From: Phycicoccus endophyticus
GTDB lineage: Bacteria; Actinomycetota; Actinomycetes; Actinomycetales; Dermatophilaceae
Assembly: GCF_011326735.1 (NCBI RefSeq)
Contig: NZ_JAANCN010000011.1
Location: 1 to 64,000 of the forward strand
DNA length: 64,000 nt
Direction: 5' to 3'
Shown: one piece after another, positions 1 to 64,000 of the stretch
How the letters are laid out: every line of letters begins with the position of its first letter
How positions within the stretch are numbered: position 1 is the stretch's first letter
The notes under the pieces: generated by a model
Database searches by the model: none
Seen by the model: the letters and a program-made list of their open reading frames with translations, nothing else
What the model was told of the DNA's origin: nothing
Translations under genes and position numbers: made by a program

Positions 1-636
1 GCTCGCGCCGTGGCCGGGCGCGGTGGCGTAGGGCATGCCGGCGTAGGGCGCGCCGGTGGCCGGCGGCGCGGGGTAGCCGGGGGCGGCAGGCGACGCCGCC
101 GCACGCTCGGTGCCGGGGGGCGGGACGCTCTGGGCCGAGCCGGCCGGCGGCGGGGGCGGGACGGTGCCCGTGGGGGAGGAGGTGCCCCGGCTGCGGGTGG
201 CGAGGAACCACCCGACGAGCCCGACCGGCACGAGGAGCCACAGGGGCGCCCCCCAGGCGCTGCCGTCGTGGAGGAAGGAGAGGAGGACGCCGAGGACGAC
301 GACCCCGGTGACCAGGGCGAGGACGACCGCCCAGGCGTCGCCGTGGCGCAGGGCCCGTTCGGCGATGACCTCACCGCGGGCGTCGGGCAGCAGCAGCCAC
401 AGGAGGAGGTAGACGGGCACGCCGATGCCGCCGGCGATGGTCAGCACGATCGCGGCCGCCCGGATCAGGAGGGGGTCGACCCCGTAGTGGGCGGCGAGGC
501 CGGCGCAGACGCCGCCGAACCAGCGGCGGTCGGCGTCCCTGCGGATGCCGGAGCCGCGCAGCCGGGCGAGGCCGTCGTCGAGGACGCCGGGGCCCGACCC
601 GCCGGGGGGTGTCGAGGTGGTGCTGCTCTGCGTCAT
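1..636 (-). CDS. PspC-domain membrane protein (3' end outside window)
   Basis: The visible 212 codons begin at an ATG and run off the left edge. Residues about 32-84 form a PspC domain, with the hallmark run WFGGVCAGLAAHYGVDP followed by a hydrophobic segment. Two more membrane segments lie near residues 102-121 and 129-146. The tail is rich in proline and glycine and ends at the window edge. It is divergent, 114 bases away, from a histidine kinase that also starts with a PspC domain, so the two probably form one envelope-stress module. PspC proteins sense or relay membrane stress; the partner here is inferred from position only. Confidence 0.85.
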   Translation of the reverse strand, partial: MTQSSTTSTPPGGSGPGVLDDGLARLRGSGIRRDADRRWFGGVCAGLAAHYGVDPLLIRAAAIVLTIAGGIGVPVYLLLWLLLPDARGEVIAERALRHGDAWAVVLALVTGVVVLGVLLSFLHDGSAWGAPLWLLVPVGLVGWFLATRSRGTSSPTGTVPPPPPAGSAQSVPPPGTERAAASPAAPGYPAPPATGAPYAGMPYATAPGHGAS

Positions 637-738
637 GCCCTCACTCTCCCGCCGGGCCGGTGCCGCCGCCATGAGGGTCGACCCTGAGCACCCCCTGACC
701 CCACCCCGAGGCCCTGGGGAAACGGGCCCACGGTGCGT

Positions 739-744
739 CAGGAT
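739..744 (+). promoter_or_regulatory. Candidate -10 element for a leaderless kinase transcript
   Basis: CAGGAT lies 6 bases before the GTG at 751. That is the spacing expected if transcription starts on the start codon. It matches TANNNT imperfectly, so this is a weak call. Confidence 0.35.
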
Positions 745-750
745 GGTGTC

Positions 751-2007
751 GTGCCCACCCCGTACGAGCCCGCCGCGACCCGGATGCGCGCCACCCCCGG
801 CGCCGCGTCCGAGGGTGTCCCGGCGCGGCCGCCGCTCCTGCGGGACCGGGCGGACGGGCCGACCCCGGGGGTGTGCGCCGCGGTGGCCCGCCATCTCGGG
901 GTCTCCCGGCGGCTCGTGCGGATCGCCGTCGTCGTCCTCGCCTTCTCCGGCGGGGCGGGGGTGGCGGCCTACCTCTTCCTGTGGGCGCTGACCCCCGAGG
1001 TGGAGGGCGCCACCTGGGCGCCCCCGCCGCCGGCCCGCTCGGAGCGGCGCCGCTGGGGTGTCCTGCTCGTCGCGGGCCTGGCCCTCGTCGTCACCGGGTT
1101 CGCGCTGCTCGTGCCCGCCGTCGGGGTCTCGGTGCGGGGGTCGGTGCTCGTGCCCACCTTCGTCATCGGGGTCGGGGCCGTCGTCGCGTGGTCCAACCTC
1201 GACGCGACCCAGCGGTCGCGGTGGCTCGCGGGTGGGCCGGACGGCATGGGCTGGGTGCGCGTGGTCCTCGGTGCGGGCCTGACGCTCGCCGGCATCCTCG
1301 TGCTCGTCACCCGGGGGCGCTCGGTGAACGACCTCTGGGACGCCGTGCTGGCGGCGCTGGCCGTGCTCGTCGGGGCGCTCATCCTCGCCGCGCCGTGGGC
1401 GCTGCGGCTGTGGGGGGACTTCCGGCGGGAGCAGGACGCGGCGGTGCGGGCCACCGAGCGCGCCGACATCGCCGCCCACCTGCACGACTCGGTGCTCCAG
1501 ACGCTGGCGCTCATCCAGCGCCGGTCCGCCGACCCGGCGGCCGTGACCCGGTTGGCTCGCGCCCAGGAGCGCGAGCTGCGCAGCTGGCTCTACGACGGCC
1601 CGCTGGGCTCCCAGGAGTCCCTCGCCGCGGCCGTCACCGAGGTCGCGCACGAGGTCGAGGACGAGCACGGCGTGCCGGTCGACCTCGTGGTCACCGGCGA
1701 CCGCCCGTTCGAGCAGGACGGGGGCGCCCTGACCCGCGCGATGCGCGAGGCGCTGCTCAACGCCGTCCGGCACGGCCGCCCGCCGGTGACCGCCTACGTC
1801 GAGATCGGTCCCGGCGGGGTCGAGGCCTTCGTCCGGGACCGGGGTGACGGGTTCGACCTCGAGAGCGTCCCCGAGGACCGCCTCGGCGTGCGCCGTTCGA
1901 TCCTGGCCCGCATGGAGCGGCACGGCGGCACCGCCCGGGTGCGCCGCCGCGAGGACGGCACCGAGGTCGAGCTGCGGCTGCCGCCGATCGAAGGAGAAGA
2001 GTCATGA
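751..2007 (+). CDS. PspC-domain sensor histidine kinase
   Basis: About 418 residues. An N-terminal PspC domain (residues about 38-85) is followed by four or five membrane segments to about residue 220. Next comes a HisKA_3-like dimerisation helix with HLHDSVLQTL (probable phospho-acceptor His245) and a C-terminal HATPase domain. The ATPase has an N box (EALLNAVRHG) and a G box (DRGDGF). This is the layout of NarL-type kinases fused to PspC. The gene overlaps the LuxR-type regulator by 4 bases, so the two are co-translated. The GTG at 751 was chosen because CAGGAT sits 6 bases upstream; an in-frame GTG at 733 is the alternative. The signal is unknown; membrane or cell-wall stress is inferred from the PspC domain. 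Confidence 0.85.
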   Translation: MPTPYEPAATRMRATPGAASEGVPARPPLLRDRADGPTPGVCAAVARHLGVSRRLVRIAVVVLAFSGGAGVAAYLFLWALTPEVEGATWAPPPPARSERRRWGVLLVAGLALVVTGFALLVPAVGVSVRGSVLVPTFVIGVGAVVAWSNLDATQRSRWLAGGPDGMGWVRVVLGAGLTLAGILVLVTRGRSVNDLWDAVLAALAVLVGALILAAPWALRLWGDFRREQDAAVRATERADIAAHLHDSVLQTLALIQRRSADPAAVTRLARAQERELRSWLYDGPLGSQESLAAAVTEVAHEVEDEHGVPVDLVVTGDRPFEQDGGALTRAMREALLNAVRHGRPPVTAYVEIGPGGVEAFVRDRGDGFDLESVPEDRLGVRRSILARMERHGGTARVRRREDGTEVELRLPPIEGEES

Positions 2008-2723
2008 CCAGCTCCCGTCCCGACCCGACCCCCTCGGGGGTGGCCGTCCGCGTCGTCCTCGTCGACGACCACCGGATGTTCCGCACCGGCGTGCGGGCCG
2101 AGCTCACCGACGCCATGGCCGGCGCCGAGCCGGTGTGCGAGTTCGTCGGCGAGGCCGCCGACGTCGACGCCGCCGTCGCCGTCGTCCGGGCGGAGGCGCC
2201 CGACGTCGTCCTGCTCGACGTCCACCTGCCCGGCGGCTCGGGCAACGGCGGCGTCGACGTCATCCGCGGCTGTGCCGGCGTCGAGACCCTCCAGGGCCGG
2301 CCGGTGCGCTTCCTCGCCCTGTCGGTCTCGGACGCCGCCGAGGACGTCATCGCCGTCATCCGGGCCGGGGCACGGGGGTACGTGACCAAGACGATCGGCG
2401 CGCGCGACCTGCTCACGGCCGTCCGCCGGGTCGCCGACGGCGACGCGGTCTTCTCGCCCCGGCTGGCCGGGTTCGTCCTCGACGCCTTCGGCGCCGCGGC
2501 CGGTGAGATCGCCGAGGTCGACGAGGAGCTCGACCGGCTCTCCGCCCGCGAGCGCGAGGTGATGCGCCTCATCGCCCGCGGCTACCAGTACAAGGAGGTC
2601 GCCAAGGAGCTGTTCATCTCCGTCAAGACCGTCGAGACCCACGTCTCCTCGGTGCTGCGCAAGCTCCAGCTCTCCTCCCGGCACGAGCTGACCGCCTGGG
2701 CGATGGGCCGCCGGCTGGTCTGA
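2004..2723 (+). CDS. NarL/LuxR-family response regulator
   Basis: A receiver domain occupies residues 15-135, with the acidic pair Asp21-Asp22, phospho-acceptor Asp72 (LLDVHLPG) and the conserved Lys in YVTKTIGA. A LuxR-type helix-turn-helix occupies residues about 173-232 (LSAREREVMRLIARG, then VKTVETHVSSVLRKL). The start overlaps the kinase stop (ATGA), which makes it the cognate partner. The regulon is not visible; autoregulation and control of the divergent PspC gene are likely but inferred. Confidence 0.92.
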   Translation: MTSSRPDPTPSGVAVRVVLVDDHRMFRTGVRAELTDAMAGAEPVCEFVGEAADVDAAVAVVRAEAPDVVLLDVHLPGGSGNGGVDVIRGCAGVETLQGRPVRFLALSVSDAAEDVIAVIRAGARGYVTKTIGARDLLTAVRRVADGDAVFSPRLAGFVLDAFGAAAGEIAEVDEELDRLSAREREVMRLIARGYQYKEVAKELFISVKTVETHVSSVLRKLQLSSRHELTAWAMGRRLV

Positions 2724-2737
2724 GCGTCCGGCGCTCA
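2721..2737. terminator. Short hairpin between convergent genes
   Basis: TGAGCG and CGCTCA form a 6-bp stem with a 5-base loop. The hairpin overlaps both facing stop codons, and no T-run follows. It could end transcription from either side. Confidence 0.35.
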
Positions 2738-4093
2738 GCCGGAGACGACGAGCAGGGTCCCTGCGAGGACCACGCCGGAGGCGAGCAGGGTGACCGTCGT
2801 GTAGCCGAGGATGTCGCGCATCTTCAGCCCGGCGATGGCCAGCAGCGGCAGCGCCCAGAACGGCTGGACCATGTTGGTCCACTGGTCGCCGTAGGCGACG
2901 GCCATGACCGCCACCGAGGGGTCCACGCCGAGCTGGTGGGCGGCGTCGAGGAGCACCGGCCCCTGGACGGCGAGCTGCCCGCCCCCGGAGGGGACGAAGA
3001 AGTTCACGACGCCGGCCGAGAGGAAGGCGAGCACCCCGAAGGTGCGGGGTGAGGCGACGTCGGTGATCGTGTCCGAGAGCACCTGGATCAGCCCGGAGCT
3101 CGTCATGATGCCGAGGATCCCGGCGTAGAGGGGGAACTGCAGGAGGATCTCGCCGACGTTCGAGGCCGCGTTCTTCGTCAGCGCGATGAGCTCGAACGGG
3201 TGGCGGACCAGGAGCAGGACGAGGGCGAGGAAGGTCCAGTTGACGACGTCGAGGGTCAGGCTGCCGCCGTCGGCGAAGTGCAGGACGAGGTAGGCCACGA
3301 GGAGAAGCCCGAGGGCCAGCGTCGGCACCCGGCTGGCGTCCACCCGGTCGGCCGGGGTGACCACCTCCTCGTCGAGGTCCGGGTCCTGCTCGCGGGCGTC
3401 CACCTCGAGCTGCACCACCCGGTCCGCCTGCCGGGGGGAGACCAGCCACAGGGCGCCGGCGACGACGAGGACGACGAGCACGGCGGCGAGGATGTTCCAC
3501 CCGGCGAACGTCGTCTCGGAGAGCGGCAGGGGGCTGCCGAGCTGCTCGGAGACGAAGGAGTCCGGGGTGGCCGCGGTGAGCGGCGCACTGCCCGAGTAGC
3601 CCATGTGCCAGACGACGAAGCCGGAGAACCCGGCGGCGACGAGCATCGGGAAGTGCAGCCGCATCCCCTTCTCCCGGCCCTGGGCGGCCACCTCCTTGGC
3701 GAGCAGGGCGCCGACGACGAGCCCCAGCCCCCAGGTGACGAGGGAGGCGACCGCGGCGACGACGAAGACGAAGACGTACGCGACCGCGGGGGTGGACGGC
3801 ACCGAGCCGAGGGCCCGCAGCAGGCGGCGGACCGGGCCGGTGTGGGCCAGGGTGTGCCCGAGCAGGAGGATCAGGGCCATCTGGGTGATGAACGCGAGCA
3901 GCCCCGCCAGCCCGTCGCCCCAGCCGACGACCACCTCACGCGGCCCCGCGTCGGTGAGCACGAGGGCGAGGACGGCGACGACCGCCGTGAGGGCCACGGC
4001 GAAGACGAGAGCCGAGGGGATGAACCGCTCGACGACGGTGTTGACCGGGCGCATGACCCGGTCGACGGTGCGAGGTGGGGGCTGGTCGGGCAT
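2735..4093 (-). CDS. Short-chain fatty acid transporter (AtoE/SCFA_trans family)
   Basis: About 452 residues with roughly eleven to twelve hydrophobic segments. Family-typical patches include VVGWGDGLAGLLAFITQM near the N-terminus, SGGGQLAVQGPVLLDAA, and GDQWTNMVQPFWALPLL near the C-terminus. AtoE-type carriers import short-chain fatty acids such as acetoacetate or butyrate. The ATG at 4093 was chosen because AGGAG lies 6 bases upstream; an upstream start at 4117 lacks such a site. It stands alone, convergent with the response regulator. No CoA-transferase or thiolase is adjacent, so the substrate is not resolved. Confidence 0.88.
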   Translation of the reverse strand: MPDQPPPRTVDRVMRPVNTVVERFIPSALVFAVALTAVVAVLALVLTDAGPREVVVGWGDGLAGLLAFITQMALILLLGHTLAHTGPVRRLLRALGSVPSTPAVAYVFVFVVAAVASLVTWGLGLVVGALLAKEVAAQGREKGMRLHFPMLVAAGFSGFVVWHMGYSGSAPLTAATPDSFVSEQLGSPLPLSETTFAGWNILAAVLVVLVVAGALWLVSPRQADRVVQLEVDAREQDPDLDEEVVTPADRVDASRVPTLALGLLLVAYLVLHFADGGSLTLDVVNWTFLALVLLLVRHPFELIALTKNAASNVGEILLQFPLYAGILGIMTSSGLIQVLSDTITDVASPRTFGVLAFLSAGVVNFFVPSGGGQLAVQGPVLLDAAHQLGVDPSVAVMAVAYGDQWTNMVQPFWALPLLAIAGLKMRDILGYTTVTLLASGVVLAGTLLVVSG

Positions 4094-4194
4094 GACGTCT
4101 CCTGGCACTGAGGGCACGACGATGTGGCCCGTCGAGGCTAGCGACGCCCGGCCGGGTGTGCACGGGGGCGCGACGGACGTCCGGGGCCGCCGCC

Positions 4195-4200
4195 TACCCT
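4195..4200 (+). promoter_or_regulatory. -10 element TACCCT, leaderless spacing
   Basis: TACCCT (TANNNT) is followed by exactly 6 bases and then the ATG at 4207, so transcription probably begins at the start codon. There is no Shine-Dalgarno sequence. Confidence 0.55.
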
Positions 4201-4206
4201 GGGGCC

Positions 4207-4563
4207 ATGGACCTCCTCGAGCACGTCCTCGTCCTGCTGCACCTGCTCGGCATGGCGGCGGTCGTCGGCAGCGCCGTCCTCGTCGCCCGGGGCGTCGCCA
4301 CTCCCGCGCTGCTTTGGGGCGCCCGCGCCCAGCTCGTCACCGGGCTGCTCCTCGTCGGTCTGCTCGAGGCGGGCGAGGGCCCCGTCGACCACGCCAAGGT
4401 CGGCGTCAAGCTCGTCGTGGCGCTCGCCGTCGTCGCGTGCTCGGAGATCGCCGCGGCGTCGGTGCGCCGGGGGCAGGGGGAGCGCCCGACGCTCGTCACC
4501 GTGGCCGGCTGGCTCGCGGTGCTCAACGCCGCCGTCGCCGTCCTGTGGACCACCGCGTCCTGA
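4207..4563 (+). CDS. Small integral membrane protein, function unknown
   Basis: 118 residues with four predicted membrane segments (about 5-26, 33-52, 63-84 and 97-115), rich in Ala, Val and Leu. A charged Gly-Glu-Gly-Pro-Val-Asp-His loop lies after the second segment and RRGQGERP before the fourth. I do not recognise a characterised family, though small four-helix integral membrane proteins of this kind are common in actinobacteria. It is a single gene between a divergent transporter and a convergent oxidoreductase. The start is supported by the TACCCT-N6-ATG arrangement. Confidence 0.7.
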   Translation: MDLLEHVLVLLHLLGMAAVVGSAVLVARGVATPALLWGARAQLVTGLLLVGLLEAGEGPVDHAKVGVKLVVALAVVACSEIAAASVRRGQGERPTLVTVAGWLAVLNAAVAVLWTTAS

Positions 4564-4597
4564 CGGCGCCCACCGGTCACCGGCGCGGTCGGCCGGC

Positions 4598-5581
4598 TCA
4601 GGGCAGCAGGAGCAGCTTGCCCTGGGTGCGCCGGCTTTCGAGGTCGGCGTAGGCCTGCGGCGCGTCCCGGAGCGGGTAGCGGCCCCCGACGGCGACCTCG
4701 AGGGACCCGTCGGCCACCGCGCCGAGGACCTCACCCGCCCGCCAGAGCAGCTCCTCACGGCTGGCGAGGTAGTGGGCCAGGCTGGGCCGCGTCACGAACA
4801 GCGAGCCGCCGGTGTTGAGGCGCTGGAGGTCCAGCGGCGGCACCTGCCCGCTCGCCGCACCGAAGAGGGCGAGCACACCCCGGGGGCGCAGGGCGGCGAG
4901 CGAGGCGTCGAAGGTGTCCCTGCCGACGCCGTCGTAGGCGACGTCGACCCCGCGGCCCGCGGCGTCGCGCACGGCCGCTGCCGGGTCGTCGACGGCGCGG
5001 TAGTCGATGACGTGGTCGGCCCCCATCCGGGCGGCGGTGGCGCACTTGTCGGGCCCGCCGGCCGTCGCGACGACGACACCGCCCCGGGCCCGGACCAGCT
5101 GCACGAGCAGCTGGCCGACCCCTCCCGCGGCCGCGTGGACGAGCGCGAGCGTCCCGGGCGTCACGGGGTAGGTGCTCGCCGTGAGGTAGTGCGCCGTCAT
5201 CCCTTGCAGCATCACGGCCGCCGCCGTCTCCAGGCCGACCTCGTCCGGTACGGGGACGACCTGGTCGGCGGGGACGGCGACGTGGCGGGCGGCGCTGCCG
5301 ACGGTCATCGCCCACGCGACGCGGGCCCCCGGCTCGAGGCCGGTGACGCCCTCGCCGGTGGCCAGGACCGTGCCGGCCGCCTCGTTGCCGGCGACGAACG
5401 GCGTCTCCATCGGGTAGACGCCCTCGCGCTGGTAGACGTCGACGAAGTTGACCCCGACGGCCGCCACCTCGACCAGCACCTCGCCCGGCCCGGGCTCCGG
5501 CGCGGGTCGCTCCTCGACGACGAGGACGTCGGTGCCGCCGCTGCGGGGGACGAGCAGGGCCGGGCCGGTGAGGTCGCTCAT
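4598..5581 (-). CDS. Quinone oxidoreductase family, zinc-independent MDR
   Basis: 327 residues. The N-terminal GroES-like domain contains EVAAVGVNFVDVYQREG and a Rossmann domain has VHAAAGGVGQLLVQLVRARG (residues about 148-167), which binds NADPH. The catalytic zinc cysteine of alcohol dehydrogenases is absent, which fits the QOR class. Family members reduce quinones or other activated carbonyls with NADPH in the cytosol. The gene is directly downstream of the GNAT gene, but TAGGCT 6 bases before its ATG suggests its own leaderless promoter. Confidence 0.88.
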   Translation of the reverse strand: MSDLTGPALLVPRSGGTDVLVVEERPAPEPGPGEVLVEVAAVGVNFVDVYQREGVYPMETPFVAGNEAAGTVLATGEGVTGLEPGARVAWAMTVGSAARHVAVPADQVVPVPDEVGLETAAAVMLQGMTAHYLTASTYPVTPGTLALVHAAAGGVGQLLVQLVRARGGVVVATAGGPDKCATAARMGADHVIDYRAVDDPAAAVRDAAGRGVDVAYDGVGRDTFDASLAALRPRGVLALFGAASGQVPPLDLQRLNTGGSLFVTRPSLAHYLASREELLWRAGEVLGAVADGSLEVAVGGRYPLRDAPQAYADLESRRTQGKLLLLP

Positions 5582-5585
5582 GCCG

Positions 5586-6173
5586 TCAGCCTAGGTCGGG
5601 CGCGGTCGTGGCGACCCAGTAGCGACGCTTGCCCCGGCGGACGTCCTCGAGGACGCCGCCGTTGGTCTCGATGACGCGGGCCGAACCGAGGTTGTCCTCG
5701 TCGCACGTGACGAGCGCCGGGTCGATGCCGAGCGCGGTGCACACGGGGAACGAGGCTCGCAGGGCGGCGGTGGCGACCCCCCGGCGCCGGGCCGACGGGC
5801 GCACCGAGTACCCGACATGGCCGCCGAGCTCGAGCAGGAACGGCGTGAGCCGGTGCCGGACCGAGATCGACCCGAGGTAGGTGTCGGGGTCTCCGTCGTC
5901 GACGACCCAGAAGAACGTGCAGGGCACGTGCCCGCCGGGTCGCGGTGCGTCCTCGCGGGCCTGGTCCCGGCGCCGGGCGGCGAACCGCTCGAACCCGGCG
6001 GGGGTCTCCAGCTCGGCCCGGGTGAAGGCGACGCCCGCGAACCCGGAGTCGTCCGGTTCCTCGACCCAGACGCCGTCGCCGTCGCGGTGTCCCTCGCCGA
6101 TCGCGACGAACTCGTCGTGGGCGGCGAGGTAGGACTCTCGCATCCGGGCATCGGGTCGGGCGAGCACGATCAC
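5586..6173 (-). CDS. GNAT-family N-acetyltransferase
   Basis: 195 residues. The acetyl-CoA loop is visible as VGYSVRPSARRRGVATAALRA (residues about 127-147), followed by the usual CDEDNLGSARVIETNGGVLED segment, giving a RimJ/RimL-like GNAT fold. Such enzymes move an acetyl group from acetyl-CoA to an amine; the acceptor cannot be read from sequence. It starts at GTG with TACCGT exactly 6 bases upstream. Confidence 0.85.
   Translation of the reverse strand: MIVLARPDARMRESYLAAHDEFVAIGEGHRDGDGVWVEEPDDSGFAGVAFTRAELETPAGFERFAARRRDQAREDAPRPGGHVPCTFFWVVDDGDPDTYLGSISVRHRLTPFLLELGGHVGYSVRPSARRRGVATAALRASFPVCTALGIDPALVTCDEDNLGSARVIETNGGVLEDVRRGKRRYWVATTAPDLG
5588..5593 (-). promoter_or_regulatory. -10 element TAGGCT, leaderless spacing
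   Basis: Read on the minus strand, TAGGCT is followed by 6 bases and the ATG at 5581. The element overlaps the stop codon of the upstream acetyltransferase gene. Confidence 0.5.
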
Positions 6174-6179
6174 GGCGCG

Positions 6180-6185
6180 ACGGTA
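6180..6185 (-). promoter_or_regulatory. -10 element TACCGT, leaderless spacing
   Basis: Minus-strand TACCGT, then 6 bases, then the GTG at 6173. No ribosome binding site is visible. Confidence 0.5.
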
Positions 6186-6213
6186 GCCCGTACGGGGCCG
6201 GCGGGCGAACGAC

Positions 6214-7047
6214 TTACCCGCGCAGGGAGAGCAGCACCTCGTCGAGCATGTCCGGGGTGAGCCGCTTGGTGTAGGTGTTGTGGGGGCTCACGTGGTACGA
6301 GCCGACGAGGCGGACGCTCCGTCCGTCCGGCAGCCCGAGCGTCGCCTCGGCCGCGTGCCCGAAGCGGGGCTTGGGGCGGGGGACGCCCCACCCCACCGCC
6401 CGGGCGGCCGCCAGCGCGCCGTCCCAGCCGATCGAGCCCAGGCACAGCACGGTGCGCAGCCGAGGTGCGGCCAGCTCCAGCTCGCGCTGCAGCCAGGGGG
6501 CGCACGTGGCGCGCTCGGCCGGGGTGGGCCGGTTCGCCGGTGGGGCGCAGCGGACGGCGGCGACGATCCGCAGCCCGGTCAGGGCCTGGCCGTCGCCCGC
6601 CGCGAACGAGGTCGGCCGGGCGGCGAACCCGGTGCGGTACAGCGCGGCCCAGAGGAAGTCGCCGGAGGAGTCGCCGGTGAACATCCGACCGGTGCGGTTG
6701 GTGCCGTTGGCCGCCGGGGCCAGCCCGACGAGGAGCGCCTCGGCCTGTGGGTCGCCGAAGGAGGGGCCGGGTCGGCCCCAGTACGGCTGGTCGGCGAACG
6801 CGGCCCGCCGACCGGTGCGGGCCACCTCCTCCCGCCAGCGCACGAGCCGCGGGCAGGCCCGGCACACCGAGATCCTCGCCTGGAGGGCGCCCAGGTCGCC
6901 CGCGCTCGAGGCGAGCCGGCGGACCCGGGCCGGGGTGCCCGCCACCGGCGTCCCGGGGCGCGCGGGGTCACCCGGCCAGCCGGCGCCCGGCGGTGCGGGG
7001 GAGGGCAGCGGGGTGCCCGTCACCGGGTGCGGGTCGAGGCGGTCCAC
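6214..7047 (-). CDS. Uracil-DNA glycosylase, family 5 (UDGb-like)
   Basis: About 277 residues. Four cysteines suited to a 4Fe-4S cluster are visible: CRACPRL near residue 73 and the later pair in RCAPPANRPTPAERATCAPW. Motif A reads LVGLAPAANGTNRTGRMFTG and motif B reads GSYHVSPHNT; both are characteristic of family 4/5 enzymes. These enzymes excise uracil and related deaminated bases, important in a G+C-rich genome. The first 55 residues are a Pro/Gly-rich extension of unclear role. The GTG at 7047 is preceded by TAGGGT-N7. It may share DNA-repair timing with the LigD-type polymerase nearby. Confidence 0.85.
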   Translation of the reverse strand: MDRLDPHPVTGTPLPSPAPPGAGWPGDPARPGTPVAGTPARVRRLASSAGDLGALQARISVCRACPRLVRWREEVARTGRRAAFADQPYWGRPGPSFGDPQAEALLVGLAPAANGTNRTGRMFTGDSSGDFLWAALYRTGFAARPTSFAAGDGQALTGLRIVAAVRCAPPANRPTPAERATCAPWLQRELELAAPRLRTVLCLGSIGWDGALAAARAVGWGVPRPKPRFGHAAEATLGLPDGRSVRLVGSYHVSPHNTYTKRLTPDMLDEVLLSLRG

Positions 7048-7054
7048 GAGGCCG

Positions 7055-7060
7055 ACCCTA
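7055..7060 (-). promoter_or_regulatory. -10 element TAGGGT, leaderless spacing
   Basis: Minus-strand TAGGGT followed by 7 bases and the GTG at 7047. Confidence 0.45.
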
Positions 7061-7076
7061 CGGCGGCCCGGCCCGG

Positions 7077-7514
7077 TCAGTCCTCGCCCCGCGGGCCCGG
7101 GCGGCCGCGGGATGCCTTGGTCTCGGCCCGCTGCCTCTTGGCCCGCAGCCGCCGCTCGACGGAGCCGCGGGTGGGGCGGGTCGCCCGGCGTGACGGCGGT
7201 GGCGGCGCGAGCGCCTCGCGCAGCAGCCCGGCCATCCGCTCCCGGGCCGCCACCCGGTTGCGCCGCTGCTGGCGGTGCTCGGAGGCGGTGACGAGCAGCC
7301 GCCCCCCGTCGGTGCGTGCCAGGGCGCGCCGGCGCTGGGTGTCGGTCAGCCCCTCGAGGGTGCGCACGTCGAGCTCGAGCTCGACCCGGCTGTCGGCGGT
7401 GTTGACGCCCTGCCCGCCCGGCCCGGAGGAGCGGGAGAAGCGTTCGGTGAGCGCGGAGGCGGGGATGACGAGGCCGTCCGGCAGGCCGGGGCCCGCAGGC
7501 ACGACGAGGTCCAT
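7077..7514 (-). CDS. arfB: Peptidyl-tRNA hydrolase ArfB (stalled-ribosome rescue)
   Basis: 145 residues. The catalytic Gly33-Gly34-Gln35 triplet sits in SSGPGGQGVNT. A basic C-terminal tail (RRLRAKRQRAETKASRGRPG) is the part that enters the empty mRNA channel in this family. ArfB hydrolyses peptidyl-tRNA on ribosomes stalled without a stop codon. Length and motif match the family. Its ATG shares one base with the stop of the upstream LigD-type polymerase gene (TGATG), so translation is coupled. Confidence 0.9.
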   Translation of the reverse strand: MDLVVPAGPGLPDGLVIPASALTERFSRSSGPGGQGVNTADSRVELELDVRTLEGLTDTQRRRALARTDGGRLLVTASEHRQQRRNRVAARERMAGLLREALAPPPPSRRATRPTRGSVERRLRAKRQRAETKASRGRPGPRGED

Positions 7515-8503
7515 CACCCCTCCTCGGGCTGGTCCTCGGGCTCCGGCGGGGGCGCCGCACCCTCGGCCTCGTCGCGCTCGGCCCACTCCAGGAGCGGGGC
7601 GAGGTCGAACGCCGCGTCATCGATGCCGGCGTGCACGTCGCCGAGCTCGGCGTACCGCTGCGGCATCGTCGCGATGGTCAGGTCGCCCGGCTCGGCGGCG
7701 TCGACCTCGGCCCAGCGCAGGGGGGCCGACACCGTGCCGAGGTCGTTGCCGCGCACGGAGTACGCGGCGGCCAGGGTGTGGTCGCGGGCGTTCTGGTTGT
7801 AGTCGACGAAGACCGCGGCCGGGTCGCGCTCGCGCCGCCACCACGCCGTCGTCACCTCGCCCGGCAGCCGGCGCTCGACCTCGCGGGCGAAGGCGAGCGC
7901 CGCCCGGCGGACGTCGGTGAACCCGTGCTCGGGCACGATCCGGACGTAGACGTGCAGCCCGTGGCCGCCGCTCGTCTTCGGCCAGCCGACCGCCCCCAGC
8001 TCCTCGAGGACCTCGTGGGCGGTGTGGGCCACCCGGCGGACGGTGTCGAAGGAGGCCTCCGGCATCGGGTCGAGGTCGATCCGCCACTCGTCGGGCGTCT
8101 CGGGGTCGGCCCGCCGGCTGTTCCACGGGTGGAACTCGACGGTGCTCATCTGGCAGGCCCAGGCGACGTCGGCCAGCCGGGTGACGCACAGCTCGTCGGC
8201 GTGCAGGCCGTAGCGCGGGAAGTGCAGCCGCACCGTCTCGACCCACGGTGGTGCACCGCGCGGGAGACGCTTCTGGTGCACCTTCTCGCCGGCGACGCCG
8301 TCGGGGAAGCGGTGGAGCATGCACGGGCGCTCGCGCAGGGCCCGCACGATGCCCTCGCCGACGGCGAGGTAGTAGCGCACGAGGTCGAGCTTGGTCTCGC
8401 CCCGCGCGGGGAAGTAGACCCGCTCCGGGTTGGAGATGCGCACGTCGAAGCCGCCGACGTCGAGGACGACCGGCTCCCCGTACCCGCCCGCGCGTGAGGC
8501 CAC
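7514..8503 (-). CDS. Stand-alone LigD-type polymerase (PolDom)
   Basis: 329 residues, about the length of the LigD primase-polymerase domain alone. Visible are ISNPERVYFP, the metal-binding WRIDLDPMP, KTSGGHGLHVYVRI and VFVDYNQNARDHTLAAAYSVR, all hallmarks of the archaeo-eukaryotic primase fold used in bacterial end joining. It adds nucleotides or ribonucleotides at double-strand breaks with Ku and a DNA ligase. Neither Ku nor the ligase or nuclease domains lies within the window. The acidic, Pro-rich last 30 residues replace the usual fusion. The GTG start has TACCGT 6 bases upstream; it is co-transcribed with arfB. Confidence 0.9.
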   Translation of the reverse strand: MASRAGGYGEPVVLDVGGFDVRISNPERVYFPARGETKLDLVRYYLAVGEGIVRALRERPCMLHRFPDGVAGEKVHQKRLPRGAPPWVETVRLHFPRYGLHADELCVTRLADVAWACQMSTVEFHPWNSRRADPETPDEWRIDLDPMPEASFDTVRRVAHTAHEVLEELGAVGWPKTSGGHGLHVYVRIVPEHGFTDVRRAALAFAREVERRLPGEVTTAWWRRERDPAAVFVDYNQNARDHTLAAAYSVRGNDLGTVSAPLRWAEVDAAEPGDLTIATMPQRYAELGDVHAGIDDAAFDLAPLLEWAERDEAEGAAPPPEPEDQPEEG

Positions 8504-8509
8504 GGGCCC

Positions 8510-8515
8510 ACGGTA
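8510..8515 (-). promoter_or_regulatory. -10 element TACCGT, leaderless spacing
   Basis: Minus-strand TACCGT, then 6 bases, then the GTG of the LigD-type polymerase gene at 8503. Confidence 0.5.
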
Positions 8516-8611
8516 GGGGTTCGCGCCACTCCCGCGAGCCTGCGGTGCCGTGCCCTTCGGGCCCGGGCCCGAGCCGCCGGCGTCCCGTTGGCGTCACCGG
8601 CGTGTCTTTTT

Positions 8612-8640
8612 TAGACAAACCCTCGACGAATCGTTCTGAT
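8612..8640 (+). promoter_or_regulatory. Candidate sigma-70-like promoter for the helicase gene
   Basis: TAGACA (8612-8617) is separated by 17 bases from TCTGAT (8635-8640), which lies about 120 bases before the helicase start. It sits in an unusually A/T-rich patch of an otherwise G+C-rich intergenic stretch (8504-8762) in which I see no gene. Confidence 0.4.
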
Positions 8641-8746
8641 ACCCCTACTCTGGATCTCGAGACCCCCGCGGCTTGGCGGGCCGGAACCCCTGCACCGGCC
8701 TCGCGCCGCGGGGGTCCGCGCGTCCCGGGCGGTCACCGGGGCCACG

Positions 8747-8752
8747 TAGGCT
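8747..8752 (+). promoter_or_regulatory. -10 element TAGGCT near the helicase start
   Basis: TAGGCT ends 10 bases before the ATG at 8763, which would give a leader of only about four bases. It is an alternative or second promoter for the helicase gene. Confidence 0.4.
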
Positions 8753-8762
8753 GGTCCGCGAG

Positions 8763-11201
8763 ATGAGCACCCTCTTCGACGGCCTCGACTTCGGCGGCGC
8801 CCGGTCCACCCCCCACGTCGACCCGGCGACGCACGACAGTGCACAGGCGGCCCTGGTCAACGCCGCCGGGGTCCCGACGTGGGCCGAGGCGGCGGCCGAG
8901 GGGAGCGCGGGCAGCCCGCCCGGGCGGCCCGACCCCGAGGCGCTGCTGCGGGGGCTCAACCCACCGCAGCGGGAGGCCGTCCTCCACGAGGGCCCGCCGC
9001 TGCTCATCGTCGCCGGCGCGGGCTCGGGCAAGACCCGGGTCCTGACCCACCGGATCGCCCACCTGCTCGCCGACCGCGGGGTCCAGCCGGGCCAGGTGCT
9101 CGCGATCACCTTCACCAACAAGGCCGCCGCCGAGATGCGCGAGCGGGTGGCGGCGCTCGTCGGCCCCCGGGCCCGGGCGATGTGGGTGATGACCTTCCAC
9201 AGCGCCTGCGTGCGCATCCTGCGCCGCGAGGCCGACAAGGTCGGCATGCGCTCGAGCTTCTCGATCTACGACGCCGCCGACAGCCAGCGCCTGATGTCGA
9301 TGGTCGTGCGCGACCTCGACCTGGACCCCAAGCGGTACAACCCGCGCGCCTTCGGCCACCAGGTGAGCAACCTCAAGAACGAGCTCGTCGACGAGGAGAC
9401 CTTCGCGAGCCGGGTCGCCCAGGAGGGCACCCACCAGGAGCAGGTGCTCGCCGAGGCCTACCGCGAGTACCAGCGCCGGCTGCGCCAGGCCAACGCCCTC
9501 GACTTCGACGACCTCATCATGACGACGGTCCACATGCTCCAGGCATTCCCGGACGTCGCGGAGCACTACCGGCGCCGCTTCCGGCACGTCATGGTCGACG
9601 AGTACCAGGACACCAACCACGCCCAGTACCAGCTGGTCAAGGAGCTCGTCGGGTCCGAGGAGGCCCGCGGGCGGGCGCACGGCGTCGCCCCGAGCGAGCT
9701 CGTCGTCGTCGGCGACGCCGACCAGTCGATCTACGCCTTCCGGGGGGCGACGATCCGCAACATCGAGGAGTTCGAGCAGGACTACCCCGCGGCGCGCACC
9801 ATCCTCCTGGAGCAGAACTACCGCTCCACCCAGACGATCCTGCGGGCCGCGAACGCCGTCATCGCCCGCAACGAGGGGCGGCGAGCCAAGAACCTGTGGA
9901 CCGACAGCGGCGACGGCGCCCGGATCGTCGGGTACGTCGCCGACAACGAGCACGACGAGGCGAGCTTCGTCGCCCGGCGCATCGACGCGCTCGCCGACGA
10001 GCACGGGGTGCGGCCCGGCGACGTCGCCGTGTTCTACCGGACCAACGCCCAGTCCCGGGCCCTCGAGGAGGTCCTCGTCCGGGTCGGCCTGCCCTACAAG
10101 GTCGTGGGCGGCACCCGCTTCTACGAGCGCCGGGAGGTCAAGGACGCCCTGGCCTACCTGCGGGTGCTGTCCAACCCCGCGGACACCGTCAACCTTCGGC
10201 GCATCCTCAACGTCCCCAAGCGTGGCATCGGCGAGCGTGCCCAGGCGTGCGTCGCGGCGCTCGCCGAGCGCGAGCGCATCCCGTTCGTCGCCGCCCTCGG
10301 CCGGGCCGAGGACGCCCCCGGCATCGCCACCCGCTCGGTCTCGGCGATCGGCGGGTTCACCGCGATCCTCGAGGACCTCGGTCGGGTCCGGGACGACGAG
10401 GACACCGGCGTCGCCGACCTTCTCGAGGCCGTCCTCGACCGCACCGGCTACCTCGCCGAGCTGCGCGAGAGCCGCGACCCGCAGGACGAGACGCGCATCG
10501 AGAACCTCGCCGAGCTCGTCGCGGTGGCCCGCGAGTTCGACCAGGCCCGCCGCGAGACCGGGGAGGTCGTCAGCCTCGAGGAGTTCCTCGAGCGGGTCTC
10601 GCTCGTCGCCGACGCCGACGAGATCCCCGAGAACGACGAGGCGCAGGAGCAGGGTGTGGTCACCCTGATGACGCTGCACACCGCCAAGGGGCTGGAGTTC
10701 CCCGTCGTCTTCCTCACCGGGATGGAGGACGGCACCTTCCCCCACCTGCGCAGCCTCGGCGACGCCAAGGAGCTCGAGGAGGAGCGCCGGCTGGCCTACG
10801 TCGGCATCACCCGGGCCCGCGAGCGGCTCCACCTGTCGCGGGCAGCGGTCCGTTCGGCCTGGGGCGCGCCGCAGTACAACCCGCCCTCGCGCTTCCTCGA
10901 CGAGATTCCGGCCGAGCTGCTCGAGTGGGAGCGCGAGCTCTCCGGGGCGGCGGCGGTCGGCCGGCACGACCAGCGGCCCGCGGTGGCGACGCTCGCGGCC
11001 CGCCCAGGGGTGCGCTCGCCGGGCAACCGCCCGGTCATCCCGCTCGAGCCGGGCGACCGGGTCACCCACGACACCTACGGGCTCGGCACCGTCGTGCGCA
11101 CGCTCGGGGAGGGCGAGCGGACCCAGGCCGAGGTCGACTTCGGGGGAGAGCTGGGCGTCAAGCGGTTCGTGCTGCGCTTCGCTCCGCTCGAGAAGATCTG
11201 A
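8763..11201 (+). CDS. pcrA: ATP-dependent DNA helicase PcrA/UvrD
   Basis: 812 residues, superfamily 1A 3'-5' helicase. Motifs in order: Q motif LNPPQREAV, Walker A VAGAGSGKTRVL, motif Ia ITFTNKAAAEM, Walker B VDEYQDTNHAQY, motif III VVVGDADQSIYAFRGA, motif V TLHTAKGLEFPVVFL and motif VI YVGITRARERLHL. The C-terminal 60 residues (PGDRVTHDTYGLGTV through the FGGELGVKRFVLRFAPLEKI end) form the Tudor-like RNA-polymerase-binding domain typical of PcrA. The protein works in repair and in removing RecA or stalled polymerase. The start is chosen at the ATG after TAGGCT; the first 70 residues are a low-complexity extension. Confidence 0.95.
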   Translation: MSTLFDGLDFGGARSTPHVDPATHDSAQAALVNAAGVPTWAEAAAEGSAGSPPGRPDPEALLRGLNPPQREAVLHEGPPLLIVAGAGSGKTRVLTHRIAHLLADRGVQPGQVLAITFTNKAAAEMRERVAALVGPRARAMWVMTFHSACVRILRREADKVGMRSSFSIYDAADSQRLMSMVVRDLDLDPKRYNPRAFGHQVSNLKNELVDEETFASRVAQEGTHQEQVLAEAYREYQRRLRQANALDFDDLIMTTVHMLQAFPDVAEHYRRRFRHVMVDEYQDTNHAQYQLVKELVGSEEARGRAHGVAPSELVVVGDADQSIYAFRGATIRNIEEFEQDYPAARTILLEQNYRSTQTILRAANAVIARNEGRRAKNLWTDSGDGARIVGYVADNEHDEASFVARRIDALADEHGVRPGDVAVFYRTNAQSRALEEVLVRVGLPYKVVGGTRFYERREVKDALAYLRVLSNPADTVNLRRILNVPKRGIGERAQACVAALAERERIPFVAALGRAEDAPGIATRSVSAIGGFTAILEDLGRVRDDEDTGVADLLEAVLDRTGYLAELRESRDPQDETRIENLAELVAVAREFDQARRETGEVVSLEEFLERVSLVADADEIPENDEAQEQGVVTLMTLHTAKGLEFPVVFLTGMEDGTFPHLRSLGDAKELEEERRLAYVGITRARERLHLSRAAVRSAWGAPQYNPPSRFLDEIPAELLEWERELSGAAAVGRHDQRPAVATLAARPGVRSPGNRPVIPLEPGDRVTHDTYGLGTVVRTLGEGERTQAEVDFGGELGVKRFVLRFAPLEKI

Positions 11202-11274
11202 GCCCGCGGCCGGACCCCGTGTCGGCCGGAGTCGCCGCGGTGAGCGCACCCCCGGGCCGGTCAGGCCGGGGCGG

Positions 11275-12054
11275 TCACCACAGGCCGTGGTCCTGGAGCC
11301 ACGGGACGGGGTCGATCGGGGTCCCGTCCTCGGGGGCGCTCTGCATCTGCAGGTGCAGGTGCGGGCCGAAGGAGTGCCCGGTGTTGCCGACGAGGCCGAC
11401 CTGGTCGCCGGGCAGGACCTCCTGGCCCGCGACGACGTCGATCCGGCTCATGTGCCCGTACCAGGAGGTGCTGCCGTCCCAGTAGAGGATCTCGACCTTG
11501 TAGCCGAAACCGCTCGTGTACCCGGCGCTGAGGACCGTCCCCTTGGACATCGCGTGCAGCGGCGTCCCGGTGGCCGCGGCGAGGTCGATGCCGGCGTGCA
11601 GGCGCCCCCAGCGGTAGCCGAAGCCGGAAGTGACGTTCCAGACGTCGACCGGGCGGACCCACTTCTTGGCCAGCCGCTCGGCCTCCGCCTCGGCCGCCGC
11701 CCTGGCGCGGGCCTCCCGGCGGGCGGCGCGCGCGGCCCGCGCCTTCTCCTCGGCCCGGCCCTGGAAGGCGGCGGCCTCGATGTTGGCGTCCTGGCGCCGG
11801 GTGGCGATGTCGCTCGCGGCCTGCTCGTCGGCGGCCTCCTGGGTGCGCACCATCGCCGTCTGCCGACCGGTGAGGTCGAAGCTCTGGGGGGCCGACTCGG
11901 CCATCGTGGCGCCCGCTGCGGTGACGACGAGCGCCCCGGCGGCGGCGGTGGGGAGGACGAACCCCGAGCTCAGCGCTCGGGGAAGGCGGGCGCGACGCTG
12001 CTGGACGCGGTGGCGTCCGGCGTAGTGACGCCCGGTGTAGCTCCGGGAACTCAC
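11275..12054 (-). CDS. Secreted or membrane-anchored M23 peptidase
   Basis: About 259 residues from a GTG start. A basic N-terminus is followed by a hydrophobic signal or anchor at residues about 29-50. A charged Ala/Arg/Glu-rich helix (about 65-125, probably coiled coil) precedes a C-terminal M23 domain. Zinc-site motifs are visible: RLHAGIDLAA (His and Asp), GHMSRIDV and GPHLHLQM (His-x-His). M23 enzymes cut peptidoglycan cross-bridges outside the membrane, and a helical coil before the domain is common in cell-division hydrolases. A tandem repeat resembling MtrA sites lies 54 bases upstream. The in-frame stretch up to 12366 lacks a better start and runs through that repeat. Confidence 0.85.
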   Translation of the reverse strand: MSSRSYTGRHYAGRHRVQQRRARLPRALSSGFVLPTAAAGALVVTAAGATMAESAPQSFDLTGRQTAMVRTQEAADEQAASDIATRRQDANIEAAAFQGRAEEKARAARAARREARARAAAEAEAERLAKKWVRPVDVWNVTSGFGYRWGRLHAGIDLAAATGTPLHAMSKGTVLSAGYTSGFGYKVEILYWDGSTSWYGHMSRIDVVAGQEVLPGDQVGLVGNTGHSFGPHLHLQMQSAPEDGTPIDPVPWLQDHGLW

Positions 12055-12107
12055 GGCGGCGGGAACCTTGACGGGACGGGGGCAGGGACCTGGCGGGGCC
12101 GGTACAC

Positions 12108-12129
12108 CGTACCGTGACCGTTCCGTGAC
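12108..12129 (-). promoter_or_regulatory. 11-bp tandem direct repeat, MtrA-box-like
   Basis: CGTACCGTGAC and CGTTCCGTGAC are adjacent direct repeats. On the minus strand they read GTCACGGAACG and GTCACGGTACG. MtrA of actinobacteria is known to bind loosely conserved direct repeats of a GTCAC/GTAAC-type core upstream of peptidoglycan hydrolase genes. The position, 54-75 bases before the M23 gene, suits a regulator site. Binding is inferred. Confidence 0.5.
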
Positions 12130-12437
12130 GCGCAGGCCACGGTCCGGCCACCGAGCCGGGCGCTCGCGGGTGATCCCGCCGTGGCCCGCGTGACCTGCGC
12201 GGATGCCGCCCGATGTGGCCGCCACGCACCTGAGAGACGCCTCAGGAGCGGGGTGGCCGGGGTGCTCGGCGGGCGGTGTGCGCCGCCCCTGGAGAACGCA
12301 CCGCCGAGGTAAGCCGGCCCCCGCGCAGCGGTAAAGAGTTCCGGTCATCGGGTCAATTCTTGGCAAGAAGTGTTGTCCTCCCCGGGGTCGCGGAGCAGGT
12401 TTCCCCTCGTGCCCGGAACCGGGCGTCGCCCCAGCTC
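12130..12437. other. Intergenic region between divergent peptidase genes
   Basis: There is no coding frame I trust here. It contains a G+C-rich half next to the M23 gene and a less G+C-rich stretch near 12330-12375 (GGTCAATTCTTGGCAAGAAG) that probably holds the metalloprotease promoter. I could not assign clear -35/-10 boxes. I looked for a c-di-AMP riboswitch, common before actinobacterial wall hydrolases, and did not recognise one. Confidence 0.4.
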
Positions 12438-12445
12438 GAGGAGAA
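12438..12445 (+). promoter_or_regulatory. Ribosome binding site deciding the metalloprotease start
   Basis: GAGGAGAA lies 8 bases before the GTG at 12454. This sets the start at the first residue of a good signal peptide rather than at the upstream in-frame codons. Confidence 0.7.
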
Positions 12446-12453
12446 CCACCACC

Positions 12454-14526
12454 GTGAGACGACTCACCCCCGGCCTCGCCCTCGGCGCGGCCGCCGCGAC
12501 CATCGTCGCCGGCGTCCCCGTCGCCGCGGCGGCCGCCGCCGCAGCCCCCCAGGCCGCCGGCGCCACCGCCCCGACGGCCCTGCCCGCGTCCTCACCGGGT
12601 GCGGACCACGACGCCCTCGGCCTGCCCGCTGCCCAGACGCTCGTGCCGAGGTCGGTGGTCACCGACCCCGACGGCACCCGCTTCGTGCGCTACGAGCGCA
12701 CCTGGAAGGGCCTGCGCGTCGTCGGCGGTGACCTCGTCCTGGAGAAGAGCCCCGCCGGTGCGCTCCGGCAGGTCCGGTTCAACGCCGGGCACAGGGGCGT
12801 GGGGGCCGCGACGACGACCCCGAAGGTCGCCCGCTCCGCCGCCGAGAGCGCCGCCCAGCAGCGCTCGAAGGCCACCGCCGAGAAGAGCCGCGGCGAGCTG
12901 GTCGTCTGGGCCGGCTCGGGCACGCCGCGGCTCGCCTACGACGTCGTGACGACCGGGGTCAAGGCCGACCAGACCCCGAGCCGCCTGCACACCATCGTCG
13001 ACGCCGGCTCCGGCGCGGTCGTCACCAGCTGGGACGAGATCGTCACGGGCACCGGCAACTCGATGTACTCGGGCACGGTGACCCTGCACACGGTCCAGAG
13101 CGGGTCGACCTGGCAGCTCAAGGACAGCCACGGCAACTACACGACCGACCTCAACGGGTCGACGAGCTCGACCGCCTCCGGGACGCTGTTCACCGACGCG
13201 GACAACGTCTGGGGCACCGGCTCGGCCTCGAGCCGGCAGACCGCCGGGGTCGACGCGCAGTACGGCGCGGAGATGACCTACGACTTCTACGACACCGTCC
13301 TCGGGCGCGCCGGCATCTGGGACAACGGGCAGGGCGCGCGCAGCCGGGTCCACTACGGCAACAGCTACGTCAACGCCTTCTGGGACGGCAGCCAGATGAC
13401 CTACGGCGACGGCAGCGGCAACACCCACCCGCTCACCTCGCTCGACGTGGCCGCCCACGAGATGAGCCACGGCGTCACCGAGAACACCGCCGGGCTGGCC
13501 TACTCGGGTGAGGCCGGCGGCCTCAACGAGGCGACCTCGGACATCTTCGGGACGGCCGTGGAGTTCTACGCGAACAACGCGACCGACACGGGCGACTACC
13601 TCATCGGCGAGAAGATCGACATCAACGGCGACGGCAGCCCCCTGCGCTACATGGACAAGCCCTCCAAGGACGGCGCGAGCCAGGACTGCTGGAGCTCGAG
13701 CACGAAGAACCTCGACCCGCACTACTCCTCGGGGCCGCTCAACCACTGGTTCTACCTCGCCTCCGAGGGCAGCGGCGCCAAGACGATCAACGGCGTCTCC
13801 TACAACAGCCCGACGTGCAACGGCTCCACGGTGACCGGGACGGGCCGGGAGAAGGTCGAGAAGATCTGGTACCGCACGCTGGCGACCAAGCTCACCTCGT
13901 CCGCGACCTACGCGGCCGCCCGCAACGGCGCCATCGCCTCGGCGAAGGAGCTCTACGGCGCGGACTCGAGCGAGTGCACCGCGGTCGCCGCCGCGTTCTC
14001 CGCCATCAACGTCGCCGCCGGCAGCGAGGCGTGTGGCGGTGGCTCCACCGAGCCGCCGCCCACCTCGGGCAACCTGCTGCAGAACCCGGGCTTCGAGTCG
14101 GGCGCGACGGTGTGGACCGGCACGAGCGGGCCGATCACGAGCAACACCGGCCGCCCGGCCCGGACCGGCAGCTGGAAGATGTGGCTCGGCGGCAACGGGC
14201 GGACGACCACCGAGACCGAGAGCCAGACGGTGACCATCCCGTCCTCGGCGAGCGCGGCCACGCTGAGCTTCTGGATGCGGGTGGACACCTCCGAGACGAC
14301 GAGCTCGCGGGCCTACGACACGATGAAGGCCCAGGTCGTCTCCGGCGGCTCGACGAGCACGCTCGCGACGTACAGCAACCTCGACGCGACGGGCACCTAC
14401 GTCAAGAAGTCCTTCGACGTCTCGTCCTACGCGGGCCGGTCCGTGACCGTGAAGTTCCTCCTGTCCGAGGACGTCACGCTGCAGACCTCCTTCGTCGTCG
14501 ACGACACCTCGCTGGCCACCTCCTGA
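12454..14526 (+). CDS. Secreted M4-family (thermolysin-like) metalloprotease
   Basis: 690 residues. A signal peptide (Arg-Arg, then an Ala-rich core to about residue 35) is followed by an FTP/PepSY-type propeptide (about 60-190). The M4 catalytic domain (about 200-530) carries zinc ligands His335 and His339 with catalytic Glu336 (AAHEMSHGVTE) and the third ligand Glu359 (GGLNEATSD), the 24-residue spacing of thermolysin. A short Gly-Ser-Pro linker leads to a C-terminal beta-sandwich (about 545-690, starting NLLQNPGFESG) resembling carbohydrate-binding or MAM-like modules. The enzyme is exported, matures by self-cleavage and degrades protein; the last domain may tether it to substrate or wall. 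It is monocistronic with a strong hairpin behind it. Confidence 0.93.
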   Translation: MRRLTPGLALGAAAATIVAGVPVAAAAAAAAPQAAGATAPTALPASSPGADHDALGLPAAQTLVPRSVVTDPDGTRFVRYERTWKGLRVVGGDLVLEKSPAGALRQVRFNAGHRGVGAATTTPKVARSAAESAAQQRSKATAEKSRGELVVWAGSGTPRLAYDVVTTGVKADQTPSRLHTIVDAGSGAVVTSWDEIVTGTGNSMYSGTVTLHTVQSGSTWQLKDSHGNYTTDLNGSTSSTASGTLFTDADNVWGTGSASSRQTAGVDAQYGAEMTYDFYDTVLGRAGIWDNGQGARSRVHYGNSYVNAFWDGSQMTYGDGSGNTHPLTSLDVAAHEMSHGVTENTAGLAYSGEAGGLNEATSDIFGTAVEFYANNATDTGDYLIGEKIDINGDGSPLRYMDKPSKDGASQDCWSSSTKNLDPHYSSGPLNHWFYLASEGSGAKTINGVSYNSPTCNGSTVTGTGREKVEKIWYRTLATKLTSSATYAAARNGAIASAKELYGADSSECTAVAAAFSAINVAAGSEACGGGSTEPPPTSGNLLQNPGFESGATVWTGTSGPITSNTGRPARTGSWKMWLGGNGRTTTETESQTVTIPSSASAATLSFWMRVDTSETTSSRAYDTMKAQVVSGGSTSTLATYSNLDATGTYVKKSFDVSSYAGRSVTVKFLLSEDVTLQTSFVVDDTSLATS

Positions 14527-14533
14527 GGCCGGG

Positions 14534-14571
14534 GCGACGGCGGCGCGACCACCCGGTCGCGCCGCCGTCGC
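14534..14571 (+). terminator. Perfect 17-bp hairpin after the metalloprotease
   Basis: Arms at 14534-14550 and 14555-14571 are exactly complementary around a 4-base loop (ACCC). No T-run follows, which is usual for G+C-rich actinobacterial terminators. It sits 8 bases after the stop. Confidence 0.75.
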
Positions 14572-14667
14572 GCGTGCCGGGATGCCGCTCGCCGCGCCGC
14601 TCGGCCGTTCGGGGGTGAGATTGCCCCCATCGGGCACCTCGGGTTCGGCCCGCGCAGACCGCGCGGA

Positions 14668-14673
14668 TACGCT
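14668..14673 (+). promoter_or_regulatory. Candidate -10 element for sucCD
   Basis: TACGCT fits TANNNT and lies 41 bases before the sucC start. The -35 region is not recognisable. Confidence 0.35.
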
Positions 14674-14714
14674 GCCACGGACCACCTTCGCCGACAGTGA
14701 GGACGGATCGCCCC

Positions 14715-15893
14715 GTGGACCTCTTCGAGTACCAGGCCCGTGACATGTTCGAGAAGCACGGCGTCCCCGTGCTCGCGGGGGCCGTCGCGACGACCCCGCA
14801 GGAGGCCCGGGCCGCGGCCGAGCGGATCGGTGCCGCGAGCGGCGGCGTCACCGTCGTCAAGGCCCAGGTCAAGACCGGGGGGCGCGGCAAGGCCGGCGGG
14901 GTCAAGGTGGCCCGCAGCCCCGAGGAGGCCGAGGAGCACGCGCGCGCCATCCTCGGCATGGACATCAAGGGGCACACCGTGCAGCGGGTCATGGTCGCCC
15001 AGGGCGCCCGGATCGCCGAGGAGTACTACTTCTCCGTCCTGCTCGACCGGGCCAACCGCAGCTACCTCGCGATGTGCTCCAAGGAGGGCGGGGTCGAGAT
15101 CGAGCAGCTCGCCGTCGAGCGGCCCGAGGCGCTCGCCCGGGTGGCCGTCGACCCGAACGCCGGCATCGACGCCGCCACGGCGCGCGAGATCGCCGAGGCG
15201 GCCGGCTTCGACGCCGACACCGTCGCCGCGCTCGAGCCGGTGCTCGTCTCCCTGTGGGAGGTCTACCGCGACGAGGACGCCACGCTCGTCGAGGTCAACC
15301 CGCTGGTGAAGACCGAGGAGGGCGCGATCATCGCCCTCGACGGCAAGGTGACCCTCGACGCCAACGCCGACTTCCGCCACCCGGAGCACGCCGAGCTCGA
15401 GGACACCGCGGCCACCGACCCGCTCGAGGCGGCGGCCAAGGAGAAGAACCTCAACTACGTCAAGCTCGACGGCTCGGTCGGCATCATCGGCAACGGCGCG
15501 GGCCTGGTCATGAGCACCCTCGACGTCGTCGCCTACGCCGGGGAGGAGTTCGGCGGCCAGAAGCCGGCGAACTTCCTCGACATCGGCGGCGGCGCGAGCG
15601 CCGAGGTGATGGCCAACGGGCTGCACATCATCCTGTCCGACGAGCAGGTCAAGGCGGTGTTCGTCAACGTGTTCGGCGGCATCACGGCGTGCGACGCCGT
15701 CGCCAACGGCATCGTCGGCGCGCTCGACGCCCTCGGCGACGAGGAGGACCGCGCGCTCGTCGTCCGGCTCGACGGCAACAACGTCGAGGAGGGCCGGCGG
15801 ATCCTCGCCGAGCGCAACCACCCGCGCGTCATCATCGAGGACACGATGGACGGCGCCGCGCGCCGGGCCGCCGAGCTGGCCTCCCAGAACTGA
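14715..15893 (+). CDS. sucC: Succinate-CoA ligase (ADP-forming) subunit beta
   Basis: 392 residues. The ATP-grasp domain starts [19 protein letters not shown], with the glycine-rich [12 protein letters not shown] loop. The C-terminal ligase domain has the [18 protein letters not shown] and [17 protein letters not shown] patches that meet the alpha-subunit active site. It couples succinyl-CoA cleavage to ATP synthesis in the TCA cycle. The GTG at 14715 matches the family N-terminus; the frame is open for only 6 more codons upstream. It is followed 31 bases later by sucD. Confidence 0.97.
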
Positions 15894-15924
15894 CCGAGCG
15901 AGCGAGAAGAGAGAACAGACACCC

Positions 15925-16818
15925 ATGGCCATCTTCCTCACCGCCGACTCCAAGGTCATCGTCCAGGGCATGACCGGCTCCGAGGGCATGAAGCACACCC
16001 AGCGGATGCTGCGCTCCGGCACCGCGATCGTCGGCGGCGTCAACCCGCGCAAGGCCGGCACCGACGTCGAGTTCGAGGGCGGCGTCACCGTCCCCGTGTT
16101 CGGCACCGTCGCCGAGGCGATGGCGGCCACCGGGGCCGACGTCAGCGTCGTCTTCGTGCCCGCCGCGTTCACCAAGGCCGCCGCCGTCGAGGCGATCGAC
16201 GCGGGCATCCCCCTGCTCGTCGTCATCACCGAGGGCGTCGCGGTCAAGGACACCGCCGAGTTCTACAGCTACGCCGCGGCCAGGGGCACCACCCGGATCG
16301 TCGGCCCGAACTGCCCGGGCCTGATCAGCCCCGGCGCCTCGAACGCCGGCATCATCCCGGCCGACATCTCCGGGGGAGGGCGCATCGGGCTGGTCTCCAA
16401 GTCGGGCACCCTGACCTACCAGATGATGTACGAGCTGCGGGACTTCGGCTTCTCCTCCGCCGTGGGCATCGGCGGCGACCCCGTCATCGGCACGACGCAC
16501 ATCGACTGCCTCGAGGCCTTCCAGAACGACCCCGAGACCGACGCCATCGTCATGATCGGCGAGATCGGCGGTGACGCCGAGGAGCGGGCGGCCGCCTACA
16601 TCCAGGAGCACGTGACCAAGCCGGTCGTCGGCTACGTCGCCGGCTTCACCGCCCCCGAGGGCAAGACGATGGGCCACGCGGGCGCCATCGTCTCCGGCTC
16701 CTCCGGGACCGCCCAGGCCAAGAAGGAGGCCCTCGAGGCCGCCGGCGTCAAGGTGGGCAAGACCCCGTCCGAGACCGCGCAGCTCATGCGCGAGATCATG
16801 CAGGCCCTCTCCGCCTGA
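15925..16818 (+). CDS. sucD: Succinate-CoA ligase subunit alpha
   Basis: 297 residues. The Rossmann-type CoA-binding domain begins with [18 protein letters not shown]. The phospho-histidine loop lies in [13 protein letters not shown] (active-site His after Gly), preceded by [10 protein letters not shown]. It forms the heterotetramer with SucC. Operon position directly behind sucC is conserved in actinobacteria, as is the perM-purN-purH tail. Confidence 0.97.
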
Positions 16819-16888
16819 CCCGCCCACTCGGCGGGGGATGCGGCGCGGCACCCGCGGCCGGGGCGGCCGGTGGCGCAGACTGACCACG

Positions 16889-18133
16889 ATGACCGTCGTC
16901 GACCGCCTCCGCTCCGCGCTCCCGGGTGCCACGACCGCGGACGAGGGTGGGCCGTCCTTCTGGGCGCCCGGCTGGCGGCGCTCGGCCCTCCTCGGCGTGG
17001 CGACCGGTACGGTCTCGCTGCTCCTCGTGCTGGTGCCCGTCCTCCTGGCCTGGAACGGCGACTCCCGCACGAGCGCCGGCCTCGGCGGCGCCCTCGACGT
17101 CGGGTCGTCGCTGTGGCTGCTCGCCGGCGGCGCCCGGCTCGGCAGCGGCGCCGCGACCATCGCGCTCACCCCGCTGCTCGCGACCGGGGTGCTCGTCCTG
17201 CTCGCCCGGGTCGGGGCGCGCGAGGGCATGGTGCGGGTGAGCACCGACGGCCCGTACTGGGCCGGTCTGGTCCCGCGCCCGCTCGCCACGGCCGCCGCCT
17301 CCTGGTGGGCCGGCTACGCCGCGGTCGTCGCCGTGGCCTGGCTGCTGGCGCGCGACGGGGTGCTGCCGCCGCACCCGGCCACCCTCCTTCTCCCCGGCCT
17401 CGTCGTGCCCGTCGCGGGCCTCGTGCTGGCCCTGCGGCCGGTTGCCCGCGAGGACCCCGACGTCCTCGGCCCGCGGGCCCGGCTGCCGCTGCCGGACCTC
17501 GTGCGCCGCGCCGTCGGCCCGGGGCTCGCGGGGGCGGGCCTGCTCGTGCTCCTCGGCGCGCTCGTCGTCGCCGGCGCCGTCGTCCTGCAGTGGCCACGGG
17601 TCTCCGCCGTCCAGGCCGAGCTCGGCGCCGAGGGGGCCGGAGCGGCCGTGCTCTTCGGCGGGCAGGCCGCGGGGTTGGCCAACCTCGGCCTGTGGGTCGT
17701 CTCGTTCGTCGCCGGGCCGGGGTTCTCCGTGGTCCAGGGCGCCAGCGTGACGTGGGACGGCGTCGAGAGCGGGCTGCTGCCGATGCTGCCCGTGCTCGCC
17801 GCCCTGCCGCAGCCGGGTCGCTTCCCCGGCCTCGTCGCGCTCGCCTGCGTCCTGGTCGTCGTGGCCTGTGGTGCCTGGGTCGGCCACCGGGCGGTGCGCC
17901 GCCTGGCCCGGCTGGCGCGGCTGCGCTCCAAGCTCGCCGTCGCGCTCTCGGCATGCGCCACCGCGGCCCTCGCACTCGGGGCGCTCGACGTCCTCGGCGG
18001 TGGCTCCCTCGGCCAGTTCCGGCTCTCCTCGGTCGGCGCCCCCGCGGGGCGCCTCGTGCTCGCGGTGTTCGCCGAGCTCGCCCTCGGCGCGGTCTGCTAC
18101 GTCCTGCGCGACGCGTGGAGGCTGCGCCGGTGA
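16889..18133 (+). CDS. DUF6350 membrane protein (PerM-like)
   Basis: 414 residues with about ten hydrophobic segments and a long conserved middle part. The location between sucD and purN is that of mycobacterial PerM (Rv0955), an integral membrane protein linked to FtsB stability and chronic-phase survival; sequence length and topology agree. The ATG at 16889 was preferred to an upstream start because CAGACT sits 7 bases before it and the upstream codons are Arg/Gly-rich and lack hydrophobicity. It overlaps purN by 4 bases. The function is by family; nothing in the sequence reveals a catalytic site. Confidence 0.75.
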
Positions 18134-18705
18134 GCGGAGGTCCGCTGCGGCTCGCGGTGCTCGTCTCCGGTTCGGGCACCAACCTGCAGGCGCTGCTCGA
18201 CGCGCCGGCCGCCCCCTTCGAGGTCGTCGTCGTCGGGGCGGACCGCGAGGACACCGGCGGTGTGGAGCGGGCCCGCGCGCGGGGCATCCCGACGTTCGTC
18301 TGCCGAGTCGCCGACCACCCCGACCGGGCCGGCTGGGACGCCGCCCTCGCGCGGTCCCTGGCCACGCACGACGTCGACCTCGTCGTCTCCGCCGGCTTCA
18401 TGAAGGTCCTCGGGCCGCAGGTGCTCGCCGCCCACCGGGTCGTCAACACCCACCCGGCGCTGCTCCCGAGCTTCCCCGGCGCACACGGGGTGCGGGACGC
18501 GCTGGCCCACGGGGTGCGGGTCACCGGCTGCACGTGCCACTGGGTCGACGCCGGTGTGGACACCGGGCCGGTCATCGACCAGCGCGCCGTGCGGGTCGAG
18601 GACGGCGACACCGTCGAGACGCTGCACGAGCGGATCAAGGTGCAGGAGCGCGCGATGCTCGTCGAGGTGCTCACCCGGCTCGCGAGCGACCGTTCCTGGC
18701 GCTGA
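18130..18705 (+). CDS. purN: Phosphoribosylglycinamide formyltransferase
   Basis: 191 residues. The N-terminal [17 protein letters not shown] binds the nucleotide substrate; [14 protein letters not shown] carries catalytic Asn and His; [13 protein letters not shown] carries the catalytic Asp. It transfers formyl from 10-formyl-THF to GAR in de novo purine synthesis. The start overlaps the preceding membrane gene (GTGA). folD later in the window supplies its cofactor. Confidence 0.96.
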
Positions 18706-18708
18706 GCC

Positions 18709-18730
18709 CCCGGCGGCGCGCGTCGCCGGG
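18709..18730 (+). terminator. Hairpin after purN
   Basis: CCCGGCG (18709-18715) and CGCCGGG (18724-18730) pair around an 8-base loop. It lies just before the purH promoter, so it probably separates the two transcripts. Confidence 0.45.
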
Positions 18731-18744
18731 CGACCGCGGGTCGC

Positions 18745-18750
18745 TAGACT
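18745..18750 (+). promoter_or_regulatory. -10 element TAGACT for purH and its riboswitch
   Basis: TAGACT fits TANNNT and would place the transcript start at about 18757, right at the beginning of the ZTP riboswitch. Confidence 0.5.
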
Positions 18751-18752
18751 CG

Positions 18753-18830
18753 GGCACGACGACTGGCGAGGGTGGGTCACCACCGGGAAGTCTGCAGTCG
18801 GGGCATCGCCCGCCTGGGTGCCCCGGGACC
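18753..18830 (+). promoter_or_regulatory. ZTP (pfl) riboswitch upstream of purH
   Basis: Conserved blocks of the pfl motif occur in order: GACTGGCGA (18761-18769), the GGGTGGGTCACCACCGGG paired region (18771-18786), and GCCCGCCTGGGT (18808-18819) closing with a G+C-rich stem. This RNA class binds ZTP/ZMP, which build up when 10-formyl-THF is short, and turns on folate and purine genes. The downstream gene, purH, consumes ZMP, which fits exactly. Only about 27 bases separate it from the purH start, so control of translation is likely. Confidence 0.85.
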
Positions 18831-18857
18831 CACCGTCGTCACCCCGAGGAGCACCCC

Positions 18858-20480
18858 GTGCCCGTCACCGCCCCCGGCCCCTCCGAAGACGTCCGCCCCG
18901 TCCGGCGGGCCCTCGTCTCCGTCTACGACAAGACCGGTCTCGAGGACCTCGTCCGTGGCCTGCACGAGGCGGGCGTCGAGCTCGTCTCGACCGGCGGCAG
19001 CGCCGCGCTCATCGCCTCCCTCGACCTCCCGGTCACCCGCGTCGAGGACCTCACCGGCTTCCCGGAGTGCCTCGAGGGGCGGGTGAAGACCCTCCATCCC
19101 CGGGTGCACGCGGGGCTGCTCGCCGACACCCGCAAGCCCGAGCACCTCGCGCAGCTCGAGGAGCTCGGGGTCGCCCCGTTCGAGCTCGTGGTCGTCAACC
19201 TCTACCCGTTCGCCGAGACCGTCGCCTCCGGCGCGAGCCCCGACGAGTGCGTCGAGCAGATCGACATCGGCGGGCCCTCGATGCTGCGGGCGGCCGCGAA
19301 GAACCACCCGAGCGTCGCCGTCGTCACCGACCCCGCCACCTACCCGCAGACCCTCGAGGCCGTGCGCGCCGGCGGCTTCACCCTCGAGCAGCGCACGCTC
19401 CTCGCGGCGGAGGCGTTCGTGCACACGGCGACCTACGACGTCGCCGTCGCGTCGTGGATCACGACCGTCCACGCCGACACCAGCGACGGCACCGGCTTCC
19501 CGGCGTGGGCCGGCGCGACGTGGCAGCGCGCGGCGGTGCTGCGCTACGGGGAGAACCCGCACCAGCGGGCCGCGCTCTACACCGCCGGGTCGGCCGGGCA
19601 GCCGGGGCTGGCGCAGGCCCGCCAGCTGCACGGCAAGGAGATGTCCTACAACAACTACGTCGACGCCGACGCCGCGATGCGCGCCGCCCACGACCACGGC
19701 GACCAGCCGACGGTCGCGGTGGTCAAGCACGCCAACCCGTGCGGGATCGCCGTCGGGGCCGACATCGCCGAGGCCCACCGCAAGGCGCACGCCTGCGACC
19801 CGGTCTCGGCCTTCGGCGGCATCGTCGCGGCCAACCGCCCGGTGACCGCGCAGATGGCCGAGACCGTCGCGGAGATCTTCACCGAGGTCGTCCTCGCCCC
19901 GGCGTTCGAGCCGGAGGCGCTGGAGATCCTCACCCGCAAGAAGAACGTCCGGCTCCTGGAGTGCGCGGCACCCGTGCGCGGCGGCCTGGAGACCCGCCCG
20001 GTCACCGGCGGGATGCTCCTGCAGGAGCGCGACCTGGTCGACGCGGTCGTCCGGGACGAGGACGGTGCGGTGACCGGCGGCGACGACGCGGCCCACTGGC
20101 GCCTCGTCTCGGGCGAGGCCGCCGACGACGCGACCCTCGCCGACCTCCAGTTCGCCTGGCGTGCGGTGCGGGCGACGAAGTCCAACGCCATCCTGCTGGC
20201 CCACGACGGTGCGTCCGTCGGGATCGGCATGGGGCAGGTCAACCGGGTCGACTCCTGCCACCTCGCGGTCTCGCGCGCGGGGCAGGAGCGGGCCCGGGGA
20301 GCCGTCGCCGCCTCGGACGCCTTCTTCCCGTTCGCCGACGGCCTCCAGGTCCTCCTCGACGCCGGGGTACGTGCGGTCGTCGCCCCCGGGGGCTCGATGC
20401 GCGACGCCGAGGTGGTCGAGGCGGCCACCGCCGCGGGCGTGACGATGTACTTCACCGGGACCCGGCACTTCTTCCACTGA
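18858..20480 (+). CDS. purH: Bifunctional AICAR transformylase/IMP cyclohydrolase
   Basis: 540 residues. The N-terminal MGS-like cyclohydrolase domain ([46 protein letters not shown]) is followed by the transformylase domain. Catalytic Lys-His lies in [14 protein letters not shown], and the end reads [11 protein letters not shown], the usual family terminus. It performs the last two steps of IMP synthesis. The GTG start follows GAGGAG. It is controlled by the preceding ZTP riboswitch. Confidence 0.97.
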
Positions 20481-20491
20481 GAGCGCGGGCT

Positions 20492-20519
20492 CCCGGCGCC
20501 CGCCTGCGCCGACGCCGGG
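20492..20519. terminator. Hairpin between convergent purH and amidohydrolase genes
   Basis: CCCGGCG (20492-20498) and CGCCGGG (20513-20519) pair around a 14-base G+C-rich loop. The symmetry suits a bidirectional terminator. Confidence 0.4.
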
Positions 20520-20537
20520 CCGGTCGGAAGCGCCCGC

Positions 20538-21665
20538 TCAGGGGCGGTAGCCGGTGGGGTCCGGGCCGAGGTCGACGACCGCGGCGACCGGGCCGCCCCC
20601 GTCGGGCCCCTGGTGGGCGGCCGAGACCGAGACGAACACCGCCGGGTCGCCGGTGACCGCCGCGGTCACCCCGCCGACGGCGGCCTTGATCTGCCGGTGC
20701 CAGTGCACGTCGGAGTCGTCGAGCATTGCGTTGCGCCGGCCGTGCACCCTGCCGTCCTGGCTGGCCTCGCACTTGAGGAAGACGTTGACGAGCCGGCCGT
20801 CGAGGTCGCTGGGGTGTGGCCGCTGCGGCAGCTCGAGGCCGGCGTCGCGGATCGCGGCCCAGATGCCGTCCTGGTCGAGGGCGTCGGCCATGACCGCGTG
20901 GCCGATCCGGTAGCGCCCGCCGACCCCACGGGCGTTGCCCACGACGACCACCTGCGCCCGGTCGAGCTCGACGCCCGAGGAGCACGAGGCGACCGAGGAG
21001 TACAGCGACCTGTCGCGCAGGACGTCCTCGTCCCGTGGCAGGTCGATCTCGCCGAGGGCGTAGGCGACGCCGAGCGCCGTGCCGCCGTTCGAGACGTCCA
21101 TCGAGGTCAGGGTGTCCTCGGTGAAGACGTCGTGGCCGCGGCTCTTGGCGTCGCGGATGGTGTCGATCGTGAGCAGCGGCGTCTTGGTCTGCACGTAGTG
21201 GACGTCGGCCGCGTCGGTGATGCCCGCGCGCCCCATCGCGACGCGGACGGCCTCGGCGACCTTGGTCACCATCGCCTGGCGCCCGATGTCCTCGGGCAGC
21301 AGCTGCTCGCTCATGGCGAACCCGACGGTGAGCCGCGGCTCGTCGCTCGGCTCGACGCGCTCGGGCGGGACGGTCGCGAAGACGGTCGCATGCGGGCTGA
21401 TCACCCCGTCGGTGCCACCGGACCAGACGATGGGGATCTCCCGGACGCGCTGCGGGTCGGCGCCCTTGGCGACGAGCAGCTCGCGGAAGGCACGGTCGGC
21501 GATGATGCGGGTGTAGTCGTTGACCCCGCCGTTGCCCTCGGTCTTGCCGATGACGGCGACCACCCGGTCGGCCTCGACGACACCGTCGTCGATGAGCCGG
21601 CCGAGCTCGGAGGCGTCGGACACGGAGTGCAGGGGGACCTTGCGGACCTCGATGGCGTCGGGCAC
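20538..21665 (-). CDS. Ring-opening amidohydrolase (barbiturase/cyanuric acid hydrolase family)
   Basis: 375 residues, the family's usual length. The threefold repeated fold shows its three Lys/Ser sets: [15 protein letters not shown] with [24 protein letters not shown] with [11 protein letters not shown]; and [10 protein letters not shown] with [17 protein letters not shown]. Known members open barbiturate to ureidomalonate or cyanuric acid to carboxybiuret, both by hydrolysing a cyclic ureide. Which substrate is used cannot be settled by eye. The gene starts at GTG after GAGAGGA and lies 11 bases behind carbamate kinase in one operon. A barbiturase role would fit the Mo-hydroxylase, permease and carbamoyltransferase-like genes at 35.8-48.6 kb. 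Confidence 0.88.
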
Positions 21666-21676
21666 GGGTGTTCCTC

Positions 21677-22612
21677 TCAGTCGGGTTCGACGACGGTGCC
21701 GTAGCCGCCCTCGACGGCCTCGGCGATGTGGGTGAGCGAGGTGACGACGCCGCAGGAGCCCCCGGCACCGACGAACCGGGTGACGGCCTCGACCTTGGGC
21801 GCCATCGAGCCGGCGGCGAACTCCCCGGCGGCCGCCAGGGCGCGCAGCTCGGCGAGGGTGACGTGCCGCAGGTCGCGCCGGGCCGGGGTGCCCCAGCCGG
21901 TCGCCACGTGGTCGACGTCGGTGGCGACGACGAGGACGTCGACCCCAAGGGCCCTCGCGAGCAGCGCGGCGGTGAGGTCCTTGTCGACCACCGCCTCCAC
22001 GCCGCCCAGCCGGCCGTCGGGGGAGCGGGCCACGGGAACGCCGCCTCCGCCGGCGGTGACGACGACGAAGCCGGCCTCGAGCAGCGTGCGGGCAGGCGCC
22101 AGGTCGAGGACCTCGACCGGCTCCGGGCTCGCGACGACCCGGCGCCACCCCCGCTCGCCGCGTTCCTGCCACACCTGGCCGTGCTCGGCCATCCGCTGCG
22201 CGGTCGCGGCGTCGACGTACCGGCCGACCGGCTTGCTCGGGGTGGCGAAGGCCGGGTCGCCCCGGTCGACGAGCGTGCGGGTCACGAGCGCCGCGAGCGG
22301 GCGGGGCGCCCCGACGGCGGTGAGGGCGCCGTCGAGGGCGTCGAGCAGGGCGACCCCGAGGGTCCCCTGGGTCTGGGCGCCGCACCAGTCGAGGGGGACC
22401 GGGGGGACGACGTGCGCGGCGAGCTCGTTCTTCACGAGGAGGTTGCCCACCTGGGGCCCGTTGCCGTGGGTGAGGACCAGGTCGTGACCGGCGGCGACGA
22501 GCCGGGCCGCCTCCCGCGCGGCGGCGGTGACCGCGGCGATCTGGGCCGCCGGGGTGGCACTGCCGTCCGGCCCGGTCATCGCGTTGCCCCCGAGGGCCAG
22601 CAGCACCCGCAT
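21677..22612 (-). CDS. arcC: Carbamate kinase
   Basis: 311 residues. Amino-acid-kinase fold motifs: LLALGGNAM at the N-terminus, [43 protein letters not shown] and [14 protein letters not shown]. It makes ATP from carbamoyl phosphate and ADP, releasing ammonia and CO2. No arginine deiminase genes are nearby; instead it leads an operon with a cyclic-ureide ring-opening enzyme. This suggests that carbamoyl phosphate comes from ureide breakdown, perhaps through the FdrA operon. An in-frame GTG two codons upstream (22618) is an equally possible start. Confidence 0.93.
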
Positions 22613-22660
22613 CGTCACCTCGCTCCGCCGTCGCCCGGCGCACCCGGTGCCCGGACCTCG

Positions 22661-22666
22661 ACCCTA
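22661..22666 (-). promoter_or_regulatory. -10 element TAGGGT for the carbamate kinase operon
   Basis: Minus-strand TAGGGT would start transcription about 40 bases before the kinase gene. A CCGGTTGGGCA element at 22701-22711 lies about 50 bases upstream of that start, a place typical of activator sites. Confidence 0.4.
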
Positions 22667-22814
22667 GGGACGTGGCGCGCGCTCCCGCGTCGTCAGGTTC
22701 TGCCCAACCGGACGGGCCCCGTTGGCGGGCGCCCCGCTGCGGCCCCGGCGCCGGCCGGGACCTAGCCTGGGCCCTGCCGCTCCCGCGGCGCGACCCCGAC
22801 CTCGAGGAGCACCC

Positions 22815-23762
22815 GTGAGCGCTTCCCCCGCCGTCCGAGCCGACCGCACGTGGCTCGTCGCCCTCGCCGCCTCCCTGTGGGGGCTGTCCTCGCTGTGGCG
22901 GGACCCGCTGGCGCAGCGCTACCCCTCGCTCGCCGTCGTCTTCTGGGAGCACCTCGTCCTCGTCGCGCTCACCCTCCCGTGGCTCGTGCCGGCCCTGGGC
23001 CGGGTGGCCCGGGCCTCGGTGCGCACCCGGGTGAGCGTGCTCGTCATCGGGGCGGGCTCCTCGGCCCTGGCGACGACGCTGTTCACGGCCGCGTTCCGCT
23101 ACGGGGACCCGATCACCCCGCAGGTGCTCCAGAAGCTCCAGCCGGTCATCGCGGTCGCCCTCGCCGCCGCGCTGCTCGGGGAGCGGCTGCGGCGCAGCTA
23201 CCTGTGGTTCGCCGTGCCGGCGCTCGTCGGTGCCTGGCTGCTCGCCTTCCCCGACCCGCTCGGGGTGAGCGTGGCCACCGCGCAGGCCGCGCTGCTCGCC
23301 GTCGGCGCGGCGGCCCTGTGGGCGGCGGGCACGGTGTTCGGCCGGGCGGCGAGCGCCGAGCTGCGCTTCGCCGACCTCACGGCGCTGCGCTTCGGGGTGG
23401 GCCTGGTGACCCTGACGGTCATCGCCGGCGTGACCTCGACGCCCCTGGGCCTCGGGCGGGACGCGGCCCTGGACATCCTCCTGCTCGCGCTCGTGCCCGG
23501 CCTGCTCGCCCTCGTCCTCTACTACCGGGCCCTCGGGCGTACCCCGGCCTCCCGGGCGACGCTCGCCGAGCTGGCCTTCCCGCTCTCGGCGGCGGTCGTC
23601 GGAGTCGTGGCGCTCGGGGCACGGCCCACGGGCAGCCAGTGGCTCGGCCTCGTCGTCGTGCTCGCGGCCGTCGTCGGGCTCGCGCTCCACGAGCAGCGCA
23701 GCCGGCGGCCGGCGGTCGTGGCGCCCGTGCGGGCCGAGGAGGCACTCGCCGGGGCGCGCTGA
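22815..23762 (+). CDS. EamA-family (DMT superfamily) transporter
   Basis: 315 residues with ten hydrophobic segments in two EamA repeats. The first ends with [27 protein letters not shown] and the second with a matching [20 protein letters not shown] segment. The first repeat has [27 protein letters not shown], the family's typical N-terminus. Members export or import metabolites; the cargo is unknown here. GAGGAG precedes the GTG start. It is divergent from the carbamate kinase operon and may share its regulatory region. Confidence 0.85.
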
Positions 23763-23770
23763 CCGGGGCG

Positions 23771-23789
23771 CGGCCCGGCCTCCGGGCCG
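23771..23789. terminator. Hairpin between convergent EamA and CoA-transferase genes
   Basis: CGGCCCGG (23771-23778) and CCGGGCCG (23782-23789) pair over a 3-base loop. No T-run follows. Confidence 0.5.
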
Positions 23790-23799
23790 TCCGGGCGGT

Positions 23800-25011
23800 T
23801 CAGGCGCCGCCGTCGGCCTGCTGGGCGATGCCTCCGGTCTCGTCCGCGTCGGCCCGGTCCAGCCAGGCCCGCACCGCGGCGCCGTGCTCGTCGAGGCCCG
23901 GCGGGGGCAGGTGGGTGGGTCGCCCCCCGGCATAGGGGAGGTCGTCGAACCGCAGCGCCGGACCGGGCAGCTCGATGCGCCCGAGGACGGGGTGCTCGAC
24001 GTCGACGACGAGCCCCTGGGAGCGCGTCTGCTCCCAGTCGTAGACCTCACCGATGTCGCGGACGCGGCCGGCCGGGATGCCGAGCTCGACGAGGCGGGCG
24101 AGCAGGTCGGGCGCCGACCACCCCGAGAACGCGGCGTCGACGACCGCCAGGAGATGGTCGTGGTGGGTGACCCGCGCCGCGTTCGTCGCGAGCAGCGGGT
24201 CCTCGGGGTCGATGTCGAAGGCCTCGGCGAAGCGCACCCACAGGCCCTGGGAGCCGACGGCGAGCTGGACCGGCTCGTCGGCGGTGTGGAAGAGCCCGTA
24301 CGGGGCGAGTGCGGGGTGGTGGTTGCCGCGGGCGCGGCCGACCTGCCCGGCCACGGTGTACGCCGTGCCCTGGAAGGCGTGCACCCCGACGACGGAGGCG
24401 AGCAGCGAGGTGCGCACGACCCGGCCGCGCCCGGTGAGCTCGCGCTCGTGGAGCGCGGCGGTGACCCCGAGGGCCCCGTGCAGGCCGGCGAGCAGGTCGC
24501 CGATCGGCACCCCTACCCGCTGGGGGTCCTCCGGGCCGGAGCCGGTGACCGACATCAGGCCGGCCTCGCCCTGGGCGATCTGGTCGTAGCCGGCGCGCCC
24601 GCCCTCGGGGCCGTCGTGGCCGAAACCGCTGATCGAGAGGACGACGAGGCGGGGGTTGAGGGTGTGCAGGTGCTCGACGTCGAAGCCCAGACGGTCGAGG
24701 ACGCCCGGGCGGAAGTTCTCGACGAGGACGTCGGCGTGCCGGACGAGCCGGGCCAGGGTGGCGGCGCCGTCCTCGCTCTTGAGGTCGAGGACGATCGACT
24801 CCTTGTTGCGGTTGCACGCGAGGAAGTAGGTCGAGACCGGGTCCTCCTCCGGGCCGACGAACGGGGGGCCCCAGTGGCGGGTGTCGTCGCCGGTCCCCGA
24901 CTCCACCTTGACCACCCGGGCGCCGAGGTCGCCGAGGAGCATCGCGGCGTGCGGGCCGGCGAGGGCGCGCGAGAGGTCGACGACGGTGATGCCGTCTAGC
25001 GGTCCGGGCAC
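23800..25011 (-). CDS. CaiB/BaiF family CoA-transferase (class III)
   Basis: 403 residues. Family landmarks: [33 protein letters not shown] at the N-terminus, [28 protein letters not shown] and, at about residue 178, the catalytic Asp in [16 protein letters not shown]. Class III enzymes exchange CoA between carboxylic acids through an aspartyl-CoA intermediate. A malonate or methylmalonate acceptor would fit a barbiturate pathway, but formate, carnitine or other acids are equally possible from sequence. It is single, with GAGGAG before its GTG and a TAGGTT -10 element upstream, and is divergent from a TetR-type operon. Confidence 0.88.
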
Positions 25012-25046
25012 GGGCGCTCCTCGAGGCGTGCGGGTCGGGTGGCGCC

Positions 25047-25052
25047 AACCTA
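25047..25052 (-). promoter_or_regulatory. -10 element TAGGTT for the CoA-transferase
   Basis: Minus-strand TAGGTT is about 35 bases upstream of the GTG at 25011. Confidence 0.4.
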
Positions 25053-25136
25053 GCGGCCCGGCTCGGCCGGGCCATCGGCGTGCCCGGCCGGTCCCGGGCC
25101 CGCGGGGATGTCACCTTCTGCCAGCCGGCACGGGGG

Positions 25137-25169
25137 TTGAGCAGTTGCTCAACTTGAGCATATGCTCAA
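25137..25169 (+). promoter_or_regulatory. Two tandem perfect 16-bp palindromes (TetR operators)
   Basis: TTGAGCAGTTGCTCAA (25137-25152) and TTGAGCATATGCTCAA (25154-25169) share perfect TTGAGCA/TGCTCAA arms and are one base apart. They overlap a plausible promoter: TTGAGC at 25137 and TATGCT at 25161 with an 18-base spacer. The second ends three bases before the ATG at 25173. The third gene of the operon encodes a TetR-type repressor, the obvious ligand. The A+T content stands out sharply from the surroundings. Confidence 0.85.
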
Positions 25170-25172
25170 ACC

Positions 25173-26084
25173 ATGACCGAGCCCTCCGGTGTCCCGCCCG
25201 TCGACCCTGCCGACCCCTCGATGCCGCCGGACCCCCCGGCACGCCGCCGCTCCCGCACGGTGCTGCTCGTCCTTCTCGTCGCGCTCGCCGGGCTGGCCGG
25301 GGTCGCAGGCGCGGCGGCCACCGACCGCCTCGACACCGCCGTGCTGTTCGTCGGCATCCCCTGCCTGCTCGCGCTCGGCATCGGTGTGGTCCCGGGGAGC
25401 GGCGGCTGGGGTGGCGTCGTCCAGACCGTCACCGTCGTGCTGCTGCTCACCTCGGCGCTGCTCGGCGAGGCGGCTGTCTGCGTCCTGCTTGCGGCACCGC
25501 TCGTGTACGGGGTCGCGGGGCTCGTCTACGCCGCCGTGGGCCACGCCCGCCGGGTCACCGGGTCCTTGGCCCTCGTGCCGGTCCTCGCCATCGTCCTCGT
25601 CGAGGGCGTCCTGCCGGGGACCCGGATCCATCCCGAGCAGACCGCCACGGCCTCGCGGGTCGTCTCCTCGACGTGTGCCGGGTTCGAGGCGGCGCTGGCG
25701 CGCGGCCCGCGGATCGACCCCGCGGCCGACCGCGGCGTCCTGCTGCGGGTCTTCCCCTACCCGACGCCGACGGCGGCGCAGGGCAACGGCCTGCGCGTGG
25801 GTGACCGGTGGCGGCTCACCACCGCCGGCGGCGAGCTGACCACCCGGGTCACCGACCGTGCGGACCGGTCGGTCGGCTTCGCCGTCGAGACCGACTCGAG
25901 CAGGCTGGGGCGTTGGGTCACGGTCCGGGAGGGTCGGCTGTCCTGGCGTCCGGACGAGGACGGGTGCCGGGCGACGATGACCGTCGGGTACGAGCGTCAC
26001 CTCGACCCGGCGCTGTACTTCGGCCCGCTGACCGACGTCTTCATGGACGCTGGGGTGGCCGCCTTCCTCGCCGGGGTGGACTGA
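25173..26084 (+). CDS. Membrane protein with extracytoplasmic domain, unknown function
   Basis: 303 residues. A Pro-rich N-terminus is followed by about four membrane segments (about 29-48, 51-70, 78-105 and 110-150). A C-terminal soluble part begins near GTRIHPEQTATASRVV and contains two cysteines (STCAGF and EDGCRAT) that could form a disulfide outside the cell. I do not recognise a family. It is the first gene of a three-gene operon controlled by tandem palindromes immediately before its ATG; the other genes encode a methyltransferase-like membrane protein and a TetR regulator. Joint action on a membrane lipid or toxic compound is inferred only. Confidence 0.65.
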   Translation: MTEPSGVPPVDPADPSMPPDPPARRRSRTVLLVLLVALAGLAGVAGAAATDRLDTAVLFVGIPCLLALGIGVVPGSGGWGGVVQTVTVVLLLTSALLGEAAVCVLLAAPLVYGVAGLVYAAVGHARRVTGSLALVPVLAIVLVEGVLPGTRIHPEQTATASRVVSSTCAGFEAALARGPRIDPAADRGVLLRVFPYPTPTAAQGNGLRVGDRWRLTTAGGELTTRVTDRADRSVGFAVETDSSRLGRWVTVREGRLSWRPDEDGCRATMTVGYERHLDPALYFGPLTDVFMDAGVAAFLAGVD

Positions 26085-26085
26085 G

Positions 26086-27351
26086 GTGTCCGTCGCGCTG
26101 CTGCGCAACCTCACCCTCGTGGTGCCGCTGCTCGCGGTGGTCGGGGCCGGCGCCGCCCGCGCGCGGGTCGGCGGGCTGCGACCGCGGGTGCCCGCTGCGG
26201 CGCTCGCCACCGGGCTCGCGTGGGTGGGGCTGGTCGCCGTCGAGGCCGGTGGCGGCTGGTGGCTCTTCCCCGAGGGGCCGACGACCGTGCTCGGCGTGCC
26301 CGTCGAGACCAGTCTCGGCTGGGCGCTTACCTGGGGCGCCCTCCCAGTCCTCGCCGGCGGGCACGTGGGGCTGTGGTGGTGCGGGTTCCTCTGGGCCGAC
26401 GTCCTCGTCGTCCCGCGGCTCGACCCGCTCGTCCACCTCGGCCCGCGGTGGCTGGTGGGCGAGCTCGTGCTTCTCCTCCTCGTCGCGGCGCCTGCTCTCG
26501 CGCTCGGCAGCCTCACGGTGACCCGCCGCGCGCTGCCCGCCCGGGTGGCCCTCCAGGGGGTCACCTTCGTCGGGCTGCTCGGCTGGGCCGCACCGACGTT
26601 GGCGCTCGACCGCAACGGTCTGGGGTGGCCCGACGTGCTCGACCACGGCCTGGCCGTGCGCGTCCTGCTGCTCGCCGCAGCCGTCGTCCTCGCCGTGCCG
26701 CCCCTGGCCGCGGTGGCAGAGCTGTGGCGTGTCGGGCGGGGGACACCGTTCCCCTGGGACCCGCCGGACCGGCTCGTCGTCAGCGGGCCGTACGCCTACC
26801 TGCACAACCCCATGCAGGCCGGCGCGGTCGGCCTCCTCGTCCTGCTCGCCGCCGCCGCCGGGTCGGTGACCCTGCTGCTCGGCGTGGTCTTCGCGGGGCT
26901 GTTCTCGGTCGCCGTCGCCGAGCCGCACGAGCGTGGGTCGCTCACCGCGCGCTGGCCGGGGTACCGGGGGTACCGGACCCGGGTGCGCGGGTGGTGCCCG
27001 CACTGGCGCCCCGCCGTGGCCCCCCCGGCGACCCTGTGGGTCTCGCGCACCTGCGGGCTCTGCGCCAGCACGGGCACGGCGGTCCTGCTCGCGAGGCCGT
27101 CGGGGGTGGTGGTACGAGCCGCCGAGGACGCCCCGGTGCGGCTCACCCGGATGCGGTGGCAGGGGGTGGGCACCTGCGAGCGCGGGGTGGCGGCGCTCGC
27201 CCGCTCGCTCGAGCGGGTCTCGCTGCCGTGGGCCTGGGTCGGCTGGGCGCTGCGGCTCCCGGGCGTGGACCTCCTCGTCCAGGTTGCCGCCGACGCATGC
27301 GGCCTCGGCCCGCGGGAGCTGCCGGACCGGGCGGGTACCGTGACGCCGTGA
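26086..27351 (+). CDS. Isoprenylcysteine methyltransferase-like membrane protein with C-terminal DCC-like domain
   Basis: 421 residues. Residues 1-290 hold about seven membrane segments ending in the ICMT/PEMT signature: VVSGPYAYLHNPMQAG and later AEPHERGSLTARWPGYRGYRTRVRGW, the SAM-binding region of that fold. Residues about 318-415 form a soluble tail opening with SRTCGLCASTG, a Cys-x-x-Cys motif like DCC or thioredoxin-like thiol-disulfide proteins. The substrate is unknown; methylation of a lipid or small thiol is possible. The gene begins with GTG one base after the upstream stop and overlaps the TetR gene by 4 bases. Confidence 0.7.
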   Translation: MSVALLRNLTLVVPLLAVVGAGAARARVGGLRPRVPAAALATGLAWVGLVAVEAGGGWWLFPEGPTTVLGVPVETSLGWALTWGALPVLAGGHVGLWWCGFLWADVLVVPRLDPLVHLGPRWLVGELVLLLLVAAPALALGSLTVTRRALPARVALQGVTFVGLLGWAAPTLALDRNGLGWPDVLDHGLAVRVLLLAAAVVLAVPPLAAVAELWRVGRGTPFPWDPPDRLVVSGPYAYLHNPMQAGAVGLLVLLAAAAGSVTLLLGVVFAGLFSVAVAEPHERGSLTARWPGYRGYRTRVRGWCPHWRPAVAPPATLWVSRTCGLCASTGTAVLLARPSGVVVRAAEDAPVRLTRMRWQGVGTCERGVAALARSLERVSLPWAWVGWALRLPGVDLLVQVAADACGLGPRELPDRAGTVTP

Positions 27352-28022
27352 GCCGGGCGACGCGCGAGAACCTCATGGACGCGGCGGTGCGGCTCACGGC
27401 GTCGGCGGGGGCGCGCGGGCTCACCGCGCGGGCCATCGGCGCCGAGGCCGGGGTGAACCAGGCGCTGATCTTCTACCACTTCGACGGGGTCGAGGGGCTG
27501 CTGCGGGCCGCCTACGAGCGCGCGACCCGGGCGATGGTCGAGGACTACGCGGCGGCCCTGGAGAAGGCGTCGAGCTTCGCCGACCTCTACGCGGTCGGCG
27601 AGCAGCTCGGTGCGCGTTCGCGGGCCGACGGCAGTGCCGCCCTGCTCACCCACGTCATGGCCGCCAGCCACCACGACGCCCTGCTGGCCTCAGCCGTGGC
27701 CGATGCCCTCGGCGTGTGGCGCCGGGTCGTCGCCGACGCGGTCGACCGGGTCGTGGCGGCGCACGGGCTCGAGGGGACCCTCGAGGTCGACGCGCTGGCC
27801 CGGGCGCTCGCGGCGTCTACCATCGGGATGGTCACCGTCGACGCGCTTCCCGGGGCGCCCCTCGGCGAGACGATGCGCGGGCTCGACCCGCTGCCCCGCG
27901 TCGCCGACGCGCTCGCCTCGCGCTTCCCGCGGGCCCTGGCCCGGCGCATCGCGCGGGTCGCCGGCCGGGGTCAGAGCCAGTCGACCTCGGCCGCGGTGGC
28001 GCCGCCGGACAGGCGCGCGTAG
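27348..28022 (+). CDS. TetR-family regulator of the membrane operon
   Basis: 224 residues. An N-terminal TetR helix-turn-helix (residues about 3-50: ATRENLMDAAVRLTAS, then LTARAIGAEAGVNQALIFYHF) is followed by an all-helical ligand-binding part. It is the last gene of the operon that begins with two 16-bp palindromes, so autorepression is likely. Its 3' end overlaps hyuB, which runs the other way, by 52 bases. The ligand is unknown. Confidence 0.88.
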   Translation: MSRATRENLMDAAVRLTASAGARGLTARAIGAEAGVNQALIFYHFDGVEGLLRAAYERATRAMVEDYAAALEKASSFADLYAVGEQLGARSRADGSAALLTHVMAASHHDALLASAVADALGVWRRVVADAVDRVVAAHGLEGTLEVDALARALAASTIGMVTVDALPGAPLGETMRGLDPLPRVADALASRFPRALARRIARVAGRGQSQSTSAAVAPPDRRA

Positions 28023-29953
28023 CCCGGTCCCCGGTCGAAGAACGGCCGGTCGCCGCGGTCGGCACGCAGCCGCTCGCGCAGGGCGTCCGAGGCCGGCCGG
28101 TCGAGCACCGGGTCCTCCCGCGTCCCGCTCGCGACGACGCCGTAGTCGGCCCGCGCCCCCTCGAACGAGACCTTGCCCCAGCGCAGGTCGCGCTCGACCT
28201 CCGCGTACGGTCGCTCGAGCGGGTCCCCCCAGCCTCCGCCGCCCGTCGTGCGGATGCGGATGACCTCCCCCGCGCGCACCGGCTCGGCGTCCGCGAGGGC
28301 GTCGACGACCCGCTCGTGCGGGCCACCGAGGTCGACAGTCACCTCGAACGGCCTCCCTGCCCGGCCGCCCTTGACCCCCCAGCACGCGAGGATCGAGCGG
28401 TCGGCGATCGACATGAAGTGAGCGTCCCGCAGCATCCGGATGTGCTTCTCGTACCCCAGGCCGCCGCGGTGGCGGCCCGGCCCCCCGGAGTCGACGGCGA
28501 GCCCGAGGCGCTCGACCCGGAACGGGAAACGGCTCTCGGTGAACTCCGTCGGCAGGTTCCGGGAGTCGGGCACGACGTGGATGGTGTCCTCACCGTCGGC
28601 GTAGTAGCGCCCGCCCGACCCGCCGCCGAGGACCTCGCGCATGAGGTAGGGAGCGCCGGAGTCGTCGATGCCGTGGACGCCGGTGTAGCGGATCGTCTCC
28701 TGGTCCGCGGGCATCCGGCCGTCGACCGCCTTGGCCACCGCGCCGGCGAGCACCCCGAGCAGCCGGAGGATGACGAAGGTGCGGGCGTTCGTCGGCGCGG
28801 GGTGCACCGGGGTCAGCAGGGTGCCCGGGGGCGGGAAGCGCATCTCGATGAGGGGGACGACGCCCTCGTTGACGTCGAGCTGGGCCATCCGTTCGGGGGA
28901 GTCGGCGAGGTTGCGCAGGATGGGGGCGAGCCACTTGACGAGGAAGTTGCCGCCGACGTAGTCGCCGCAGTGGTTGATCGGTCCCTTGGCCTGGGGCGCG
29001 GTCCCGGTGAAGTCGATGACGAGCCGGGGGCCGCCGTCGCCGGGCCCGGGGCCGCCGGTGCTCGTCTTGGTCAGCGTGATCCGTTGGGTGTGCAGGCGTG
29101 GCTCGTCGACCCCGTCGTGCTCGGCGTAGTCCTCCCAGACGTAGGTGCCGTCGGGGATGCGCCCGAGGACCTCGCGCCGGTAGGTCTCGGTCGTGGCGTC
29201 GAGGATGGCGTCGAAGGCGGCCTCGACGGTGTCGCGCCCGTAGCGCCCGAAGAGCTCGGCGAGGCGGCGCGCACCCATGAGGCACGCGGAGCACTCGGCG
29301 TCGAGGTCGGCGGCGAGACTGTCGGGCATCCGGCTGTTGCGGGTCATGATGCGCAGCGCCGCTCGGTTGGGAACGCCCCCGTCCCACAGCTTGATCGGCG
29401 GAACGGCGAGCCCCTCCTCGTAGACGCTGCGGGCGGCGCTCGGCATCGACCCCGGGACGGCGCCCCCGATGTCGTCGTGGTGCCCGAAGGCCTGGACGAA
29501 GGCGACGACCTCGCCCTCGTGGAAGACCGGGACGGTGACGCACAGGTCCGGCAGGTGCCCGATGCCGCCCTCGGAGGCGTAGACGTCGTTGTGGAAGAAG
29601 ACGTCGCCCTCGCGCATCTCCTCGCGCGGGAAGTCGCGGACCACCGGGTGCACGAGGGCGGAGTAGGAGCGGCCGGTGAGCTTGCGCAGCTGACGGTCGT
29701 GGATGCCGGCGCGGAAGTCGTGGGCGTCGCGGATCATCGGACTGCGGCTCGTGCGCGCGATGGCGGTCTCGACCTCCGCCTCCACGCTCGCGAGGGTGCC
29801 CTGGACGATCTCGACGAGCACAGGGTCGACGGTGCCGCCCTCGGGCGTCAGCCGGCCGCCGTGCTCATAGCTCGTCGGCAGGCCGGCCGGGTTGGCCGGC
29901 GGGCTCGCGAGGTAGCCCTCGAGGTCGGTGAACGGGTCGGGCGCGGTGGTCAT
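27971..29953 (-). CDS. hyuB: Hydantoinase B/oxoprolinase family protein
   Basis: 660 residues. Family landmarks include VDPVLVEIVQGTLASVEAEVETAIARTS, DAHDFRAGIHD, REGDVFFHNDVYASEGGIGHLPD, FGHHDDIGG and the C-terminal RIRTTGGGGWGDPLERP. HyuB works with HyuA as an ATP-dependent cyclic amidase acting on N-methylhydantoin, hydantoin or 5-oxoproline; relatives are acetone carboxylase subunits. The ATG overlaps the hyuA stop by 4 bases. The position among pyrimidine/ureide genes favours a cyclic ureide as substrate, but this is inference. Confidence 0.9.
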   Translation of the reverse strand: MTTAPDPFTDLEGYLASPPANPAGLPTSYEHGGRLTPEGGTVDPVLVEIVQGTLASVEAEVETAIARTSRSPMIRDAHDFRAGIHDRQLRKLTGRSYSALVHPVVRDFPREEMREGDVFFHNDVYASEGGIGHLPDLCVTVPVFHEGEVVAFVQAFGHHDDIGGAVPGSMPSAARSVYEEGLAVPPIKLWDGGVPNRAALRIMTRNSRMPDSLAADLDAECSACLMGARRLAELFGRYGRDTVEAAFDAILDATTETYRREVLGRIPDGTYVWEDYAEHDGVDEPRLHTQRITLTKTSTGGPGPGDGGPRLVIDFTGTAPQAKGPINHCGDYVGGNFLVKWLAPILRNLADSPERMAQLDVNEGVVPLIEMRFPPPGTLLTPVHPAPTNARTFVILRLLGVLAGAVAKAVDGRMPADQETIRYTGVHGIDDSGAPYLMREVLGGGSGGRYYADGEDTIHVVPDSRNLPTEFTESRFPFRVERLGLAVDSGGPGRHRGGLGYEKHIRMLRDAHFMSIADRSILACWGVKGGRAGRPFEVTVDLGGPHERVVDALADAEPVRAGEVIRIRTTGGGGWGDPLERPYAEVERDLRWGKVSFEGARADYGVVASGTREDPVLDRPASDALRERLRADRGDRPFFDRGPGYARLSGGATAAEVDWL

Positions 29954-32283
29954 CGAGCCTCCAGCGGTGGGGTCAGCACGAGGTTGCCCCAGGGGTCGAC
30001 GCGCATCTCGACGCCCGGATGGACCGGGACGGTCGAGCCGAACTCCTCGACGACGGCCGGCCCGACGAGGCGGTCGCCGGCGCGCAGCTCCGGCCGCCAC
30101 AGGACGGGGGTGTCGACGTAGCCGACGTCCGGGTCGAAGCACACCGGCCGGACCGAGCGCTGCCCCGGCAGCGCGCCGCCCCCCCGTCCTCCATTCGACC
30201 AATAGGTCGATTCGGGTACGTCGGGGGAGGTGTCGTGTTCCTGAGGTGACCAATAGGTCGATTCGGGTACGCGTCCCCGTGCTTCAGGTGACCTATTGGT
30301 CGATTCGGGTACGTGGGGGGAGGTGTCGTGTTCCTGAGGTGACCTATTGGTCGATTCGGTTACGCGTCCCCGTGCTTCAGGTGACCTATTGGTCGATTCG
30401 GGGACGGAGGGGGGAGGGGTGGCGCGCTCGGGGAGGCGCTGGAGCTCGGGGCGGATGATCGGGCCGACGCCGGTGACCCTCAGGTTGACCCACTCCACGT
30501 GCTGGCTCGGGTCGCCCCGGAAGTCGTACCCGTACAGCTGGCGGTGCTCGTCGTGGAACCGGCCGGCGACCCGCTGCGCCCAGCCCGCGTCGACCGGGCC
30601 CGGGTCGGCGGGGACCCGCACCTCGTAGGCCTGGCCGACGTAGCGCAGGTCGGCGCTGCGGACGAACTCGTGCTGCTCCGGGGCGAACCCCTCGGCGAGG
30701 AGCGCTCCGGCCGCCCGGGCGGTCAACCCCTCGAGGACCGCGGACACCGCCTCGAGGTCGAGCCGGTCGTGGCGGGCGACGTGCGTCTGGACGTCGTCGA
30801 TGCGCACGTCGACGGTGAGCAGCCCGAAGGCGCTGAGGTTGCCGGGGTTGACCGGGACGACGGCGCCGGCGAGACCGAGGACGTCGACGAGCCGGCAGGC
30901 GAGCAGCGAGCCGGACCCGCCGAAGGTCGTCAGGACGAACTCGCGTACGTCGAGGCCGCGCTTGACCGACACCTGCCGCAGGGCGTTGGCCTGGTTCCAC
31001 GCGGAGATCTCCAGGATGCCGCTCGCGCAGTGCTCGACGTCGAGCCCGAGCCTCCGGCCGAGCGCGGCCACCCCGGCGCGGGCCGCCTCGACGTCGAGCG
31101 CGATCTCGCCGCCGAGCAGGTGGGCGGGGATGCGGCCGAGGACGACGTGCGCGTCGGTCACCGTCGGCTCGGTGCCGCCGCGGCCGTAGCACAGCGGCCC
31201 CGGGTCGGCCCCGGCGGAGCGCGGCCCCACCTTGAGGGTCCCCTCGGGTGAGACCCAGGCGACCGAGCCGCCACCCGCGCCGACGGTGACGACGTCGATC
31301 ATCGGGATCTTGCTCGGGTAGGCGCCGACCGACCCCTCGGTCGTCAGCGTCGGGCGGCCGTCGAGGACGACCGAGACGTCGGTCGAGGTGCCGCCACCGT
31401 CGCAGGTGAGCACCTTGGCGAACCCCGAGCGCTCCGCGACGAGCGCCGCGCCGAGCGCCCCGGCCGCCGGGCCGGAGAGCACCGTGGTCACCGGCTGGTG
31501 GACCACCTCGGCGGCCGAGAGCACGCCCCCGTTGGACTTCATGACCGAGAACGGCACCGGCCGGCCGGCGAACCGCTCGAGCCGCTCGCGGATGTTCGTC
31601 ACGTACCGCGCGACGTCGGGCTTGACGGCGGCGTCGACGAGCGTCGTCATCGCCCGCTCGTACTCGCGGTACTCGCGCAGCACCTCGCTGCTCAGCGAGA
31701 CGACGGCATCCGGATGCTCGCGCCGCAGCACCTCGAGCATGGCGCGCTCGTGCTCGTCGTTGGCGTAGGAGTGCAGGAAGCAGACGCCCACGGTCGTGAT
31801 GCCCCGGTCCCGGAAGAAGCGGGCCGCCGCGACGGCGTCCTCCTCGCAGAACGGACGCACCTGCGCACCGGAGGCGTCGAGCCGGCCGTGGACGGTGCGG
31901 ACGGCGTCCGCGGGGACGATGCGCGGAGGCTTGACCCAGAAGTAGGAGTTGCCGTAGCCGTCGGGCACCGCCTGGCGGGCGATCTCGAGCATGAACTCGT
32001 AGCCCTCGGTCGTGACGAACCCGAGCCGCTCGACCTTCCCCTCGAGCAGCTTGTTCGTCGCGACCGTGGTCCCGTGCGCGACCGCCGCGAGGTCCGCGCC
32101 CGAGGCACCCATCGCCTCGAGGACCTTCTCGAGCCCGGTGACGAAGCCGTCGGCGGGGTTGGCCGGGGTACTCGGCGTCTTCGTCGTCACGACCTCCCCG
32201 GAAGCCTCGTCGACGGCGACGACGTCCGTGAAGGTGCCGCCGGTGTCGATCCCGACCCGGATCCGCCGCTGCGCTCGCGCCAT
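29950..32283 (-). CDS. hyuA: Hydantoinase A/oxoprolinase family protein with in-frame repeat insertion
   Basis: About 777 residues, some 70-80 more than the family's usual length. The ATP-binding start VGIDTGGTFTDVVAVDE, AHGTTVATNKLLEG, SLSSEVLREYREYERAMTTLVDAAV and the VLTCDGGGTSTDVS loop are intact, so the catalytic part looks functional. The extra length sits at residues about 622-698, where five copies of a Pro-Glu-Ser-Thr-rich unit (PESTNRS or PESTYWS) interrupt the C-terminal region at a natural loop. After it the protein resumes at RPVCFDPDVGYVDTPVLW. The start is ATG 32283; an in-frame GTG two codons upstream (32289) is possible. It forms an operon with hyuB. Confidence 0.88.
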   Translation of the reverse strand: MARAQRRIRVGIDTGGTFTDVVAVDEASGEVVTTKTPSTPANPADGFVTGLEKVLEAMGASGADLAAVAHGTTVATNKLLEGKVERLGFVTTEGYEFMLEIARQAVPDGYGNSYFWVKPPRIVPADAVRTVHGRLDASGAQVRPFCEEDAVAAARFFRDRGITTVGVCFLHSYANDEHERAMLEVLRREHPDAVVSLSSEVLREYREYERAMTTLVDAAVKPDVARYVTNIRERLERFAGRPVPFSVMKSNGGVLSAAEVVHQPVTTVLSGPAAGALGAALVAERSGFAKVLTCDGGGTSTDVSVVLDGRPTLTTEGSVGAYPSKIPMIDVVTVGAGGGSVAWVSPEGTLKVGPRSAGADPGPLCYGRGGTEPTVTDAHVVLGRIPAHLLGGEIALDVEAARAGVAALGRRLGLDVEHCASGILEISAWNQANALRQVSVKRGLDVREFVLTTFGGSGSLLACRLVDVLGLAGAVVPVNPGNLSAFGLLTVDVRIDDVQTHVARHDRLDLEAVSAVLEGLTARAAGALLAEGFAPEQHEFVRSADLRYVGQAYEVRVPADPGPVDAGWAQRVAGRFHDEHRQLYGYDFRGDPSQHVEWVNLRVTGVGPIIRPELQRLPERATPPPSVPESTNRSPEARGRVTESTNRSPQEHDTSPHVPESTNRSPEARGRVPESTYWSPQEHDTSPDVPESTYWSNGGRGGGALPGQRSVRPVCFDPDVGYVDTPVLWRPELRAGDRLVGPAVVEEFGSTVPVHPGVEMRVDPWGNLVLTPPLEAR
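30197..30399 (-). repeat. Five-copy in-frame repeat with a flipping palindromic core, inside hyuA
   Basis: The core GACCNATNGGTCGATTC-like element starts at 30197, 30248, 30290, 30341 and 30383. Spacings alternate 51, 42, 51, 42 bases, so the true period is 93 bases (31 codons) and the frame is kept. Copies 1-2 have AATA and copies 3-5 have TATT between GACC and GGTC; these loops are reverse complements of each other, so the core alone changed orientation. The 51-base spacers share GTGTCGTGTTCCTGAGGT and the 42-base spacers share GCGTCCCCGTGCTTCAGGT. I saw no further copy elsewhere in the window. Confidence 0.9.
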
Positions 32284-32464
32284 GCGCACGATCCAACCGG
32301 CCCTCCCCGGTGGCCCGCGCCGGCAGATGCTGCCGACGGGTGGGTCGGCCGACGGCCATCCTCGCCAGTGGCGCCGACCACTGTCCGCTGCCCCATGGCC
32401 CGCTGCTGGTGTCCGCCGACCCGTGCCCCGCGGCCCGCCACCGGCGCGACCGTGGCGCGGGCGC

Positions 32465-33163
32465 TCAGCCGGCGGCGACGACGTCGAGGTCGACCGGCCC
32501 GTCGATGCCCTCCACCCGAGCGCGGCTGCTCACCTGCCACCACGCCCAGCCGTCCTCGCTGGGGCGCAGGAGGATCCGCCGGACCCACCGCTCGCGGTCG
32601 GCCAGCTCGTCCGGGAGCGGGTAGCGCTCGGCGTAGGAGTCGATGACGTAGAGGCGCACCTGCTGGCCGGTCTCGTCCTCGACGGCCGTCACGAGGTCGA
32701 GCAGCCGGGTGGCCACGACCTCGGTCGAGGGGCGCGCCGAGCAGTTGCCGCTCAGCTCCAGGTCGACGACGGGCGGGAGGGCGGTGTCGTCGGCGTCGAC
32801 GCCGCGCAGCTGGGTCAGCAGGTTCTCGGCCTGCGCGGTGCCCTCCTTGCACAGGGTGAAGAAGTGGTACGCGCCGACGTCGAGGCCGGCCGCCTGCGCG
32901 CCGGCCCAGTTCTGCGCGAACCGGTCGTCGACGAAGGTGGCTCCCTCGCTCGCCTTGAGGTAGGTGGCCTCGATGCCGTCGCCGGCCACCGCGGACCAGT
33001 CGACCTCGCCCTGGTGGGCCGAGACGTCGATGCCGTAGCGCTCGCCGTCGTGCAGCGCGGGCCGGTGGTGCGGCAGCACCCAGGTCAGGGCCACCCACCC
33101 GGCGGCTCCCAGGAGAGCGGCCACGGCGGCCGCCGCCACCGTCCAGCGCAGGAGTCGTCGCAC
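32465..33163 (-). CDS. Secreted GH25 family lysozyme-like protein
   Basis: 232 residues. An N-terminal signal or anchor (residues about 5-30) is followed by a GH25 barrel. GIDVSAHQGEVDW carries one active-site Asp, ATYLKASEGATFVD follows, and PPVVDLELSGN carries the Asp-x-Glu catalytic pair. The end WAWWQVSSRARVEGIDGPVDLDV is typical. Such enzymes cleave the peptidoglycan glycan strand outside the cell. TACCCT-N6-GTG indicates a leaderless transcript. Confidence 0.9.
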   Translation of the reverse strand: MRRLLRWTVAAAAVAALLGAAGWVALTWVLPHHRPALHDGERYGIDVSAHQGEVDWSAVAGDGIEATYLKASEGATFVDDRFAQNWAGAQAAGLDVGAYHFFTLCKEGTAQAENLLTQLRGVDADDTALPPVVDLELSGNCSARPSTEVVATRLLDLVTAVEDETGQQVRLYVIDSYAERYPLPDELADRERWVRRILLRPSEDGWAWWQVSSRARVEGIDGPVDLDVVAAG

Positions 33164-33169
33164 GCGAGC

Positions 33170-33175
33170 AGGGTA
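33170..33175 (-). promoter_or_regulatory. -10 element TACCCT, leaderless spacing
   Basis: Minus-strand TACCCT, then 6 bases, then the GTG of the GH25 gene at 33163. Confidence 0.5.
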
Positions 33176-33197
33176 GACGCCCCCGGGCGCCGCTCGG

Positions 33198-33806
33198 TCA
33201 GGCCGAGGGCGCCGGCGGCGGGGTGCCCGGGCCCACGCGCAGGCCGGCGACGAGCAGGTCGACGAGGCGCAGGGTCTCCGCCCGCCCGATCCGGGCCGCG
33301 CCGATGCACAGGTTGCCGACGCCGAACATCAGGTGCTGGGGGTCGACGTCCGAGCCCACCTCCCCGGCGGCGCGGGCGGCGCGCAGCAGGTCACCGCAGA
33401 CGGGGACGAGCCGGTCGAGGAACCATTCGTGGAGGGAGGCGAAGGCCGGGTCGTCCGAGCGCAGGGCCTCGGCGAGACCGTGCTTGGTCACGAGGAAGTC
33501 GACGAACAGGTGGATCCACGCGGTGAGAGCGGCGTGCGGGCTGGGGCTCTCGGCGAGCAGCCGGGGGCCGGCCGCGGCGCAGGACTCCACCTGGTGGCGG
33601 TACACGGCGACGACGAGGTCGGCTCGGGTGGGGAAGTGCCGGTAGATGGTCCCGACGCCCACGCCCGCGCGCCGGGCGATGTCGCGAACCGGGGCGTCGA
33701 CCCCTGCCTCGACGAAGGCGGCGGCGGCGGCCTCGAGCAGGGCCTGCTCGTTGCGCCGGGCGTCGGCGCGCTTGCGCGGCGGCGCGCTCGGCTCCTGCGT
33801 AGGCAT
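33198..33806 (-). CDS. TetR-family regulator, divergent from aldo-keto reductase
   Basis: 202 residues. The helix-turn-helix lies at about 19-62 (RRNEQALLEAAAAAFVEAG, then VRDIARRAGVGVGTIYRHF), followed by a C-terminal TetR ligand domain (SBP-like, with LHEWFLDRLVPVCGDLL). GGAGGTGA precedes its ATG. The shared 129-base promoter region holds perfect palindromes, so it very probably represses itself and the aldo-keto reductase/LLM genes. Confidence 0.9.
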   Translation of the reverse strand: MPTQEPSAPPRKRADARRNEQALLEAAAAAFVEAGVDAPVRDIARRAGVGVGTIYRHFPTRADLVVAVYRHQVESCAAAGPRLLAESPSPHAALTAWIHLFVDFLVTKHGLAEALRSDDPAFASLHEWFLDRLVPVCGDLLRAARAAGEVGSDVDPQHLMFGVGNLCIGAARIGRAETLRLVDLLVAGLRVGPGTPPPAPSA

Positions 33807-33819
33807 GTGGTCACCTCCG

Positions 33820-33849
33820 TTGACAACCGGAACACTGTTCCGTTACGTT
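33820..33849 (+). promoter_or_regulatory. Promoter of the aldo-keto reductase operon
   Basis: A consensus -35 TTGACA (33820-33825) is followed by 18 bases and the -10 TACGTT (33844-33849). The spacer holds the palindrome at 33828-33842. Confidence 0.65.
33828..33842. promoter_or_regulatory. TetR operator palindrome CGGAACACTGTTCCG
   Basis: A perfect 15-bp palindrome lies between the -35 and -10 elements. A second inverted repeat, AGCGGA-N7-TCCGCT (33853-33871), lies just downstream of the -10. Confidence 0.7.
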
Positions 33850-33935
33850 CATAGCGGAACGGCGATCCGCTTTCTGGACCTACCCTGCCAGACCGGCCCG
33901 CCTCCGTCCACGACCCCGACCTGTTGGAGGACCCC

Positions 33936-34973
33936 GTGCAGTACCGCACCCTCGGCGACACCGGTGTCCGGGTGAGCAGCCTGGCGCTCGGCGCGATGAA
34001 CTTCGGCCCCATCGGCGACACGACGCAGGAGGAGGCGAGCGCCATCGTCGACGCCGCGCTCGAGGCGGGCGTCACCCTGGTCGACACCGCCGACTTCTAC
34101 GGCGCCGGTGTCTCCGAGGAGATGGTCGGGCGCGCCCTGGCCGGCCGGCGCGACGACGTCGTCCTCGCGACGAAGGCCGGGCTGCCGTTCGGCGAGGACC
34201 CCCTGCACCGGGGTGCCTCGCGGCGGTGGCTGACGCGCGCGCTCGAGGCCAGCCTGCGCCGGCTCGGCACCGACCACGTCGACCTCTTCCAGGTCCACCG
34301 CTGGGACCCGCTGACGAGCGACGAGGAGACCCTCGCCGCGCTCACCGACCTCCAGCGCGCCGGCAAGGTGCGCTACGTCGGCACCTCGAAGTACCCCGCC
34401 TACCGGATGGTCGAGGCCCAGTGGACCGCCCGCGAGCGGCACCTGACCCGGTTCGTCACCGAGCAGCCGAACTACTCCCTCCTCGGCCGCGGCGTCGAGG
34501 CCGACGTGCTGCCCGTGGCCGAGCGGTACCGCCTGGGCGTGCTGTGCTTCAGCCCGCTCGCCGGCGGCTGGCTGACCGGGGCGATCCGGGAGGGCCGCGA
34601 GGTGAGCACCCGACGCTCCGGGGTCGCCTGGCTGGCCGACCGGTTCGACCTCTCGCTGCCGGTCAACCGGGCCAAGCTCGCCGCCGTCGAGCAGCTTGCC
34701 GCGGTCGCGGACCAGGCGGGGCTCACCCTCATCGAGCTCGCCCTCGGCTTCGTCACGGCCCACCGCGGGGTGACGAGCGCGCTCATCGGCCCGCGGACCC
34801 TGGAGCACCTGCGCTCCCAGCTCGCCGCGGCCGACACGGTGCTGACCCCCGACGTGCTCGACGCGGTCGACGCCGTCGTGCCGCCCGGCACGGAGATCGC
34901 CCCCGCCGAGGCGAACTTCACCCCGCCGTCGCTCGCCGACGCGGCCCTGCGCCGCCGCGGCGCAGGCGCCTGA
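33936..34973 (+). CDS. Aldo-keto reductase
   Basis: 345 residues. The TIM-barrel AKR motifs are present: FGPIGDTTQEEASAIVDAALEAGVTLVDTADFYGAG with the catalytic Asp and Tyr, VVLATKAGLPFG with the catalytic Lys, and HVDLFQVHRWDP with the His. It reduces an aldehyde or ketone with NADPH. The GTG at 33936 was chosen because GGAGG lies 8 bases upstream; a TTG at 33924 is in frame. Its stop overlaps the next gene's ATG (TGATG). It is probably repressed by the divergent TetR protein. Confidence 0.92.
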   Translation: MQYRTLGDTGVRVSSLALGAMNFGPIGDTTQEEASAIVDAALEAGVTLVDTADFYGAGVSEEMVGRALAGRRDDVVLATKAGLPFGEDPLHRGASRRWLTRALEASLRRLGTDHVDLFQVHRWDPLTSDEETLAALTDLQRAGKVRYVGTSKYPAYRMVEAQWTARERHLTRFVTEQPNYSLLGRGVEADVLPVAERYRLGVLCFSPLAGGWLTGAIREGREVSTRRSGVAWLADRFDLSLPVNRAKLAAVEQLAAVADQAGLTLIELALGFVTAHRGVTSALIGPRTLEHLRSQLAAADTVLTPDVLDAVDAVVPPGTEIAPAEANFTPPSLADAALRRRGAGA

Positions 34974-35851
34974 TGTCGACCCGGCCGAGCGTCGGCATCC
35001 TCACCCCGCCGACGAACGTCGCCTACGAGGACCTGCTGCGCGTCTGGGGCGAGGCCGACGCGGTCCCCGCGATCGGGCAGGCCTGGCTCTTCGACCACCT
35101 CATGCCGATCGGCGGCGACCCCGACGGGCCCGCCTTCGAGGGGTGGACGCTGCTGGCGGCCCTCGCGGCCCGCACCGAGCGGCTGCGGCTCGGCCTGCTC
35201 GTCACGAGCAACCGCATCCGCCCACCCGCGCTGCTCGCGAAGATCGCCGCCACGGTCGACGTCGTCTCCGGCGGCCGGCTGGAGTTCGGGATCGGCGTGG
35301 GCTCGCGTCCCGACGTCCCGACGGCACGGCGGGAGTACCTCGGCCACGGGCTGCCGTACGTCGACACCGGCGACGCCGTCGCCCGGCTCGCGGAGTCGCT
35401 CGCGGTCATCCGGCGGCTGTGGACCGCGCCGGTGCCCTTCGACTGGGCCGGCGAGCACGTGCGGCTCGTCGGCGCGTGGGGCAACCCCAAGCCCGTCCAG
35501 CGGCCCCACCCGCCCGTCGTCGTCGGCGGCCGCTCGACGCGGGTCCTGCGCATCGTGGCCGAGCACGCCGACGTGTGGAACCTCCCGAGCGGCGACTTTG
35601 CCGACCTGGCCGAGCGGGGCGCGGTGCTCGACCGGTTCTGCGCCGAGCTCGGCCGCGACCCCGCCTCGGTCGTGCGGTCCCTGCCGGTGCCGGTCGACCT
35701 CGACCGCCCCGAGGCGGCACGCGAGACGCTCGAGCGCTCTGCGGAGGCCGGGGTCGGGCACGTCGTCCTCGTCCTGCCGGCCCCCTACCCCACGGGCCTG
35801 CCGCAGTGGGTTGCCGACGAGGTCGTCACGCCCGCGCTCGGCCGGGCGTGA
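34973..35851 (+). CDS. LLM-class flavin-dependent oxidoreductase
   Basis: 292 residues with a luciferase-like fold: QAWLFDHLMPIGG near the N-terminus, TERLRLGLLVTSNRIRPPALLAKIAATVDVVSGGRLEFGIGVG in the centre and PPVVVGGRSTRVLRIVAEHADVWN. Length and motifs fit the F420-dependent branch common in actinobacteria, but FMN cannot be excluded. It is co-transcribed with the aldo-keto reductase. The substrate is unknown. Confidence 0.88.
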   Translation: MSTRPSVGILTPPTNVAYEDLLRVWGEADAVPAIGQAWLFDHLMPIGGDPDGPAFEGWTLLAALAARTERLRLGLLVTSNRIRPPALLAKIAATVDVVSGGRLEFGIGVGSRPDVPTARREYLGHGLPYVDTGDAVARLAESLAVIRRLWTAPVPFDWAGEHVRLVGAWGNPKPVQRPHPPVVVGGRSTRVLRIVAEHADVWNLPSGDFADLAERGAVLDRFCAELGRDPASVVRSLPVPVDLDRPEAARETLERSAEAGVGHVVLVLPAPYPTGLPQWVADEVVTPALGRA

Positions 35852-35862
35852 CGGGCACGACG

Positions 35863-36762
35863 TCAGGCGTGCGGGAAGGCGCTCTTGGCGGGAGCCTCGA
35901 GGTCCTCGCGGTAGCCCCGGATGAGGTCGAGGTTGCGGTCGCGCAGGTGGTCGAAGCCCTGGCCGACGTTGGAGCCGGGGGTCAGCGAGGCCAGGGCCTC
36001 GGCGGGGTCGAGCCGCGCCGAGACCCACCCCTCGTGCGAGGCGGCCTTGGCGACGATGTGCCCGACGGGGGTGACGACGTGGCTGTTGCCGAAGTAGTGC
36101 ACGCCGGCGGAGTCGGTGCCGGTGGCGTTGGCGCCGACGACGAAGACGTGGTTGTCGTAGGCCCGGGCCCGGGAGGTCAGCTCCCAGACGTCGGCCGAAC
36201 GCAGCAGGGCCGAGGGCCGCACGATGACCTCGGCGCCCTGCACGGCCTGGATGCGGGCGAGCTCGGGGTAGTCGCCGTCGAAGCAGATGATCATCCCGAT
36301 CCGGCCGAGCGCAGTGTCGACGACGGTCACCGTGTCGCCGGGGGTCACCCAGCCACCGCCGTCGACCGCCTCGGAGCAGAACGGGTGCGTCTTGCGGTAG
36401 ACGCCGACGACCTCGCCGCGGGGGTCGAGCAGCACCGAGGCGTTGTAGACGACCTCGGGGGTCGGGCCGCGCTCGTAGGTGCCGACGACGAGGTGGACGC
36501 CGAGCTCGGCGGCCAGGTCGGCCAGCCGCCGGATGACCGGCCCGGGCACCTCGGAGACGAGCTCCCACAGCCGCTCGGTGGGGCAGTCGGGCGTGAACCC
36601 CGTCGTGCACGACTCCGGCAGGACGACGAGCTCGGCCCCGGTGGCCTCGACGCAGCGGCGGGTGAGGTCGAGGCAGCGGTCGATGTTGCGGGTGACCACC
36701 TCGGGCGTCAGCGGCTCGGGAACGGGTGCCACCTGGACGGCGGCGGCGGTGAACGGGCGCAT
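35863..36762 (-). CDS. Nitrilase-superfamily amidase (N-carbamoyl hydrolase-like)
   Basis: 299 residues. The Glu-Lys-Cys triad is visible at Glu50 (ELVVLPES), Lys124 (YRKTHPF) and Cys160 (IICFDGDYPE). Members hydrolyse amides or N-carbamoyl groups of small acids. The second of two adjacent ATGs was chosen because AGGAGG then has 6-base spacing. It is the last gene of the permease/Mo-hydroxylase operon and overlaps the coxG-like stop. In a barbiturate pathway it could hydrolyse ureidomalonate or malonamate; other amides are possible. Confidence 0.88.
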   Translation of the reverse strand: MRPFTAAAVQVAPVPEPLTPEVVTRNIDRCLDLTRRCVEATGAELVVLPESCTTGFTPDCPTERLWELVSEVPGPVIRRLADLAAELGVHLVVGTYERGPTPEVVYNASVLLDPRGEVVGVYRKTHPFCSEAVDGGGWVTPGDTVTVVDTALGRIGMIICFDGDYPELARIQAVQGAEVIVRPSALLRSADVWELTSRARAYDNHVFVVGANATGTDSAGVHYFGNSHVVTPVGHIVAKAASHEGWVSARLDPAEALASLTPGSNVGQGFDHLRDRNLDLIRGYREDLEAPAKSAFPHA

Positions 36763-37421
36763 CATCGGCCTCCTAGCCTGCGGCCGAGCGCGACGCCGGC
36801 GAGCGCGAGCAGCCCACCGAGGAGGACTCCGGCGGCGAAGCCCGCGCCCGAGTCCAGGCTCAGCGACGCGCTGGCGTTCGCCGTCGCCCGGCGCTCCCCA
36901 CGGTAGGTCGCCGCGCTCTCCTCGGGAAGCCCCGCGCCCTCGGGAGCCCCGGGCGCGGCCACGGCTGCCCCGGCCGGGCCGCCCGCGGCGAGGTCGGCGT
37001 CGAGCGCGCCGAAGAACTGCCCGGCCATCTTGCGGCCGACGCCGGCGAGCATCCGCTGGCCGACGCCGCCGACGGTCCCCCCGACGGTGGCGTCGGCGTC
37101 GTAGGCGAGCTCGGTGCCGCCACCTTCGGTGGGGGAGAGCAAGACCCGCACGTCGGCCTCGACGGTGCCCGGCGCGCCGGCGCCCGAGGCACGCAGGGTC
37201 AGGCCCGAGGGCGCCTCGAGGTCGGTGAGCGCGACCTCGCCGGTGTACGTGCCCTTGACCGACGCGACCCCGGCGGTCACCGTCATCGCGTAGCGGTCCT
37301 CGCCGATGGTGTGCAGCGACTCGCACCCGGGCAGGCAGCGGGCGAGCACGGCGGGGTCGAGGAGGGCCTGCCACACCTGCTCGGGCGGCGCGGCGAGCGT
37401 CGAGCTGCCGGTGATCTTCAT
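36762..37421 (-). CDS. CoxG-like SRPBCC protein with membrane anchor
   Basis: 219 residues. An SRPBCC domain covers residues 1-145, beginning MKITGSSTLAAPPEQVWQAL and containing GCESLHTIGEDRYAM. A linker and a C-terminal hydrophobic helix (GFAAGVLLGGLLALAGVAL) ending in Arg-rich residues follow. CoxG-type proteins recruit molybdenum hydroxylases such as CO dehydrogenase to the membrane. The gene lies directly behind the large hydroxylase subunit with a 4-base overlap, which supports that role here. Confidence 0.85.
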   Translation of the reverse strand: MKITGSSTLAAPPEQVWQALLDPAVLARCLPGCESLHTIGEDRYAMTVTAGVASVKGTYTGEVALTDLEAPSGLTLRASGAGAPGTVEADVRVLLSPTEGGGTELAYDADATVGGTVGGVGQRMLAGVGRKMAGQFFGALDADLAAGGPAGAAVAAPGAPEGAGLPEESAATYRGERRATANASASLSLDSGAGFAAGVLLGGLLALAGVALGRRLGGR

Positions 37422-39823
37422 GACGGGCCTTCCTGCGCGGTGACGGTCCCGGCGGCGTGCTGCTGGCGCAGCGCCCACAGCTCGGGCGGGCTGATCGGCA
37501 TGGAGCGGATCGGGATGCCCTCGGCGTCCTCGATGGCCGAGGCGATGACCGCCGAGACCGGGATGGTGCCGGCCTCGCCGGCTCCCTTGAGCCCCAGAGG
37601 GTTCAGCGGGGAGGGTGTCTCGAGGTGGTCGGTCTCGACGTGCGGCACCTCCGAGGCGTAGGGCATGAGGAAGTCCATGAACGAGGCGTTGAGCAGCTGG
37701 CCGCCCTCGTCGTAGACCATGCGCTCGTAGAGGGCGCCCCCGACGCCCTGCGCGACGCCGCCGTGGACCTGGCCCTCGACGATCATCGGGTTGACCATGA
37801 CGCCGCAGTCGTGGACGACGCAGTAGCGCAGGATGCGGACCTCGGCCGTGACCGGGTCGGTCTCGACGACCGCGGCGTGCATCCCGTTGGCGAAGGTGGC
37901 CTGGGTGGGCGAGTAGAAGTCCCGGCCCTCGAGCCCCGGCTCGTCGTCCTCCGCGACCGGTGGCCGCTGCGGGTCGAAGGTGCCGGCGAACTGGGTGGCC
38001 GCCTGCGCCGCGGTGTCGAAGGCGTAGCGCAGGGGGTTGGCCAGGACCGCGACCGTCCCGAGGTCGACGGCGGTGCCGGGGGCGCCGCGGACCGAGACGA
38101 CGCCGTCGGCGATCTCGAGGTCGTCGGGCGAGACCTCGAGGGCGTCGGCGGCGATGCGCAGCGCCTTGGCCCGCACGACCCGGGCCGCGAGGGCCACGGC
38201 GTTGCCGGACATCACCGCCCCCCGGGAGGCGAACGTGCCGACGGCGTAGGGCATCGCCCGGGTGTCCCCGGTGGTCACGTGGACGTCCTCGAGGCGGACG
38301 CCGAGCTCGTCGGCGACGACCTGTGCCAGGACCGTCTGGTGCCCCTGTCCCTGGGTGGTCAGCCCGGTCGCGACGTTGACCCGCCCGTCGGTCTCGACGT
38401 GGACGTGCCCGCCCTCGTACGGCCCGACGCCGGTGCCCTCGACGTAGCAGCCGATGCCGAGCCCGACCCGCCGCCCGGCGCGCTCGGCCTCGGCGCGGTA
38501 GCCCTCGAAGTCCTCCCAGCCGACGAGCGCCTTGAGCGCCGCCAGCGACGCGGGGAAGTCCCCGGAGTCGTACTTCAGCGGCCGGCCGTCCTGGAACATC
38601 AGCCCCTGGTCGTAGGGCATCTCCTCGGGCTGGATGAAGTTGCGGCTGCGCACCTCGGCGCGGTCCAGCCCGAGGCGCGCGGCGATGGCGTCCATCGTGC
38701 GCTCCATCGCGAAGCAGCCCTGCGGGCGGCCGGCGCCGCGGTAGGGCGTCACGAGGACGGTGTTCGTGTACAGCGACCAGAACTCGACGCGGTAGGCGCC
38801 CGGCTTGTACGGCCCGAGCAGCTGGGTGGCCGTGATGATCGGGACGATGATGCCGTAGGGGGTGTAGGCGCCGTTGTCGTGCCAGAACCGCACGTCGAGG
38901 GCGAGCAGGTGGCCCTCGTCGTCGAAGCCGACGGTGACCTCCTGGAGCTGCCCGCGCTCGTGCGCCGCGGAGACGAAGTGCTCGCGGCGGTCCTCGGTCC
39001 ACTTCACGTCGTGCCCGAGGACGCGCGCCGCCCAGGGCACGAGCACCTCCTCGGGCCAGGGGTGGACGATCTTGACCCCGAAACCGCCCCCGACGTCCGG
39101 GGTGACGACCTCGACCTTGGCCAGCGGCAGGCCGAGCTTGGCGGCGACCGCGGCCCGCAGCCCGGTGCTCGTCTGGGTGGAGGAGTACAGCCGCAGCGAG
39201 CCGTCGTCGGTGTCCCAGCGGGCGAGGACGCCCCGGCCCTCGAGCGGGGTCGAGGCGCTGCGTTCGACGGCCAGGTCGAGGGTGAGCCGGTGGGGTGCCG
39301 CGGCCATCGCGCTCTCGAGGTCGCCCACCTCCTGCAGGAGGGTGGCCGCGACGTTGCCGGGGACGTCGTCGTGGACGAGCCGGGCCGCCTCCCGGGCGGC
39401 CGGGATGCCGACGACCGGGGGCAGCGGCTCGTAGTCGACGCGGATGCGCGCGCAGGCGTCCTCGGCGAGGTAGCGGTCGCGGGCGACGACCATGACGACC
39501 GCCTCGCCGACGTGGTTGACCTCCTGCGTGGCCAGGCAGTACCCGGTGCGCGGGTGGGTCAGCGCGGGGTGGGGGATGAGCACCGGCAGCGGCTCGGCGA
39601 CCCGGCCGGGCAGGTCCTCCCAGGTGTAGACCGCCTCGACGCCCTCGAGCTCCCAGGCGTCGCCGATGTCGATGTCGAGGATGCGGGCGTGGGCGTGCGG
39701 GCTGCGGACGAAGGCGGCGTGCAGGGCGCCGCGGCCGAGGTCGTCGACGAAGCGGCCGTTGCCGGTGAGCAGCCGGGGGTCCTCGCGGCGCTGGACCTTC
39801 TCGCCGACCTGGCGGGTGCTCAC
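37418..39823 (-). CDS. Molybdenum hydroxylase large subunit (CoxL-like, form II)
   Basis: 801 residues, xanthine-oxidase-family large subunit. N-terminal GEKVQRREDPRLLTGNGRFVDD; substrate/Moco loops around residues 360-366 (PYRGAGR), TQGQGHQTVLAQVVADELG and the catalytic base Glu750 in LKGAGEAGTIP. The loop reads PYRGAGR, not the Cys-containing AYXCSFR loop of true CO dehydrogenase, so CO oxidation is not supported. The family hydroxylates N-heterocycles such as purines, uracil or nicotinate. GTGA overlap with the small subunit. No XdhC/CoxI-type maturation gene is visible in the window. Confidence 0.9.
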   Translation of the reverse strand: MSTRQVGEKVQRREDPRLLTGNGRFVDDLGRGALHAAFVRSPHAHARILDIDIGDAWELEGVEAVYTWEDLPGRVAEPLPVLIPHPALTHPRTGYCLATQEVNHVGEAVVMVVARDRYLAEDACARIRVDYEPLPPVVGIPAAREAARLVHDDVPGNVAATLLQEVGDLESAMAAAPHRLTLDLAVERSASTPLEGRGVLARWDTDDGSLRLYSSTQTSTGLRAAVAAKLGLPLAKVEVVTPDVGGGFGVKIVHPWPEEVLVPWAARVLGHDVKWTEDRREHFVSAAHERGQLQEVTVGFDDEGHLLALDVRFWHDNGAYTPYGIIVPIITATQLLGPYKPGAYRVEFWSLYTNTVLVTPYRGAGRPQGCFAMERTMDAIAARLGLDRAEVRSRNFIQPEEMPYDQGLMFQDGRPLKYDSGDFPASLAALKALVGWEDFEGYRAEAERAGRRVGLGIGCYVEGTGVGPYEGGHVHVETDGRVNVATGLTTQGQGHQTVLAQVVADELGVRLEDVHVTTGDTRAMPYAVGTFASRGAVMSGNAVALAARVVRAKALRIAADALEVSPDDLEIADGVVSVRGAPGTAVDLGTVAVLANPLRYAFDTAAQAATQFAGTFDPQRPPVAEDDEPGLEGRDFYSPTQATFANGMHAAVVETDPVTAEVRILRYCVVHDCGVMVNPMIVEGQVHGGVAQGVGGALYERMVYDEGGQLLNASFMDFLMPYASEVPHVETDHLETPSPLNPLGLKGAGEAGTIPVSAVIASAIEDAEGIPIRSMPISPPELWALRQQHAAGTVTAQEGPS

Positions 39824-40359
39824 GGCGTCGGCTCCGGCGTGGCGCCGCGGCGCAGCTCGGCGGCCCGCAGGACCGCGGAGACGATGTTCTGGTAGCCGGT
39901 GCACCGGCACAGGTTGCCGGAGATCGCCTCGCGGGCCTCGGCCTCGGTGGGGTCGGGGGTGTCCTCGAGGTAGGCCGTGACCGTCGTGAGGAAGCCCGGC
40001 GTGCAGAACCCGCACTGGAGGGCGTGGCACTCGAGGAACGCGCGCTGCACCGGCCCGAGCGCGCCCGGGTCGGACCCGAGGCCCTCGACCGTGGTCACCT
40101 CGTGGGGCTGGGCACTCACGGCGAACACGAGGCAGGCGCGTGCGGGCTCGCCGTCGAGCAGGACCGTGCAGGCGCCGCAGACGCCGTGCTCACAGCCGAC
40201 GTGCGTGCCGGTCAGGCCGAGGTCGTGGCGCAGGAAGTCCGAGAGCAGCCGGCGGGCGGGGACGCCGGCGGTGCGGCTGACCCCGTTGACGCGCAGGGTG
40301 ACCTCGAGCAGCTCCTCGGCGCCCGGCGCCCCGGCGGCGGAGCCCGCCTGCCCGCTCAC
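39820..40359 (-). CDS. Molybdenum hydroxylase 2Fe-2S subunit (CoxS-like)
   Basis: 179 residues. The plant-type 2Fe-2S cluster ligands are in GCEHGVCGACTVLLDG with the fourth Cys in RACLVFA. The second cluster uses LQCGFCTPGF and NLCRCTGYQNIV. It passes electrons from the molybdenum site to the FAD subunit. Overlaps of 4 bases with both neighbours show a single translation unit. The first 15 residues are a low-complexity extension. Confidence 0.95.
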   Translation of the reverse strand: MSGQAGSAAGAPGAEELLEVTLRVNGVSRTAGVPARRLLSDFLRHDLGLTGTHVGCEHGVCGACTVLLDGEPARACLVFAVSAQPHEVTTVEGLGSDPGALGPVQRAFLECHALQCGFCTPGFLTTVTAYLEDTPDPTEAEAREAISGNLCRCTGYQNIVSAVLRAAELRRGATPEPTP

Positions 40360-41228
40360 GCCGCACCCGCCCGCGCCTCGTCGCGCAGCCCGCGCAGCGC
40401 GCGCACCGTGAGCTCGGCCGCGAGCATCCGCCGGTACTCCGCGGGGGCGTGGATGTCGCTCTCGGGGTCGACGTGGCCGCGCACGAGCTCGGCGACCTCG
40501 CCGGCGGGCAGCTCGGGCAGGGCGAGCCCGGCGAGGACCGGGGTCAGGTCGAGCACGTCGGGGACGGGCGTCACCGAGACGAACGAGGCTCGGGCGGCGG
40601 TGACCTCCTCGCCGGCGAGCGTCACGGCGAGCGCGACCCCGGCGAGGGCGTAGTCGCCCCGGCGTCGCGCGGACTCGGCGAAGGCGGTGCGCGTGCCGGC
40701 GGGGAAGCGCTCGAAGCGCACGGCGACGGCGAGCTCGTCCGGCTCCAGGGTGGTCTCCATCGGCCCGGTGAAGAGGTCGGCGGCGGCGACCTCGCGCCCG
40801 CCCCGGGGGCCGGCGACCTCGACGGTGCCCCGGCACAGGGCGAGCACCGCGGGCATCTCACCGGCCGGGTCGGCGTGCGCCACCGAGCCGACGGTCGTGC
40901 CCCGGGTGCGGATCGCGGGGTGCGCGACGTGCCGGACCGCCTGGCGCAGCAGCGGGAGCGCGTCGGCCGCCTCGGCGTGCCGCTCGAGGCCGGCGTGCCG
41001 CACGAGCGCCCCGACCCGCACCCCGGCCTCGTCGACCTCGACGGCGTCGAGCCCGGCGACGCCCCCGATGTCGACGAGGTGGCCGGGGGTCACGAGCCGC
41101 ATCGAGAGCAGCGGGACGAGGCTCTGCCCGCCCGCGAGCACCTTGCCGTCGTGCCCGACCTGCGCGAGGACGGCGACCGCCTCGGGCACGGTGCGGGGCG
41201 CGTGGTGGACGAAGGGCGCGGGCTTCAC
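40356..41228 (-). CDS. Molybdenum hydroxylase FAD subunit (CoxM-like)
   Basis: 290 residues. FAD-binding motifs AGGQSLVPLLSMRL (residues about 33-46) and TTVGSVAHADPAGEMPA are typical of CoxM/XdhB. The C-terminal CO-dehydrogenase flavoprotein domain ends with RRMLAAELTVRALRGL. The GTG at 41228 gives the family N-terminus VKPAPFVHHAPRTVPEAV; longer frames upstream add Thr/Arg-rich non-conserved residues. It is the first of the three hydroxylase subunit genes, 67 bases behind the permease. Confidence 0.92.
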   Translation of the reverse strand: MKPAPFVHHAPRTVPEAVAVLAQVGHDGKVLAGGQSLVPLLSMRLVTPGHLVDIGGVAGLDAVEVDEAGVRVGALVRHAGLERHAEAADALPLLRQAVRHVAHPAIRTRGTTVGSVAHADPAGEMPAVLALCRGTVEVAGPRGGREVAAADLFTGPMETTLEPDELAVAVRFERFPAGTRTAFAESARRRGDYALAGVALAVTLAGEEVTAARASFVSVTPVPDVLDLTPVLAGLALPELPAGEVAELVRGHVDPESDIHAPAEYRRMLAAELTVRALRGLRDEARAGAA

Positions 41229-41295
41229 CTGCTCGATCCTGCCTCTCGGGACGGGCCCGCGGAAGGGTGCGGGCGGCGGGGTCTGCCGGGAGCGG

Positions 41296-42795
41296 TCAGG
41301 GACGCCGGTCGCGCCCCGGGTCACGGGGCCCGACCGCCCCGGGGTAGCCCTCCTGGTAGAGGTCGTCGACGCCGTCGCTGTCGCCGTAGACGTGGTCACC
41401 GAGGGTGATGCCCGCGCCGTCGGCCTGGGCGCGCATCTCCGCGGGGGCGATGGCCCGCGCGAGGTGCCAGCCGGCGACCGTGACGATGGTGCCGAGCGCG
41501 ATCCCGCTCAGCGAGAAGTCGTCGGTGAACTGGAGGCTGACGTCGCCGATGCCGATGATGACGCCGGCCGCGACGGGCACGAGGTTGATCGGGTTGCCGA
41601 AGTCGACCCCGTTCTCCTTCCAGATCTTCGCGCCGAGCAGCCCGATCATCCCGTAGAGGACGACGGTGATCCCGCCGAGCACCCCGCCGGGGACGGAGGC
41701 GACGAGCGCGCCGAACTTCGGCGAGAGCCCGAAGAGGACCGCGACCGCCGCGGCGACGTAGTAGGCGGCCGTCGAGTACACCCGGGTGGCGGCCATGACG
41801 CCGATGTTCTCGGCGTAGGTCGTCGTGGGGGAGCCGCCGACCGAGGTGGCCAGGACGGTGCCGACACCGTCGGCGGCGATGGCCCGGCCCATGACCGGGT
41901 CGAGGTCATGGCCGGTCATCTCGGCGACCGCCTTGACGTGACCGGTGTTCTCGGCGATGAGCGCGATGACCGCGGGCAGCACGAGCAGGACGGCGGCGAC
42001 CGAGAAGCTCGGGGCGTGCCAGCCGACGACCTCCTGGCCGTCGGCGGCCACGGTCGTCTGGTCCGGGAAGCCGAGCCAGGCCGCGCTGCCGATGCCGGAG
42101 GTGTCCCAGCGCAGGTGGTCGGTGGCCTCGGTGGCGCCGGCGAGGACGGAGTTGATCTGGCCGAGCGTGGAGTCGAGCAGCCACGACAGCAGGGTGCCGA
42201 AGACGAGCGCGAGGAAGACCGCGATCCGGCCGACGAAGCCGCGGAAGGCGACGGCCACGACGACGGTGAAGAGCATCGTGAGCACGGCGACCCACTGGTC
42301 CTGGGGCCAGTAGGTGCCGGCGACCACGGGGGCGAGGTTGAAGCCGATGAGCATGACGACGGCGCCGGTGACGACGGGCGGCAGGACCTCGTGGAGCATC
42401 CGCGACCCGAGCAGGTGGATCGCCACACCGACGAGCGCGAGGACGACGCCGGAGACGAGGATGGCCCCGGTGACCTCGGCGGAGTCGCCGCCCTGGGCGC
42501 GGATCGCGGCGACCCCGCCCACGAACGACGCGGACGTGCCGAGGTAGCTCGGGACCTTCCCCTGGACGATGAGGAGGAAGGCGATCGTCGCGATGCCGCT
42601 CATCATGATCGCCAGCTGGGCGTTGAGACCCATGATGAGCGGGAAGACGAAGGTCGCCCCGAACATCGCGACGACGTGCTGGGCGCCGAGGCCGATGGTG
42701 CGACCCCACGAGAGGCGCTCGTCGGGGGCCACCACCTCTCCCGGGGCGAGCGAGCGACCGTCGCCCTTGAGCTTCCAACCGAGACCGAGGGACAT
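41296..42795 (-). CDS. NCS2-family nucleobase (uracil-type) permease
   Basis: 499 residues with about fourteen hydrophobic segments. GLGAQHVVAMFGATFVFPLIMG opens the transmembrane core; VIALIAENTGHVKAVAEMTG contains the Glu of the transport site; GGSPTTTYAENIGVMAATRVYST is the UraA/PyrP-type signature rather than the xanthine-type one. It would import uracil or a close pyrimidine with protons. A GC-rich promoter with TAGGTT at 42857-42862 precedes it. First gene of the operon with the hydroxylase and amidase, which suggests it brings in their substrate. Confidence 0.9.
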   Translation of the reverse strand: MSLGLGWKLKGDGRSLAPGEVVAPDERLSWGRTIGLGAQHVVAMFGATFVFPLIMGLNAQLAIMMSGIATIAFLLIVQGKVPSYLGTSASFVGGVAAIRAQGGDSAEVTGAILVSGVVLALVGVAIHLLGSRMLHEVLPPVVTGAVVMLIGFNLAPVVAGTYWPQDQWVAVLTMLFTVVVAVAFRGFVGRIAVFLALVFGTLLSWLLDSTLGQINSVLAGATEATDHLRWDTSGIGSAAWLGFPDQTTVAADGQEVVGWHAPSFSVAAVLLVLPAVIALIAENTGHVKAVAEMTGHDLDPVMGRAIAADGVGTVLATSVGGSPTTTYAENIGVMAATRVYSTAAYYVAAAVAVLFGLSPKFGALVASVPGGVLGGITVVLYGMIGLLGAKIWKENGVDFGNPINLVPVAAGVIIGIGDVSLQFTDDFSLSGIALGTIVTVAGWHLARAIAPAEMRAQADGAGITLGDHVYGDSDGVDDLYQEGYPGAVGPRDPGRDRRP

Positions 42796-42856
42796 GCGGG
42801 GACCTCTTCTGCCAGGCGGTGCCGGCGGCACCACTCACAGGGACCGTGATACCGGG

Positions 42857-42862
42857 AACCTA
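42857..42862 (-). promoter_or_regulatory. -10 element TAGGTT for the permease-hydroxylase operon
   Basis: Minus-strand TAGGTT would start transcription about 55 bases before the permease ATG. The region 42863-43076 between the divergent genes has no coding frame I trust. Confidence 0.45.
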
Positions 42863-42915
42863 GTGACCCCGCTCCACGACCCCCCCGGCAATGGTTGACA
42901 GCCGCCGCCCCGGCC

Positions 42916-42928
42916 GGTTGGCAAGGTC
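42916..42928. promoter_or_regulatory. Candidate regulator motif GGTTGGCAAGGTC
   Basis: The element lies about 70 bases upstream of the predicted permease transcript start. Similar CCGGTTGG-containing stretches occur before the carbamate kinase operon (22701-22711) and at hyuA (32293-32300), and TTGGCAA occurs at 44849-44855 inside the first codons of pucR. The Bacillus PucR box has a TTGG core, so PucR is a possible ligand. Confidence 0.3.
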
Positions 42929-43076
42929 GCCCCGGCCGGGGGTGTGCGTCACGGGCGGGCGTCGGCAAGGTGACGAGCGTGTTGCGCAGACCGGTCGCGC
43001 CGGCCCTGGAGGCGTCACGCCGGTCCGTCTGGGCGCTCGTCCGGGGCGTGCGCACCCTGTCGGGTGCGCGGGCACG

Positions 43077-43082
43077 TAGCGT
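43077..43082 (+). promoter_or_regulatory. -10 element TAGCGT, leaderless spacing
   Basis: TAGCGT, then 6 bases, then the ATG at 43089. Confidence 0.5.
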
Positions 43083-43088
43083 CCTCGC

Positions 43089-43481
43089 ATGACGGTGCAG
43101 CAGTTCGAGTTCGCGTTCGACTCCCGCTACCGGGTCGCCGGTCTGCCGTTCGGCGTGGTGCCGCGGACCGCCCGCGTCGAGGTGGGTGAAGGCCGCCTGC
43201 GCTGCCGGTTCGGGCCCTGGCACCTCGACACCCCGGTCGACAACGTCACGCAGACCTCGGAGACCGGCGGCTACGGCTTCCTCAAGACCGCCGGCCCGCC
43301 CCACCTGTCGTTCACCGACCGGGGCGTGACGTTCGCGACGAACGGGGACCGCGGGGTCTGCGTCCGGTTCGCGGCGCCGGTGCGCGCCATCGACCCGACC
43401 GGCCTCATCCGGCACCCCGGCGCGACCTTCACCGTCGCCGACGTCGACGGCCTGCGGGCCGCCCTGGAGCGCGCGTCCTGA
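43089..43481 (+). CDS. Conserved hypothetical protein
   Basis: 130 residues, soluble, mostly predicted beta structure with GPWHLDTPVDNVTQTSETGGYGFLKTAGPP in the centre and a charged C-terminal helix (VDGLRAALERAS). I recall similar short proteins in actinobacteria but no characterised function. No catalytic motif or signal peptide is visible. It is divergent from the permease operon and convergent with pucR. Confidence 0.7.
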   Translation: MTVQQFEFAFDSRYRVAGLPFGVVPRTARVEVGEGRLRCRFGPWHLDTPVDNVTQTSETGGYGFLKTAGPPHLSFTDRGVTFATNGDRGVCVRFAAPVRAIDPTGLIRHPGATFTVADVDGLRAALERAS

Positions 43482-43506
43482 GCGGGTGCCCGAGCGGTCG
43501 GCGTGG

Positions 43507-44865
43507 TCACAGGCCCTTCATCCGGTGGACGCGCAGGGCGAGGGCCAGGGTGAGGCGCAGCTGGGGGTCGGTGGTGAACGGACCGAGCATCCGCTCGAGC
43601 TTGGCGATCCGGTAGCGCAGCGTGTTGTAGTGGAAGAAGAGCCGGCGCGCGGTCTCGGCGACGTTGAGGTTGGTGTCGATGAGCACCGCGAGGGTGTGCC
43701 GCAGGTCGGCGTTCTCCGGGGCGTCGTCGCTCGCGAGCTCGCCGAGGGACTCGGTGACGAAGCGGCGCAGGTCGGCCGAGTCGGGGACGAGGGCGAGCAG
43801 CCGGTCGATGCCGAGCTGGTCGAAGTGCGCGAGCCCCGAGCCGCCGTGGACCTGGCGCCCGACCCGCACGGCCGTCAGGGCCTCCTCGTAGGCCCGGGGC
43901 AGCTCGGCGAGCGAGGTGACCACGCGCGAGACGCCGGCGGTGAACGTGCGCCGGCCGCCGCCGCCGTCGCCCCGCACGACCCGGACGAGCTCGCCGACCG
44001 CGCGCAGCACCGTGTCCGGGTCGGCCGCCGGGTCGACCGGCAGCAGGACGACGACCTCCTGGCTGAAGCCGGCGACGGCGACCGAGGTGTCCCGGGCACG
44101 CACGGCCTGGGTCCAGGCGCGCACGAAGCGCTCCTGGAGGGAGCGCACCTCCTCGGCGGTGCGCGTGGTCTCGGCGTCGTTCTCGTCGGTCTCCGCGGCG
44201 ACGACGACGAGGGGGCGGTCGATGTCCCACCCGAGCGAGCTGGCGTGCGAGGCGGCGTCGGCCGGGTCGCCCGCCCGCCCGGCGAGGGCGTCGCGCAGGA
44301 ACTCCGCGCGGTAGCGGCTCTCGACCGCGGCGACCGCCTGGTCCTTGGTCATCACGAGGGCGGCGACGGTCGCCGCCCGCTCGAGCAGGTGGACGTCGGT
44401 GCGGGTGAGCCCGGGGCCCGGGGAGAACGCCCCGAGCACGCCGAGGTCGGAGGAGCCGGCGACGATCCGCACGAACGCCCGGGTGGGGTCGGCCGCCCGG
44501 GCCGGGTCGCGCCACCCGACGGGCTCGTCCTCGACGACGAGCCGGCCGGTGCGGTCGAAGCAGGCCAGCTGGGTCGGGGAGGTGCCCTCGAGGGTGCCGG
44601 CGCTCGCGAGGACCCGGCCGTCGGTCGTCGTCACCGTGGCGGCGCCGCCGACGATGCCGGCCACCGCGGCCGCCACCTCGGCCAGCCCGCCACCGTCGAG
44701 GACCACCCGGACGAGGACGCGGTGCACCTCGTCCTCGCGGGCGAGCAGGGCGCGCTGGTGCTCGACGAGCTCGGCGAGCGCGGCACGGTCGGCGCCGGGC
44801 TGCCCGGCCGGCGCTCCTGGCAAGGTCTGTGCGCCATCCGGGCCATCGTTGGCAACTTCGACCAT
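43507..44865 (-). CDS. PucR-family transcriptional regulator
   Basis: 452 residues. An N-terminal GAF-like sensing part (about 30-190) is followed by a central GGDEF-like/CdaR domain (about 200-370). The C-terminal PucR HTH (about 395-435: LIDTNLNVAETARRLFFHYNTLRYRIAKLERMLG) is diagnostic. PucR of Bacillus controls purine breakdown; relatives control allantoin, polyketide or amino-acid genes. It is divergent from the DUF2877-FdrA-DUF1116 operon by 34 bases, so it most likely regulates that operon and perhaps the permease operon on the other side. The effector is unknown. Confidence 0.92.
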   Translation of the reverse strand: MVEVANDGPDGAQTLPGAPAGQPGADRAALAELVEHQRALLAREDEVHRVLVRVVLDGGGLAEVAAAVAGIVGGAATVTTTDGRVLASAGTLEGTSPTQLACFDRTGRLVVEDEPVGWRDPARAADPTRAFVRIVAGSSDLGVLGAFSPGPGLTRTDVHLLERAATVAALVMTKDQAVAAVESRYRAEFLRDALAGRAGDPADAASHASSLGWDIDRPLVVVAAETDENDAETTRTAEEVRSLQERFVRAWTQAVRARDTSVAVAGFSQEVVVLLPVDPAADPDTVLRAVGELVRVVRGDGGGGRRTFTAGVSRVVTSLAELPRAYEEALTAVRVGRQVHGGSGLAHFDQLGIDRLLALVPDSADLRRFVTESLGELASDDAPENADLRHTLAVLIDTNLNVAETARRLFFHYNTLRYRIAKLERMLGPFTTDPQLRLTLALALRVHRMKGL

Positions 44866-44887
44866 CCGGCCACTGTAACGGCGTCAC

Positions 44888-44893
44888 TAGCGT
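44888..44893 (+). promoter_or_regulatory. -10 element TAGCGT, leaderless spacing
   Basis: TAGCGT, then 6 bases, then the ATG at 44900. The whole divergent gap to pucR is only 34 bases, so regulator sites must overlap the promoter or the pucR coding region. Confidence 0.5.
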
Positions 44894-44899
44894 CGGCGT

Positions 44900-45748
44900 A
44901 TGTCGTTCTCCCGCTCCGACACCGCGCGGCGGGGGCCCGCTGCGCCGGTGCTGCCGGGGGCCCTCTCGCCGCTCACCGCCGACCTCGTGCACGGCCCGCG
45001 GCGCGTGGCGGTCGTGCTCGGCGCCTACCGGGTCGGGGTCTACCTCGGCGTGGGCGGCCGGGTGCTGCCGGTGCTGGCCGCCGACGGGCTCGCACTGCCG
45101 GGCGCCCTGCGGCTCGCCGAGACCTCGGCGGCTCTCGACCTGGGTGCCGTGGCCGGTGACCGGGTCGTCCTCGGCGCGGGCACGGTCGGGCTGGCGGGTG
45201 TCACCGTGCGGGGCGTGCGCACCTGGCGGCCGGCCCGGGTGCGCGCCGGGGCCGTCTCCGGCGGCGCCCGGCAGGGGCGGGCGGTCCGCTCGCTGCTCGA
45301 CGGGGCGAGCGCCGAGGCGCCGGGCTGGCTGGCCCGCGGTGTGCGGGGCGCCCTCGGGGGCGGGGACCCGCACGCGGCGGTGCACGCCCTCGTCGGCCGT
45401 GGGCCGGGCCTGACCCCGAGCGGTGACGACGCCCTGGCCGGCGGTCTCCTCGTCCGTCGCGCGCGCGGAGCGGCTCTCGCCGCCGGCGACCCCCTGCTGC
45501 ACGCGGTCCGTGGCCGGCTCGGTGCCACGACGGCGGTCTCCGCCTCCCTCCTCGCCGCCGCGGGCGGCGGGTGGGCCACCCCCGAGGCCGTCCGGCTCGT
45601 CGACGCCGCGGCGCGGGCGGACCTCGACGCCGTCGAGGCCGCGCTGCCGGCCGTGCTCGCCCTCGGGCACACCTCCGGGCGCGACCTCGTCGCCGGGGTC
45701 GCGGCGGCCCTCGGCGCGCTCGACGTGACGTCCAGGAGCGCCGCGTGA
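44900..45748 (+). CDS. DUF2877 protein (AllH/YlbF-like)
   Basis: 282 residues. The DUF2877 signatures are ALVGRGPGLTPSGDDALAGGLL (about residues 168-189), then GATTAVSASLL and the C-terminal LGHTSGRDLVAGVAAAL. In E. coli the matching protein (AllH, formerly YlbF) is one of three parts of oxamate transcarbamylase together with FdrA and YlbE, both encoded directly downstream here. Its own role in that complex is not something I can read from sequence. It starts the operon; its stop overlaps the next start (GTGA). Confidence 0.85.
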   Translation: MSFSRSDTARRGPAAPVLPGALSPLTADLVHGPRRVAVVLGAYRVGVYLGVGGRVLPVLAADGLALPGALRLAETSAALDLGAVAGDRVVLGAGTVGLAGVTVRGVRTWRPARVRAGAVSGGARQGRAVRSLLDGASAEAPGWLARGVRGALGGGDPHAAVHALVGRGPGLTPSGDDALAGGLLVRRARGAALAAGDPLLHAVRGRLGATTAVSASLLAAAGGGWATPEAVRLVDAAARADLDAVEAALPAVLALGHTSGRDLVAGVAAALGALDVTSRSAA

Positions 45749-47232
45749 GCGTCCACGTCGAGCTGCGCCCGGGTGCCTACCACGACTCGGTGAGCCTGCT
45801 GCAGGTCTCGCGGGTGGTGGCGGGCGCCGCTGGGGTCGAGGCGGCCCAGGTGGCGATGGCGACCGAGCTCAACGTCGAGGTGCTCACGGGCATGGGCTTC
45901 CTCGTCCCGCCGGACGCCGGCCCGAACGACCTCGTCGTCGCGCTGCGGGCGGCCGACGACGCGGGTCTGGGCGCCGGTCTCGCCGCGCTCGAGGACGCCC
46001 TGCGCGGGCTGTCGACCACGGCCTCCCGCACGACGGGCGAGGAGGTCCCGCCCGCGACCCTCGGCTCGGCCGTGCGGCGTGCCGGAGCCGGGCTGGCCCT
46101 GGTCTCCGTCCCGGGGCCGCACGCGGTCACCGAGGCCTACGACGCGGTCGCCGCGGGGGCCTCGGTGATGCTCTACTCCGACAACGTCCCCGTCGAGGAC
46201 GAGGTCGCGCTCAAGGACGCCGCCGCGGCCGCCGACGTGCTCGTCATGGGGCCCGACTGCGGCACCGCCCTCGTCGGCGGGGTCGCCCTCGGGTTCGCCG
46301 ACGTCGTCCGCCCCGGGCCGGTCGGCATCGTCGCCGCGTCGGGCACCGGTGCGCAGCAGGTGATGTGCCTGCTCGACGCCGCCGGCGTCGGGGTCAGCCA
46401 CTGCCTGGGCGTCGGCGGGCGGGACCTCTCAGCGCGGGTTGCCGGCCGCTCGACCCGGCAGGCGCTGCGGGCGCTGGCCGCCGACGAGGCGACCGGCTGG
46501 GTCCTCGTCGTCGCCAAGCCACCGGACGAGGAGGTGCTCGAGGCGATGCGCGCCGAGGCGGCCGCCCTCGGCCTGCGGGTGCACTGGGCGACCCTGGGCG
46601 CCGGGCGGCCGGACCTCACGGCCGCGCTCGAGAGCGCGCTGACCGCCGAGGGGGTGGCCGTCCCGCAGTGGCCGGCCACGTTCGCGGCGCCCGAGGACCC
46701 CGACCTCGCGCAGGGCCGGTCCCTGCGCGGGCTGTTCTGTGGCGGGACCCTCGCCGCGGAGGCGGCGATCGTCGCGGCGGAGACGCTCGGCCCGCTCGCG
46801 AGCAACCTCGGCCACGGCACCGCGCTCGGGCCCGACCTGCGGGCCCCCGGCCACCTCGTCGTCGACTTCGGCGCCGACGAGCTGACCCGCGGGCGGGCCC
46901 ATCCGATGATCGACCCCACGCTGCGGACGGAGCGCGTGGCGGCGGAGGCCGCGGACCCCGGGTGCGGGGTCCTCCTGCTCGACCTCGTCCTCGGGCACGG
47001 CGCCCACCCGGACCCGGCAGGCGAGCTCGCCGAGGCCGTCGAGGCCGCTCGCGCCACCGCGCGAGCCGACGGGCGCGCGCTGCCGGTCGTCGTCTCCCTC
47101 ACCGGCACCGACGCCGACCCACAAGACCGCGGGCGGTGTGCCGAGGTGCTCGCCGCCGCCGGCGCCTCGGTTCTCCTGTCCAACGCCGCGGCCACCCGGC
47201 ACGCCGTGGCCGCCCTCGGGGGTGCCCGATGA
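45745..47232 (+). CDS. fdrA: FdrA family protein (oxamate transcarbamylase subunit-like)
   Basis: 495 residues, built like succinyl-CoA ligase alpha. MATELNVEVLTGMGF lies near residue 40, VLVMGPDCGTALVGG near 165, and VGIVAASGTGAQQVMCLLD and GVGGRDLSARVAGRSTRQAL follow. The C-terminal half has LRGLFCGGTLAAEAAIV, NLGHGTALGPDLRAPGHLVVDFGADELTRGRAHPMIDP and LLLDLVLGHGAHPDPAGEL. In E. coli FdrA/AllF is part of the enzyme that splits oxalurate to oxamate and carbamoyl phosphate. Here no allantoin genes are seen, so the carbamoyl donor may differ. It overlaps both neighbours by 4 bases. Confidence 0.9.
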   Translation: MSVHVELRPGAYHDSVSLLQVSRVVAGAAGVEAAQVAMATELNVEVLTGMGFLVPPDAGPNDLVVALRAADDAGLGAGLAALEDALRGLSTTASRTTGEEVPPATLGSAVRRAGAGLALVSVPGPHAVTEAYDAVAAGASVMLYSDNVPVEDEVALKDAAAAADVLVMGPDCGTALVGGVALGFADVVRPGPVGIVAASGTGAQQVMCLLDAAGVGVSHCLGVGGRDLSARVAGRSTRQALRALAADEATGWVLVVAKPPDEEVLEAMRAEAAALGLRVHWATLGAGRPDLTAALESALTAEGVAVPQWPATFAAPEDPDLAQGRSLRGLFCGGTLAAEAAIVAAETLGPLASNLGHGTALGPDLRAPGHLVVDFGADELTRGRAHPMIDPTLRTERVAAEAADPGCGVLLLDLVLGHGAHPDPAGELAEAVEAARATARADGRALPVVVSLTGTDADPQDRGRCAEVLAAAGASVLLSNAAATRHAVAALGGAR

Positions 47233-48635
47233 GCGTCCCGCTGCACGGGCTGCTGGCCACCGACCCGGTGGTCGCGACCTCCGGGGTGGCCCTCTTCGCC
47301 GACGCCCTGCGGGCCCAGGCGGTGCCCGTCACCGAGGTGGCCTGGCGCCCGCCGCCGGCCGGCACCGAGGGGCCGCTCGCCCGGGTCATGGCCGACCCGC
47401 GGCGCGCGGGCGCCAACGCCGAGGCGGTCGCCCGGATGACCGCGGCCGGTGCCGAGCTCGTCGACGTCGCCCCCGCCGCGGAGGTCCTCGGGCTGCGGCC
47501 GGGCACGTTCCTCCACGCGGGGCCGCCCATCGACTGGGAGCGTGCCTCCGGACCGCTGCGCGGCGCGCTCGTCGGGGCGGTGCTGCTCGAGGGCCTCGCG
47601 CAGACCCCGGAGGAGGCCGAGCGGCGGCTCGCGGCCGGTGACGTCGACCTCGAGCCCTGCCACCACCACGGCGGCGTCGGGCCGATGGCCGGCGTGGTCA
47701 GCCCCTCGATGTGGGTCTACGTCCTGCGCGACGAGGTGCACGACAACCTCTCCTGGTGCAGCCTCAACGAGGGCCTGGGGAAGGTGCTGCGCTACGGCGC
47801 CTACGGCCCGGAGGTCATCAAGCGGCTGCGGTGGATGGGCTCGGTCCTCGGGCCGATCCTGCGTCAGGCGCTGCGGTCCGTCGGCCCGGTCGACGTCCGG
47901 GCGGTCATCGCGCAGATGCTCCAGATGGGCGACGAGGGGCACAACCGCAACCGGGCCGGCAGCCTGCTGCTGCTGCGCGAGCTGCTGCCGGGGATGGTCA
48001 CCGCCGACGCCCCGAGCAGCGACGTCGCCGAGGCGGTGCGCTTCTCGGGGGCCAACGAGCACTTCTTCCTCAACCTCGGGATGCCGGCGTGCAAGCTGGC
48101 CACGCTCGCGGCCGAGGGCATCCCGGGCTCGAGCGTCGTGACGACGATGGCGCGCAACGGCACCGACTTCGGCATCCGGGTCTCCGGGACGGGCGAGCAG
48201 TGGTTCACCGGCCCGGCGAACACGCCCGAGGGCCTCTTCCTCGGCGACTACGGGCCGGAGGACGCCAACCCGGACATCGGCGACTCGGCGATCACCGAGA
48301 CCGCGGGCATCGGGGGGTTCGCGATGGCTGCCGCCCCGGCCATCGTGCGGTTCGTCGGCGGTGACGTCCCGTTCGCGCTGGCCGCGACCCGGCGGATGTA
48401 CGAGGTCACCGTGGGGGAGCACCCCGCCTACCAGGTGCCGGTGCTCGGCTTCCGCGGGACGCCGGTGGGCATCGACGTGGCGTCGGTGGTCCGCACCGGC
48501 GAGCTGCCCCAGATCAACACCGGGATGGCCGGGCGGGTCGCGGGCACCGGGCAGGTCGGCGCCGGCCTCGTCACGCCGCCGGCGGAGTGCTTCGTCGGTG
48601 CGCTGGAGGCTCTGGCCGCGGCCGTTCCCCGCTGA
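47229..48635 (+). CDS. DUF1116 protein (AllG/YlbE-like)
   Basis: 468 residues. Landmarks: [122 protein letters not shown] and [19 protein letters not shown]. These match DUF1116, the third part of the oxamate transcarbamylase triad. The conserved His-rich and Asn/Arg-rich patches are probable active-site parts. It is the last gene of the operon. Its 3' end overlaps the facing membrane-protein gene by 65 bases. Confidence 0.9.
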
Positions 48636-49737
48636 GGGCGGCCCGCCGCGGGGACGGCGGACGGCGGCCGGCGGGCAGCCTGGCCAGGCGCAGCACCACC
48701 TCGAGCGGCCCCGTGCCCCACGCGTGGTCGAGCAGCCAGCACCCGCCGAGGACGACGACGAGCGCCACCGCGGCGAGCCCCCAGCCGCGGGTCGCCCCGT
48801 CCCCGCGTGCGGCACCGTCGACGGCCAGGGTGAGCGCGAGGAGGGTGTACCCGGTGAGCGGCAGCCGGCCGCCGGCGAGCAGCGGGGAGAGCAGCGCCGG
48901 GCCCGCGCGGCGGCCCTCCAGCAGGCCGGTGAGCGCGCAGGCGGCCGCGACGACGCCGGCGGCGAGGAACGCGCCGGCGGCGAGCTCCGCGCTCGTGTCG
49001 GCCTGGCCGCCCTCGGTGGCGCCGCCGGCGAGCACGAGGTCGGCCGCGCTCGTCGCGACGAGGATGGCCGAGACCGCCAGCGCCCGCCGCCAGGCGCCCA
49101 GGTGCGGGACGAGCAGGGCGAGGACGAGGCCGGCGAGGGCCGCCGGCAGCAGGGAGACCACGCGGTGGGGCTCCCCGGCCGCGAGCCAGCCGAGCAGGTC
49201 GCGCGCCACGCGGCCGGTGCCCGGGTGGGCGAGCAGGTGCTCGCGGGCCCGGTCGACGGCCAGCGGGGCGAGGACGGCCGCGGCGGTGGCCAGGCCCACG
49301 GTGAGCACCTGGAGGTGGCGCAGCAGCACGGTGAGCGGGGCCAGGACGAGGACGAGCAGGCCGAGCACGGGCAGGAGGTCCTCGAGCCGGTCGGTCAGGG
49401 CGCCGAGCAGGACGCCGAGGACGAGCAGGAGGACCCCGCGGACGGCGGTGTCGGCGGCGAAGCGGGCGGCCCGCATCCCGTGCCGCTCGAGGGTGAGCCC
49501 GGCGGCGGCGCCGAGGCAGAGCACGACGAGGGGGGCGGCGAGGTGGCGCACCGCGGTCGTGGCCTCGCCCGGCGGGGCGGTGAGCCCGAGGACCATGAGT
49601 ACGAGGGCGACGCCGCGGGCGACGTCGAGCCCGGGCAGGCGCGGCCCGGTACTGCCGGGGGCCACCCGGGCCGGGACCGACACCCGGCCGCGCGAGCGGT
49701 GGCGACCCGAGCGGCGGGAGGCGGGCTCGTGCGTCAC
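48571..49737 (-). CDS. DUF418-like integral membrane protein
   Basis: 388 residues with about ten hydrophobic segments. An N-terminal [23 protein letters not shown] opens the membrane part, and a C-terminal [10 protein letters not shown] with [15 protein letters not shown] resembles DUF418/YeiB and related acyltransferase-like membrane proteins. The last 35 residues are Arg/Pro-rich. The GTG at 49737 is set by TAGCGT-N7. It converges on the DUF1116 gene with a 65-base overlap of 3' ends. No function is known. Confidence 0.7.
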
Positions 49738-49744
49738 ACCAACC

Positions 49745-49750
49745 ACGCTA
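49745..49750 (-). promoter_or_regulatory. -10 element TAGCGT, leaderless spacing
   Basis: Minus-strand TAGCGT, then 7 bases, then the GTG at 49737. Confidence 0.45.
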
Positions 49751-49849
49751 GTCACTCCAGCGCCAGCGCGGGGGAGGGTTGGGGCAGCCCGGTGGTGTCG
49801 TGCCCCGGCACGAGCGGGCCGCTGCGGCGGGGATGGGAGGATGGCGCCC

Positions 49850-50716
49850 GTGACGGCGCAGACTCTCGACGGCAGGGCGATCCTCGCGACGATCAAGGAG
49901 GAGCTGCGCGGGCGGGTCGCGGCGCTCGCCGAGCGCGGCGTCGTGCCGGGGCTCGGCACCGTGCTCGTCGGGGAGGACCCCGGCAGCCGCTGGTACGTCG
50001 GCGCCAAGCACCGCGACTGCGCCGAGGTCGGCATCCACTCGATCCGCCGCGACCTGCCGGCCGGCTCGAGCCTGCCGGAGGTGCTGGCCGTCGTCGGCGA
50101 GCTCAACGCCGACCCCGCGTGCACCGGGTTCATCGTCCAGCAGCCGACCGGGCTGGACGAGAACGCCATCCTCTCGGCGGTCGACCCGGCCAAGGACGTC
50201 GACGGGCTGCATCCGACGAACCTCGGGTGGCTCGTGCTCGGGCGGCCCGCGCCGCTGCCGTGCACTCCGGTCGGGTGCATCGAGCTGCTGCGCCGCTACG
50301 ACGTGCCGATCGCCGGGGCGAAGGTCGTCGTCGTCGGGCGTGGGCTGACCGTCGGCCGGCCGCTCGGGCTCATCCTGACCCGCCGCTCGGAGAACGCGAC
50401 CGTCACCCTGTGCCACACCGGGACCCGCGACCTCGCGGCGGAGGTGCGCCAGGCCGACATCGTCATCGCGGCCGCCGGCGTGCCGGGCATCGTCACCGGC
50501 GAGATGGTCAAGCCCGGTGCCGCGGTGCTCGACGTCGGGGTCTCCCGGGTGCTCGACCCGGAGACCGGCAAGGGCCGGGTGGCCGGCGACGTCGCCGACG
50601 ACGTGTGGGAGGTCGCGGGGTTCGTCAGCCCGAACCCCGGCGGCGTCGGCCCGATGACCCGGGCGATGCTGCTGAGCAACGTCGTCGAGGCCGCGGAGCA
50701 CGCCGCCGCCGGTTGA
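49850..50716 (+). CDS. folD: Methylenetetrahydrofolate dehydrogenase/cyclohydrolase
   Basis: 288 residues. [20 protein letters not shown] carries the catalytic Tyr and Lys; [15 protein letters not shown] replaces the common QLPLP pattern; [34 protein letters not shown] and [14 protein letters not shown] complete the family set. It interconverts 5,10-methylene- and 10-formyl-THF with NADP and supplies the purN and purH reactions. GGGAGG lies 9 bases before the GTG at 49850; an ATG at 49841 is too close to that site. Confidence 0.95.
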
Positions 50717-50750
50717 CCCCGACCGGTGGGTGCCCCGGCGGCGTGGTACC

Positions 50751-51836
<1,086 letters not shown>

Positions 51837-52646
51837 TCAGCGCGGCGCGTCGGGGTCGACGCCGTCGGCGACGAGGGCGTCCTCGGGGCGGACGTGGCCG
51901 GTGATGTCGCGGTCGCGCCGGTCGACCCCGGTGACGAGGTGGAAGGTGGCCCCGGCGATGGCCGCGCCGGCGAGCGGGGCGAGCCAGAACAGCCACAGCT
52001 GCGCGGGGGCGTCGCCGCCGCTGAAGAAGGCCACCCCGGTGGCGCGGGCCGGGTTCAGCCCGCCGCCGGAGACCGGCAGGGCGACGAGGTAGGCGAGCAC
52101 GTAGGTGCCGCCGATGGCCAGCGGCTCGAACCCGTCGGGGGAGCGGGTGTCGGTGACCCCGAGGACGACGTAGACGAGCACCGCGGTGAGCACGACCTCG
52201 AGGACGAGCACGGCGAGCAGCGTGTACCCGCCGGGCGACCCCTCGCCCCAGCCGGTGGGGGCGACCGGCCCGTCCGCGCCGCCGAGCCGGCCCCGGGCGA
52301 CCGACCAGACCGTGAGCCCGGCGAGCAGCCCGCCGAGCACCTGGGCCACGACATAGCCGGGCACCTCGGCCCAGCCGAACCGCCGGGCGACGGCCGCGCC
52401 GAGGGTGACCGCGGGGTTGAGGTGCGCCCCGGAGACGTGCCCGAGCGCGTACGTCATCGCCATGACCCCGAGCCCGAAGGCGAGGGCGACCCCGAGGTAG
52501 CCGACCCCGACGGTGACCGCGGCCCCGCTGACGATGTTCGGGGCGACGGCGGAGGCGGCGAGCACGGCGGTGCCCACCCCGGCCAGGACGGAGACGAAGG
52601 TGCCGAGGAACTCGGCGGCGAGCCGGCGCGGCATCGGGGGTGTCAT
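51837..52646 (-). CDS. MIP family channel (aquaporin)
   Basis: 269 residues with six membrane segments and two half-helix motifs, HLNPAVTLG (about residue 71) and GLNPARATG (about 206). The selectivity region suits a water channel or a short aquaglyceroporin; I cannot decide by eye. A charged cytoplasmic tail (VDRRDRDITGHVRPEDALVADG) is unusual in length. Single gene; minus-strand CACACT lies 6 bases before its ATG. Confidence 0.9.
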   Translation of the reverse strand: MTPPMPRRLAAEFLGTFVSVLAGVGTAVLAASAVAPNIVSGAAVTVGVGYLGVALAFGLGVMAMTYALGHVSGAHLNPAVTLGAAVARRFGWAEVPGYVVAQVLGGLLAGLTVWSVARGRLGGADGPVAPTGWGEGSPGGYTLLAVLVLEVVLTAVLVYVVLGVTDTRSPDGFEPLAIGGTYVLAYLVALPVSGGGLNPARATGVAFFSGGDAPAQLWLFWLAPLAGAAIAGATFHLVTGVDRRDRDITGHVRPEDALVADGVDPDAPR

Positions 52647-52745
52647 GGGGTCAGTGTGCCGTGCCGCGGGGTGAGGCACACCTGAGCGCGCCGATCTGGC
52701 CGGCCTCGGTACGTTGGGAGAGAAGCCCGACCCCAGGAGGAAGAG

Positions 52746-53162
52746 ATGACCGACCACGGCCCGTCCCCGTTCGTCACCAACATCGAGGCGGCGACGCTCG
52801 GCAACGACACCTACCGCACGACCCTGTGGACGGGGGGCAACCTCCAGCTCACGGTGATGGCCATCGAGCCCGGCCACGACATCGGCCTCGAGGTGCACCC
52901 CGACCACGACCAGTTCCTGCGCGTCGAGGAGGGCACCGCCCGGGTGCAGATGGGGCCGGCCGAGGACGACCTGTCCTTCGACGAGACCGTCAGCGAGGAC
53001 TGGGCGGTCTTCGTGCCCGCCGGCTCGTGGCACAACCTCACCAACGTCGGCGCCGAGCCGCTGAAGCTGTACTCGATCTACTCCCCGCCGGAGCACCCGC
53101 ACGGCACCGTGCACGCCACCAAGGAGGAGGCCGACGCGGCGGAGGCCGAGCACCCCCACTGA
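52746..53162 (+). CDS. Cupin-domain protein
   Basis: 138 residues, single cupin barrel. Motif 1 is GLEVHPDHDQFLRVEEGTARVQMG and motif 2 is AVFVPAGSWHNLTNVGAEPLKL; the His residues and Glu could hold a metal. The Asp/Glu/His-rich end (HPHGTVHATKEEADAAEAEHPH) is notable. AGGAGGAAG precedes the ATG. The substrate is unknown; it may be an isomerase or a binding protein. Single gene. Confidence 0.85.
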   Translation: MTDHGPSPFVTNIEAATLGNDTYRTTLWTGGNLQLTVMAIEPGHDIGLEVHPDHDQFLRVEEGTARVQMGPAEDDLSFDETVSEDWAVFVPAGSWHNLTNVGAEPLKLYSIYSPPEHPHGTVHATKEEADAAEAEHPH

Positions 53163-53172
53163 CACCAGCGCT

Positions 53173-54168
53173 CTACGCGTCGTCGAGGCTCACCGTGGCG
53201 CCGCTGCGCGCCGACTCCAGGACCGCCTCGGCGACGCGCACCGTGCGCAGACCCGCGCGCATGGTGACGATGTCCGCCCCCCTGCCGAGGAGCGCGTCGC
53301 GGAACGCCTCGTGCTCCGTGCGCAGCGGCTCCGGCTTGGCGATGGCGTAGCGCACCATGTCGCCCTCGGACACCCCGCGGAAGCGGGAGACCGCCTCCCA
53401 GTCCTGGCGCACGTTGCCGTTCGCGTGGAAGGTCAGATCGGCGGAGAGCGTGTCGGCGATGAACGACCCCTTCTCACCAGTGACGACTGTGGTCCGTTCC
53501 TTGTACGGGGTGAGCCAGTTGACGAGGTGGTTCGTGATCGCCCCACCGGAGAGCTGGCCTACGACGCTCACCATGTCCTCGTGCTCGCGGCCGGACCGGT
53601 TCGCGGTGCGCGCCGCGACGGCCGTGTACTCCTGCTGGGTCACCCAGGTTGTGAGGTCGATGTCGTGGGTGCCGAGGTCCTTGATGACGCCGACGTCTGC
53701 GATCCTCGCGGGGAACGGGCCCTGGCGCCGCGTGACCACCTGAAAGACCGTGCCAAGCTCGCCGGCCTCGATGCGTGAGCGGGCCTGCTGGAGAGCCGGG
53801 TTGTACCGCTCGATGTGCCCGACGGCGCCCACGAGCCCACGTGTCTCGAACGCCTCGGTGATGCGCTCGGAGGACGCCACGTCCTGGGCCAGAGGTTTCT
53901 CGACGAGCGCGTGCACGCCGGCATCGGCGAGGCGCAGGGCGATCTCCTCATGGTGCATGGTCGGGACGGCGACCACGCAGTAATCGAGGCCGTGGTGTAG
54001 CAGGGCATCGACGGCTGACTCGACTGGACGACCCCCGGCGACCCCGTGCACGTCACCCCCGGGGTCGGCGACTGCGACGAGCTCGACGCCCTCGAGGCTC
54101 CCAAGCACCCGCGCGTGGTGGCGGCCCATCATCCCCAGACCGATGAGCCCCGCGCGCAACGCCGACAT
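53173..54168 (-). CDS. wbpB: Gfo/Idh/MocA family dehydrogenase (WbpB-like)
   Basis: 331 residues. Rossmann start AGLIGLGMMGRHHARVL, EKPLA with catalytic Lys (about residue 92), and GAVGHIERYNPA. Together with the three genes upstream it matches the WbpB/WbpE pair that oxidises and aminates UDP-GlcNAc-uronate at C3. The assignment rests on the operon order (dehydrogenase, acetyltransferase, aminotransferase, oxidoreductase). Its ATG shares one base with the aminotransferase stop. Confidence 0.75.
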   Translation of the reverse strand: MSALRAGLIGLGMMGRHHARVLGSLEGVELVAVADPGGDVHGVAGGRPVESAVDALLHHGLDYCVVAVPTMHHEEIALRLADAGVHALVEKPLAQDVASSERITEAFETRGLVGAVGHIERYNPALQQARSRIEAGELGTVFQVVTRRQGPFPARIADVGVIKDLGTHDIDLTTWVTQQEYTAVAARTANRSGREHEDMVSVVGQLSGGAITNHLVNWLTPYKERTTVVTGEKGSFIADTLSADLTFHANGNVRQDWEAVSRFRGVSEGDMVRYAIAKPEPLRTEHEAFRDALLGRGADIVTMRAGLRTVRVAEAVLESARSGATVSLDDA

Positions 54169-55256
54169 CAGGCACCAGCCTTGGCCAGCTGGTTCACCGC
54201 GGACGCCACTCGGTCGAGGTCGTTGGGCGACAGCGAGGGGTGCACCGGGAGGGACAGGCACTCGCGCGCCGCCCGTTCGGTCTCGGGCAGGTCGACATCG
54301 GCGCGGAACGGCGCGAGCCGGTGGTTGGGCACCGGGTAGAACATGCCCGAGCCGACCGCGTACTCCTCGCGCAGGGCCGCCGCGAAGCCGTCACGGTCCT
54401 CTGGCACGCGCACCGTGTACTGGTGGTAGACGTGTACCGCGCCGGTGGCGACGGGCGGGGTCGTCACCCCGTCGAGGTGTGCGTCGTAGAAGGCGGCGTT
54501 CTCCTGCCGCTGTGCGGTCCACCGGGCGACCTTGGTCAGCTGTACGCGTCCGATGGCGGCGTGGATGTCGGTCATCCTGTTGTTCAGGCCCACGAGCTCG
54601 TTGTGGTACTGCCGATCCATGCCCTGGTTGCGCAGGAGCCGGACCCGCCGCTCGACCCCGGGGTCGGCGACGGACACCATCCCGCCCTCGCCCGAGGTCA
54701 TGTTCTTCGTCGGGTAGAGCGAGAACATCCCGAATGTCCCGAAGGAGCCCACCGGGACGCCGTCAAGGGAGGCCCCGTGCGCCTGCGCAGCGTCCTCGAA
54801 GACCTGGAGGCCGTGGCGCCGCGCGACCTCGCACAGCGCGCCCATCTCGGCGGGGTGGCCGTAGAGGTGGACGGGCATTATGCCGACCGTGCGGTCGGTG
54901 ACCGCGGCCTCGACCGCCTCGGCGGAGAGGCAGAAGTCGTCGGGGTGGATGTCGGCGAACACCGGCGTGGCGCCGGTGAGGGCGACGGAGTTCGCGGTCG
55001 CGGCGAAGGTGAACGACGGCACGATCACCTCGTCACCGGGGCCCACGCCGCTCGCGAGCAGGCCGAGGTGCTGGCCGGAGGTGCCGGAGTTGACGGCGAC
55101 GCAGGGACGGCCCAGGCCGAAGTGGCTGGAGAACTCCTCCTCGAAGGCGGCCACCTCGGGCCCCTGCGCGAGCATTCCGCTGCGCAGCACCCGGTCCACG
55201 GCGGCCCGTTCCTCTTCACCGATCAACGGCTTGGCGGGAGGGATGAAGTCGTTCAC
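54168..55256 (-). CDS. wbpE: DegT/DnrJ/EryC1 aminotransferase (WbpE-like)
   Basis: 362 residues, PLP-dependent sugar aminotransferase. The opening IPPAKPLIGEEERAAVDRVLRSGMLAQGPEVAAFE, VNSGTSGQHLGLLASG, VFEDAAQAHGAS (PLP-contacting Asp) and the Schiff-base Lys in SLYPTKNMTSGEGG are all present. It would aminate the 3-keto sugar made by the Gfo/Idh partner. Length and neighbours support UDP-2-acetamido-3-amino uronate formation. Translationally coupled to both neighbours. Confidence 0.85.
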   Translation of the reverse strand: MNDFIPPAKPLIGEEERAAVDRVLRSGMLAQGPEVAAFEEEFSSHFGLGRPCVAVNSGTSGQHLGLLASGVGPGDEVIVPSFTFAATANSVALTGATPVFADIHPDDFCLSAEAVEAAVTDRTVGIMPVHLYGHPAEMGALCEVARRHGLQVFEDAAQAHGASLDGVPVGSFGTFGMFSLYPTKNMTSGEGGMVSVADPGVERRVRLLRNQGMDRQYHNELVGLNNRMTDIHAAIGRVQLTKVARWTAQRQENAAFYDAHLDGVTTPPVATGAVHVYHQYTVRVPEDRDGFAAALREEYAVGSGMFYPVPNHRLAPFRADVDLPETERAARECLSLPVHPSLSPNDLDRVASAVNQLAKAGA

Positions 55257-55852
55257 CGAGAGACCTCCGTCAACATGTCGTCACGCTCCAGGTACCGGTC
55301 GCCCGTGCGCGGGCAGCGCCAGGCCCTGGGGTCGCCCGCCGGCTCGAGAGGTACCCCGGCGCGCCCGACCCACCGGATCCGGCGAGCAGGCGTCCCGGCG
55401 ACGAGGGCGAAGTCGGGTACGTCCCTGATGACGACCGCCCCCGCGGCGACCATGGCCCACCGGCCGATGACCACGGGCGCGACGCACACGGCGCGCGCAC
55501 CGATGGATGCGCCCTCACGGCAGGTGACGCCGACGGCGTCCCAGTCCTCCGACGACTTCAGCCTTCCCTCGGGCGTGATCGCGCGCGGGCGGTGGTCGTT
55601 GGTGAACACCGCTGCGGGGCCGACGAACACGCCGTCCTCCAGCAGCGCCGGCTCGTAGACGAGGGCGTAGTTCTGCAGCTTGCAGTTGTCGCCGATCCGC
55701 ACGCCCATGCCGACGTAGGCGCCGCGGCCGACGACGCACCCAGCGCCGAGCACGGCACCCTCGCGTACCTGGGCCAGGTGCCACACGGCGGAGCCGTCTC
55801 CGATCGCCGCGTCGGGGGAGACGTCGGCGGACGGCGCGACACGGACGGACAT
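55253..55852 (-). CDS. wbpD: Left-handed beta-helix N-acetyltransferase (WbpD-like)
   Basis: 199 residues. Hexapeptide repeats run from residue 8 to about 150 (APSADVSPDAAIGDGS, GAVLGAGCVVGRGAYVGMGVRIGDN, GVFVGPAAVFTNDHRPRAI). The FTNDHRPRA block is typical of sugar N-acetyltransferases of the WbpD/FdtC group. It would acetylate the 3-amino group made by the WbpE-like enzyme. It overlaps neighbours at both ends. Confidence 0.82.
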   Translation of the reverse strand: MSVRVAPSADVSPDAAIGDGSAVWHLAQVREGAVLGAGCVVGRGAYVGMGVRIGDNCKLQNYALVYEPALLEDGVFVGPAAVFTNDHRPRAITPEGRLKSSEDWDAVGVTCREGASIGARAVCVAPVVIGRWAMVAAGAVVIRDVPDFALVAGTPARRIRWVGRAGVPLEPAGDPRAWRCPRTGDRYLERDDMLTEVSR

Positions 55853-57153
55853 CAGCGGGCCACCGCCTGCCCGACGCGCAGGTATTGCGCGGTGGGGAAC
55901 CGCGCCGGGTCGACCGTCCCCCGGCCGTCGACGACTGCCCGGACCCCGGGGAAGTCGTCCTCGCCGAGGGCCGTGTATTCGTGGTGGTCGGCCTGCACCA
56001 CGACGACGTCGACAGGGCTGCCGAGATCGTAGGGCTCCCAGCCGAGGGTCCGGAGCTCGTCGTGCGAGTAGAGGGGGTCGTGCACGGCCACGTGCGCCCC
56101 CTGGGCGCGCAGGGCGTCGACCGTGGCGAACACGCCGGAGAACGCCGTCTCCTTGACCCCTCCCCGGTACGAGGCCCCGAGCACGGCGACGCGGCGTCCG
56201 GAGAGGTCGCCGCCGAGTGCGGCGGTGGCGAGGCCGACGGTGTACTCCGGCATGGCCGCGTTCGCCTCGCGGGCCGCGCGCACGACGGTGGCGTCGGGGT
56301 CGTTCCACAGGTAGAGCCGCGGGTACACGGGGATGCAGTGCCCACCGACGGCGATGCCCGGGGAGTGGATGTGGCTATACGGCTGAGAGTTGCACGCCTC
56401 GATGACGGCGTGGACGTCGATGCCGTTGGCGGCGGCGAAGCGTGCGAACTGGTTGGCCAGGCCGATGTTGACGTCGCGGTAGGTCGTCTCGGCGAGCTTC
56501 GCCATCTCCGCGGCCTCGGCCGACCCCAGGTCCCACACGCCGTTGGGCCGTGCGAGGTCGGGCCGGTCGTCGAACTCGATCACCCGCTCGTAGAACTCCA
56601 CCGCCCGGGCAGCGCCCCGGGGGGTCAGGCCGCCGACCAGCTTCGGGTAGCGGCGCAAGTCAGCGAACACGCGCCCCGTGAGCACGCGCTCGGGCGAGAA
56701 GACGACGAAGAAGTCCGTGCCCTCCGCAAGATTCGAGCCCGCCTCGAGGCGGGGCTTCCACCGCGTCCGGGTGGTTCCGACGGGAAGCGTCGTCTCGTAG
56801 ATCACCAACGTGCCGGGTCGCAGGCCGCGGGCGATGTCATCGGTGGCGGCGTCCATCCAGGCAAAGTCGGGTCGGGCCGCATCGTCGACGAAGAGCGGGA
56901 CCACGACGACGACGACGTCGCTCGCCCCCACGGCTGCGGCCGTGTCAGTGGTGGCGGATAGCACACCCGCCCCGACCGCCTGCCTCAGACGCTCGTCGAG
57001 GTCGGCTTCACCAGGGAACGGAGCCCGGCCGGCGTTGACCGATTCCACCGTCTCGGGGTCAACGTCCGCACCGAGCACCTCGTCGACCGACCGGGCGAAA
57101 TGTGTGGCTAGTGGAAGGCCAATCTTTCCAAGACCGACGACGGTGACAACCAA
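55852..57153 (-). CDS. wbpA: UDP-N-acetyl-sugar 6-dehydrogenase (WbpA/WecC-like)
   Basis: 433 residues, UDP-glucose/GDP-mannose dehydrogenase family. NAD site VVGLGKIGLPLATHFA, PLFVDDAARPDFAWMD, ETTLPVGTTRTRW, FSPERVLTGRVFADLRRYPK and the catalytic Cys in GIAVGGHCIPVYPRLY. It oxidises the C6 of UDP-GlcNAc or UDP-ManNAc to the uronate. The start is a rare TTG with AGAGGGG 7 bases before it. First gene of the four-gene nucleotide-sugar operon. The 135 bases to icd show no clear terminator. Confidence 0.85.
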   Translation of the reverse strand: MVVTVVGLGKIGLPLATHFARSVDEVLGADVDPETVESVNAGRAPFPGEADLDERLRQAVGAGVLSATTDTAAAVGASDVVVVVVPLFVDDAARPDFAWMDAATDDIARGLRPGTLVIYETTLPVGTTRTRWKPRLEAGSNLAEGTDFFVVFSPERVLTGRVFADLRRYPKLVGGLTPRGAARAVEFYERVIEFDDRPDLARPNGVWDLGSAEAAEMAKLAETTYRDVNIGLANQFARFAAANGIDVHAVIEACNSQPYSHIHSPGIAVGGHCIPVYPRLYLWNDPDATVVRAAREANAAMPEYTVGLATAALGGDLSGRRVAVLGASYRGGVKETAFSGVFATVDALRAQGAHVAVHDPLYSHDELRTLGWEPYDLGSPVDVVVVQADHHEYTALGEDDFPGVRAVVDGRGTVDPARFPTAQYLRVGQAVAR

Positions 57154-57288
57154 CGCGTACCCCTCTCGAGTCCAAAGGACGCTCGATCATCCCATCGGTG
57201 AGGAGAAACGACGGGCTGTTGGCGCCTGTGTGCAGCGCGTCTCACCCCTGTCACACAACACTCACGGAGGATCTGCGCGATGTCAGGC

Positions 57289-59553
<2,265 letters not shown>

Positions 59554-59556
59554 CAA

Positions 59557-59562
59557 ATCCTA
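59557..59562 (-). promoter_or_regulatory. -10 element TAGGAT for icd
   Basis: Minus-strand TAGGAT fits TANNNT and gives a leader of about 45 bases. Confidence 0.5.
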
Positions 59563-59679
59563 TCGGAGGTTTCGCCACTCGGGAAGTTGAGCCCCCTACC
59601 AGCGAGGTGGGCCGACACGGTGCGCGGGGGGAATGCCGGAGCACGGTCGAACTCGAAGAGGTTGTCAGGGCGCCGCCCG

Positions 59680-60170
59680 GTGTGTTGGCTCGTACGCCGT
59701 GGGACACGAGCGGGGGACCTTCGAGGAGACCGCCGACATCGCCAGGTCGGTGCTCGTCACCGGCGCCATCGTCTCGGCCCTGACCACCCACGTAATCGCG
59801 GTGCCGCGCAGTGTTCCCTTCGCCGGTGCCGCGTTCGCCCTGGTCGGCATGTTCGCAAGCCGGTTCGTCATTCGTACGTGGCGCTGGCGCGCAGCCTAGT
59901 GGACAGGAGCGTGTCGTCGTCTTCGGCGCAGGCGAGGCCGGCCGGCGGCTGACCCGCAGCCTGCACCGGGACGCCGACAGCGGCTATTTGCCGGTGGCCC
60001 TGCACAACGACGACCGCAGCCAGAGCAGGCTGCGCCTCGAGGGCATCCGGGTGCGTGGTACTCGCGGCGACACGGCGGCCGTCGCCGACAAGTACGGCGC
60101 CTCGACCCTGATCGTCGCCCTCCCCTCGCCACGGCGGCCACGATCCGCGAGCCCGAGGCCTGTCAACTGG
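59680..60170 (+). pseudogene. Remnant of a CapD/FlaA1-like nucleotide-sugar 4,6-dehydratase
   Basis: Two pieces in different frames match the middle of CapD-type membrane dehydratases. The first (to about 59898) reads GTFEETADIARSVLV, then VPRSVPFAGAAFALVGMFASRF and stops. The second (about 59900-60120) reads QERVVVFGAGEAGRRLTRSL, then LHNDDRSQSRLRLEG and YGASTLIVALPS, the CoA/NAD-binding domain. A further frame change follows. The first membrane helices and the whole epimerase catalytic domain are missing, so the gene is dead. It lies at the edge of the polysaccharide locus, where an intact copy would normally serve. Confidence 0.7.
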
Positions 60171-60176
60171 TGCTAG

Positions 60177-60440
60177 AAGCCGCCTCGACCTGGCTGCGCT
60201 CGTTCATGCGGCGCCACAGCAGTCTCGACGTGCAGGACCATCGCCCCTCGCGCACGTTTCGCGTCCCCCGCGGCGGCGGGATCGGCTGTCTGGGGGCGCC
60301 GCACCAACGTCCCCGAGGCCCTGTCGCCCGCTGGGGAGACCATCGACTCGTACCACGAGCTCTGGCACGTCGAGGCGTCCTTCGGGGATGTCCAGGACCG
60401 ACCTGCGTGCCCGGAAGATCCTCCAGCACACCCGCCCGAA
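60177..60440 (+). pseudogene. Possible remnant of a sugar transferase C-terminus
   Basis: Short pieces in two frames (FRVPRGGGIG, then GRTNVPEALSPAGETIDSYH and ELWHVEASF) resemble in order the end of bacterial priming sugar transferases. In those enzymes a Gly-rich GLTGLWQVSGR-like block is followed by an acidic stretch and a Tyr/Trp-containing ENWS block. The similarity is weak and no intact frame exists. I see no other gene between 59506 and 60639. Confidence 0.3.
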
Positions 60441-60639
60441 GCGATCGAGGCACACCCGAGCACGACCTCACCGCTCCCTGACATACCCCGGTGGCACGAG
60501 TCGGATCAGAGGACCACGCCCCCTACCCGGCCACCGACACGCCGGCGGTTGCTACACCCTCGTGGGGAAGGAGTTCCCACAGGTGTGTCAGGAGGACCAG
60601 AGGAACTCGGTGTGTGCGGCGGCTCTCATGTTCTTGGTA

Positions 60640-61677
60640 CTACCGGGGTAGCTCGGGGCCGGCGCCCCTGCTCCCACCTGCGGTGCCGTGCTCCGCAAGC
60701 TGAGGGCGACCCTCAGGCAGGGGGGCGCCGCGCCGGACAGCGCGAGATGCCACGAAGGCGGCAGCGAGCCCTAGGAACCGCGCCTTCTTGCGAACCAACG
60801 AAAACCGGTACTTCATGAGAATCCCGACGCGGCTCCACCTGCCTCGCGTGAAGGCCGCCAAAATCTCTCGGTCCTCCGTCCCATGGCGAGCAAACCTCAG
60901 CGAGTTGTACACCTGATCTTCTAAGAACCCGGAGCGCAGCATCCGCCACTTGCGCCGCATGGCTCCCAGGCCGCCCTGCGACATTCCACCGTACTGGCTG
61001 TCCGCATGAATCCGGTACTTGATCAGAGCTTCCGGGGCGGCCCATACGTTGAATCCGTCGTGCCGGGCGAGAAAGTAGATCACCCAGTCGTGCGAAATTC
61101 GACGCACGCCGCTCAAGTCCGTGTGCCGCAACACGTCTTGGAGGTGAGCAAAGAACCGTGCCGACAGGACGTACGTGCAGCCTGCACTGCCTCCACCAAA
61201 GAGATGATCGCGCGCTCGGGGCGGTCGCGCCCTGGTGACGATGCTCAACTCCGTGAGGCCCCCGTCCCATGCCACCAGGTCCGAGAAGTACAAGTCGGCG
61301 TCATTCTCCATGAGTGCATCAACCGCACGTCGTAGCTTGTGTGGGAGCCACACGTCGTCCTGGTCCGACAAAGCCAGGAAATCGTGACCACTGGGAAGCC
61401 TGGTCGTGTTGCGGAAGATGTTCAGTCCGGTACCCCCCGAATTCACGCTACTCTCGAAGATGCTGAAGGACTCCGGATGCGCCGCTGCGTACCTGGACAG
61501 CAAAGGCACCGTGCCATCGGAACTGCCGTCGTCGAAAACGTAGATGTGAACTGAAACGCCAACCTGAGCGAGCAAACTATCCAACTGCTCTTCCAGATGG
61601 TCCTGACCGTTGTAGGTCGTCAAGATCACGCCGACGCTGGGATCGGGTACTGAGCGGTGCTCGCTGTCGGCAGTCAT
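60640..61677 (-). CDS. Glycosyltransferase family 2
   Basis: 345 residues, GT-A fold. SVGVILTTYNGQDHLEEQLDSLLAQ at the N-terminus, FDDGSSDGT, the Asp-rich LALSDQDDVWLPHKL (metal/nucleotide-sugar site) and RISHDWVIYFLARHDG match rhamnosyltransferase-like GT2 enzymes. It would add a sugar to a growing extracellular polysaccharide on the inner membrane face. The last 30 residues are low complexity and may be an artefact of a changed stop. Base composition is visibly lower in G+C than in the rest of the window. Confidence 0.85.
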   Translation of the reverse strand: MTADSEHRSVPDPSVGVILTTYNGQDHLEEQLDSLLAQVGVSVHIYVFDDGSSDGTVPLLSRYAAAHPESFSIFESSVNSGGTGLNIFRNTTRLPSGHDFLALSDQDDVWLPHKLRRAVDALMENDADLYFSDLVAWDGGLTELSIVTRARPPRARDHLFGGGSAGCTYVLSARFFAHLQDVLRHTDLSGVRRISHDWVIYFLARHDGFNVWAAPEALIKYRIHADSQYGGMSQGGLGAMRRKWRMLRSGFLEDQVYNSLRFARHGTEDREILAAFTRGRWSRVGILMKYRFSLVRKKARFLGLAAAFVASRAVRRGAPLPEGRPQLAEHGTAGGSRGAGPELPR

Positions 61678-61679
61678 GT

Positions 61680-62675
61680 CTATACACCCGAGAGGACTTG
61701 GTGGAACCGGACGAAGTACACAGGTACATACACCAAAGCGAGTAGGAGCGTCACCGGAACTCGTCGCGGAATATCGATTCGCTGCGCAATGCAGGCGATC
61801 AGCACCAGCGGGAACAGGCGGGTCCCGACGACCGGGTTGATCTGATAGGCGCCCACGTAGACCCCCATGAGTACGAGGATCGGGAAGTTCTTGCGGAAGT
61901 CGATGCTGATGGCCGCAAGGACGAGGTACGTCAGGATGCTCGCGACGTATAGAAGCAGGAACGAGTCCGAGGTCCGTTGGTCAGCAGTCTGAGCGTAGTA
62001 GGACAGAGTTCCCACGATGTACTGGGCATAACTGGACTCAAGGGCAAAATACCCGACTATGGCCATGACGCCGACCGCAAGAACCTTCCCGATTGGCCGG
62101 AGGTCCTTGACTTTCATCGCGACTACGAGTGGAGCCAAAGAGGCGTGAAATAGAGGAAGCAGATAATGCGTGAGACCGAACTTACTGCGATTGCCCACCA
62201 CGAGAAAGAGAAAGCACGCGGCAACGTATGCCGCCCCTGCCTGGATCCACACCAGCGCCATGACGGGATAGAAGGTCAGGAATAGGACAACTTTGACCTG
62301 AGGGCTGACATTCGTGAGATACGCGAGCCACAGGAAGAATCCCGTTACCACGATGAAGTGCAGGTAGTAGATCAAAGCGATCTGCTGGTGAGAGTCAAGA
62401 CCATCGAGCATAAGAATGGCCTGAAACAGGACTAGTCGGTAGGGCTCGAAAAACAACTCTCTCGGAATGCTACCGACCTGCACCTGCTGAAAAGCAGCAT
62501 AGTAGGGGGAAAAGTCTCGGACCGCATCCACAGGGATCGACAGCCTGATCCCGACGGACAGAACGACGAAGACCGCGGCGAGCAGCGCCCAGGCGTTGGT
62601 CCGCTTATGAAGGGTCAGGGCGACGAACGTGACGGCGTGCAGGCCGAACCAAGCGAGCGAGACATCGTCAATCAT
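61680..62675 (-). CDS. EpsG-like polysaccharide polymerase
   Basis: 331 residues with about ten hydrophobic segments. It has the feel of EpsG/Wzy-type polymerases: a PYYAAFQQV motif near residue 60 after a loop with AVRDFS, then FLTFYPVMALVWIQAGAAYVAACFLFLVVGN and THYLLPLFHASLAPLVV. It would link repeat units at the outer membrane face. It sits between two glycosyltransferases, 2 bases upstream of one and overlapping the other by 8 bases. Codon use is A/T-richer than in the housekeeping genes. Confidence 0.72.
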   Translation of the reverse strand: MIDDVSLAWFGLHAVTFVALTLHKRTNAWALLAAVFVVLSVGIRLSIPVDAVRDFSPYYAAFQQVQVGSIPRELFFEPYRLVLFQAILMLDGLDSHQQIALIYYLHFIVVTGFFLWLAYLTNVSPQVKVVLFLTFYPVMALVWIQAGAAYVAACFLFLVVGNRSKFGLTHYLLPLFHASLAPLVVAMKVKDLRPIGKVLAVGVMAIVGYFALESSYAQYIVGTLSYYAQTADQRTSDSFLLLYVASILTYLVLAAISIDFRKNFPILVLMGVYVGAYQINPVVGTRLFPLVLIACIAQRIDIPRRVPVTLLLALVYVPVYFVRFHQVLSGV

Positions 62676-63792
62676 GACGAAGTCTCTCGAGAACAGGAGT
62701 CAATCGCTTGAGCGCTTCGGCTTGCGAGACGACATCGTAGATCTGTCGGTTGGTAACCGTGCTGACTTCTTCTAGACCGCCCAGATCGACATCCTCGCCG
62801 AACCCGTACAGGATGCCGGACTTGTTCGACCTAAAATGCTCGTCGAAGTCGCCAATTCCTTCATTCATCAGAGGCACGAGGCCTGACGCCACATAGTCGG
62901 CGACCTTGATGGGCGAAGCGATTCTCGACGAGGGTGTCGGCCGTACCACGGAGACACCAATATGTTTGTCCGCCAGCGCGCCCGGAAGGTCTTCGTACCT
63001 TACGTAGTCAACGGTGAGGCGGGCGCAGTCGATTGCCCCGAACGTTTCGCGGACCATGTCGTGAAATTTGGGAAGCGTGTATACGAACAGCTCGACGCGC
63101 TCCGGGCCCAATTGTCGCGCGGCCTGGGCGGTCACCCGCGCGACCTCGTCCATGGGGTGCCAGTAGTTGAACGTCCCGAGGTACACGATGCGCACCGGGC
63201 CATCCGTTGGCAAGAAGCTCTGTGAGCCGGTGAAGGGGAGACTTGTAGTGTTGTAGATGGTCACGTAGGTCGGCCCGTTCCCGAACACGTGCTCGTAGAA
63301 CTGCTTGAAGCGTTCCGACGTAACGATGGTGCTGCTGGAATGCCGGACGAGACGCTTCTCCACTCGTTGGAGGAGGCCGCCGACGCCTCGGGGGCGCCCC
63401 GCCTCACGCCACTCCACAGCGAATGCTCCACGCGGGTCGTAGACGTACCGAGCCTTGCGGAGCATCCCAAGGCGGCTGAGCCAGAAGAAGGCGCCCGTGG
63501 CGAAACCCCGCAGGTGATACACGGCCTGCGGATGGGAGAACCGCAAGCGAATCAACGCGATGAGGAGATTGGCATAGGAGGTCACGCCACGTCTAGAGGT
63601 CCCGAAGGACCTGACGTTCGCCCAGGATGCCTGGCTGCTGTCGGCATGAGGCATGACGCCGTTGCACAGCAACATGACATCGGTATCGAGGTCCAGCGCC
63701 TCATAGCTTTGCAGCAGCTGGGACGTGAGCAGGTGGTGACCCAAGGGGTTGTTTGCCACGAGGACGACCGGGCGCTTCGACGTGGGCTTCAT
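62668..63792 (-). CDS. Glycosyltransferase, GT4-like
   Basis: 374 residues, GT-B fold. VVLVANNPLGHHLLTSQLLQSYEAL opens the acceptor domain and RYVYDPRGAFAVEWREAG lies mid-way; VRIVYLGTFNYWHPMDEVARV opens the donor domain. The acidic PTPSSRIASPIKVADYVASGLVPL is the usual nucleotide-sugar binding block. It probably adds one sugar of the same polysaccharide. Overlaps the polymerase gene by 8 bases. Confidence 0.85.
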   Translation of the reverse strand: MKPTSKRPVVLVANNPLGHHLLTSQLLQSYEALDLDTDVMLLCNGVMPHADSSQASWANVRSFGTSRRGVTSYANLLIALIRLRFSHPQAVYHLRGFATGAFFWLSRLGMLRKARYVYDPRGAFAVEWREAGRPRGVGGLLQRVEKRLVRHSSSTIVTSERFKQFYEHVFGNGPTYVTIYNTTSLPFTGSQSFLPTDGPVRIVYLGTFNYWHPMDEVARVTAQAARQLGPERVELFVYTLPKFHDMVRETFGAIDCARLTVDYVRYEDLPGALADKHIGVSVVRPTPSSRIASPIKVADYVASGLVPLMNEGIGDFDEHFRSNKSGILYGFGEDVDLGGLEEVSTVTNRQIYDVVSQAEALKRLTPVLERLRHD

Positions 63793-63810
63793 GCAGTCGG
63801 CATCTTGTCG

Positions 63811-64000
63811 TCAAGCATCCAAGACCTGGCAATACAACTCTTTGAGGCGGTCAGTCTCCAAGGACGTATTGTGCCAGAGCAGGCTGAAGGTCCCTCTGAC
63901 AGAACGGCACGCGTCCTTCAGGGCCGCAAACTTCGCGAACGCTTGCTCTCCCTCTCCTAGCGCTAGGTAGCGCGATGCTATTACTGTCGCCTCCATGGCG
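63811..64000 (-). CDS. C-terminal end of a polysaccharide-deacetylase-like protein (partial)
   Basis: 63 residues are visible and the frame stays open at the window edge. AFAKFAALKDACRSVRGTFSLLWHNTSL resembles the C-terminus of DUF7033/polysaccharide-deacetylase proteins, which often end with a GTF-x-LLWHN-x-SL block. With so little sequence the call is tentative. It belongs to the same minus-strand polysaccharide gene run. Confidence 0.5.
   Translation of the reverse strand, partial: AMEATVIASRYLALGEGEQAFAKFAALKDACRSVRGTFSLLWHNTSLETDRLKELYCQVLDA

What the first reader, a model, noticed from the sequence alone, without database searches (positions are those of the whole stretch)
44900..48635. 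Oxamate-transcarbamylase-like triad without allantoin genes, under a divergent PucR
The DUF2877, FdrA and DUF1116 genes overlap by 4 bases each. In E. coli these act at the end of anaerobic allantoin breakdown. Here no allantoinase, allantoate or ureidoglycolate gene occurs in the window, so the carbamoyl donor may be new.
Basis: partly seen in the sequence, partly recalled or inferred. Interest (0 to 1): 0.7.

Follow-up and report, generated by a model that had tools for sequence, protein, structure and literature searches.

The report
Carbamoyl-salvaging enzyme for uracil breakdown
A three-part enzyme known from E. coli allantoin breakdown appears here, and in many related soil bacteria, as the likely energy-saving last step of an oxidative uracil-breakdown pathway, which would give a known enzyme a new job and point to genes for old orphan reactions.

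Summary
The triad is real: AllH, AllF/FdrA and AllG overlap by 4 bases each beside a divergent PucR-type gene. No uricase, AllD or allantoinase was found in the genome. In 149 genomes of the family, high-scoring AllG and the barbiturase family occur together (64 both, 2 and 2 alone, 81 neither), usually 19-44 kb apart; uricase shows no such link. In distant Actinomycetota both lie in compact clusters with permease, carbamate kinase and Mo-hydroxylase. Four Rhodococcus genomes, the group where ureidomalonase was described, lack AllG and have an amidase after barbiturase. Best reading: uracil becomes barbiturate, then ureidomalonate, which AllFGH splits with phosphate into malonamate and carbamoyl phosphate; carbamate kinase then makes ATP. 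Ureidomalonate is oxalurate with one more CH2. The association is strong; the chemistry is inferred and unassayed. No paper found in the held library links AllFGH to barbiturate. New variant of a known kind; interest 0.77.

The parts
44900..45748 (+). AllH (DUF2877) subunit; start codon uncertain (only 34 bp from the listed PucR start)
45745..47232 (+). AllF / FdrA subunit (37.6% identical to E. coli AllF)
   Evidence: (PDB 3dmy)
47229..48635 (+). AllG (DUF1116) subunit (47.7% identical to E. coli AllG)
   Evidence: (PDB 3clq)
43507..44865 (-). PucR/CdaR-type regulator, divergent from allHFG
41296..42792 (-). NCS2 nucleobase permease (best NCBIfam model RutG, 352.9 bits, cut-off 758.65); approximate start
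40356..41180 (-). coxM-like FAD subunit of a molybdenum hydroxylase (candidate uracil dehydrogenase); approximate start
39820..40380 (-). coxS-like 2Fe-2S subunit; approximate start
37418..39850 (-). coxL-like molybdenum subunit; best solved relatives quinoline 2-oxidoreductase and 6-hydroxypseudooxynicotine dehydrogenase; approximate start
36765..37379 (-). coxG-like accessory protein (name recalled; NCBIfam gave no match); found by synteny
35863..36768 (-). carbon-nitrogen hydrolase, candidate malonamate amidase; approximate start
29950..32289 (-). HyuA-like (caprolactamase alpha model 486 bits, cut-off 1000); role unknown, perhaps a second ring-opener
27971..29950 (-). HyuB-like (Hydantoinase_B); approximate start
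23800..25011 (-). CoA-transferase family III, candidate malonate activation
21677..22618 (-). carbamate kinase (TIGR00746 322.7 bits, cut-off 358.25; PRK12352 274, cut-off 266)
20538..21665 (-). barbiturase (PF09663; 660 bits to PDB 5hwe, 324 to the best cyanuric acid hydrolase)

Best explanation
AllHFG is the phosphorolytic end of an oxidative pyrimidine pathway. Proposed steps: an NCS2 permease imports uracil; a three-subunit molybdenum hydroxylase makes barbiturate; barbiturase opens it to ureidomalonate (3-oxo-3-ureidopropanoate); AllFGH splits ureidomalonate + Pi into malonamate + carbamoyl phosphate; carbamate kinase makes ATP, CO2 and NH3; a CN-hydrolase or an amidase-signature enzyme turns malonamate into malonate + NH3; CoA-transferase III (and, in some relatives, an AccDA-like protein) handles the malonate. 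It replaces the ureidomalonase step of Rhodococcus, which releases urea, by one that saves the carbamoyl bond as ATP. Shown by sequence: gene families, intact conserved residues, co-occurrence, linkage. Inferred: every substrate; that of barbiturase rests on 84% identity to a solved barbiturase.
For: Barbiturase: 660 bits to 5hwe against 324 for the best cyanuric acid hydrolase; 83.7% identical to the R. erythropolis gene; Asn where CAHs have Arg188 in 122 of 126 matches read, some genomes twice. Family of 149: with AllG of 286 bits or more and PF09663 over its cut-off, 64 both, 2 AllG only (G146, G066), 2 PF09663 only (G018, G071), 81 neither, Fisher 4e-37; G018's protein has Arg and 41% identity, so is probably no barbiturase, and G071's lies on a 5.8 kb contig. 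At the looser E 0.001: 66, 4, 1, 78; uricase against AllG p = 0.73. 52 of 54 same-contig pairs 19-44 kb apart. Phylum sample of 346: 19 genomes have both; 0 of 17 with AllG under 300 bits have PF09663; the five with PF09663 but no AllG have proteins only 37-43% identical to this barbiturase. In 11 distant stretches chosen because both genes lie close, CK is in 9, cox in 8, NCS2-like in 8, PucR in 8. 17 linked relatives: BAR, CK, HyuAB, cox LSMG, NCS2, PucR, AllF, AllG in 17 of 17, AllH in 16. CK ends <400 bp upstream of barbiturase in 73 of 80 named loci. Of 49 named barbiturase genomes searched, 45 have AllG; the 4 without are L117-L120 (Rhodococcus, Rhodococcoides); R. koreensis has only distant paralogs. 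All 5 of these loci have an amidase right after barbiturase (76-100% identical). PMC3758960 (passages) states that barbiturase makes 3-oxo-3-ureidopropionate and that ureidomalonase gives malonic acid and urea.
Against: No enzyme assay exists. Seven genomes in the phylum sample have AllG over 300 bits without PF09663; of the five fetched, two have cox-HyuAB-AllF-AllG, so AllFGH of this kind may also take other ring-opened substrates. An amidase about 40% identical to the Rhodococcus one is present in several AllG-type clusters and could itself hydrolyse ureidomalonate. HyuAB has no assigned step. G492 has a distant PF09663 protein (41%) with Asn but no AllG. Two family genomes (G068, G089) have both genes about 2.1 Mb apart. 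The genomes are related, so the Fisher values overstate independence.
Confidence: 0.8

Rival explanations
1. Classical oxamate transcarbamylase: it splits oxalurate made elsewhere or taken up.
For: Three-subunit family match and a carbamate kinase companion as in E. coli; AllFGHK in nitrifiers without upstream purine genes was read that way (PMC12625717, passages).
Against: No AllD or uricase and no allantoinase found; no association with uricase; clade separate from E. coli; tight link to barbiturase instead.
Confidence: 0.07
2. The ring-opener is a cyanuric acid hydrolase and AllFGH phosphorolyses 1-carboxybiuret or biuret.
For: NCBIfam names the protein cyanuric acid amidohydrolase (468.8 bits, cut-off 360); carboxybiuret is the NH isostere of ureidomalonate; nitrifiers pair AllFGH with biuret hydrolase.
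Against: 84% identical to a solved barbiturase, Arg188 replaced by Asn as there; PF09663 proteins with Arg at that place (G386, G247, G018) occur without AllG of this type; a heterocycle hydroxylase and malonate-type genes would have no role.
Confidence: 0.05
3. AllFGH mainly serves HyuAB: a hydantoin- or lactam-type ring is opened by HyuAB with ATP and the N-carbamoyl product goes to AllFGH; barbiturase is a parallel branch.
For: HyuAB in 17 of 17 islands and cox-HyuA-HyuB-AllF-AllG without barbiturase in G352 and G331.
Against: Of the 11 distant barbiturase-AllG stretches only one shows HyuA; barbiturase and AllG co-occur almost one to one in the family.
Confidence: 0.08

Closest known systems
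E. coli oxamic transcarbamylase AllFGH with carbamate kinase AllK (PMC11326118)
   Same: Three homologous subunits and a dedicated carbamate kinase; acylurea + Pi to amide + carbamoyl phosphate chemistry proposed
   Different: 37.6% (AllF) and 47.7% (AllG) identity, gene order H-F-G, separate AllG clade, no allantoin genes found; molybdenum hydroxylase and barbiturase instead
Oxidative pyrimidine pathway of Rhodococcus erythropolis (barbiturase, ureidomalonase)
   Same: Barbiturase 84% identical; NCS2 permease, cox-like hydroxylase, CoA-transferase and AccDA-like protein also near barbiturase in L117
   Different: AllG absent in 4 of 5 genomes of this group, distant paralogs only in the fifth; no carbamate kinase beside barbiturase, an amidase there instead
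Ureidoglycine carbamoyltransferase of Rubrobacter xylanophilus (PMC4016543, passages read)
   Same: Phosphorolytic replacement of a hydrolytic ureide step, next to a carbamate kinase
   Different: An ATCase-like enzyme acting on allantoate in purine breakdown

Membership tests
AllFGH oxamate carbamoyltransferase | AllF, AllG and AllH homologs encoded together | tested here: met
   but NF004760 for FdrA gives 379 bits, under its 433 cut-off
AllFGH oxamate carbamoyltransferase | Dedicated carbamate kinase | tested here: met
   21677-22618, 22 kb away in the window; the other strong one of the genome lies with an ornithine carbamoyltransferase gene; within the cluster in 9 of 11 distant stretches
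AllFGH oxamate carbamoyltransferase | Sits in an allantoin pathway that makes oxalurate | tested here: not met
AllFGH oxamate carbamoyltransferase | AllG groups with the E. coli enzyme | tested here: not met
AllFGH oxamate carbamoyltransferase | Converts oxalurate + Pi to oxamate + carbamoyl phosphate | not testable with these tools
   needs assay
Barbiturase (EC 3.5.2.1) | Nearest to a solved barbiturase rather than to CAH | tested here: met
   5hwe 660 bits, CAH 324 at best
Barbiturase (EC 3.5.2.1) | CAH Arg188 replaced | tested here: met
   Asn187 in window and 5hwe; PMC4051656 says glutamine for its barbiturase group (passage)
Barbiturase (EC 3.5.2.1) | Hydrolyses barbiturate | not testable with these tools
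   needs assay
Oxidative pyrimidine pathway | Uracil hydroxylase, barbiturase and ureidomalonate-splitting step encoded | tested here: inconclusive
   Candidates for all three are linked; only barbiturase is firmly assigned

The most novel reading that the evidence does not exclude
A widespread actinobacterial uracil pathway conserves energy: ureidomalonate is phosphorolysed by a distinct AllFGH clade (a malonamate transcarbamylase), giving ATP through carbamate kinase, while Rhodococcus uses a hydrolytic amidase; the linked cox-like enzyme is uracil/thymine dehydrogenase, the Rhodococcus amidase is ureidomalonase, and HyuAB is an ATP-dependent alternative ring-opener.
Probability: 0.7. Interest if true: 0.85.

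Novelty: new variant of a known kind. Interest (0 to 1): 0.77.

Why it matters
AllFGH was tied to its genes only in 2024, for oxalurate (PMC11326118). A second substrate in a different pathway, with its own clade and conserved gene set, would define a family of acylurea transcarbamylases. It would also turn an old pathway (uracil to barbiturate to malonate and urea) into one that yields ATP in most of the barbiturase-bearing Actinomycetota sampled here, and gives direct gene candidates for uracil dehydrogenase and ureidomalonase. That these two have had no gene is recalled, not looked up.

Tried and rejected
Rejected: allantoin/oxalurate origin; cyanuric acid route; true CO dehydrogenase for the cox-like genes (NCBIfam calls the large subunit CODH group 5 above its cut-off, but the best solved relatives are N-heterocycle hydroxylases at 469 and 457 bits, with CO dehydrogenase next at 408; that PYRGAGR is not the CODH form I motif is recalled). 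An allantoicase search had silent controls and is not used. An all-against-all clustering of 98 stretches timed out; a smaller one on 18 stretches ran. No structure prediction was run: monomer models would not tell the substrate. My gene caller picked wrong frames in places; the homology-based maps are relied on instead.
Full report
THE OBSERVATION. Three + strand genes, AllH 44900-45748, AllF 45745-47232 and AllG 47229-48635, overlap by GTGA and ATGA. Pfam names them AllH, CoA-ligase and AllG, each above its cut-off; the NCBIfam FdrA model scores 379 against a cut-off of 433. Solved relatives are 3dmy (FdrA) and 3clq (AllG relative); none was found for AllH. A PucR/CdaR-type gene lies divergently at 43507-44865. 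The genes look intact: 64 of 64 near-invariant AllG columns and 75 of 77 AllF columns are kept.

NO ALLANTOIN ROUTE FOUND. The genome is 3.18 Mb, 100% complete. Uricase: none. AllD: none, with E. coli ringing over the cut-off as control. The best of seven allantoinase-model hits, 230.7 bits against 357.85, is a dihydroorotase (615 bits, cut-off 538). The allantoicase search was silent in all controls and proves nothing.

A search for carbamate kinase gave two strong hits (and two weak ones): one beside an ornithine carbamoyltransferase gene on C12, the other in this window at 21677-22618. Eleven bases behind it lies a PF09663 ring-opening amidohydrolase, 20538-21665. NCBIfam calls it cyanuric acid amidohydrolase, but its best solved relative is barbiturase 5hwe at 660 bits against 324 for the best cyanuric acid hydrolase. 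The 362 residues of 5hwe shown there are identical to the gene of R. erythropolis NBRC 15567. At the place of CAH Arg188, which PMC4051656 (passages) says is replaced in barbiturases, the window and 5hwe have Asn (the paper says Gln). Of 126 matches read, 122 have Asn; L259 and L262 have Arg, L260 Tyr, one is cut off (some genomes are counted twice).

CO-OCCURRENCE. In 149 genomes of the family, 70 have AllG and 67 PF09663 at E 0.001: 66 both, 4 AllG only (G146, G066, G055, G087), 1 PF09663 only (G071), 78 neither; Fisher 3e-36. Uricase (49 genomes) is unrelated to AllG (p 0.73). Looking closer: G085's PF09663 match is under the cut-off and its contig shows no barbiturase; G018's is 41% identical with Arg, and its only AllG (209 bits) is a distant paralog; G055 and G087 also have only weak AllG. 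Counting AllG of 286 bits or more and PF09663 over the cut-off gives 64 both, 2 AllG only (G146, G066), 2 PF09663 only (G018, G071), 81 neither, Fisher 4e-37. G146, G066 and G071 are in 240-710 contigs; G071's barbiturase, with carbamate kinase beside it, lies on a 5.8 kb contig. The genomes are related, so these values overstate independence. I entered 66 AllG and 65 PF09663 positions; 54 pairs share a contig, 52 of them 19-44 kb apart (median 27 kb), two about 2.1 Mb apart; 11 pairs are on different contigs.

PHYLUM. In a sample of 346, 43 genomes have AllG and 24 PF09663, 19 both. Of 26 genomes with AllG of 300 bits or more, 19 have PF09663; of 17 with weaker AllG, none has. Five PF09663 genomes lack AllG: G386 and G247 (Arg), G376 (Tyr), G387 (Phe), G492 (Asn); their proteins are 37-43% identical to the window's, against 66-70% in the 11 fetched stretches that have both. 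G376, G387 and G492 have an amidase next to it. Where the 19 pairs share a contig (14), they are 3.7-44 kb apart.

GENE SETS. I mapped 17 relatives in which both genes are linked (17 of the 51 other such genomes). Barbiturase, carbamate kinase, HyuA, HyuB, coxL, coxS, coxM, coxG, NCS2 permease, PucR, AllF and AllG occur in 17 of 17, AllH in 16, the CN-hydrolase next to coxG in 14, CoA-transferase III in 13. In 11 distant stretches chosen because both genes are close, carbamate kinase is present in 9, cox in 8 (weak, 30-47%, in L248), an NCS2-like permease (26-31% identity) in 8 and PucR in 8; L250, for example, runs barbiturase, permease, carbamate kinase, AllF, AllG, coxM, coxS, coxL, coxG, amidase on one strand. 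Among 80 named barbiturase loci, carbamate kinase ends less than 400 bp upstream in 73; the seven without are five Rhodococcus-type loci, L133 and L190.

THE RHODOCOCCUS CONTRAST. PMC3758960 (passages) says that oxidative pyrimidine breakdown runs through barbiturate and 3-oxo-3-ureidopropionate to malonic acid and urea by ureidomalonase, citing work that I have not seen. Of 49 genomes searched (50 of the 80 loci were asked for), 45 have AllG; the four without are L117-L120, Rhodococcus or Rhodococcoides. R. koreensis has two AllG copies, both outside the main clade. All five loci have an amidase of PF01425 type directly after barbiturase, a candidate ureidomalonase. Amidases about 40% identical also sit between HyuA and coxG in several AllG-type clusters: of 37 stretches (of 98) holding both HyuA and coxG, 18 have the CN-hydrolase, 14 the amidase, none both, 5 neither, at 200 bits (some genomes twice). 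I read this as two unrelated enzymes filling one amide-hydrolysing step, most simply malonamate to malonate. In PDB the amidase of G038 is nearest to amidases of many kinds (GatA 189.5 bits), among them biuret hydrolase (183.8) and, further off, malonamidase E2 (94.7), which does not settle its substrate. An AccDA-like carboxyltransferase is present in 25 of 98 stretches, including four of the five Rhodococcus-type loci, but not in the window. It and CoA-transferase III would fit malonate as carbon product.

PHYLOGENY. A tree of 79 AllG sequences puts 61 of the high-scoring type, all but one (G146) from genomes with PF09663, in one clade (100/100); 17 paralogs, most of them from genomes that also have PF09663, and E. 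coli lie outside. The tool warned of long branches among the outsiders, so their order and the sister group are unsure.

MECHANISM. Ureidomalonate is oxalurate with one more CH2; both are N-carbamoyl amides of a carboxylic acid. AllFGH interconverts oxalurate + Pi and oxamate + carbamoyl phosphate, assayed in the direction of oxalurate (PMC11326118, parts 1-3 of 6 read). The same chemistry on ureidomalonate gives malonamate and carbamoyl phosphate, then ATP. The cox-like enzyme is nearest in PDB to quinoline 2-oxidoreductase (469 bits) and 6-hydroxypseudooxynicotine dehydrogenase (457), which hydroxylate N-heterocycles (recalled), then CO dehydrogenase (408); the permease is nearest to RutG, under its cut-off. 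Only the genes and their association are shown; substrates are inferred.

OPEN POINTS. HyuAB has no assigned step. Two stretches without barbiturase, L264 and L267, have cox-HyuA-HyuB-AllF-AllG, so HyuAB may be a second ring-opener (5-methylbarbiturate from thymine is a guess). Whether the amidase in AllG-type clusters competes for ureidomalonate is untested.

LITERATURE. Searches with barbiturase, ureidomalonase, uracil dehydrogenase, AllFGH and FdrA terms showed no paper linking AllFGH to barbiturate; two searches listed only 20 of 746 and 20 of 27 matches. The library holds open-licence papers only, so this is a limited negative. PMC12625717 reports AllFGHK without upstream purine genes in nitrifiers, beside biuret hydrolase (passages), so allantoin-free AllFGH as such is not new; the barbiturate link appears to be.

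ORGANISM. Two genomes of the same genus match, by identical positions, the named Phycicoccus sonneratiae and an uncultured Phycicoccus record (G134 and G174/L160; G120 and G179/L170), so the window is probably from a close relative of these; other records named Phycicoccus fall in other genera of the family there.

CHECK.

Noticed in passing
20538-21665: NCBIfam NF052395 names this barbiturase a cyanuric acid amidohydrolase above its cut-off, so other barbiturases may be misnamed in the same way.
   Followed up: yes
L117 11215-12708: Amidase (PF01425) directly after barbiturase in five Rhodococcus-type loci: candidate for ureidomalonase.
   Followed up: partly
L264, L267: cox-HyuA-HyuB-AllF-AllG clusters without barbiturase: HyuAB may be an ATP-dependent ring-opener feeding AllFGH.
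   Followed up: no
L233, L234, L236, L238, L242, L080: Other AllG paralogs, each with AllF and a carbamate kinase nearby but no barbiturase in the stretch: perhaps further acylurea transcarbamylases of unknown substrate.
   Followed up: no
L260, L261, L270: Distant PF09663 proteins (about 40% identical to this barbiturase) next to an amidase, in L260 also next to cox genes, without AllG in the genome: perhaps a second hydrolytic version of the pathway.
   Followed up: partly
43089-43481: Small + strand gene between the permease and PucR, 71-75% identical in five genus members, no Pfam match, not seen in the other 12 fetched islands.
   Followed up: no
44865-44900: Only 34 bases separate the listed starts of PucR and AllH, short for a divergent promoter; one or both true starts may be further inside.
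   Followed up: no
59800-63800: Genes at the right end have lower third-position GC (0.73-0.81) than most of the rest (mostly above 0.9), as if acquired.
   Followed up: no
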